NCBI GenBank assembly: GCA_943330235.2
Contig: CALQGY020000030.1
Span: forward strand, 1-33,766
Length of the DNA: 33,766 bases
Direction: 5' to 3'
From: Candidatus Kuenenia stuttgartensis
GTDB lineage: Bacteria > Gemmatimonadota > Gemmatimonadetes > Gemmatimonadales > Gemmatimonadaceae
A model generated the notes under the pieces. It was not told where the DNA came from and searched no databases. It was given only the letters and a program-made list of their open reading frames with translations. Positions within the stretch are counted from its first letter, which is position 1. Every line of letters begins with the position of its first letter. The position numbers were made by a program, and so were the translations under genes. Below, one piece after another: positions 1-33,766 of this stretch.

Positions 1-461
1 AGCATCGCTCGCTTGAAGGATTCACTGGGGGGGACGCTATGGACCCTGACGAGATGCTCACGCTCGAAGTTGACGTGCTCGTCCCGGCGGCCCTGGAAAA
101 CGTCATCACGACGAAGAATGCCCCGAAGATACGCGCCAAGCTGATCGTCGAGGGGGCGAACGGTCCCACCACGGCGGCGGCCGATTCCATCCTCGACGAG
201 AAGGGCATCTTCGTCGTTCCGGACATCCTGGCGAATGCGGGCGGCGTCACCGTGTCGTACTTCGAGTGGGTGCAGGACCGGATGGGATATTTCTGGTCAG
301 AGGATGATGTGAACGAGCGTCTCGCCGGCATCATGACGCGCAGTTTTCAGGAAGTCTTGCAGATGGCCAAGCAGCACAAGGTCAACATGCGGACGGCCGC
401 CTATATGCTGTCGATCAGCCGAGTGGCGACGGTTCATCGGCTACGCGGCATTTATGCCTGA
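1..461 (+). CDS. Glutamate dehydrogenase (Glu/Leu/Phe/Val family), C-terminal part
   Basis: This is the 3' end of a gene that begins before the window; the reading frame is open from base 3 and stops with TGA at 459-461. The translation carries the C-terminal Rossmann-fold part of the Glu/Leu/Phe/Val dehydrogenase family, including [40 protein letters not shown] and the closing helix with MRTAAYML. The pattern is closest to NAD-type glutamate dehydrogenases such as RocG/GudB, which interconvert glutamate and 2-oxoglutarate plus ammonium in the cytoplasm. The ATG at base 39 is internal, because homologous sequence (VLVPAALE region preceded by a [10 protein letters not shown] stretch) runs through it. 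rlmH starts 23 bases downstream, so the gene probably heads the same transcript. Leucine or valine specificity cannot be excluded without the N-terminal substrate pocket. Confidence 0.93.
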
Positions 462-484
462 CGAGTGGTTCCAGTGAGCGGTGC

Positions 485-949
485 GTGCGGGTAGTGCTGC
501 TCGCGGTCGGCCGGCCTCGCCAGTCGGAGTTGGCCGACGCCATTCGCGAGTACGAGACGCGTGCAGCGCGGTACTGGCCGTTGGAGGTCATCGAGGTCAA
601 GGACGAATCCGCACGTGGTGTCACGCCGGATCAGGTGCGCGCCCGAGAGGGCGCTCGTCTGATGGAGCGTCTATCGTCCGATGTCCGGGTCGTGGCGTGC
701 GATCCCGGTGGAGACTCCTTGGATTCGGAGGCATTCGCTGCACTCCTCACTCGGCATCGGGATCAGGCCCAAAGCATCGCCTTCGTGATCGGCGGTGCGT
801 ATGGGTTAGGGGATCCGGTGCGTCAACGCGCTGCCAAGCGACTATCATTGGCACCTTGGACGCTGCCGCACGAACTTGCGCGTCTCGTGCTGGCTGAACA
901 GCTCTATCGAGCGGGCACTCTCGTCCGCGGAGAACCGTACCACAAGTGA
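485..949 (+). CDS. rlmH: 23S rRNA pseudouridine-1915 N3-methyltransferase RlmH
   Basis: A 154-residue protein, the usual size for the RlmH (YbeA/SPOUT) family, which uses SAM to methylate pseudouridine 1915 in helix 69 of 23S rRNA. The family signature is clear: an N-terminal MRVVLLAVGRPR strand, the knot motif IGGAYGLGDPVR near residues 99-110, and a C-terminal HELARLVLAEQLYRA helix ending in YHK. The GTG at 485 is chosen because it gives the family's normal N-terminus; no strong ribosome binding site is visible. The stop overlaps the GTG of bshC by four bases (GTGA), indicating translational coupling in one operon. Confidence 0.95.
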   Translation: MRVVLLAVGRPRQSELADAIREYETRAARYWPLEVIEVKDESARGVTPDQVRAREGARLMERLSSDVRVVACDPGGDSLDSEAFAALLTRHRDQAQSIAFVIGGAYGLGDPVRQRAAKRLSLAPWTLPHELARLVLAEQLYRAGTLVRGEPYHK

Positions 950-2580
950 CGCCAGAGCTCGATCCCGTGCCAACGACCGCCGACCACACCGCGCCTGAGT
1001 CATGGTTCCTGCGTCGCGTCCCGCTGGGGGGCGCGCCGATTTCGGTGGCATTACAAGAGGATCCGTCACTGCACGGATGGCTCGCCGATCGCCCCGCCCA
1101 TGCCGATGCGTGGCGCGCCCGGGTCGGTGAGGTGCAGGCGAGGTCGCGCTCCGTGGATTGGCTCTCCCCCTTGTTGCCAGCTATCGCAGCGACGGGATTG
1201 GCGGCGGAACGCCTCGCGCGTGCGGCCTCGGGCGGGGTGGTGGTGACGACCGGGCAGCAGCCCGGCTTGTTCGGCGGTCCTGGCTACACCTGGAGCAAGG
1301 CGCTGAGCGCGTTGGCGATGGCGGATGCGTTGGAGGAGGCCACGGGCGTGCCGGTGGCACCAATCTTTTGGGCGGCCACCGACGATGCCGATTGGGCTGA
1401 GGCCGCGGTCACACAGCTCGCGACCGCACGCGGACTGGAGACGCTGACACTGCAGGGCCCCGCGACCGACGGGGTCGCGATGGCCGACGTCCTTCTGGGC
1501 CCAGTCGGCCCGCTGCTGGACGCGCTGCGGGCCGCCAGTGGGTCGGCCGCGGCAGACAGCGTGCTGCGCATCGTCGAGCAGGCGTACGTCCCGCACGCGA
1601 CGATCGGCGAGGCCTACGTTCAGCTGCTGCGTGCCCTCCTTGAGCCGCTTGGCATTGCCGTGCTTGACGCCTCGCATCCGGCGCTGCGCACCGCCGCCGA
1701 TCCATGTATTCGTCGAGCGCTTCAGCACGCACCGGCGGTACACGAGGCCCTCGCGACGCGGACCCGCGCGATTGCTGCGGCGGGCTACGCGCCGCAGGTT
1801 GACGTGGTGGATGCGCTCTCGCTGGTATTCCGGACGCAGCCAGGGAGCACGGGACACGCGCGTGATCGCGCGCGGACCCGTGTCCCCATTGCCGAGGCGA
1901 GCCGCGTGCTGCGCGAGGCCGACGTCGGCACCTTAGGCGCGAACGTGCTCTTGCGCCCGGTGATTGAACGGGCGCTGCTGCCAACCGTTGCGTATCACGC
2001 TGGGCCAGGCGAGTACGCGTATTTCGCGCAGGTGGCGCCCGTGGCGGAGGCGCTCGGGCTTGAGGTGCCGCTGGCGATTCCGCGGTGGTCGGGGGAAATC
2101 ATTGATCGTCGTGCCGAGTCGATGCGGGAGCGATTGGGACTCGATTCGTCGTTGTTGCGCGACCCGCACGCGGCCGAATCACGGGTCGCGCGAGACGCGG
2201 TGGATGTGAACGTGCAGGATGCGATTGAGCGGCTGCGTCTAGCCATCGAGACGCAGGCGTTGGCGGTGCGCGATGCGATCGCCGATGCCGCGGGCGATGC
2301 GTCCGCGGTGGTCGCGCCGCACGTTGTGGCGGGTCTCTCGAGGGATTTGACGCAACGGCTGGATCGGTTTGAGCGGCGGGTCGTCGCGGGCGTCAAACGC
2401 CGCGAGACGACCCTGCTGCGTGACGTGGCCTTCGTGCGCGCGGCCCTGCGCCCCGAGGGGCATTCTCCTGAACGCCGCCTGAATCTGCTGCCGATGCTGG
2501 CGCGATTCGGGTCAGCGATTTTCGACGCGATGCGCCAGGACGCACGCGCGTATGCCGAGCGCCTTGTCCAAGGGCGCTGA
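946..2580 (+). CDS. bshC: Bacillithiol biosynthesis cysteine-adding enzyme BshC
   Basis: A 544-residue protein, matching the length of BshC (about 540). It shows the family hallmark VVTTGQQPGLFGGPGYTWSK near residues 100-119, followed by PVAPIFWAATDDADWAE, which corresponds to the conserved FW-A-D-D-E segment. The C-terminal third is a long helical region (about residues 400-480), as expected for the BshC coiled-coil. BshC is assigned to the last step of bacillithiol synthesis, joining cysteine to GlcN-malate. That product is a low-molecular-weight thiol best known from Firmicutes but with homologues in several diderm phyla. The first two steps (bshA, bshB) are not in this window, so pathway completeness is unknown. 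GTG start overlaps rlmH by four bases; the end overlaps murJ by 29 bases. Confidence 0.92.
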   Translation: MTPELDPVPTTADHTAPESWFLRRVPLGGAPISVALQEDPSLHGWLADRPAHADAWRARVGEVQARSRSVDWLSPLLPAIAATGLAAERLARAASGGVVVTTGQQPGLFGGPGYTWSKALSALAMADALEEATGVPVAPIFWAATDDADWAEAAVTQLATARGLETLTLQGPATDGVAMADVLLGPVGPLLDALRAASGSAAADSVLRIVEQAYVPHATIGEAYVQLLRALLEPLGIAVLDASHPALRTAADPCIRRALQHAPAVHEALATRTRAIAAAGYAPQVDVVDALSLVFRTQPGSTGHARDRARTRVPIAEASRVLREADVGTLGANVLLRPVIERALLPTVAYHAGPGEYAYFAQVAPVAEALGLEVPLAIPRWSGEIIDRRAESMRERLGLDSSLLRDPHAAESRVARDAVDVNVQDAIERLRLAIETQALAVRDAIADAAGDASAVVAPHVVAGLSRDLTQRLDRFERRVVAGVKRRETTLLRDVAFVRAALRPEGHSPERRLNLLPMLARFGSAIFDAMRQDARAYAERLVQGR

Positions 2581-4144
2581 CGCCGCGTCGGATGCGTCCG
2601 GCTCTCGCAATGCATCGGTAGTCTTCGCCGGCATTCTGGTCAGTCGTCTCCTCGGACTGGTACGGACCACGCTGGTCGCGCGCTACTTCGGAATCGGTGG
2701 TGAGGCGGACGCGTTTAACGCGGCCATCAAGATCCCGAACGCGGTGCGGAATCTGCTCGGGGAAGGGACGCTGTCCGCGTCCTTCGTTCCGGTCTACTCG
2801 CGCTTGTTGGCGAAGTCCGATGAACGCGAATCACGCGCGCTGGCCGCGGCGGTGCTCGGATTCTTGCTTGCCGGCGTATCGTTGCTGACGTTGGCGGGCA
2901 TAGTCGCCGCGCCATGGCTCACCTCTGTGCTGGCCCCCGGATTTGACGCCGAGCTGTCGGCGTTGACCACGCGGCTCACGCGCGTGCTCTTTCCCATGAC
3001 CGGCCTGATGGTGGTCAGTGGGTGGTGCTTGGGCGTGCAGAACTCGCACCGGCGATTCTTCTGGTCGTACGCCAGCGCCGCGCTCTGGTCACTTGCGCAG
3101 ATTGTGATGCTGCTCTGGTGGGGCTCGGCGGCCGTCTCGCTGGAGCAGTTGGCGTGGTGGCTCGCGTGGGCAACCCTCGTGGGCTCGGTGCTACAGGTCG
3201 TCGCGCAATTGCCCGAGGTGGTACGACTGGTCGGACGATTGCGGCCGACACTCGATCGCTCCGCAGAAGGCGTTGATCAGACGCTCCGCAACATCGGGCC
3301 TGTGGTGCTGGCGTTGGGGGTGGTCCAGATCTCCACACTGATCGACCTGCAGATTGCCTCGTTTTTGCCCGTCGGGGCCGTCAGCAGCATGACGAACGCG
3401 AATCTCATTGCGCTCCTACCGGTCTCGTTGTTTGGCGTGTCGGTTGCGGCGGCGTCGTTACCCGAGTTCTCGCGTGACTCAGGCGCGGCGCGTGAGAGCG
3501 TCCTGCTGGAACGCCTCCGTGGCGGATGGCAGCGCATTCTCTTTTACATCGTGCCCTGCGCTGTGGTGTTCCTCGCGTACGGCGATTTGTGTGTCGGCAT
3601 TCTCCTGCGGAACGGGCGGTTCGGCGCACCGGAGCAACAAGCGGTGCGGCTGGTGCTTGGAGGATTTGCGGTCGGTCTGGTCGGATTCGCGTCGGTCAAG
3701 CTGCTCGCCTCCGCGTTCTATGCGCTGCAGGACTATCGCACGCCCCTGCGTGCGTCGCTGTCGAGCCTCGCGGTGTCGGCGGTGGCGTCCATCGCCCTCG
3801 CGTATCCGCTGCGTCACGGGCCGTGGGGAGCCGCCGCGATTGCCCTTGGGAGCGCGTTCGGTTCGTTCGTCAATCTGGCGGTGCTCGTGCGTGGCTTACA
3901 CGCCAAACTCGGCGCGCTCTACACTCCCGCCATGTGGATCGGGTCGTGGCGCATCGTCGCCGCCTCGCTCTGCGCTGCCGCGGCCGCCCTGCCGCTGCGG
4001 TGGATGCTGCGCGACGTGCACCCCATGCTGGGCGGTCCTCCGACGCTCGCGGTCTTTGGCGTCGCGTATCTGCTGTCCGCCTGGTGGATGGGCTCGCGCG
4101 AAGCGTCGCGATGGATCCGTCTGGCACCTCGCGCGGCGGCATGA
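2552..4144 (+). CDS. murJ: Lipid II flippase MurJ (MviN)
   Basis: A 530-residue polytopic membrane protein of the MurJ/MviN branch of the MOP exporter superfamily. It moves lipid II across the inner membrane for peptidoglycan synthesis. The N-terminal segment has the family signature: SRLLGLVRTTLVARYFG, then ADAFNAAIKIPNAVRNLLGEG and SASFVPVYSRLL. About 13-14 hydrophobic segments are distributed along the chain, as in E. coli MurJ (511 residues). The ATG at 2552 lies inside the end of bshC, a 29-base overlap; the residues before the first helix are polar (SKGADAASDASGSRNA) and not conserved, so a slightly later start is possible. The TGA overlaps the uvrC ATG by four bases (ATGA). Confidence 0.95.
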   Translation: MPSALSKGADAASDASGSRNASVVFAGILVSRLLGLVRTTLVARYFGIGGEADAFNAAIKIPNAVRNLLGEGTLSASFVPVYSRLLAKSDERESRALAAAVLGFLLAGVSLLTLAGIVAAPWLTSVLAPGFDAELSALTTRLTRVLFPMTGLMVVSGWCLGVQNSHRRFFWSYASAALWSLAQIVMLLWWGSAAVSLEQLAWWLAWATLVGSVLQVVAQLPEVVRLVGRLRPTLDRSAEGVDQTLRNIGPVVLALGVVQISTLIDLQIASFLPVGAVSSMTNANLIALLPVSLFGVSVAAASLPEFSRDSGAARESVLLERLRGGWQRILFYIVPCAVVFLAYGDLCVGILLRNGRFGAPEQQAVRLVLGGFAVGLVGFASVKLLASAFYALQDYRTPLRASLSSLAVSAVASIALAYPLRHGPWGAAAIALGSAFGSFVNLAVLVRGLHAKLGALYTPAMWIGSWRIVAASLCAAAAALPLRWMLRDVHPMLGGPPTLAVFGVAYLLSAWWMGSREASRWIRLAPRAAA

Positions 4145-6132
4145 TGCCGGACGCACCGAGCGACGACGCCGGCGAGGCTGCGCAGGGCGCGTTCGCCACG
4201 CCAAGTGTGGTTCCGCATGAGCAGCTGTTGTCGTCGCTGCCGCTGCCGGATGACGACTGGACGCGCGCGGCGCTTGCGCGTGGGATGCCGGTGGCGGTGG
4301 CCATGAAGCTGCCGCACCTCCCCGATTCCCCCGGCGTCTACCTGTGGAAGGGGGCCGACGGGACGGTGCTGTATGTCGGGAAAGCAAAGCGGTTGCGCTC
4401 GCGCGTGCGCAGCTACTGGAGCCAGGAGCATGAGACCAGTCCGAAGACGCGCGGACTCGTGCGCAACGTGCGCGAGCTCGAGACCATCGTCGTGCCGAGC
4501 GAGTCGCACGCGCTGGTCCTCGAAGCGACGCTGATCAAGGAGCATCACCCGCGTTTCAACATCGCGTTGCGCGACGACAAATCGTATCCGTACATCAAGG
4601 TGACGGTAGCGGAGCCGTTCCCGCGCGTGCTGGTGACGCGACGTCTTCAGGAAGACGGCGCGCGCTATTTCGGTCCGTATACCGATGTCGGGGCGATGCG
4701 TCGTGCGTTGACGGTCGTGAAGCGGATCTTCACGGTGCGATCCTGTCACTATGCGCTGCCGAAGGAGGTCCCCGAGCGACCGTGCCTCGACTACTTCATC
4801 AAGCGCTGTCAGGCGCCGTGCGTCGGGTATCAGAGTCGTGCGGACTACGGCGCGATGATCGATGAAGTCGTCTGGTTCCTGGAAGGCCGTACCCGCGACG
4901 TCATGCGCCATGTCCGCGAGCGCATGCTCGAGGCATCTGAGCGCCTCGACTTCGAGCGGGCAGGCGAATTGCGTGATGCACTGCGGCATCTCGAGAAAAT
5001 GGAGGAGCCGACGAGCGTGCTCGAGGTGGAAGGCGGCGATCGTGACGTGGTCGGCTACGCGCGTGATGGGGAAGACGCGTGCGTCGTGGTGCTGCGCATT
5101 CGCGGTGGCCGACTGCTCGCCCGCGACCATCGCTTGCTTGAGCACGCCGAGGGCGAGGAGGACGGCGCCGTACTGGAGGCGAGCCTCGCGCAGTGGTATC
5201 GCACCTCGGACGCGCGCGCTGCCGACCTGCTCGTCCCGTTCGACTTCGAGGAACGGGAGGCGCTGGAGGCGTCACTGGCCGGTACGCGTATTCGCGTCCC
5301 ACAGCGCGGTCCGCGTCGGGCACTCGTGGATCTCGCCGACCAGAACGCACGGCATTTGCTCGAGGAGTTCAAGCTCGCGGCGTTCGAGGCCGACGAACGG
5401 GCCGTCGATCCGGTCTATGAACTGCAGCGTGAGCTCGGCCTCTCGGTCGTACCGCGGTCACTGATCTGCTTTGATATCTCCCACGCGCAGGGCACCGACG
5501 TCGTGGCGAGTGCCGTTTGGTTTGAAAACGCGCGGCCGAAACGGGCGGAGTATCGTAAGTTCAAAATCGCCGCTGCCGACGGGAATGACGATTTCAAGTC
5601 GATGCATGAAGTCGTGACGCGGTACTTCACGCGACGGGTAGCCGAGGGCAAGGCGCTACCGGATTTGGCCGTGATCGATGGCGGGAAGGGGCAGCTCGGT
5701 GCGGCCCGCGCCGCCCTCGATGCGCTTGGTATCGCGCAGATCGGGCTGATCAGCCTCGCCAAACGTGACGAAGAGATCTTTCTTGTAGGGCGGAGCGATC
5801 CGGTGCGGTTACCGCGACGCTCGCCGGCGCTCCGCATGTTGCAACAGGCGCGAGACGAAGCGCATCGATTCGCCATCACGTTTCAGCGTGCCAAGCGATC
5901 GGCGCGTACCCTTACGTCGGAGTTGCTCAGTATTCCCGGGGTGGGTCCCGCGAAACGACGGGTGCTGTTGACCGCCTTCGGGAGTTTGCACGGTGTAAAG
6001 TCCGCATCGATCGAAGCGATCGCCGCTCTGCCGGGCTTCGGGCGAGGGACCGCCCGAAAGTTGCTGGAAGCCCTTGGTGTTGCTGTTCCTCCAGATTCTC
6101 AGACGTCCGACCCTTCCACCCCCGAATCGTGA
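4141..6132 (+). CDS. uvrC: Excinuclease ABC subunit UvrC
   Basis: A 663-residue UvrC, the dual-incision nuclease of nucleotide excision repair that acts with UvrA and UvrB. Domains in order: GIY-YIG nuclease (about residues 60-140; PGVYLW, YVGKAKRLRSRVRSY, IKEHHPRFNI), a Cys-rich patch (CLDYFIKRCQAPC), a UVR/UvrB-binding motif (about 255-290), the RNase H-like second nuclease (FDISHAQGTDVVAS, VIDGGKGQL), and tandem helix-hairpin-helix at the C-terminus (IPGVGPAKRR, LPGFGRGTARKLL). The ATG at 4141 is chosen because it overlaps the murJ stop as ATGA, giving about 55 residues before the GIY-YIG domain that most UvrCs lack. ATGs at 4285 and 4303 would give a standard N-terminus, so the start is less certain than the identity. 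Confidence 0.96.
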   Translation: MMPDAPSDDAGEAAQGAFATPSVVPHEQLLSSLPLPDDDWTRAALARGMPVAVAMKLPHLPDSPGVYLWKGADGTVLYVGKAKRLRSRVRSYWSQEHETSPKTRGLVRNVRELETIVVPSESHALVLEATLIKEHHPRFNIALRDDKSYPYIKVTVAEPFPRVLVTRRLQEDGARYFGPYTDVGAMRRALTVVKRIFTVRSCHYALPKEVPERPCLDYFIKRCQAPCVGYQSRADYGAMIDEVVWFLEGRTRDVMRHVRERMLEASERLDFERAGELRDALRHLEKMEEPTSVLEVEGGDRDVVGYARDGEDACVVVLRIRGGRLLARDHRLLEHAEGEEDGAVLEASLAQWYRTSDARAADLLVPFDFEEREALEASLAGTRIRVPQRGPRRALVDLADQNARHLLEEFKLAAFEADERAVDPVYELQRELGLSVVPRSLICFDISHAQGTDVVASAVWFENARPKRAEYRKFKIAAADGNDDFKSMHEVVTRYFTRRVAEGKALPDLAVIDGGKGQLGAARAALDALGIAQIGLISLAKRDEEIFLVGRSDPVRLPRRSPALRMLQQARDEAHRFAITFQRAKRSARTLTSELLSIPGVGPAKRRVLLTAFGSLHGVKSASIEAIAALPGFGRGTARKLLEALGVAVPPDSQTSDPSTPES

Positions 6133-7289
6133 TGACCCAGCATTCCGACGCTCAAGCCTCGTGGTCTCTTTCCTGCTCGTCGTGCGCGACCCCGTCGGCG
6201 CTCGCCGGCGCGTCCGTCTGCGGCTCCTGCGGTCAACCGCTCTTCGCACGCTACGCGACGGGCACCGGTCGCGTGCTCGCGGATCGGTGGGATTCGTGGC
6301 GGTATTCCGCGCTGATGCCACTTCTCGCGGGCGAGTCGCCGGTGACGCTGGGCGAGGGATTGACCCCGATGATCGAGGCTCCGTCGTTGGCGAAGCTGGT
6401 GGGTGTTCGTCGGCTCTGGATCAAGGATGAGGGACAGAATCCCACGGCGTCGTTCAAGGCGCGCGGCATGAGTGCCGCCATGACGCGCGCGCGGGGCGCC
6501 GGCGTGCCGGGGGTAGTCGTTCCCACGGCCGGCAATGCGGGGGCGGCCCTGGCTGCGTACGGCGCGGCCGCCGGACTGCCCGTACAGGTGTTCGCGCCGC
6601 GGACCACCCCACGGCCGATTCTGGATACGATTGAAGCCATGGGCGCGACGCTGGTGCGCATCGACGGCCACATCGGCGATGCCGGCAAGCTGGCGATCGC
6701 GTTCGCGGCAGAACACGGGTATTTCAACGTCTCCACCCTGCGCGAGCCGTATCGCGTGGAGGGGATGAAGACCATGGGCTTCGAGATGGCCGAGCAGCTT
6801 GGATGGCGCTTGCCAGACGCGGTGGTCTATCCCACCGGCGGTGGCGAAGGAACGATTGGCATCTGGAAGGCCATTGAGGAGATGGTCGCCTCCGGATGGC
6901 TTCCCGCCGGTACGGTACAGCCGCGCTACGTGGTCGCGCAGGCTGACGGGTGCGCGCCTATCGCGCGCGCGTTCGCGGCGGGAGCCGAGAAGGCGGAACC
7001 GTGGGTCGATCCCGTGACCTACGCGGCCGGACTCCGCGTGCCGTCCCCACTCGGCGATCGGCTCCTGCTCCGTGTGCTGCGCGAGACCAACGGGATCGCT
7101 GCCAGCGCGAGCGAGCAGGCGATCGCCGACTGGACCAAGCGTCTCGCCACGGCCACCGGCATTGATGCCGCGCCTGAGGGGGGCTGCGCGCTTTCCGTGC
7201 TGTGTGATGCGGTGACGAAGGGCACGATTTCGAACGACGCCGAAGTCGTGGTGTTTAACACCGGTAGTGGCGCCTCCTATCGGGCGTAG
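6132..7289 (+). CDS. thrC: Threonine synthase, zinc-ribbon form
   Basis: A 385-residue fold-type II PLP enzyme. It starts with a zinc-ribbon-like CxxC pair (Cys15/Cys18 and Cys30/Cys33), typical of the archaeal/plant-type threonine synthase subgroup. TLGEGLTPM and the PLP-lysine motif NPTASFKARGM follow, then a glycine-rich phosphate loop (PTGGGEGTIG). The expected reaction is O-phosphohomoserine to threonine in the cytoplasm. The ATG at 6132 shares one base with the uvrC stop (TGATG); an in-frame GTG three bases earlier is the alternative. It is the last gene of the 1-7289 operon. A related PLP lyase function is possible but less likely given the zinc ribbon plus SFK motif. Confidence 0.87.
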   Translation: MTQHSDAQASWSLSCSSCATPSALAGASVCGSCGQPLFARYATGTGRVLADRWDSWRYSALMPLLAGESPVTLGEGLTPMIEAPSLAKLVGVRRLWIKDEGQNPTASFKARGMSAAMTRARGAGVPGVVVPTAGNAGAALAAYGAAAGLPVQVFAPRTTPRPILDTIEAMGATLVRIDGHIGDAGKLAIAFAAEHGYFNVSTLREPYRVEGMKTMGFEMAEQLGWRLPDAVVYPTGGGEGTIGIWKAIEEMVASGWLPAGTVQPRYVVAQADGCAPIARAFAAGAEKAEPWVDPVTYAAGLRVPSPLGDRLLLRVLRETNGIAASASEQAIADWTKRLATATGIDAAPEGGCALSVLCDAVTKGTISNDAEVVVFNTGSGASYRA

Positions 7290-7312
7290 TTTGGTGTGAG
7301 GAGGGTGTGGTG

Positions 7313-7359
7313 GGGGGCCGTGATCTGCTGCTACGGCGGATGCGGCTCCCCGATATATT
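7313..7359 (+). promoter_or_regulatory. Possible thrC hairpin and promoter of the TPR lipoprotein-like gene
   Basis: The 131-base gap 7290-7420 holds an imperfect inverted repeat (GGGGGCCG at 7313-7320 against CGGCTCCCC at 7343-7351). It is followed at once by TATATT at 7354-7359, which fits a -10 element. No convincing -35 hexamer is seen 17 bases upstream. The layout resembles the better terminator/promoter pair at 8930-8984, but is weaker. Confidence 0.35.
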
Positions 7360-7420
7360 GGCATCGAACCGGGCGGCGGCTCGGGGTTTCATCATCGCGA
7401 GAACCGAAAGGAGAGCAGGT

Positions 7421-8905
7421 ATGAAGGCTTTGCTGCGAGACCGGTACATCCTTGGCACGTCGCTGGTGGCGCTGCTCCCGAGCGCGCTGTTCGCTCAGGG
7501 CGCGTGCAAGATCAACGACAGCAGTCCGTTCCAAATCAACGGCGCCAAGCAGTACGTGACGATGGCGGCCAACTCCCGGAAGGCAGATGAGATTCCGAAG
7601 CACCTCAAGAATTCCATCAAGGTGCTGACGGAGAACCCCGAGAAGATCAACAACGAAGCCGGTCGTCTGGACCTGCTGGCTCGCACGTACGTGCAGTGGT
7701 TGAAGCGGGATGGCGCGACCTACGTCATGTCGCGCGGCGACGTTGGGTTCACGACCAATCCGACAGGCCCGCACAATTTGTTGCTGGCGCTCGACTCGGC
7801 GGTGGTGTCGCTGGAGCGGATGATGCCGGACTGCAACACGCGCGTTCGTCCGTATCGCGACCAGTTCTCCAATGACATCTACAACAAGTCGGTCGCGGCA
7901 ATGACCGCTGACCAGAACGACTCGTCGGTCTACTACGCGAAGCTGGCGCTGCAGATCGGTAGCTCGGATCCGCGCCCATGGAATGTGTTGTCGGCCGTCT
8001 ATCAGAAGATGGGGAAGGTCGACAGCGCGATGATCGCGATGGAGAAGGTGATCTCGCTGGCCGGTACAGATTCGCTCTACAAGAAGGTGAAGCAGCAGAG
8101 CCGTTATAATCTGGCGGTCATCAGCCTGACCACGGCGGAGCAGTCGAAGGGGGCCGAGAAGGATCAGCAGATCCTGAAGGCTCGTGGATTGCTTGAGGCG
8201 TACCTCAAGGATGCGCCGGGTGAAGCGAGTGCGACGCAGGCCCTCGGTCGTGCGATGCGCCTGGCCGGCGATACGGCGGCTGTGGCGTCCGTCTTCGCCG
8301 AGATGCTCAAAGCGCCTGAAAAGTTTACGGCCGACCAGTTGTTTGAGTCCGCGTCGTCGGCGGCGGCATCGGCGCACGATGCGGATGCGGTCACCCTGTT
8401 TAACGCGGGACTCAAGAAGAACCCGTTCCACCGGCTCGCCTTATTGAACCTGTCGAACGTGCTGTTCCAGATGAAGGACGCGGAGCGTATGGGACCGGTT
8501 GTCCGTCGGTTGACCGAGGTGGATCCGAACTTCGATCGCGGCTGGCGTCTGGTGGCCGGGTTTTGGCAGTTACGCGCCCGCGCCGAGACCGACGCCGCGA
8601 AGAAGAAGCTCTTCAACGACTCGACGCTGTACTATCTCGACCGGCAGGCCAAGACGAATCCGCGCGTCGAGGTGTCGCTCGCCGCGAAGACGGGGGCGAG
8701 CTATCAGTTGCAGGGGTCGGTCAGCAATGAGGGGCAGACGTCTGGTACGTGGACCCTCAAGTTTGAATTGCTGGATGAGACGGGGGCGGTCGTTGGAACC
8801 CGCGATGTTCCCATCGGTCCGCTCGATGGTGGGGCGTCGATGACCTTCTCTGTGAAGGTGGACTCGCCCAAGGCGGTCGCCTACCGCTATGCGCCGGTGA
8901 AGTAG
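7421..8905 (+). CDS. Secreted tetratricopeptide-repeat protein
   Basis: A 494-residue protein with a cleavable signal peptide (residues 1-22, hydrophobic ILGTSLVALLPSALF ending in AQG). Several TPR-like helical pairs follow, for example around ARTYVQWLK, AKLALQIGSSDPRPWNVLSAVYQKMGKVDSA and LLNLSNVLFQMKDAE. The last 80 residues look like a beta-sandwich of FxLYD type (YQLQGSVSNEGQ, LKFELLDETGAVVGT). It is therefore probably a periplasmic or surface-exposed scaffold protein; the partner is unknown. The ATG at 7421 is chosen because AAAGGAG sits at 7407-7413, seven bases upstream, and because it places the signal peptide at the N-terminus. An in-frame GTG at 7307 would destroy the signal sequence. 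The gene stands alone between two regulatory regions. Confidence 0.85.
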   Translation: MKALLRDRYILGTSLVALLPSALFAQGACKINDSSPFQINGAKQYVTMAANSRKADEIPKHLKNSIKVLTENPEKINNEAGRLDLLARTYVQWLKRDGATYVMSRGDVGFTTNPTGPHNLLLALDSAVVSLERMMPDCNTRVRPYRDQFSNDIYNKSVAAMTADQNDSSVYYAKLALQIGSSDPRPWNVLSAVYQKMGKVDSAMIAMEKVISLAGTDSLYKKVKQQSRYNLAVISLTTAEQSKGAEKDQQILKARGLLEAYLKDAPGEASATQALGRAMRLAGDTAAVASVFAEMLKAPEKFTADQLFESASSAAASAHDADAVTLFNAGLKKNPFHRLALLNLSNVLFQMKDAERMGPVVRRLTEVDPNFDRGWRLVAGFWQLRARAETDAAKKKLFNDSTLYYLDRQAKTNPRVEVSLAAKTGASYQLQGSVSNEGQTSGTWTLKFELLDETGAVVGTRDVPIGPLDGGASMTFSVKVDSPKAVAYRYAPVK

Positions 8906-8929
8906 CGGCGCACGCGATTAAGACGTGTT

Positions 8930-8987
8930 CGAACGGCCGAAGTCTATGTGTTTGATTGACTTCGGACCGTTCGCCTCTTATATTTTC
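8930..8987 (+). terminator. Strong hairpin with U-rich tail after the TPR gene
   Basis: CGAACGGCCGAAGTC at 8930-8944 pairs with GACTTCGGACCGTTCG at 8958-8973, giving a 15-bp stem broken only by one bulged A, with a 13-base loop. The 3' side continues into a T-rich run, CCTCTTATATTTTC, at 8974-8987. This fits an intrinsic terminator for the gene ending at 8905. Its right arm and tail also contain the promoter listed next. Confidence 0.75.
8956..8984 (+). promoter_or_regulatory. Sigma-70-type promoter for the radical-SAM/der operon
   Basis: TTGACT at 8956-8961 and TATATT at 8979-8984 are separated by exactly 17 bases, close to the TTGACA-17-TATAAT consensus. The start site would fall near 8991, which rules out any translation start for the next gene upstream of that point. 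The -35 lies in the right arm of the preceding hairpin. Confidence 0.72.
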
Positions 8988-9030
8988 TCAGGTTGGTGAC
9001 GGCATTGGGTCGTCGCCCTGTAGCGTCCCC

Positions 9031-9063
9031 GGGGGAGGGCCATCATGGCCCGCCCCCGTTTTC
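9031..9063 (+). promoter_or_regulatory. GC-rich leader hairpin before the radical-SAM gene
   Basis: In the predicted 5' leader, GGGGG at 9031-9035 pairs with CCCCC at 9053-9057 and GGGCCAT at 9037-9043 pairs with ATGGCCC at 9045-9051, separated by one A/G mismatch. GTTTTC follows at 9058-9063, and the coding ATG is at 9073. The structure resembles an attenuator or intrinsic terminator, or a translation-blocking hairpin. It contains its own ATG (9045) opening a short overlapping reading frame. Function is inferred only. Confidence 0.5.
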
Positions 9064-9072
9064 GTCCAAGGC

Positions 9073-10368
9073 ATGGTTCGCGTCACGCGTGTCCTCGCCG
9101 GCAGCATTGCCGAACAGATCGGCATCGTGCCAGGCACTGAATTGCTCGAGGTGGATGGTCGACCGTTGGAGGACTTCCTCGACTGGGAGTTTCTGACGGC
9201 CGACGAGTCGTTTCTGGTGGCAGCGCGCCTCCCGGATGGCACGGCCATGGAGTACGACATCGAGCGTATTGATGGCGAGCCGCTCGGGCTTGAGTTGGCG
9301 CCGCCGACCATTCGGCGCTGCGCGAACCGGTGTGAGTTCTGCTTCATCGAGGGGCTGCCCAAGGGGCTTCGTAAGTCGCTGTACATTCGCGACGACGATT
9401 ACCGCCTGTCGTTCGCGTACGGGAATTTCGCGACGTTGTCCAACGTGAAAGAGAAGGACATCGCGCGCATCCTCGAGTACCGGCTCTCGCCCCTGTACGT
9501 CTCCGTGCACGCGACCCCCTGGGAAGCGCGCAAGGTGCTGCTGAACAACTCCCGTGTGCCGAATATCGTCGACCAGCTGACGCAGCTCGCCGAGGGCGGC
9601 ATTCAGTTCCACGGGCAGATGGTGATTGTCCCCGGGCTGAACGACGGCGAGGTGTTGGAGCAGTCGCTGACGGACTTATGGAATCTCGACGATGCCATGA
9701 TGTCCGTGGCGCTCGTGCCGGTTGGCGTGACGCAGTTCTCGCACCTGTACAACGGGAAGTCGATGGACCGCGACAATGCGCGCGTCCTCCTGGATGCCGT
9801 TCATCGGTGGGAGGCGCGTGCGCTCGCCGAGCGTGGCGACCGCTGGGTCTACGGGTCGGATGAACTGTACTTGCTGGCGGAGCAGGCTTTGCCGGATGTC
9901 GAGCACTATGGCGACTTCTCGCAGATCGAGAATGGTGTCGGGGCGGTGACCTCGCTGCGCCAGCGGGTGCGCGACGGACTCGAAAGTCTGCCTCGACTCG
10001 ACGGACGCCGCATCGGTGTGGTCACGGGGGTGTCGATGGCCCCGTTGATGCCCGAATTGCTCGATCAATTGCACGACGCCACCGGTGCGACGTTTGTGCT
10101 TATCCCCATGGAGAACACCTTGTTCGGTCCCACCACCACCACGGCGGGGCTCCTTGTGGGCGCTGACATCCGACGTGCGCTCGCCGATCGTCACGACCTT
10201 GATATGGCTCTCATTCCCGCCGAGTGCATTAACGACGACGGGCTCTTCCTAGACGAGGAGTCGTTCATCACGCTCCGCGAATCACTGCCCATGCCCGTAT
10301 TCCCTTCGTATGACTTCGTGGACGCGCTCGCGCCCGAAGGCAATCCCGCCGTCCGGTCTGTCGCATGA
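9073..10368 (+). CDS. DUF512 / PDZ-domain radical SAM-like protein
   Basis: A 431-residue protein of the DUF512 family. Residues 1-60 form a PDZ-like module (VTRVLAGSIAEQIGIVPGTELLEVDG). A radical-SAM-type CX3CX2C cluster motif follows (Cys83, Cys87, Cys90 in RRCANRCEFCFIEGLPKGLR), with the family blocks YIRDDDYRLSFAYGNFATLSN, YVSVHATPWEARK and VPGLNDG. The C-terminal half is the DUF512 domain proper. An iron-sulphur radical enzyme is expected, but no substrate is established for this family. The ATG at 9073 is the first in-frame start downstream of the predicted promoter; only CAAGG lies just upstream, so the ribosome binding site is weak. The stop overlaps der by four bases, as an ATGA. The frequent pairing of this family with der hints at a ribosome or RNA-linked role, which is inference. 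Confidence 0.9.
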   Translation: MVRVTRVLAGSIAEQIGIVPGTELLEVDGRPLEDFLDWEFLTADESFLVAARLPDGTAMEYDIERIDGEPLGLELAPPTIRRCANRCEFCFIEGLPKGLRKSLYIRDDDYRLSFAYGNFATLSNVKEKDIARILEYRLSPLYVSVHATPWEARKVLLNNSRVPNIVDQLTQLAEGGIQFHGQMVIVPGLNDGEVLEQSLTDLWNLDDAMMSVALVPVGVTQFSHLYNGKSMDRDNARVLLDAVHRWEARALAERGDRWVYGSDELYLLAEQALPDVEHYGDFSQIENGVGAVTSLRQRVRDGLESLPRLDGRRIGVVTGVSMAPLMPELLDQLHDATGATFVLIPMENTLFGPTTTTAGLLVGADIRRALADRHDLDMALIPAECINDDGLFLDEESFITLRESLPMPVFPSYDFVDALAPEGNPAVRSVA

Positions 10369-11687
10369 GTCTTCCAGTCGTAGCTCTCGTCGGTCGCCCG
10401 AACGTCGGCAAGTCGCACCTGTTCAACCGCATCATCGGTGAGGCGACGGCCATTGTCAGCGAAGAAGCCGGCACCACGCGTGATCGCCATTTCGGTAAGG
10501 CCGATTGGGCGGGGCACCACTTCTGGCTCGTCGACACCGGTGGACTGATTGAAGACTCGAGCGTCCTGATGGACACCGAGATCCGCAAGCAGGTCATGCA
10601 GGCCATTGATGAGGCAGACCTGTTGTTGCTCGTGGTCGATGCCAAGGTGGGTATCCATCCCAGCGATGCGCGCCTGGTGGACCTGCTGCGTCACTCGCGC
10701 AAGCCGTTCCTGATCGTGGCGAACAAGGTCGACATCCCGGAAAGCACCGACTACTACGAGTTCTACCGGCTCGGGGCAGGGGACGTGTATCCGGTCTCGG
10801 CGCAGAATGGTAAGAACTCCGGCGATCTGCTCGATGCGCTCGTGCAGAAGATCCCCGAGTCACCCGTCGACGACAGTGATGCGGTGCGGATTGCCGTTAT
10901 CGGTCGGCCCAACGTCGGGAAGTCGTCGTTCGTGAACCGGTTGCTCGGCGAAGAGCGCCTCGTGGTGCATGACGAAGCCGGGACGACGCGCGATTCCATC
11001 GACGCGCCCATGCGGTATAAGGAGCGCGATCTGGTGTTCGTCGATACGGCGGGACTCCGTCGCCAATCCAAAATCGATGAAGGCGTCGAGTTCTATGCCT
11101 CGCTGCGGACCCGTCGCGCCATCGATTCGTCCGACGTGTGCATCTTGATGATCGATGCCACCGAAGGCTTGCAGAATCAGGATCTCAAGATTGCGACGAT
11201 GGCTTGGGATGCTGGCCGCGGTCTGATCTTCGTGCTCAACAAATGGGATCTGTATCCCGACAAGACGGACAAGAGCGCCGAGAAGATCCGGAAGGAAATG
11301 GTCGAGAAGGCACCTTACATCGGGTTCGTGCCGTTCCTGTTCACGTCGGCGAAGACCGGCATGCGCGTGAATAAGGTCCTCGACATGGCGCTGGCCGTGC
11401 AGGAGCAGCGCACCCGCCGCATCTCCACCTCGCAGGTGAACGAGGCGCTGCAGGAGATCATCGCGCGCTTGCAGCCGCCGCAGGCGGCCGGTCGCGAAGT
11501 GAAGCTCAACTATGCGACGCAGGTGGAAATTTCGCCGCCGACGTTCGCGTTCTTTGGCAATCATCCGGAGCTGATCCCGGAGAATTACATCCGCTTCATT
11601 CACAATCAGCTGCGCGAGAAGTGGGGATTCACCGGGTCACCCGTGCGCATCTTGATGCGTCGTAAGAGCGGGACCGCCGCGCCATGA
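10365..11687 (+). CDS. der: Ribosome-associated GTPase Der (EngA)
   Basis: A 440-residue double-GTPase needed for maturation of the 50S ribosomal subunit. Two G domains are visible. The first has GRPNVGKSHLFN (residues 10-21), DTGG and NKVD. The second has GRPNVGKSSFVN, DTAGL and NKWD. A C-terminal KH-like domain (EIIARLQPPQAAGREVKLNYATQ to the end) completes the standard Der architecture. The first P-loop has His after GKS where Thr or Ser is more usual; the core GK(S/T) is intact. Start overlaps the upstream gene as ATGA, and the stop overlaps plsY in the same way, so the four genes from the radical-SAM gene to gpsA are translationally coupled. Confidence 0.97.
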   Translation: MSLPVVALVGRPNVGKSHLFNRIIGEATAIVSEEAGTTRDRHFGKADWAGHHFWLVDTGGLIEDSSVLMDTEIRKQVMQAIDEADLLLLVVDAKVGIHPSDARLVDLLRHSRKPFLIVANKVDIPESTDYYEFYRLGAGDVYPVSAQNGKNSGDLLDALVQKIPESPVDDSDAVRIAVIGRPNVGKSSFVNRLLGEERLVVHDEAGTTRDSIDAPMRYKERDLVFVDTAGLRRQSKIDEGVEFYASLRTRRAIDSSDVCILMIDATEGLQNQDLKIATMAWDAGRGLIFVLNKWDLYPDKTDKSAEKIRKEMVEKAPYIGFVPFLFTSAKTGMRVNKVLDMALAVQEQRTRRISTSQVNEALQEIIARLQPPQAAGREVKLNYATQVEISPPTFAFFGNHPELIPENYIRFIHNQLREKWGFTGSPVRILMRRKSGTAAP

Positions 11688-12292
11688 TCCTCGCGCTGAT
11701 CGGGGCGTATCTATTTGGCTCGATTCCGACCGCGTATCTGGTCGGTCGTGCCAACGGCGTCGATCTGCGTACCGTCGGATCGGGCAACCTCGGCGCGACG
11801 AATGTGTTTCGGACCTTGGGTTGGCGCTGGGGCTTATTTGTGTATCTGGTGGACCTGCTGAAAGGCGTGCTGCCGGTGTGGCTGCTCCCTTCCGTCGCCG
11901 GAGTCGCGGCGGGATGGCCGTGGGGCATCGCGTTTGGTGTGCTCGCGATTCTCGGGCATGTACGACCGATTTTTCTGCTCGGCAAGGGGGGCGGCAAGGG
12001 CGTTGCGACCGCCAGCGGCGTCTTCATGGCGCTGGCGCCTGTGGCAGCGCTCTCCGCACTCGGCGCCTTTATCATCGTGGTCGCGATGACGCGCTACGTC
12101 TCGCTGGGTTCGCTCGTCGGGGCGGCGGTGCTGCCGTTCGTACTTGCCTGGCAGGAGCGCGGACTGACGCCGCTGGTACTGGTCAGTGTCGCGATTTCCG
12201 CGTTCGTGTTCTGGACGCATCGAGATAACATCGGGCGGCTGCGGCGCGGCGAAGAGCGTCGCGTTGGGCGTGCGGAGAAGTCTGCGACATGA
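11684..12292 (+). CDS. plsY: Glycerol-3-phosphate acyltransferase PlsY
   Basis: A 202-residue inner-membrane protein of the PlsY family, which transfers acyl groups from acyl-phosphate to sn-glycerol-3-phosphate to start phospholipid synthesis. The conserved motifs are present: FGSIPTAYLVGR in the first helix, VGSGNLGATNVFR (acyl-acceptor/phosphate motif), and GHVRPIFLLGKGGGKGVAT. About five hydrophobic segments are seen. Both neighbours overlap it by four bases. gpsA directly downstream makes its substrate, so the pair forms a supply-and-use unit for the first committed lipid step. Confidence 0.96.
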   Translation: MILALIGAYLFGSIPTAYLVGRANGVDLRTVGSGNLGATNVFRTLGWRWGLFVYLVDLLKGVLPVWLLPSVAGVAAGWPWGIAFGVLAILGHVRPIFLLGKGGGKGVATASGVFMALAPVAALSALGAFIIVVAMTRYVSLGSLVGAAVLPFVLAWQERGLTPLVLVSVAISAFVFWTHRDNIGRLRRGEERRVGRAEKSAT

Positions 12293-13302
12293 TGACGATA
12301 CGCACTGTTATCCCGTGCGCGGTAGTTGGGGGCGGTGCTTGGGGAACGGCCATCGCCGATCGGCTGGTGCGCAACGGGCACCCTGTGCTGCTCTGGGCGC
12401 GCGAAGCAGACGTCGTGGAGGCCGTAAACACCCGGCATGAGAATCCTCGCTTTCTCGCGGGGGCGCCGTTGGCTCCTGCGCTGCGCGCCACCGGTGACAT
12501 GAACGACGCGTTGCGCGGTGCGGCGCTGGTGATTTACGCCGCGCCCTCGCACGTATTGCGACGCGTGGTCGCCTCTGGCCGGGACGCGGTGGCCGCTGGC
12601 GCCGTCCTCGCCGTGGCCACGAAAGGGATCGAGCGGGAAACCTTGGCGCTGATGACGGATGTTGTCGCCGAAGAAGCTCCGGGGCACGACGTCGTGGCCA
12701 TCAGCGGTCCGAGCTTCGCCGCCGAAGTCGCCTCTGGACAGCCGACGGCCGTGGTGGCCGCCTGCGCGAATCACTCGGCCGCCGTATTGGCGCAGCATGC
12801 GATGAGTGCCACGGTCTTTCGTGTCTACACCAGTGACGATGTCATCGGCGTCGAACTGGGTGGGGCTCTCAAGAACGTGATGGCGGTGGCCACCGGCATT
12901 CTCGACGGGCTTGGCCTCGGCTACAATCCGCGCGCTGCACTCATGACGCGCGGGCTGGCTGAGATGACCCGTCTCGGTGTCGCCCTCGGGGCGCGCGGCG
13001 AGACCTTCGCCGGCCTCGCCGGCCTCGGCGATCTCGTGCTCACGTGCACTGGCGCGCTATCACGAAATCGTGCACTCGGCGTCGCGATCGGGCAGGGGCA
13101 ATCGTTGGACGATGCGCTGGCCGGCAAGGACAGCGTCGCGGAGGGTGTCGTCAATACGCAGAGTGCGAGGGCGTTAGCGGCCCGCGCGGGCGTGGAAATG
13201 CCGATCGTAGAGGCCACGTATCGCATTCTCTTTGATGGACAGGCCCCGCGCGAGGCCATTGATGAGCTGATGGCGCGTGAGTTGCGCGCTGAGCGGGACT
13301 GA
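12289..13302 (+). CDS. gpsA: NAD(P)-dependent glycerol-3-phosphate dehydrogenase GpsA
   Basis: A 337-residue cytoplasmic dehydrogenase that reduces dihydroxyacetone phosphate to glycerol-3-phosphate for phospholipid synthesis. The Rossmann motif VVGGGAWGTAIADRL is at the N-terminus. It is followed by ATKGIE, the SGPSFAAEVASGQPTA block, GVELGGALKNVMAVATG with the catalytic-lysine region, and NPRAALMTRGLAEMTRLG and FAGLAGLGDLVLTC. Two in-frame ATGs at 12289 and 12292 are possible; 12289 gives the ATGA overlap with plsY used throughout this operon. It ends five bases before the MerR-like gene. Confidence 0.97.
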   Translation: MMTIRTVIPCAVVGGGAWGTAIADRLVRNGHPVLLWAREADVVEAVNTRHENPRFLAGAPLAPALRATGDMNDALRGAALVIYAAPSHVLRRVVASGRDAVAAGAVLAVATKGIERETLALMTDVVAEEAPGHDVVAISGPSFAAEVASGQPTAVVAACANHSAAVLAQHAMSATVFRVYTSDDVIGVELGGALKNVMAVATGILDGLGLGYNPRAALMTRGLAEMTRLGVALGARGETFAGLAGLGDLVLTCTGALSRNRALGVAIGQGQSLDDALAGKDSVAEGVVNTQSARALAARAGVEMPIVEATYRILFDGQAPREAIDELMARELRAERD

Positions 13303-13307
13303 CGCCG

Positions 13308-13733
13308 ATGGCGCGTGGCGAACCGATTCAAGAGTTCTATTCGATTGGCGAGGTCTGCGAACTGACCGAGTTGAAGCCGCACGTGCTCCGCTACTGGGAG
13401 AGCCAGTTCAAGCTGCTCAATCCCGCCAAGAATCGGAGTGGCAATCGCGTCTACGCGCGTCGCGAGGTGGAGTTGATTCTGTTGGTGAAGCATCTACTCT
13501 ACACGGAGAAGTACACCATCGATGGTGCGCGTCAGAAGCTCGATGAACATCGCAAGGGCGGTTCGCTGCGAACCACCGCTCGTGCGGCGCTTGAGGTGCA
13601 GGCCATCGAGTCACTCGAACGCGAGTTACTCGAATTGCAGGCACTTCTGGAAGATCGACCGATCGTGACATCGCGGGCGATCATTCCGCCTCCCTCCGCC
13701 CCCTCATATTCTGATGCGCATTCTGCTAAGTAA
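13308..13733 (+). CDS. MerR-family transcriptional regulator
   Basis: A 141-residue protein with a MerR-type winged helix in residues 10-80: FYSIGEVCELTELKPHVLRYWESQF, then NRSGNRVYARREVELILLVKHLL. The region after it (TIDGARQKLDEHRKG, then LEVQAIESLERELLELQALL) is a short dimerisation coiled-coil. There is no C-terminal ligand- or metal-binding domain and no conserved Cys, so the signal is not evident. It belongs to the small MerR subgroup often found among lipid and envelope housekeeping genes. The target promoter is not identifiable here. Its last 20 bases overlap surE. Confidence 0.9.
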   Translation: MARGEPIQEFYSIGEVCELTELKPHVLRYWESQFKLLNPAKNRSGNRVYARREVELILLVKHLLYTEKYTIDGARQKLDEHRKGGSLRTTARAALEVQAIESLERELLELQALLEDRPIVTSRAIIPPPSAPSYSDAHSAK

Positions 13734-14472
13734 TGACGACGGCATTCTTGCTAAGGGCCTGTCGGTCCTTGAGCGCGCGTGTGAGCCGCTCGGCGAGTTG
13801 TATGTCGTGGCGCCTGATCGGGAGCAGAGTGCGACCAGCCACTCACTGACCTTGCACCACCCACTGCGCCCCGTGCGGCTCGGCGAGCGTCGGTGGCAGG
13901 TGGACGGCACGCCGACCGACTGCGTCATGCTCGCGTGCGAAGCGTTGCTCGATGTCCGTCCCGATTTCGTGATCAGCGGGATCAATCACGGGCCCAACAT
14001 GGGTGAAGACGTGCTGTACTCGGGTACGGTCGCGGCCGCGATGGAAGGCCTCGCGCTCGGAATCCCGAGCATCGCCGTCTCGTTCGCCGGGAGCATGCTG
14101 CGCGCGGATGCGCTGCTGGAAACACAAATCGAAAGCCTTCGCGCCACGATCAAGCAGCTCATGGCGCTGCCCGCTTTCCCGAAGGACACGCTGCTCAATG
14201 TGAATCTGCCGGCGGTCGCCGCCGATCAGATCAAGGGGATGCGCTTGACGCGTCTCGGGCGACGGGTCTTCAGCGACTCAATCACCCGCATGAAGGATCC
14301 GTGGGGCAGGGATATCCTCTGGATTGGTGGCGGTACCGTGGAATGGAGCGGTCCTGACGACTCCGATTTTCGTGCCGTTCACGATGGCTATGTATCCGTG
14401 ACACCGCTGCATCTCGACCTAACGCATCAGCCGACCCTCGACAGCGCGGCGGACTGGTGGCCAGCGCAGTAG
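13714..14472 (+). CDS. surE: 5'/3'-nucleotidase SurE
   Basis: A 252-residue SurE phosphatase, the same size as the E. coli protein (253). The metal-site motifs are intact: MRILLSNDDGILAKG at the N-terminus with the paired Asp residues, PDREQSATSHSLT, and SGINHGPNMGEDVLYSGTV. The family dephosphorylates nucleoside 5'- and 3'-monophosphates and can act on polyphosphate. The ATG at 13714 lies inside the end of the MerR-like gene (20-base overlap) and its stop lies inside pcm (16-base overlap). The surE-pcm pairing is a well-known arrangement linked to stationary-phase survival. Confidence 0.97.
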   Translation: MRILLSNDDGILAKGLSVLERACEPLGELYVVAPDREQSATSHSLTLHHPLRPVRLGERRWQVDGTPTDCVMLACEALLDVRPDFVISGINHGPNMGEDVLYSGTVAAAMEGLALGIPSIAVSFAGSMLRADALLETQIESLRATIKQLMALPAFPKDTLLNVNLPAVAADQIKGMRLTRLGRRVFSDSITRMKDPWGRDILWIGGGTVEWSGPDDSDFRAVHDGYVSVTPLHLDLTHQPTLDSAADWWPAQ

Positions 14473-15113
14473 AGCCGGAGTTCCGCGGCCCGCGGCGTCG
14501 TCTGATCGAGACGTTGCAGGATAAGGGGATCAAGGATCTCTCTGTCTTACGAGCGATCGATCAGGTGCCGCGACATCTGTTTGTGCCGCCGAGCGTGCGT
14601 CATCGGGCGTACGAGGATAGTGCGCTCCCGATTGGGAACGGACAGACGATTTCGCAGCCGTTCGCTCATGCGCGGGCGATCGAACTACTCATGCTCACGG
14701 GACGCGAGCGCGTCTTAGAAATCGGCACCGGGTCGGCATACCAAACCGCCTTGTTGGCGCACCTCTCTGCGCAGGTGTTCTCCATTGAGCGTTTTCCGGC
14801 GCTGCTGGATCGTGCCCGACTGATGCTGGCACAGGTGCAGGCTCGCAATGTCTCCGTGCTGCTGGGTGACGGGACCCTCGGCTGGCGCGAATACGGTCCA
14901 TACGATGCGATCGTCGTGAGTGCCGGCGCGCCCGCGGTGCCGCCCGCCCTCGAGGAACAGCTTGCCGAAGGCGGCCGACTCCTCATTCCCATTGGCGATC
15001 GTGAAGAGCAGGTGCTGACGTTGCTCACGCGCCGTGGCCAGGTGCTGGATCGGCGTGACATTGGACCGGCTCGCTTCGTCCCCTTGATTGGGGCGGGTGG
15101 TTGGCCGTCCTGA
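14457..15113 (+). CDS. pcm: Protein-L-isoaspartate O-methyltransferase
   Basis: A 218-residue SAM-dependent methyltransferase that starts the repair of isoaspartyl residues in damaged proteins. Visible motifs are the active-site block GQTISQPFAHARAIELL, the SAM-binding loop VLEIGTGSAYQTALLAHL, VFSIERFPALLDRAR, and DAIVVSAGAPAVPPALEEQL with the C-terminal LTRRGQVLDRRDIGPARFVPLIG. The GTG at 14457 is chosen because it gives a short N-terminus and overlaps surE; no ATG is available before the conserved region. It is the last gene of the operon that starts at 9073. Confidence 0.95.
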   Translation: MASAVEPEFRGPRRRLIETLQDKGIKDLSVLRAIDQVPRHLFVPPSVRHRAYEDSALPIGNGQTISQPFAHARAIELLMLTGRERVLEIGTGSAYQTALLAHLSAQVFSIERFPALLDRARLMLAQVQARNVSVLLGDGTLGWREYGPYDAIVVSAGAPAVPPALEEQLAEGGRLLIPIGDREEQVLTLLTRRGQVLDRRDIGPARFVPLIGAGGWPS

Positions 15114-15199
15114 AGGTGTGCGCGATGGCTCGCGTTTGCGGGTGACCGACCGGACGCGCATCTTCGCTGGACAATCTCCCGCCACGCCACGAGCGCGAC

Positions 15200-16207
15200 A
15201 TGACATTGCCTCCTCCGTCATCCGTTATCACACCACTCCGCGCCTCCGTCGATGATCCGTCATCGTTGGGGAGGAGCGGCGTCGGTCCGTACGCGCAGCC
15301 GAACGACCTGCCTTCAGGCGGAGCCGTTGCTGGCGGTTCGCGGCAGCCAGCGGCCATGCCGTACATTCCGGCGCTCTGGCGCACGCGGCCATCGGAGGTG
15401 CTTCTGGCACTCCGCGGAACCGAAAGCGGAACCGAAAGCGGAACCGAAAGGACAGACGATCGCGCGCCGTCGTCGGACGTCGAGCTTCCTTGGATTGACG
15501 CGTTTCTTGACGCGACCTCGCCCTCGACGGAGCTGTCGCCCCCAATCGCGGAGCGTGCAGCGGACCCGATGGCGGAATTCATCGCAGATGAAGGTGGTCA
15601 AGTCATTGCTGAGGGGTATGATACGGCCAACAACCTCCCGTATAGCTTGAGCAACATTTCCGTCGTGACCGACGGCGCGGTGACCGACGACGAGGAGGAA
15701 CCAGTCGTCGACGAGCGCATCGGCGAAGGTCACGCCGGAATGGATATGCCTGATGTCGAGTCCACGCGCACGGCAACGATAGAAACCGAAGCGATCGACG
15801 GGCCTGCTGCGAGTGTGGAGGAGTGGCCGCTCGCCGAGGCGAGTGAGGTGATGCGCGCGTTGGCCGACGGACTACGCGCGATCGCGCCGCATTTCCCTCC
15901 CGCCACACGTGAGCCGCAAGCGCCGACCGATGCAGCGGCGCTGACGACGTGGGCCGAGGATGATCTCCTGGATATCATGCCACAGACCTCGGTACGCGGC
16001 GGATTGGACAGCGGGCAGCACTGGACGTCGCAGGCTCGCAGGGCGGCGCGCGCTGACGGCAACACCGAGGCGACTGCGCTGGTGTTCGAGGCGCTCGCCA
16101 AGCGTGTTCGCGATGGAGAATTGCTGGTTCCGGGCTTCACGACGGACATGGGCGACGCCGCGGTCCTCGCGGCGACGTTGGCGGCGCTACTCGGTGTCCG
16201 GCACTGA
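15200..16207 (+). CDS. Hypothetical acidic protein with GTES repeats
   Basis: A 335-residue protein I do not recognise. The first 240 residues are low in complexity and rich in Asp, Glu, Pro, Ser and Thr, with no signal peptide or membrane helix. Residues 73-84 are three tandem GTES-type units encoded by a 12-bp DNA repeat. The last 85 residues (from EDDLLDIMPQTS onward) are more regular, with predicted helices around SQARRAARADGNTEATALVFEALAKR and DMGDAAVLAATLAALLG. These could form a small folded domain after a disordered, negatively charged tail. It starts 86 bases after pcm and overlaps or abuts the acylphosphatase gene. The coding call rests on the long open frame, codon bias like its neighbours, and tight spacing. 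Confidence 0.7.
   Translation: MTLPPPSSVITPLRASVDDPSSLGRSGVGPYAQPNDLPSGGAVAGGSRQPAAMPYIPALWRTRPSEVLLALRGTESGTESGTERTDDRAPSSDVELPWIDAFLDATSPSTELSPPIAERAADPMAEFIADEGGQVIAEGYDTANNLPYSLSNISVVTDGAVTDDEEEPVVDERIGEGHAGMDMPDVESTRTATIETEAIDGPAASVEEWPLAEASEVMRALADGLRAIAPHFPPATREPQAPTDAAALTTWAEDDLLDIMPQTSVRGGLDSGQHWTSQARRAARADGNTEATALVFEALAKRVRDGELLVPGFTTDMGDAAVLAATLAALLGVRH
15415..15450 (+). repeat. Three tandem 12-bp repeats inside the hypothetical gene
   Basis: The unit GGAACCGAAAGC occurs three times in a row (the last copy ends in GG instead of GC). It keeps frame and encodes repeated Gly-Thr-Glu-Ser/Arg. Such in-frame repeats commonly expand or contract by slippage without a frameshift. Confidence 0.9.
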
Positions 16208-16217
16208 GTTCGCGCGG

Positions 16218-16544
16218 GTGAGCGCGGAGAAGGTTGTTCAGCGATTCCACGCGGTTGGGCGCGTGCAGGGTGTCGGCTTCCGGTGGTTCGTGCGCGAAAC
16301 GGCCCGGACCCTGGGAGTCTCCGGATGGGTGAAGAATGAGGACGACGGCTCTGTGGCGGCGATTGCGACGGGAACCACCGCGCAGCTCCGCCTACTGGAG
16401 GATGCCATCCGACACGGTCCGCCGGGGGCGCTCGTTCGGCACGTCGACGTGCACCAGCTGCCGGCAGGGGAGTCGACGTCCGCTGGCTCACGCGTGGGTG
16501 GGCCAGACGCCACCAGCCTGCCGTTTCAGGTGATTCGAAGCTAA
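16218..16544 (+). CDS. acyP: Acylphosphatase
   Basis: A 108-residue protein with the complete acylphosphatase fold signature. GRVQGVGFRWFVRETARTLG carries the catalytic Arg, and GWVKNEDDGSV carries the catalytic Asn; RHGPPGALVRHVDV follows. The family hydrolyses acyl-phosphates such as acetyl-phosphate or carbamoyl-phosphate in the cytoplasm. It is about 15 residues longer than the usual 90-92 because of a tail after VDVHQLPAGE. The GTG at 16218 gives the usual N-terminus; an in-frame GTG at 16194 would overlap the preceding gene by 14 bases. No clear ribosome binding site separates the two choices. Confidence 0.9.
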   Translation: MSAEKVVQRFHAVGRVQGVGFRWFVRETARTLGVSGWVKNEDDGSVAAIATGTTAQLRLLEDAIRHGPPGALVRHVDVHQLPAGESTSAGSRVGGPDATSLPFQVIRS

Positions 16545-16577
16545 GCAATCGTCGACCGCATTCAGTACGTTATCCGC

Positions 16578-17108
16578 ATGCCTCTCCCCATCGAGCACCG
16601 CGTGCGCGCGGCGATTCGCGACATCCCCGATTTCCCGACGCCCGGAATCGTCTTTAAGGACATCACGCCGGTGCTGGCTGATCCCGCGCTGATGCATGAT
16701 GTGATTCGGGCGATGGCCGAGCCCGTCAGGTCCCTCGGCATCACGCACGTCGTTGGCATCGAGAGTCGAGGGTTCATCTTCGGTATGCCGATCGCGCTTG
16801 AGCTGGGCGCCGCATTCGCGCCGGCGCGAAAGCCCGGCAAGCTGCCGTGGAAGACGGCCCGCGAGTCCTATTCGCTCGAATACGGCGCCGATGCGCTGGA
16901 GATGCACCTCGACGCCGTTTCGGCGTCGGGTCGCGTCCTCGTAGTCGACGATGTGCTGGCAACGGGGGGAACCGCGGATGCGGCGGTTCGGCTGATACGT
17001 CGGATCGGTGGCGACGTGGTGGGACTCGCGGTGCTGACCGAGTTGACGTTTCTCGGTGGGCGGGCACGGCTACCCGGCATACTGGTTGAGTCGCTCGTTC
17101 GGTATTGA
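16578..17108 (+). CDS. apt: Adenine phosphoribosyltransferase
   Basis: A 176-residue purine-salvage enzyme that converts adenine and PRPP to AMP and pyrophosphate. It shows IRDIPDFPTPGIVFKDITPVL at the N-terminus, VGIESRGFIFG, the flexible-loop block RKPGKLPWKTARESYSLEYG, and the PRPP-binding motif VLVVDDVLATGGTADAA. Length matches the family (about 170-180). The ATG at 16578 lies 33 bases after the acylphosphatase stop with no obvious ribosome binding site. A hairpin follows the stop at 17114-17142, so transcription probably ends before the tRNA. Confidence 0.97.
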   Translation: MPLPIEHRVRAAIRDIPDFPTPGIVFKDITPVLADPALMHDVIRAMAEPVRSLGITHVVGIESRGFIFGMPIALELGAAFAPARKPGKLPWKTARESYSLEYGADALEMHLDAVSASGRVLVVDDVLATGGTADAAVRLIRRIGGDVVGLAVLTELTFLGGRARLPGILVESLVRY

Positions 17109-17113
17109 GCGCT

Positions 17114-17142
17114 CGACACCGCTGGCGGCAAAGGCGGTGTCG
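17114..17142 (+). terminator. Hairpin after apt
   Basis: CGACACCGC at 17114-17122 pairs perfectly with GCGGTGTCG at 17134-17142 around an 11-base loop, starting six bases after the apt stop. The downstream CCTCTAACTTC is only weakly T-rich, so it may be a terminator with a poor U-tract or a 3'-end protecting hairpin. Confidence 0.6.
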
Positions 17143-17160
17143 CCTCTAACTTCGGGGCGT

Positions 17161-17196
17161 GATCCGCGGATCGATTATTGGGGAGCAAGCGCTCCC
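17161..17196 (+). promoter_or_regulatory. Two palindromes just upstream of tRNA-Arg
   Basis: GATCCGCGGATC at 17161-17172 is a perfect 12-bp palindrome. GGGAGC at 17181-17186 and GCTCCC at 17191-17196 form a 6-bp inverted repeat around AAGC. Both lie between apt and the tRNA, where the tRNA promoter or leader should be. I cannot name a -35/-10 pair with confidence. Confidence 0.4.
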
Positions 17197-17204
17197 TGTA
17201 CGCA

Positions 17205-17278
<74 letters not shown>

Positions 17279-17378
17279 TTGTCGCGTCCTAAAACAGTGC
17301 TATGGTGCTCGGAATGCAGGACTCCTAGTGCCGTAGCGCGCAGGTGCTGCTATGTTTAACGGCTATTGCTGATATCGT

Positions 17379-17395
17379 CGGGAGGTAGTCTCCCG
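17379..17395 (+). promoter_or_regulatory. Small leader hairpin before the TPR membrane protein
   Basis: CGGGAG at 17379-17384 pairs with CTCCCG at 17390-17395 around a GTAGT loop, 34 bases before the start at 17430. It lies in the 151-base gap after the tRNA, which must also hold that gene's promoter. No clear -35/-10 pair could be assigned. Confidence 0.35.
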
Positions 17396-17429
17396 CGTCC
17401 TTCCTGTTTCCTCCAGCTCGCACAGTCGT

Positions 17430-18092
17430 ATGGCGCAGGCCTCGCGCTCCACCGCCTCCTCGGGTCTTTCCGACGATCCGATTGAGAACCTCACCACGTG
17501 GCTCCAGCTGAACCAGAAGCCGATCTTGGCTGTGGTCGGCGTGATTGCGCTTGGAGCGGCCGCCATCTTTGGCTACCGCGCCATGGATGCGAGCAAGCGG
17601 ACTGCCGCGAACAACGACTTGTACAAGGCGACGGCGCCGATGATGGAGGGGAAGTTGCCGGAGGCTCAGGCCGCCTTGGAGAAGGTGGCGCAGCGCTACT
17701 CCGGCACGGCCTCTGGTTCACAGGCGGCGTTGCTTCTGGCTCAGGTGTTCTACGATCAGCAGAAGTTCGCCGAAGGCATCGCGGCCTTGGAAAAGGCGAA
17801 GGGATCCGCCGGCAGCGAGTTCGGGACGTCGGTCGAGGCGCTCATCGCGGCTGGGTACGAATCACAGGGTAAGTTCGAGCAGGCCGCAGAGCATTTTGCC
17901 AAGGCGGCCTCGGCGGCTCGATTCCCGCTGGATAAGGCTGCCAACCAAGCGTCACAGGCTCGCAGTTTGACCATGGCCGGTAAGCCCGCCGACGCCCGCA
18001 AGATTTGGGAAGAGCTGGCAAAGCAGGAAGATCTGCCGTTTGCCCAGGAAGCTCAGGTGCGCATGGGCGAGCTTGCAGGGGCCGGTAAGTAA
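17430..18092 (+). CDS. Membrane-anchored TPR protein (YfgM-like)
   Basis: A 220-residue protein with one N-terminal membrane segment (residues 31-50, PILAVVGVIALGAAAIFGY) after a short cytoplasmic tail, so the rest is expected to be periplasmic. The soluble part is built of TPR-like helical pairs (KLPEAQAALEKVAQRYSGTASGSQAALLLAQ, KFAEGIAALEKAK, GKFEQAAEHFAKAA, GKPADARKIWEELA). This layout matches the YfgM family, which in E. coli associates with SecYEG and periplasmic chaperones; that function is inferred here from architecture only. It is the last + strand gene before the strand switch, and a strong hairpin follows. Confidence 0.82.
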   Translation: MAQASRSTASSGLSDDPIENLTTWLQLNQKPILAVVGVIALGAAAIFGYRAMDASKRTAANNDLYKATAPMMEGKLPEAQAALEKVAQRYSGTASGSQAALLLAQVFYDQQKFAEGIAALEKAKGSAGSEFGTSVEALIAAGYESQGKFEQAAEHFAKAASAARFPLDKAANQASQARSLTMAGKPADARKIWEELAKQEDLPFAQEAQVRMGELAGAGK

Positions 18093-18149
18093 GGGACTTG
18101 GCGAACGTGCGGGCGCGGCCGATTTCGACCGGCGCCTGAGTATCTCGAG

Positions 18150-18189
18150 AACGGCCCACGCGCAGTGATGCGCCTGGGCCGTTTGGCTT
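18150..18189 (+). terminator. Long hairpin terminator-like structure after the TPR gene
   Basis: AACGGCCCA at 18150-18158 pairs with TGGGCCGTT at 18175-18183, and GCGCA (18160-18164) with TGCGC (18169-18173), separated by one C/C mismatch and closed by a GTGA loop. TGGCTT follows, a weak U-tract. It closes off the + strand gene set before the dif-like site. Confidence 0.72.
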
Positions 18190-18328
18190 ATCGCGGTGCT
18201 TGTGCCTGAGAACGGTTTCGTTCAAGGTGGCGCGAGATCGTGGGTGTGGTGTGCATGCGGGATGCGGGGGATTGGCGTGTTGAACGGGCGCGAACGGTTG
18301 TCGTCGGTGTGCAGAACTGGCCGGTTTG

Positions 18329-18356
18329 TATGCGCATAATACATGTTATGTAAACC
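18329..18356 (+). other. dif: XerCD dif recombination site (chromosome terminus), predicted
   Basis: The 28 bases divide as an 11-bp XerC-type arm TATGCGCATAA (18329-18339), a 6-bp centre TACATG (18340-18345) and an 11-bp XerD-type arm TTATGTAAACC (18346-18356). Against the E. coli dif as I remember it, the left arm matches 9 of 11 (including TGCGCATAA intact) and the right arm 8 of 11. Against the remembered B. subtilis site the right arm matches 10 of 11. It is an AT-rich island in GC-rich surroundings and lies in the gap where all + strand genes on the left meet all - strand genes on the right. That is where a terminus should be if genes follow replication. XerC/XerD would resolve chromosome dimers here under FtsK control. 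Confidence 0.85.
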
Positions 18357-18383
18357 TAACATGGTGGATAACTGTGGGAAAAG
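18357..18383. promoter_or_regulatory. AT-rich flank of dif with DnaA-box-like doublet
   Basis: Directly beside the dif-like core, GGTGGATAA at 18363-18371 reads TTATCCACC on the other strand (8 of 9 to the DnaA box). TGTGGGAAA at 18373-18381 is a 7 of 9 match in the same direction, ten bases on. TAACAT at 18357-18362 also forms an inverted repeat with ATGTTA at 18343-18348. This could be a DnaA titration or regulatory site, or chance. Confidence 0.35.
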
Positions 18384-18583
18384 ATTGGACGCCGCTCCAG
18401 TACTGCCGTGGATGGCGTAGGCTAAGCCGTTGATATCAAATCGTTTATGGATTGGTTGCGCCCCGTCGCGTGCGTTGCGACGTCCGACTGCTGGAATGTG
18501 TGCACCTGTCCACACTCCCCGGTCCGCGCCAGAGCCACTTGGAGGCCGACTGCGCAACGTGCTGGCGGGTGGCGCCGCGGTGC
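18384..18583. other. Gene-free remainder of the convergent gap
   Basis: Within the 529-base gap 18093-18621, the stretch right of the dif flank shows no convincing gene. Open frames here lack ribosome binding sites and family resemblance. The only structure I see is a small inverted repeat GTGTG (18498-18502) / CACAC (18511-18515). The part from 18190 to 18328 is G-rich on the + strand and otherwise featureless. Confidence 0.6.
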
Positions 18584-18615
18584 CTTTCATGGCCCCTTCA
18601 GGGCGCCCATGAAAG
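18584..18615 (-). terminator. Hairpin after dapF
   Basis: CTTTCATGG at 18584-18592 pairs with CCATGAAAG at 18607-18615, with an additional CCC/GGG stem closed by TTCA inside. It begins six bases beyond the dapF stop on the - strand. There is no U-tract beyond it, so it is a terminator by position and stem strength only. Confidence 0.6.
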
Positions 18616-18621
18616 CCTCGC

Positions 18622-19488
18622 CTAGAGGCCCAGATCGCCGATCACGCCGCGGAAGACCACGCGGCCTTCGCCGCGCAGTGTGGGCCGCCAGCCGACGTTC
18701 GAGTGCTCAAGGTGCACGGTCAGGATCCGCCCGGAGCTGGTGAGTATGCGTACTGGCGATCGGGCCATTCCCCACGTGGACAGCAGGATGGCCGTGGCCA
18801 CGGCGCCCGTGCCGCACGCCAGCGTCTCCCCTTCCACGCCCCGCTCAAAGGTCCGGTAGCGCCACGTCCCGTCAGCTCTGGGTGACACCCAATTGACGTT
18901 CGCCCCAGCGGCCCCCACGGCGGGATGCCGGCGCAGGTGCGGTCCGCGGGCGGTGACATCAATGGCATCCGCGTCCGCGCAGAGCACCACCAGGTGCGGG
19001 ATACCCGCCATGGCGAACCCAATGCGCTGCTCGCCGTCGATCGGGGCAATGGGAAGGTCGGTGGTGATCTGGTCCACCGGCTGGAGATCGATCTCCGGCA
19101 TGCCGTCCGTCAGTCGGCTCGCGATGAGGCCGGCGGGGGTGGCCAATTGCATGGCGTTACCGTGGACCAACCCCAGCTCGACGGACATGACGGTCGAGCA
19201 CAGGGTGGCGTTACCGCACAAATCTGCCGGCGTTCCGTCACTGTTGAAATAGGCGATGGTGACCTGCGCCGGCTGAATCTCCGCGTCGTGGCGTGTCGGT
19301 GTGGCCTGCGGGCGCGCTTCAAGAATGACTATTCCATCGGCGCCGATCCCGTTGTGGCGATTGCAGATCGATCGGATCACCTCAGGCAATACCAGACGTT
19401 CGCGGTCGATCGTTCGGGCGTCGAAGAAGACAAAGTCATTCCCCGATCCGGTCATCTTCGCGAAGGGTACATCACGAAGTGTCGACAT
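18622..19488 (-). CDS. dapF: Diaminopimelate epimerase
   Basis: A 288-residue enzyme converting LL- to meso-diaminopimelate for lysine and peptidoglycan. Conserved blocks are FAKMTGSGNDFVFFD at the N-terminus, the first catalytic-Cys region DLCGNATLC, and RTFERGVEGETLACGTGAVA with the second catalytic Cys. The first motif departs from the common CGNGxRC (Ala-Thr-Leu instead of Gly-x-Arg), but both Cys are present. The ATG at 19488 is chosen because AAGGA (complement of 19496-19500) lies seven bases upstream; in-frame ATG 19494 and TTG 19506 are too close to or upstream of it. It is the last - strand gene before the convergent gap. Confidence 0.93.
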   Translation of the reverse strand: MSTLRDVPFAKMTGSGNDFVFFDARTIDRERLVLPEVIRSICNRHNGIGADGIVILEARPQATPTRHDAEIQPAQVTIAYFNSDGTPADLCGNATLCSTVMSVELGLVHGNAMQLATPAGLIASRLTDGMPEIDLQPVDQITTDLPIAPIDGEQRIGFAMAGIPHLVVLCADADAIDVTARGPHLRRHPAVGAAGANVNWVSPRADGTWRYRTFERGVEGETLACGTGAVATAILLSTWGMARSPVRILTSSGRILTVHLEHSNVGWRPTLRGEGRVVFRGVIGDLGL

Positions 19489-19540
19489 CCACATATCCTT
19501 GGGCAAGAACTCGAAAGGTGAACCGCGCGACGCACGCGGG

Positions 19541-20302
19541 TCAGAAGCGACCGGTAATTCCCCACCACCGCAGTCGCCAGACCATCAGCACGGCTTCACG
19601 GACGATGCCCTTGGACATCTTCGACTCACCCTCGGTTCGGTCATGAAACACGATGGGAATCTCGGCGATACGGAACCCTCGCTTCCATGCCCGAAAGCTC
19701 ATTTCGATTTGGAACGCGTAGCCGTTGGAGATGACCTTCTCGAGAGGAATGGCCTCAAGCACATGCCGACGGAAGCACTTGAAGCCGCCCGTCGCATCCC
19801 ACAGCTGCATGCCGGTGATCGCGCGCGCGTAGATGTTTGCGCCATACGAGAGCATGAGTCGCGTCATGGGCCAGTTCACCACGGTCACCTTCCCGTCCCG
19901 GTAGCGCGATCCGAGCACCAGATCGGCATTCTTGATGGCGTCGAGGAACTCGGGGAGGTGGGACGGATCATGCGAGAAATCGGCGTCCATCTCGAAAATC
20001 AAATCGTATTTCTTCTCGAGCGCCCACTGAAAACCGGCCAAGTAGGCACGGCCAAGTCCCTCCTTCCCCGCACGATGCAGAACGTGAATCCGCGGCTCAT
20101 CAGCGGCCATCTCGTCGACGAGACGTCCCGTGCCATCCGGCGAGTTGTCATCGACGACGAGCACTTCCAGGCGAGGGTCCTGTGCCAGAATCTTGGGCAC
20201 GATCCTCGTAATGTTCTCGCTCTCGTTATAGGTCGGAACGATGACCAGCCCACGTTCTTCAATCGACAGGGCGCCGCGCGCCGGCGTCAGAATTCTGGAC
20301 AC
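19541..20302 (-). CDS. Polyprenol-phosphate mannosyltransferase-like GT2
   Basis: A 253-residue family 2 glycosyltransferase of the dolichol-phosphate mannose synthase class. It has IVPTYNESENI (residues 21-31), VVDDNSPDGTG (49-59), the metal-binding EMDADFSHDP (104-113) and GSRYRDGK. A family-typical GGFKCFRR and a C-terminal RTEGESKMSKGIVREA follow. It lacks the C-terminal membrane domain found in longer homologues. It would load a sugar, probably mannose, onto a polyprenyl phosphate at the cytoplasmic membrane face, providing a donor for periplasmic glycosylation. The GTG at 20302 avoids overlap with the upstream gene; an in-frame TTG at 20365 would add 21 residues and a 53-base overlap. 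Confidence 0.88.
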   Translation of the reverse strand: MSRILTPARGALSIEERGLVIVPTYNESENITRIVPKILAQDPRLEVLVVDDNSPDGTGRLVDEMAADEPRIHVLHRAGKEGLGRAYLAGFQWALEKKYDLIFEMDADFSHDPSHLPEFLDAIKNADLVLGSRYRDGKVTVVNWPMTRLMLSYGANIYARAITGMQLWDATGGFKCFRRHVLEAIPLEKVISNGYAFQIEMSFRAWKRGFRIAEIPIVFHDRTEGESKMSKGIVREAVLMVWRLRWWGITGRF

Positions 20303-20312
20303 GCTGGCTCTC

Positions 20313-22754
20313 TCAGGCAGCAGATGATGGTGTGCGACGGCGATCGGTGACGAGCCCGCCGACAATCAGGACGAGGGTCAACACGAGTGCACCCAACGTG
20401 ATGAGTCGCCCGGAATGGTACGGTGCGCTATCGAAGCGCAGACTGACGGACTTGGCGCCGGTCGGCAGTGCGAGGCCGATCAGTGAGTAGTCCGCGCGTG
20501 CCGTGGGCGTCGCTTTGCCATCGACGGTTGCGGTCCACCCCGGATAAAAGTTTTCCGATACAACGAGCGCGCTGCCGGCCGGGGCGGCTGCATCGAGGGT
20601 GAGGTCGATGGCCCCCGGTTCGTAGCGCGTGAAATGGACGCCAGTTACAATGGCCGCCGGGAGCGGCGAATTGACGGGCTGGGCGGTGACGGACGACGCC
20701 GTGTCGAAGATCGCGACTCGGCGGACATCGAAGAGCGGGTTGAGCACCGTGGACTTCGTCGTCGCATCATCGAGCTTGACGATCATGGGGGCGACCCATG
20801 CTGCCGGATGTGATCCGGGAAGCTCGAACAGATAGGTCATGGTCCCGGCTGCGTTCTTGACCGGCCCGGCGACCAATGTCGCGCCCTGAAAGGGCACGGT
20901 GTTGGCGTTCGTGTAGAAGAAGCGTGCGTTGGCGAGGGACCAGAAGTTCGGGTTCGCCACGCCTTGGAAGCCGTCGTTCTTGCCATAGAGATCCTGAAAT
21001 CTGCCGATCTCATTTCCGTGGTAGCCGAGCACGCCGCGCACTTGGTGATGCATGAGCGCATCGCCGAGCACGAACGGATCGTGCGGCGCCATGTTCTCGC
21101 TGAGAGGCAGGGCGATCACGCGTCCGGGCTGCGGTTGCGACTTGAGGTACTTCACAATGGCATCTTCGGCGTAGAGCTGGTCGGCGCGCTCGGAAAAACG
21201 CCAGTAGCTCTGTTCGACACTCCAGAGGTCGAGCGCCACGATACCCAGTAGCACCCAGCCCGCGCGAGCCGCTGGCAGCTTCCCGCGCGCGGTCATCCAC
21301 ATGGCGATGATCGTGAGGAACACGAAGAACGCCGAGCGCCACGCGCCGATGACCACGTTGGCCGCATTCGCCTCAATGGCGTCCGCGCGCTCGCCCAGAA
21401 TGCCCATCGCCAGATTCGTCAGACCGCCGGTCGTGGCGAGCACGCCGACGAGGATGGCGATCGACGCCCAGACCATGGCGTACCGGGTGGACGCTCGGCC
21501 CGCGAGCACGCGCTCCGCTCCAAATGCGGATAGCACGGCGGTCGAGAACGCCACGACATACAGAATGGTGCTTGGCGCCCGAAAGAATTTCGTGCCGGGG
21601 ACGATCGCGTAGACGAGCTGGTAGAACGGCGTGTTGCCGCCCCACGCCCAGAAGAGCGAGACCGCGAGCGCGCCCAACCAGAACCACGCATGCTTGCGGT
21701 GACGGTTGAGGAGACCGCCCCCAAACGCAAACATGGCAAGCACTAAGACGCTTGCGCCGATGTATTCACTGTGAAAGTGGATCCCGTTCCGTCCCCAGTA
21801 ATTCTCAAGAATTCCGGAGAACTGTGGGAGGTAGGTGTTGATCGTTTCTTCCAGCGGGAAGGAATACGAGATGGCGTGATCCCATCCCTTACCGCCGGCG
21901 CGCGGCGACCACGGCGTGTATTCGAGTACCGGGAGATACTGGATGGCGCTGATCGCGCCGCCCAGGAGAACGGCGACGGCGGCGAAGCCGAGGCGCGGGA
22001 GTGCGTGCGTGCGCTCCCCCGTCGTGGTGGCCGCAGGGATCGCGTCACCGATCGACGCACCGCTCTCCGTCGGAAGCGCGGTTGGACGCATCGCCACGAA
22101 CAGCGCGAAGGCGCCGGCCGTCAGCAGCATGTACTGCAGCAGCTGCGGGTGCGGTGAGAGAGCGGCAAGGCCCACGATGAGTGCGAGCGCACCCCAGGCC
22201 GCACGTCGTCCATCCCGAATCCCACGCACGAGCGCCCACAGTGCGGCGGGCAGCAGCGCGCTCACGAAGAGCTTGCCGTCGTGGCCCGGTGACGCGTACG
22301 AGGCCAGTGCCCCGCTGAGTAAGTACGCGACGCCGCCAATGGCCGCGCTTTGAAAGCGCACGCCAGCAGCCCGGAGAAAGCCGAAGGTGAAGAAACCGGC
22401 CAGCATCATGTGGAGCACGAAGCCCCAGGTCATGGCGATGTCCGTGGGCAACACCATGCGCAGCAGAAACGTGGGGTAGAAAATGTCGCCGTGCATGGCG
22501 GCGACGTACGGCATACCGCCGAATTGATAAGGATTCCACAGGGGAAATCCGTGTCCCTCTCGCAGCGAGCGCGCCGCGAATTCGCGGAAGGAGTATCCGG
22601 CGATGTACTGGTCGGAATTCGGATTCACCAAGAAGGCGCCACCTATCGCCGGCCACGCTAAGAGCAGCGTGGCACACGCGGAGATGAGCGCGGCCCAGAG
22701 GAGTGGGCGGCGCGGAGCGATTTCAGGTGTGGCCGGCGCGTCTGTTCGTGCCAT
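20313..22754 (-). CDS. YfhO-family multi-pass membrane protein
   Basis: An 813-residue integral membrane protein. Residues 18-45 form a first helix, followed by a periplasmic segment (VNPNSDQYIAGYSFREFAARSLREGHGFPLWNPYQFGG) and about a dozen further helices up to residue 510. A large soluble C-terminal region then ends with one more helix near residues 780-805. The early WNPYQFGGMPY block and the long soluble tail fit the YfhO family (GT-C-like membrane proteins linked to lipoteichoic acid or surface-glycan modification). With a polyprenol-phosphate sugar synthase directly downstream, a glycosyltransferase using that lipid donor on the outer face of the inner membrane is the natural inference; the acceptor is unknown. 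Confidence 0.82.
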   Translation of the reverse strand: MARTDAPATPEIAPRRPLLWAALISACATLLLAWPAIGGAFLVNPNSDQYIAGYSFREFAARSLREGHGFPLWNPYQFGGMPYVAAMHGDIFYPTFLLRMVLPTDIAMTWGFVLHMMLAGFFTFGFLRAAGVRFQSAAIGGVAYLLSGALASYASPGHDGKLFVSALLPAALWALVRGIRDGRRAAWGALALIVGLAALSPHPQLLQYMLLTAGAFALFVAMRPTALPTESGASIGDAIPAATTTGERTHALPRLGFAAVAVLLGGAISAIQYLPVLEYTPWSPRAGGKGWDHAISYSFPLEETINTYLPQFSGILENYWGRNGIHFHSEYIGASVLVLAMFAFGGGLLNRHRKHAWFWLGALAVSLFWAWGGNTPFYQLVYAIVPGTKFFRAPSTILYVVAFSTAVLSAFGAERVLAGRASTRYAMVWASIAILVGVLATTGGLTNLAMGILGERADAIEANAANVVIGAWRSAFFVFLTIIAMWMTARGKLPAARAGWVLLGIVALDLWSVEQSYWRFSERADQLYAEDAIVKYLKSQPQPGRVIALPLSENMAPHDPFVLGDALMHHQVRGVLGYHGNEIGRFQDLYGKNDGFQGVANPNFWSLANARFFYTNANTVPFQGATLVAGPVKNAAGTMTYLFELPGSHPAAWVAPMIVKLDDATTKSTVLNPLFDVRRVAIFDTASSVTAQPVNSPLPAAIVTGVHFTRYEPGAIDLTLDAAAPAGSALVVSENFYPGWTATVDGKATPTARADYSLIGLALPTGAKSVSLRFDSAPYHSGRLITLGALVLTLVLIVGGLVTDRRRTPSSAA

Positions 22755-22795
22755 GAATCACGCGGAGAGGAAAAGGAATACGGCGGTGGTGGTGA

Positions 22796-23755
22796 TCAGC
22801 TACGACGGCGAGTGAGATCGCGCGCAGCGCCTGGCGACAACAGCAGCGCCGTCACTCCCGGGAGGATTTCCCAGACAGTCAGCCAGAGCCGGGAGGAGAG
22901 TGCTAACACGGTGGCGTCTGCGCTGCCGGCGAGTCCCAACGCCACCAATGCCGAGGCCATCACCACTTCCCGAACGCCGATGCCGCCTGGTACCAGAAGC
23001 ACAAGATAACCGCTGAGATACGAGGCCGTCCAAATCACGATGAAGAGCGGGGGGCTGGCGATGACCTGTGGGGCCACGCCACGCGCAAATGCCGCGAATG
23101 CGATCCCGTAAAGCGCCCACGACGCGACGTTCATGGCGGTCGAAATCCAGAGCACGCGGGCGGAGAGATGTCGCTCCGGCATAGGGAGCCCCCGCCAGCG
23201 AGCCAGACGCTCGAGAATTGGGGGCAATAGGCGCGGCAAGCAGAGCGTCCCAATCACGAAGACCACGCTGACGGCGAGCGCGGCGTCACGGAGCCACGGT
23301 TTGAAGACGCCAAGTACGCGGGTACCGCTGATGGCGATGATCCCGAAACCAGCGCCGATATTCAGCAGGGTGCCAAGAATCGCGGCCCCCGCGGCTGAAA
23401 TGCCGGAGACCCCTTCCCTGCCGGCCAGGACACCGAGCGCGCCAACGGACCACACTTTCCCGGGGACGTAGCGTCCGAGGTTGGCGATGGTCCAGATGCG
23501 CATGGCGGCGGAAAATCGCAGTGGGCTCCCCCAGTCGGCGAGGAGCAGGCGCCAACTCTGGATCAGCATGCCATAGGTGAAGAGCACGATGGCGCTCGCC
23601 AGCACGATCCAGAGCCAGTGGACCGACATCGACGACAGCGACGCGCGGAGCGCGTCCCACTGCTGGGCGATCTTGCGCGCGGCCCAGAAGAGGGCGATCG
23701 CGATGATTAGCAGTTGCGCCAGCTTCCAGAGTCGCACCCATCCGGTGGCCTTCAC
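22796..23755 (-). CDS. Lysylphosphatidylglycerol synthase TM-region family protein
   Basis: A 319-residue membrane protein with seven to eight predicted helices, matching the flippase-like transmembrane domain seen at the N-terminus of MprF (UPF0104/COG0392). It has the signature GRYVPGKVWSVG and the C-terminal block YLVLLVPGGIGVREVVMASAL. The aminoacyl-transferase domain of full MprF is absent, so it should not synthesise lysyl-phosphatidylglycerol. Stand-alone members commonly sit among glycosyltransferases and are thought to handle lipid-linked intermediates. The GTG start overlaps the end of the GT4 gene by four bases (GTGA), indicating coupling. Confidence 0.88.
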   Translation of the reverse strand: MKATGWVRLWKLAQLLIIAIALFWAARKIAQQWDALRASLSSMSVHWLWIVLASAIVLFTYGMLIQSWRLLLADWGSPLRFSAAMRIWTIANLGRYVPGKVWSVGALGVLAGREGVSGISAAGAAILGTLLNIGAGFGIIAISGTRVLGVFKPWLRDAALAVSVVFVIGTLCLPRLLPPILERLARWRGLPMPERHLSARVLWISTAMNVASWALYGIAFAAFARGVAPQVIASPPLFIVIWTASYLSGYLVLLVPGGIGVREVVMASALVALGLAGSADATVLALSSRLWLTVWEILPGVTALLLSPGAARDLTRRRS

Positions 23756-24999
23756 GCGGGCATCCGCTGGCGCCCATCATCCGCATCGAGTGCGGCGTGG
23801 TAGATCCCGAGGTATTGCGCGGCCACCGCTTCCGGGCTGAATCGATGGCGCATGCGCTCGTGCGCGAGCCGTCCGCGCCTGCTGGACTCGCGCGCGTCGT
23901 GAGCCGGAATGGCGAGTGCGTTGGCGAGGGCGTCGATATCACCAGCCGGCACCAATGTTCCGCCGGCATCGACCTGAACGACGTCGGGCAGACCGCCGGA
24001 GTCGTAGGCGACGACCGGAGCGCCACAGAGCTGCGCTTCGACGGCGACGAGCCCCAGTCCCTCTTCGCGCGATGGCATCGCGACGACCGCGGCGCGCTGG
24101 TAGAGTGGCAACAGATCGGGTTGCGGCAGGGCGCCGTGCCATCGAAGCCGCGAGGCGACGCCGAGTGCGTCCGCTTGCGCTTGCAGTGCGTCCCGATCGG
24201 GGCCATCGCCTACGATGTCGAGCGCTGCGCTGTGCAACGCCGGGTGCGCCATGGCAGCCAGCAGGTCACTGATCCCCTTCTGCGCATTCAGGCGTCCGAC
24301 GAACAGCACGTCTCGCCGGGCGACGCCAGCGATCCCCGCGTCTACCGGGATCCAGAAGTGCCGAGTATCCACCGGCATTGGTGCCACACGAATGGCACGG
24401 CCCTTCGCAATGCGCTGGGCGTTGGTGGCCAGCCACGTTGAGACGGCCGTGCAGATGACAAAATCGTCCAGGACCGACCGCATCAGCGCGCGCGCGGGGA
24501 AGATCTGCTGCGCCAGGCGCACGTCGGAGCCGTGCATCGTGAGCACGCGGGCGGGGGCGCCATTGGTCGGCCCTCCGCGCGCCGGGAGTCCCTTGGGGAG
24601 CAGACTCCAGAGGGCGAGGCCGGCGGGAAACCACCAATGCGCGTGCACGACGTCGAACGGGTCGCCCGCCTGCGCGGCATTCGCGACCTGCGCGCGAACG
24701 GCCCGTCGTAACGTGCGCAGCATCCCCAGGAGGGCAAACCGCGCGCGCCACGAGCGCCGGACTTGCTCGACCATGGTTCCGGTGTAGGCCAGTGTCATGG
24801 CGGCGTCGTTGGCGTACCGGATTCTGTGAATGGGGACGCCTTCGATCGTACCAATGGCGCCGAGCCCCGGAGCGCCAGGCGCGATGATCTCCACGCGCGC
24901 GCCGGCACCTTGCAGCGCCACCGCGAGTCGCAAGATGAACGATCCCGCCGCGTCATTGGCGACGCGCGGGACGTTGTGTGTGACGAAGAGAACGCGCAC
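23752..24999 (-). CDS. Glycosyltransferase family 4
   Basis: A 415-residue GT-B-fold glycosyltransferase. The N-terminal acceptor domain starts MRVLFVTHNVPRVANDAAGSF and contains DVVHAHWWFPAGLAL. The C-terminal donor domain has VLFVGRLNAQKGISDLLAA, LDIVGDGPDRDAL and the EX7E-type motif PSREEGLGLVAVEAQLCGAP. It likely transfers an activated nucleotide sugar to a lipid-linked or LPS acceptor on the cytoplasmic face; the sugar is not predictable. GTG start, 15 bases after the GT2 gene. It belongs to the envelope-glycan part of the operon. Confidence 0.92.
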   Translation of the reverse strand: MRVLFVTHNVPRVANDAAGSFILRLAVALQGAGARVEIIAPGAPGLGAIGTIEGVPIHRIRYANDAAMTLAYTGTMVEQVRRSWRARFALLGMLRTLRRAVRAQVANAAQAGDPFDVVHAHWWFPAGLALWSLLPKGLPARGGPTNGAPARVLTMHGSDVRLAQQIFPARALMRSVLDDFVICTAVSTWLATNAQRIAKGRAIRVAPMPVDTRHFWIPVDAGIAGVARRDVLFVGRLNAQKGISDLLAAMAHPALHSAALDIVGDGPDRDALQAQADALGVASRLRWHGALPQPDLLPLYQRAAVVAMPSREEGLGLVAVEAQLCGAPVVAYDSGGLPDVVQVDAGGTLVPAGDIDALANALAIPAHDARESSRRGRLAHERMRHRFSPEAVAAQYLGIYHAALDADDGRQRMPA

Positions 25000-25014
25000 G
25001 CGAATGGCGTCGCG

Positions 25015-26088
25015 TCAGGCCGAGCCGGACGTCGCCGAGCCGGACGTCGCCGAGCCGGACGTCGCCGAGTCGGAATTCACCGACGCAGGGCGCGCCGCCA
25101 GTTCTCGGCGACGTGCATCGGCATCAAGCTCCCGCCGGAGTTCGCGCAATTCCGCACGTTGCTGCGCGATCTGCTCTCCGAGCAGGCCGGTGGCGAAGAA
25201 GATGGATCCAAGAACCAGACAAGTCTGAATCAGTGTCCAGACCCAGCGTTGTCCCTGCCCGGATGCGAGCAGCCAACCCAACGCGGAGAGTCCTGACAGG
25301 ACGCCAACGGCGAAGAGCGCCGCACCGAGCATGCCGAAGGCCAAGAGCGGCTTTTGCCCGAATCGGAGTTCGAACCACACGGCGAGCATATCGAGCACGC
25401 CCACCGGGATGCGCGAGAACCCGAATTTGGAGCGTCCGGAATGCCGTGCATAAAGGGGGACCGGCACTTCCGTGACGGTGAAGCCCTGTGCCGCGGCCAA
25501 CACGATCATGTAGCGATGGAAATCCGGGCGCATGGGGAGTGCGGCCATGATCTCGCGTCGATAGGCCTTCACGTTGTTGAGATCGCGCACCGGGATCTCG
25601 AACAGCGTACGACTGAGGCCGTTGTAGATGCGTGAGACAAAGGCCTTCTCATACTTGCCCTGCTTGAAGCCGGTCACCATGTCCGATTCGCCGGCCATGA
25701 TGGGCGCGACGAGCCGGGGGATGTCCTCGGGCTTGAACTGCAGATCGGCCGGATAAAATACGAGAATGTCGCCGCGCGCGTTCAGATAGCCGGTGCGCAG
25801 CGCTTCGGCGATGCCGCGCTGCGTACGATGGCGCACGGGACGCAGAAACGGGTACTGCGGCATGAGCGATTGCAGCAGCGCCCAACTCTCGTCGCGCGAG
25901 CCGTCATCGATGACGATGACTTCATATCGCTCAGTCTGTACGGCGAAGGTCTCTCGGCACAGCTCCAAAAAGAGCGCGAGATTGCCGGCTTCATCCTTCG
26001 CCGGGACGAGGACACTGACATCGATGACAGCGGTTGGCGCGGCAGCGGCCTCGCGCGCCGAAACGGCGCCGGAAACAGGAGCGGTCAC
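25015..26088 (-). CDS. GT2 glycosyltransferase with C-terminal membrane helices
   Basis: A 357-residue family 2 glycosyltransferase. VSVLVPAKDEAGNL (residues 24-37) and VIVIDDGSRDESW (57-69) form the nucleotide-sugar site. The usual DxD position reads FYPADLQFKPED, so the first Asp of a canonical DxDLQ is replaced and only one Asp remains there. GFKQGKYEK and a GRSKFGF block follow. Two membrane helices (about 265-290 and 300-325) and a short coiled-coil (QIAQQRAELRELRREL) precede a repetitive Ser/Ala/Thr/Gly tail. The layout resembles bactoprenol-phosphate sugar transferases (GtrB/ArnC-like). The GTG at 26088 follows the rpoN stop by 13 bases; translation further upstream would run inside rpoN. 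Confidence 0.87.
   Translation of the reverse strand: MTAPVSGAVSAREAAAAPTAVIDVSVLVPAKDEAGNLALFLELCRETFAVQTERYEVIVIDDGSRDESWALLQSLMPQYPFLRPVRHRTQRGIAEALRTGYLNARGDILVFYPADLQFKPEDIPRLVAPIMAGESDMVTGFKQGKYEKAFVSRIYNGLSRTLFEIPVRDLNNVKAYRREIMAALPMRPDFHRYMIVLAAAQGFTVTEVPVPLYARHSGRSKFGFSRIPVGVLDMLAVWFELRFGQKPLLAFGMLGAALFAVGVLSGLSALGWLLASGQGQRWVWTLIQTCLVLGSIFFATGLLGEQIAQQRAELRELRRELDADARRRELAARPASVNSDSATSGSATSGSATSGSA
25021..25065. repeat. Three tandem 15-bp repeats at the GT2 C-terminus
   Basis: CGAGCCGGACGTCGC occurs three times exactly, followed by a partial fourth copy with changes. On the - strand it encodes repeated Ser-Ala-Thr-Ser-Gly up to the stop. Copy number changes would lengthen or shorten the tail in frame. 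Confidence 0.95.
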
Positions 26089-26101
26089 AGGTCGTCCCGG
26101 G

Positions 26102-27604
26102 TCAGACGCGCTTGCGCATGCGCGCCGGCAGCACGCCGAGTTGGTCGCGATACTTGGCGACCGTCCGACGTGCGATCTGGACGCCGGTCTGCTGGAGGAT
26201 TTCCACGATCGCCTGATCGGTAAGCGGGTTTTTCGTGTCTTCGCCGGCGACCAGCTTCTCGATCTGGTCCTTGATGCCGCGGGCAGAGACATCATCGCCA
26301 TCGGAAGTCGAGAGCGCGGACGAGAAGAAAAATTTCAGCGGTAGGACACCGCGTGGCGTTTGGACGAACTTCTCGTTGGTGACACGACTGACGGTGGATT
26401 CGTGCATGCCCACCGATTCCGCGACTTCGCGCAGGGTGAGAGGCTTGAGGCCCTGCACGCCGCGCTCGAAGAAGTCGCGCTGCCGGTCGACGATGTAGTG
26501 CATGACTTTGAGCATCGTCTGGCGGCGCTGCTCGATGGCTTGGATCATCCAGTTCGCCGAGTTCAGCTTGCTCGCGATAAAGTCTTTGCTCTCGGTGTCG
26601 AACTGCTTTTTGTCGCGGGCGATGTCCTGATAGGCGCGCGACAGTTTGAGCCGCGGGAGGTTGCCGTCGTTCAGGAAGATGTGATAGACGCCGTCGATCT
26701 TCTCGACCACGAGATCGGGGATGATGTAGTTGTCATCGCCTGAGCTGAATCTGAGACCCGGTTTCGGATCAAGCTTTGCGACGGCATCGGCGGCGCCCTG
26801 CACGTCTTGGGCACTGAGGCCAAAGCGCTTCGAGAGCTCGCTCCAGCGGTGGCCGATCAGCTCTTCGAAGGCTTCATCCACGAGCCGATAGGCCAGTGTG
26901 CCGGCATGTCCATCGGCCCGGAGCTGCAGCAGCAGGCATTCGCGGAGATCGCGCGCGCCGACGCCCGGCGGATCGAGATCCTGAATGATGCGCAGCATCT
27001 CCTGCACTTCGACATCAGTGAACGGCGCGACGTCGTGCTCGCGCTCCTCGGCTTCACGGACGATGACGTCGTTGGCGCCGTCGCGGATCTCCGCCAGGGT
27101 GCAGGCGAGGTAGCCGTCGTCTGACAGGTTGCCGACGAATTCATCGGCGAGGAACGCTTGCCTAGGCGACAGGTCGATCATCGCCAACTGCTCGGTCAGA
27201 TGGTCGCTGAGATGGCGCGTCTCCACCATGACCGGTTCGTACCACTCGCGCTGCTCGTGCTCCTCGCGCTGGCCACCGGTTTCGAAGCCGTCGAGGAGTA
27301 CCGCCTCCCAGTCGACCTCGTCGTCGCCGGTCTTCTCCGGTTCGGACTCGGGAGCCACTTCCGGCTCGGAGAGATCGGTCGCTTCCGTGCGCTCGTCGCC
27401 GTCGACGTCCGTATCGGAGTCTGAATCGCCGTCTTCATCCTCAGGCTCAACCAGTTCCAGGAACGGGTTCGTCAAGAGTTCCTGCTTCAAGTGCTGCTGC
27501 AGGTCGAGTAACGGCATGTAGAGCAGATCCATCGCCTGATACAGGCGTGGATTGATCTTGAGCTCCTGACGGAGTCCCTGACTTTGCTGAAGACCTGGTC
27601 TCAT
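26102..27604 (-). CDS. rpoN: RNA polymerase sigma-54 factor
   Basis: A 500-residue sigma-54. Region I is the Gln/Leu-rich N-terminus ([35 protein letters not shown]). Region II is a strongly acidic linker (residues 53-98, many Asp and Glu). Region III carries the core-binding domain, then the HTH ([23 protein letters not shown], with [13 protein letters not shown]), and the RpoN box [14 protein letters not shown] lies near the C-terminus. Sigma-54 directs transcription from -24/-12 promoters and needs AAA+ activators, none of which is in this window. Start overlaps lptB by four bases (ATGA). The lptB-rpoN adjacency is conserved in many Gram-negative bacteria. Confidence 0.98.
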
Positions 27605-28845
27605 CGGCTCAGCACCCCCTCATCAGCGTCGGCGAAGCGCGCGCGCAGGCGTGCGGTCAGCGTCGGCCCGAGATAGATCTCCGCCACGGTATCGTCGAAG
27701 ACGAGTTCGCGGACCGTCCCGGAAACCTTTACTTGTCCTTCAAACATGATGTACGCGCGATCGACGATGTCCAACGTCTGTTCGACATTGTGATCGGAGA
27801 TCAGCACGCCGATCCCACGATAGCGCAGATTCGCGACGATGGTCTGGATGTCGTGCACCGCGATTGGATCGACGCCCGCGAAGGGCTCGTCGAGCATCAT
27901 GAACTTGGGCTGGGTGACCAAGGCGCGGGTGATCTCCAAGCGCCGCCGCTCACCACCCGACAGCTGATAGGCCTTGCTGTGCCGGAGATGCTTGATATCC
28001 AGCTCATCGAGCAGGGTCTCCAGACGCGCCTTGCGGTCGGCCGAGGAGAGCGGCAGCGTTTCTAGAATCGCGAGGATGTTCTGTTCAACCGTCAGCTTGC
28101 GAAAGATCGACGGTTCCTGCGAGAGGTAGCCAATGCCCTGTCGCGCACGCTGATACATCGGCATGCCCGTGATGTTCTTGCCTTCGAGGGTGATCTCGCC
28201 GGCCTGCGGGGCAATCAATCCGACGAGCATGTAGAAGGTCGTGGTTTTGCCGGCGCCGTTGGGCCCGAGCAATCCGACGATCTCGCCCTGCGCGACGCGG
28301 AGGGCGACGTCGTTCACCACCCGACGGCCGCGATACACCTTCACCAAGCCTTCGGCGGCCAGCACGGACGGGGTCGCCGACACGGCCGAGACGTAGGGCG
28401 GCGTCAACCACTTGGTGGACTGATGTTCGCCGGTGTCGCGCAACTGCTGCCCGACCTCCGATTTTCTGGCGGAGATTTCGGCCCAGAGCAGCGAGGCCAC
28501 GCTCACCTGCGCCTCGGGATTGGATAGTCCACCGATGGGTAGCACGACGACGCGCTCCGTGGCCAGCCGCGGCAACAGGGATCCCATGAGGTAGTTTCGG
28601 ACCGCCTCGATGGTCAGCCTGCTGGCCTCCTCATCCCGGCTGCGTCCCTCGCGCTCCAGCACGTCGAGCAGCGCGTCGCGGAACCGCGAGGTGACACCGT
28701 GCAGAGGTGCAGCCCCCGACACGTCGGCGACTTCGATCAGGGCGCCCAGCGCGAGCGCCAAGTTCCGATCGCGCTCGGCCAGCCGCGCGAACACCGCCGA
28801 TGCGGGATCGGGCAGCGTGGACTCAGAGTGAGCTTGCTCAGTCAT
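27601..28845 (-). CDS. lptB: LPS export ATPase LptB with long N-terminal extension
   Basis: A 414-residue protein whose last 250 residues are a complete LptB ABC ATPase: Walker [11 protein letters not shown] (194-203), Q-loop [17 protein letters not shown], signature [15 protein letters not shown] (295-309), Walker [13 protein letters not shown] and the ISDHNV switch His. LptB drives LPS extraction by LptFG at the inner membrane. E. coli LptB is only 241 residues; here about 160 residues precede it, without a recognisable domain, signal or membrane segment. There is no stop codon between the parts, and the ATG at 28845 overlaps the lptA stop as ATGA, supporting a true fusion. In-frame GTGs near 28383 and 28365 could give a stand-alone LptB, but lack a ribosome binding site. 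Confidence 0.93.
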
Positions 28846-30494
28846 GATCGGCGACGCACGTCAGGGATATCCAGTGGACTGCTCAGTGGCAATTCGGCGG
28901 GTGGCCGAGGGCTACTCGGCGTCGGCGGGACCTTTCGACGGGCGGCCGCCCCGGGTTTGGCCTTGGTGCTGTCGGATAGACTGTCGACGGCCGGTTCTTG
29001 ATACAGTCCCGTGGCGGCGGAATCTACCGTGACCAGACGGACTTGACCGCTATCGAACAGGACGTGGATGATTTTGCCACGCACGTAGTTCAGCGACGCC
29101 GGGAAGGTTGGTCCCTGCTTGGAGGCGATCTGGAAGAGCGAACTCGCGCTCCCGACGGCGTGAACCTCCTTCATTTCCGTGCGCTGGGTGGTGTCACCCG
29201 CGACTTGGGTTGAGTCGAACCAGGCCGTGATCGTGTCACCTCGCAGGAGGTCCCGATCATCGGACTTGATCTGGAGCGTATCAGGTGTCCCGGTGGCGAC
29301 CGCGGACCCAATGGCCCGCACTTCTCGCACCTTCTGGTCCGGCATCCGAATGACGAGGGAATCTGCGACCAATAATTGAGACGCGGTGGTCGCTTTGGCC
29401 CGCCCCTTTCCGGAGGCGTAGGCCCGATCGAGTTCCTGATCAGTGAAGCGGAGATCGATGCGCTCGGCCTGCATCACGACGTCGTTACTTGACGCATTAC
29501 CGTTATGCAGTGCCACGACGCGCTCGACCTTCCGGTCCTTGCTGAAAATATCGACGGTGTCGCCGAAGAGACGGAACGGCTTGTCCTTCTCGCGATTGGC
29601 AATACTGGCGCCACGAATTAAGCGCGCCCGCTCGGTGATCTTGTCGAAGCTGGCCGAGTCAGATTCGCCGTGCAGCGCAGCGCGATCGATTTGCACATCG
29701 CCCCAGGCAAATAAGAGAGTGTCGGCTTCGTCGACCATGGTGTTGGCGACGACGGTCACCGGCGGCCCTGGCTTTCCCGTGCTGTCCTTCTCGAACATCT
29801 GCAACGTCGGGCGATTGGGCGCGATTAGACGCGACGACGGCCGCGAGCCGGCGAGCGGTCGCAGATATTCGATGCTCTTACCGCGAAACGTGCTGCCGGA
29901 ACTCAACTGCGTCGCGACGACATTGCCGTCGGCGAAGAGTCGTTCTTCCTTCGTGAAGTACGTCGCGTGCTGCGCCTCAACGCGCATGCGCTTGGGCTCG
30001 AGATAACTGACATTGCCGAAGAGGTTGAGCACGCCGGATGATTCGTAGTGCTCCGCGCTATCCGCCTTGATCTCGTTCTTGTCGCCCTGGCAGTGCCCGA
30101 CGAAGCCGCCACCGATAAACGTCAGCCCCGAACTGTCCTGCAGGCGCTGGTACCGCAATCGCGTTTCCGGCGGGGACTCGCTGAAGTCCAAGACGCACTG
30201 CTTGGCGGGCGTCGCGGCCTTCTTCGCGCCCTTTTTGGCGAGGCTGTCCTTCTTCGCGACGGCGAGCTTCGCGCTGTCCCGGGCGGCGATCGTGTCCCGG
30301 CCCGCCTTGGCGGCGCTATCGGGCGCGGTACTATCGCGTGCTGCAGTCGGCGTGGACGTGGGCGTGGCGGCGGCCGCCGCGCTATCCGACCGAGACGGCG
30401 CGCGCGCGGGCTTGGGCCCACGGCCGCGACCGAAGCAGCCGGCCAGCACGGTTGGCACCACCACCCACAGGAGTCGCCAGCGGAGGCTCTTCAT
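28842..30494 (-). CDS. lptA: LptA/OstA-family LPS transport lipoprotein
   Basis: A 550-residue protein with a lipoprotein signal: [20 protein letters not shown], lipobox LAGC with Cys20 and Phe at +2, predicting an outer-membrane or at least lipid-anchored location. A low-complexity Ala/Ser/Lys spacer (about 25-98) follows. The rest is a long run of OstA-type beta repeats, such as [30 protein letters not shown] and [25 protein letters not shown]. coli LptA is a soluble protein of 185 residues, so this form is about three times longer and membrane-tethered. Its place between lptC and lptB makes the bridge role in LPS transport very likely. Confidence 0.87.
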
Positions 30495-30500
30495 GACGGG

Positions 30501-31100
30501 CTACTTCCGCGGGATTTGCACAGGCGCGACGCCCTTGCAGGCGCGCAGGCAGCGAAAGTTGGTCAATCGCGGGTCGGACTCGAATCCGATGCCGCTCAGT
30601 TGACGCTTCGGCTCATTGAGGACGAACGCGCTGTCGGTGAAGACCTGGTTTCGCGCTTGATCATACACCAATTGCTGCGAGGACAGTTGCTTGCCGTCGT
30701 CTCGGGTGACGACGACATCACCACTGGCCTCGAGTCGCGCCAAGCGTGTGTTGTACACGCCGCGTTTTGAGGTCATCACGCCGTCCTTGATCCCCTGCGA
30801 CGTGTAGAACGTCACGTTGACCCGTCGCAGTTCGAGACGCGTGCCATCGTCGTACACAAACGCGGTGTCGCTGAGCAGCAGTCCTTTGGCGACGCTCTGG
30901 TCGGTGAGGACGGTGCGCAAGCCGAAGATCACCTGGTCGGCGGAGTCGGGGATGGCCGACGTCTTCGCGACGGCACGCTTCACCGCAGCCTTTTTCGCCG
31001 GGCACTTCGCCGCGCCGACGACAAAAAGCCCCACGGCGACGCCCAGAGCGGCGCGGACCGTGCGGCCCCACGACGTACGACGACGTGCGCGGCGGGTCAT
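30501..31100 (-). CDS. lptC: LPS export protein LptC
   Basis: A 199-residue protein with one N-terminal hydrophobic segment (VRAALGVAVGLFVVGAA) preceded by an Arg-rich start, then an LptC/OstA-like beta-jellyroll. The pattern LLLSDTAFVYDDGTRLELRRVNVTFYTSQG, then GVMTSKRGVYNTRLARLEASGDVVVTRDDGK, matches the typical LptC string of T-x-A-x-x-D and G-x-V strands. LptC is the inner-membrane-anchored dock that passes LPS from LptB2FG to LptA. The segment lacks a proper lipobox before Cys33, so it is read as a membrane anchor. ATG overlaps the kdsD stop by four bases; lptA follows after six bases. Confidence 0.88.
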   Translation of the reverse strand: MTRRARRRTSWGRTVRAALGVAVGLFVVGAAKCPAKKAAVKRAVAKTSAIPDSADQVIFGLRTVLTDQSVAKGLLLSDTAFVYDDGTRLELRRVNVTFYTSQGIKDGVMTSKRGVYNTRLARLEASGDVVVTRDDGKQLSSQQLVYDQARNQVFTDSAFVLNEPKRQLSGIGFESDPRLTNFRCLRACKGVAPVQIPRK

Positions 31101-32062
31101 GCGGCGCCCGCGCGCAGCAGATCGTGGAGATGCACGACGCCCACTAGCTCATGCGACTCGTTGATGACCGGCATTGCCATAATGCCGTGCGTTTCCATGC
31201 GATGCACGACGGCACTCCCCAATTCATGATCATGCGCCAAGCGTGGCGTGGTGCTCATCACCTGTTCCACCGGCACGCTCAAGACCTCCTGCTCCCGCTC
31301 CAGCAGTCGCGTGAGATCGCCTGCCGTGACGACCCCGGTGACGCGGGACTGTTCCACAACGATGGCGAGTCCGCGGCGTTCCGCCAGCAACACCACCGCT
31401 TCCCGCATCGTGGCGGCACGTGTCAGGATGGGCAGCCGCTCGGTCTCCATCACATCGCGGACGCGCGTGAGGAGCCGGCGGCCCAACGCGCCGCCCGGAT
31501 GCAGGCGCGCAAAATCTTCCTTCTGAAATCCCTTTTCCTGCAGCAGTGCCACCGCCAGTGCGTCACCGAGGGCCAGCGTAACGGTCGTGCTGGTGGTGGG
31601 CGCCAGGTCATGCGGACAGGCCTCTTCCCGCACACCGAGATCAAGGGTGACCTCGGCGGCGCGTCCAAGCCTCGACGACGGTTCGGAGGTCATGGCGATC
31701 ATGTGCACGCCGATTCGGGCGAGCGCGTCGATGAGCCCGAGCAGTTCGTCGCTCTCGCCACTCTTGGAGATGAGGATCGCCACGTCATCGGTGCCGACGA
31801 TGCCGAGATCGCCGTGCACGCTCTCCACGGGGTGGAGGAACATGGCGGGCGTGCCGGTGGAGGTGAACGTCGCCGCCATCTTCCGGCCTACGAGTCCCGA
31901 CTTCCCGACGCCCGCGACGATGATGCGACCGCGGCACGCCGCGAGCAGACGCACGGCGTTGACGAAGGCCGAATCAAGGTTTGCGCGCGACGCCATCAAC
32001 GCCGTCGCCTCAAGTTCCAGCACGCGCTGCCCGCGCGCGATAATCTCGGCTTCGGGCGTCAT
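31097..32062 (-). CDS. kdsD: D-arabinose-5-phosphate isomerase (KdsD/KpsF)
   Basis: A 321-residue protein with an N-terminal SIS sugar-isomerase domain (IIVAGVGKSGLVGRKMAATF near residues 47-66, HPVESVHGDLG, ISKSGESDELL) and two CBS domains. The first CBS is at about 205-260 (VRDVMETERLPILTRAATM) and the second at 265-321 (VEQVMSTTPRLAHDHELG). It converts ribulose-5-phosphate to arabinose-5-phosphate, the first step to Kdo. The ATG at 32062 is chosen because it overlaps the kdsC stop (ATGA) and gives the normal N-terminus; a longer frame upstream lies in kdsC. The gene could equally be called kpsF by homology. Confidence 0.96.
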   Translation of the reverse strand: MTPEAEIIARGQRVLELEATALMASRANLDSAFVNAVRLLAACRGRIIVAGVGKSGLVGRKMAATFTSTGTPAMFLHPVESVHGDLGIVGTDDVAILISKSGESDELLGLIDALARIGVHMIAMTSEPSSRLGRAAEVTLDLGVREEACPHDLAPTTSTTVTLALGDALAVALLQEKGFQKEDFARLHPGGALGRRLLTRVRDVMETERLPILTRAATMREAVVLLAERRGLAIVVEQSRVTGVVTAGDLTRLLEREQEVLSVPVEQVMSTTPRLAHDHELGSAVVHRMETHGIMAMPVINESHELVGVVHLHDLLRAGAA

Positions 32063-32703
32063 GACGGGGTCTCCGCAGGGTCCGCGACATCGTGACTTCG
32101 TTCGGCGACATACGCTTCGACGAGATCGATCCATTCACCGCGTGCGCTCAGGAGCGCCTCGGCGAATTCCCGGACCGCGCCAAACCCGCCACGCGCGGCT
32201 AATTGCAACACCGCCGTGCGACGCACCTCGGCGACCGCATTGCCGACCGCAACGGGCAGTCCCACGGCGCGGAGCACCGCCAAGTCCGGGAGGTCGTCAC
32301 CAACAAACGCACACTCGTCGAGCGAGCAGCCCATGTCAGCGAGTACGCGACGCAGTGCCGGCAGCTTGCGCGCGTGTGGGTCTTGAACGACCGCCGTAAT
32401 GCCGAGCTCTTTCGCCCGAATGGCGACACTGTCGGAGACGCGACCGGTGATGATTACGAGCTGAATTCCAGCCTTCCGCAGCAGTTGAATCCCGAGGCCG
32501 TCCTGAATGTCATAGCGCTTGAGCTCAAACGGCGTGGCGGGTTCGACCGCCGAACGCGTGGCGCCGATGTACACGCCGCCATCGGTGAGGACGCCGTCCA
32601 CATCGAGACCGACCACGCGAATGCGCCGCGCGAGATCCGGCGCGATGCGCGGGGCCGTGACCGTCAGCGGTGGCAACGTGTCATCCATGCTGGCGTTGCT
32701 CAC
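32059..32703 (-). CDS. kdsC: 3-deoxy-D-manno-octulosonate-8-phosphate phosphatase KdsC
   Basis: A 214-residue HAD-superfamily phosphatase of the cap-less C0 type. It shows VVGLDVDGVLTDGGVYIG with nucleophile Asp34 and general-acid Asp36, FELKRYDIQDGLGIQLLRKAG, IITGRVSDSVAIRAKELG, and FVGDDLPDLAVL with the metal Asp pair. It removes phosphate from Kdo-8-phosphate made by KdsA next door. The GTG at 32703 overlaps the kdsA stop (GTGA) and gives about 28 poorly conserved residues first; ATG 32688 would shorten this by five. The three kds genes are fully overlapped, so Kdo is made as one unit. Confidence 0.95.
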   Translation of the reverse strand: MSNASMDDTLPPLTVTAPRIAPDLARRIRVVGLDVDGVLTDGGVYIGATRSAVEPATPFELKRYDIQDGLGIQLLRKAGIQLVIITGRVSDSVAIRAKELGITAVVQDPHARKLPALRRVLADMGCSLDECAFVGDDLPDLAVLRAVGLPVAVGNAVAEVRRTAVLQLAARGGFGAVREFAEALLSARGEWIDLVEAYVAERSHDVADPAETPS

Positions 32704-33554
32704 CGACGCACGCGATCCCAGATATCAACGGCGCGTGCCATGAGGTCGGCCAGCGCATTGAGGGGCAGCATATTGGGACCATCGCTTGGAGCGCGATCCG
32801 GATCGGGGTGCGTCTCAAGGAACAGCCCCTGCGCGCCGGAGGCGATAGCGGCGAGCACCAGTGACGGGATGTATTCCCGTGCGCCGCCGCTCGTCCCGCC
32901 AGCACCGAGTCCGGGGCGTTGCACGCTATGCGTGCCGTCGAAGATGGCCGGGACCTCACAGCTCTCGCGGAGTCGCGCGAATGACCGCATGTCCACCACC
33001 AGATCGCCGTAGCCGAAAAATGTGCCCCGTTCGGTGACCGCCAACTCACCGACGGCGCGCCCGGCGAGGTTCGCGCCGGCTTCCACCTTGCGAATGGCCC
33101 CCCGCATTCCTTCAGGGTGCATCCACTGCCCTTTCTTCACGTTGACCGGCTTACCGGTCGCACCTGCCGCAACGAGCAGGTCGGTCTGACGGCACAGGAA
33201 CGCCGGAATCTGCAGGACGTCCACTACCTCAGCGGCCGGCGCACACTGCAAGGCGTCATGTACATCGGTCAGAATGGGCAAACCCGTTGCCGCGCGCACG
33301 CGATCAAGCGCACGCAAGCCCGCCTCAAGGCCCGGCCCTCGGACGCCATCGACATTCGAACGGTTGGCCTTGTCGAAACTCGCCTTGAAGATGATCCCGC
33401 CGGGCACCTGCTCGGCGAGACGCGCCAGCGCCTCACCGACGCGCAAGTTGAGCGTGTCGTCTTCGAGTTGGCACGGCCCCGCGATCAGGAAGAGTTGATC
33501 ACTGGGGAAACGTGAAGCGTTCGTTGGCGCGGCAGCGTTGGACGGAGCAGTCAC
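32700..33554 (-). CDS. kdsA: Kdo-8-phosphate synthase KdsA (metal-dependent type)
   Basis: A 284-residue enzyme condensing PEP with arabinose-5-phosphate to give Kdo-8-phosphate. Visible blocks are LIAGPCQLEDD, IIFKASFDKANRSNVDG, LPILTDVHD, VNVKKGQWMHPEGM, and GTFFGYGDLVVDMRSFA, with FDGTHSVQRPG carrying the His ligand. Cys28 in GPCQ sits where metal-dependent KdsA enzymes (Aquifex type) have the metal-ligand Cys and where the metal-independent E. coli type has Asn, so a divalent-metal enzyme is predicted. GTG start one base after the pyrG stop; the first 16 residues are an Ala/Ser/Pro-rich unconserved tail. Confidence 0.97.
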   Translation of the reverse strand: MTAPSNAAAPTNASRFPSDQLFLIAGPCQLEDDTLNLRVGEALARLAEQVPGGIIFKASFDKANRSNVDGVRGPGLEAGLRALDRVRAATGLPILTDVHDALQCAPAAEVVDVLQIPAFLCRQTDLLVAAGATGKPVNVKKGQWMHPEGMRGAIRKVEAGANLAGRAVGELAVTERGTFFGYGDLVVDMRSFARLRESCEVPAIFDGTHSVQRPGLGAGGTSGGAREYIPSLVLAAIASGAQGLFLETHPDPDRAPSDGPNMLPLNALADLMARAVDIWDRVRR

Positions 33555-33555
33555 G

Positions 33556-33766
33556 TCAGTGCGCGGCCTCGACTGATCCTACCGCGCGTGCGACGTGGTG
33601 CTGTTCGGCGGCCGCGACGAAACCCGCGAAGAGTGGATGCGGCCGGAGCGGACGCGATTGCAGTTCCGGATGGAACTGACAGCCGATGAACCACGGATGC
33701 GACGGCAATTCAATCATCTCGACGAGCGATCCGTCGGGCGACATGCCGCTCAAGCGCATGCCATGC
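33556..33766 (-). CDS. pyrG: CTP synthase, C-terminal end
   Basis: The 3' end of a gene that enters the window from the right, about 70 residues. It shows the closing part of the class I glutamine amidotransferase domain of CTP synthase: [40 protein letters not shown]. The glutaminase-triad His and Glu are in QFHPE. CTP synthase aminates UTP to CTP. Its position one base before kdsA is biologically sensible because CTP activates Kdo as CMP-Kdo, and pyrG-kdsA neighbours are common in diderms. Confidence 0.95.

Follow-up and report, generated by a model that had tools for sequence, protein, structure and literature searches.

Results

The window analyzed here is the whole stretch of 33,766 nt, which is one entire contig (C30) of a draft genome from the genus Gemmatimonas, a soil/water bacterium (4.02 Mb in 223 contigs). 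All genes of the window lie on the + strand up to 18092, and all lie on the - strand from 18622 to the contig end. The gap between them contains a dif site of 28 bp, two hairpins, and two 9-mers (GGTGGATAA and TGTGGGAAA; 18363-18381, 10 bp apart) that are near-invariant across the genus and were overlooked in the preliminary description. The features of the gap and its flanking genes are as follows.

17430..18092, + strand: TPR-repeat protein gene, left flanking gene (PF09976/PF13432)
18149..18184, + strand: hairpin 3' of the TPR gene (inverted repeat, 15 nt arms, about -28.6 kcal/mol)
18329..18339, + strand: dif XerC-type arm, TATGCGCATAA (9/11 to the E. coli arm)
18340..18345, + strand: dif central region, TACATG (the same in 22/23 genus loci; the exception has TATTTG)
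18346..18356, + strand: dif XerD-type arm, TTATGTAAACC (10/11 to the B. subtilis arm)
18363..18371, + strand: box 1, DnaA-box-like, GGTGGATAA (other strand TTATCCACC), starting 7 bp past the XerD arm
18373..18381, + strand: box 2, DnaA-box-like, TGTGGGAAA (other strand TTTCCCACA), 10 bp past box 1 and near-invariant in 23 genus loci
about 18583..18612, - strand: hairpin 3' of dapF, from folding of the - strand
18622..19506, - strand: dapF (diaminopimelate epimerase), right flanking gene (TIGR00652, 156.8 bits; cut-off 114.65)

The preliminary description had reported the 28 bp with an 11-6-11 split at 18329-18356, located at a strand switch and closed by hairpins on both sides. Its coordinates and letters were confirmed, as were the strand switch and the two hairpins. 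The better-arm matches that it gave, 9/11 to E. coli and 10/11 to B. subtilis, were also reproduced, and the total arm score was 17/22 against E. coli dif and 15/22 against B. subtilis dif. When the window was simulated 200 times with a first-order Markov model, a score of at least 17 for the E. coli arms was reached once. The site had further been called the only AT-rich island. It is indeed the most A+T-rich 40-bp block of the region (0.62), but the block at 18421-18460 is also A+T-rich (0.57). The 28 bp are single-copy in their own 4.02-Mb genome even when up to three mismatches are allowed.

Two other features of the window were observed. A tRNA-Arg(CCT) gene, flanked by apt and the TPR gene, lies at 17205-17278, some 1.1 kb to the left of dif, and an Rfam search of the window gave this tRNA as its sole match. 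The UvrC reading frame at 3526-6132 has 868 aa and begins about 260 aa ahead of the start of the UvrC match. Its extra N-terminal part is probably an upstream false start, overlapping an ORF at 2552-4144.

Conservation of dif and its gene setting

The conservation of the site was examined in relatives. With up to three mismatches to the 28 bp, 24 of 61 genomes matched, every one within the genus. A 24-bp core with a free centre, searched with at most one mismatch, was found in 26 of the 29 other genus members. The core was also present in many other genera (reversed control, 0 matches in 119 genomes), and related cores occurred in 178 of 297 genomes of a phylum sample, where the reversed control gave 1 match. 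The XerD-arm core TTATGTNAA was retained throughout this phylum sample, and other families carry a more divergent form of dif, TNCGYATAA-N6-TTATGTNAA. Named public genomes with the dif core were Gemmatimonas, Gemmatimonadaceae and Gemmatimonadetes records, together with one labelled just 'bacterium'.

An alignment of 23 distinct loci from the genus had at least 96% identity in 23 of the 28 dif columns, and the XerC-type arm was conserved genus-wide save at positions 1, 2 and 7. The XerC-side flank of the same loci, 150 bp upstream, had a mean conservation of about 0.45. The 28 bp are thus conserved in close relatives, a point named for testing in the preliminary description, while the flank beside them is not kept to the same degree. 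The gene order SurE, apt, TPR > dif < dapF, GT2, rpoN, lptB was kept in three closed genomes. The TPR gene stood beside dif in every genus locus whose contig extends that far, dapF adjoined dif order-wide, and the arrangement apt > dif < dapF was frequent in other families.

Each closed relative had one dif copy. Five drafts (G010, G024, G038, G117 and G301) had two dif matches each, mainly near contig ends and with near-identical flanks; these pairs are probably strain variants or duplicated assembly.

Position of dif at the replication terminus

The terminus was located in three closed relatives of the same genus, each a single contig (G020, G028 and G029). The cumulative GC-skew maximum within +-200 kb lay +114, +134 and +84 bp from dif, in the dif orientation. 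Coarse skew sampling of the whole chromosome showed a sign change at dif in G020 and G029 and was noisy in G028. The distance between dif and dnaA was 42-45% of the chromosome in these three genomes and 48% in G069.

The strand bias of octamers was analyzed with dnaA and dif marking the ends of the replichores. It was strongest for GGGCAGGG (145 leading : 15 lagging), an octamer that agrees with the E. coli KOPS consensus GGGNAGGG. In the three closed relatives, KOPS polarity flipped inside intervals of 7-9 kb that contain dif. The window holds six GGGNAGGG motifs on the + strand left of dif and two on the - strand right of it, and all of them point to dif.

2760..2767, + strand: KOPS-like GGGNAGGG, points to dif
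5683..5690, + strand: KOPS-like GGGNAGGG, points to dif
9032..9039, + strand: KOPS-like GGGNAGGG, points to dif
10774..10781, + strand: KOPS-like GGGCAGGG, points to dif
13090..13097, + strand: KOPS-like GGGCAGGG, points to dif
14304..14311, + strand: KOPS-like GGGCAGGG, points to dif
23411..23418, - strand: KOPS-like GGGNAGGG, points to dif
25253..25260, - strand: KOPS-like GGGCAGGG, points to dif

The preliminary description had placed the site at the replication terminus and predicted a GC-skew extremum near it. The terminal position is supported by the skew maxima and the KOPS switch of the relatives. The predicted extremum was found in the three closed relatives, 84-134 bp from dif. In the window itself cumulative GC skew had no turnover at 18343, the right side averaged +0.014 and the maximum lay at 30955. 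The sharpest slope changes in the window were at 18502 (GC) and 18598 (AT). To the right of dif (18343-33766), skew was weakly positive despite the all-minus genes and became negative past about 31 kb; the closed relatives differ in this respect. The three closed relatives provide a clean coincidence of GC skew, KOPS and dif outside the well-studied phyla.

The genes for the partner proteins are encoded: XerD (347 bits; cut-off 329.6), XerC (335.3 bits, barely above its cut-off of 335.15) and FtsK-gamma (FtsK_gamma, 91 bits). By its own letters the 28-bp sequence was suggestive of dif, and its conservation made the assignment certain. Because of its uniqueness, conservation and gene order, the skew and KOPS of relatives, and the genes for XerC, XerD and FtsK-gamma, we take 18329-18356 to be the chromosomal dif, which is established as far as sequence allows and is practically beyond doubt.

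A separate observation was made on G236:C1, where the match starts of dnaA and parB are equidistant from dif on opposite sides (1,435,202 and 1,435,103 bp). In relatives of G236, dnaA and parB are 36-112 kb apart. This symmetry could stem from an inversion centred on dif or from assembly, or it could be coincidental.

DnaA-box-like 9-mers at a fixed distance from the XerD arm

The genus alignment contained a second conserved block directly past the XerD arm, GTGGATAA-S-(T/C)GTGGGAAA (window 18364-18381), which covers the two boxes. Its GTGGATAA, belonging to box 1, was invariant in 23/23 genus loci. The block was unique in the window at up to three mismatches. With up to two mismatches, the paired element occurred solely beside dif in G000, G020 and G029, and G028 had one further 2-mismatch match.

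The boxes were then followed in eight families (f1 to f8). Of 55 genera in five families, 44 had a TGTGG[A/G]NAA box 15-17 bp beyond the XerD arm, where about 0.001 per locus would be expected; the count takes one locus per genus, and a binomial P for it assumes independent genera and is overstated. Written as GTGGRNA, this is box 2 at +17/18 in 44/55 genera of f1, f2, f3, f4 and f6. Box 1, 10 bp nearer dif, was present in 21/55 genera of the same families (GTGGRNA at its position in 15/24 genera of f1, 3/20 of f2/f3 and 3/11 of f4/f6). With the genus set aside, the f1 set had 25 GTGG[AG]NAA matches on the dif-oriented strand (about 27.6 kb), every one of them at one of the two box positions. 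Although the surroundings of dif differ in the other families, a TGTGG[A/G]NAA box persists there at +16/+17, often accompanied by another one 10 bp nearer dif. Since the flanks are so diverged, the box reflects more than shared ancestry alone.

In f5, f7 and f8, box 2 was present in 0/26 loci. As these families have dif without an XerD-side box, Xer recombination in general does not depend on the box. Some lineages have an inverted box copy further out, and there are sometimes three boxes per accessory element. At four f5 loci (L266, L267, L269 and L270), TTTTCCACA was observed 15-20 bp outside the XerC arm, as an outward-reading mirror of the XerD-side box. The distribution of the box may not be confined to this class.

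The boxes were compared with DnaA boxes of the clade. The class-wide box consensus TTNTCCACA fits TTWTNCACA except for a free third base, and both boxes of the window (TTATCCACC and TTTCCCACA) deviate from TTATNCACA. Almost every region upstream of dnaA in these families carried TT[T/A/G]TCCACA, usually within a few bases of a TTGAC promoter element. The dnaA upstream region of G069 contains TTTCCCACA itself, beside TTGTCCACG and TTTTCCACA. Judged by its letters, the dif box is of the same type as the DnaA boxes in the clade's own dnaA promoters. The DnaA domain IV motif RDHSTVIHS was present in 29/29 DnaA proteins. We infer that DnaA is the likeliest protein at the predicted boxes.

Within 1.5 kb of dnaA, the genus members showed no clear cluster of DnaA boxes. 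The 10-bp box pair recurred just past parB in G069, and in that genome only; by number this recurrence is close to chance, and its place alone is suggestive. Most genomes also encode a second protein with two tandem DnaA-type AAA+ domains (G000:C27:4514-6352 and equivalents; model about 100-340 twice), which had no match to the DnaA DNA-binding domain.

Discussion

The E. coli dif/XerCD-FtsK system and the Gemmatimonas site have in common the 11-6-11 structure, the converging GGGNAGGG polarity and XerC, XerD and FtsK-gamma, and the Gemmatimonas arms match those of E. coli at 9/11 and 8/11. Unlike Gemmatimonas, E. coli MG1655 has no GTGGRNAA box past its XerD arm. Kono et al. (2011) predicted dif in 1/1 Gemmatimonadetes genomes then available, using a Firmicutes profile (PMC3025954), and that dif is almost certainly orthologous to the Gemmatimonas site. 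The dif reading is therefore known in kind, and probably for this clade as well. The main text of that paper leaves dif flanks and DnaA unmentioned (PMC3025954).

Accessory sequences are known from the plasmid Xer sites cer and psi, where they work with PepA, ArgR and ArcA (PMC5357621). Like these sites, Gemmatimonas dif has accessory protein sites, here predicted, adjoining the recombination core. The accessory sequences of cer and psi are plasmid-borne and about 180 bp long, whereas those in Gemmatimonas are one to three 9-mers at a chromosomal dif. The usual picture is that FtsK controls the Xer reaction and that accessory sites are a plasmid feature (PMC5357621). Predicting dif for one more genus is routine; an accessory element that is conserved and keeps a constant spacing to a chromosomal dif departs from that picture. 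As non-origin DnaA-box-like sites, the boxes also resemble datA, DARS1 and DARS2 of E. coli. To our knowledge, none of these three is tied to dif at a fixed distance. They have been handled as separate loci (PMC4585315), and a 2026 review, as far as its accessible text goes, handles dif and DnaA boxes separately. In the open-access literature, we found no report of DnaA-type boxes that keep a constant spacing to a chromosomal dif.

We propose that the locus combines dif with a DnaA-box accessory element that affects Xer recombination, and give this joint reading a probability of about 0.6. XerC and XerD would bind the two arms of dif, and septal FtsK, steered by the converging GGGNAGGG motifs, would activate them, so that chromosome dimers would be resolved at the replication terminus. 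The accessory element next to the XerD arm, made up of one or two and occasionally three DnaA-box-like 9-mers, would be bound, most likely by DnaA. The bound protein may act jointly with the Xer complex or with FtsK coming from the XerD side; for example, activation of XerD could be licensed or blocked by the replication state. Both the binding of DnaA to the box and the effect of the box on Xer recombination are putative parts of this model. A joint complex is favoured over mere titration of DnaA because the spacing between box and XerD arm is fixed within about 2 bp over several families.

The site could instead be a plain dif, and the boxes a locus that, like datA or DARS, titrates DnaA or sets timing, lies at the terminus incidentally and leaves Xer recombination unaffected. 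We consider this rather unlikely. The boxes are of the DnaA-box sequence type, a copy-number timer would be sensibly located at the terminus, and f5, f7 and f8 lack the box and have a presumably functional dif. However, titration does not require a constant spacing to the XerD arm, and box 2 stands at +16/+17 in almost all box-bearing genera, and box 1 lies one helical turn nearer the arm. The likeness to DnaA boxes might also be accidental, with the boxes binding another protein such as a Tus/RTP-like fork-arrest protein or a clade-specific Xer accessory factor. Any base (A/C/G/T) can stand at position 7 of the box, the boxes of the genus are imperfect DnaA boxes, the site is polar and terminal, and some lineages have added an inverted copy, all of which would suit such a protein. 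This appears less likely still, as the dnaA promoters of the same genomes carry the same 9-mer type; moreover, a fork trap needs oppositely oriented sites to either side of it, and in 3/4 genomes the paired element was confined to dif (up to 2 mismatches).

Two further functions were considered for the boxes and rejected. Being G-rich and adjoining dif, they could be taken for FtsK-orienting KOPS. They point away from dif and have a strand bias of only 289:235 over 2.3 Mb, and the role is already filled by GGGCAGGG at 145:15, which makes a KOPS function hardly credible. The inverted copy, found downstream in 17/84 loci against about 1 expected, might suggest that a transcription terminator lies between the convergent genes, with the boxes as its arms. 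An RNA hairpin or terminator was rejected for most loci, where no complementary arm is present. Mean folding z-scores were near zero to -0.9, and in the window each flanking gene already has its own hairpin at the 3' side, so we regard this function as very improbable.

It is quite possible, though we would put the odds slightly against it, that in most bacteria of the class Gemmatimonadetes DnaA binds directly next to dif, in a constant helical phase relative to XerD, and either gates dimer resolution or reports the completion of replication to initiation. Such gating or reporting would physically connect the beginning of the chromosome cycle with its end in a direct way. If DnaA does bind there, replication initiation and dimer resolution would have a common component.
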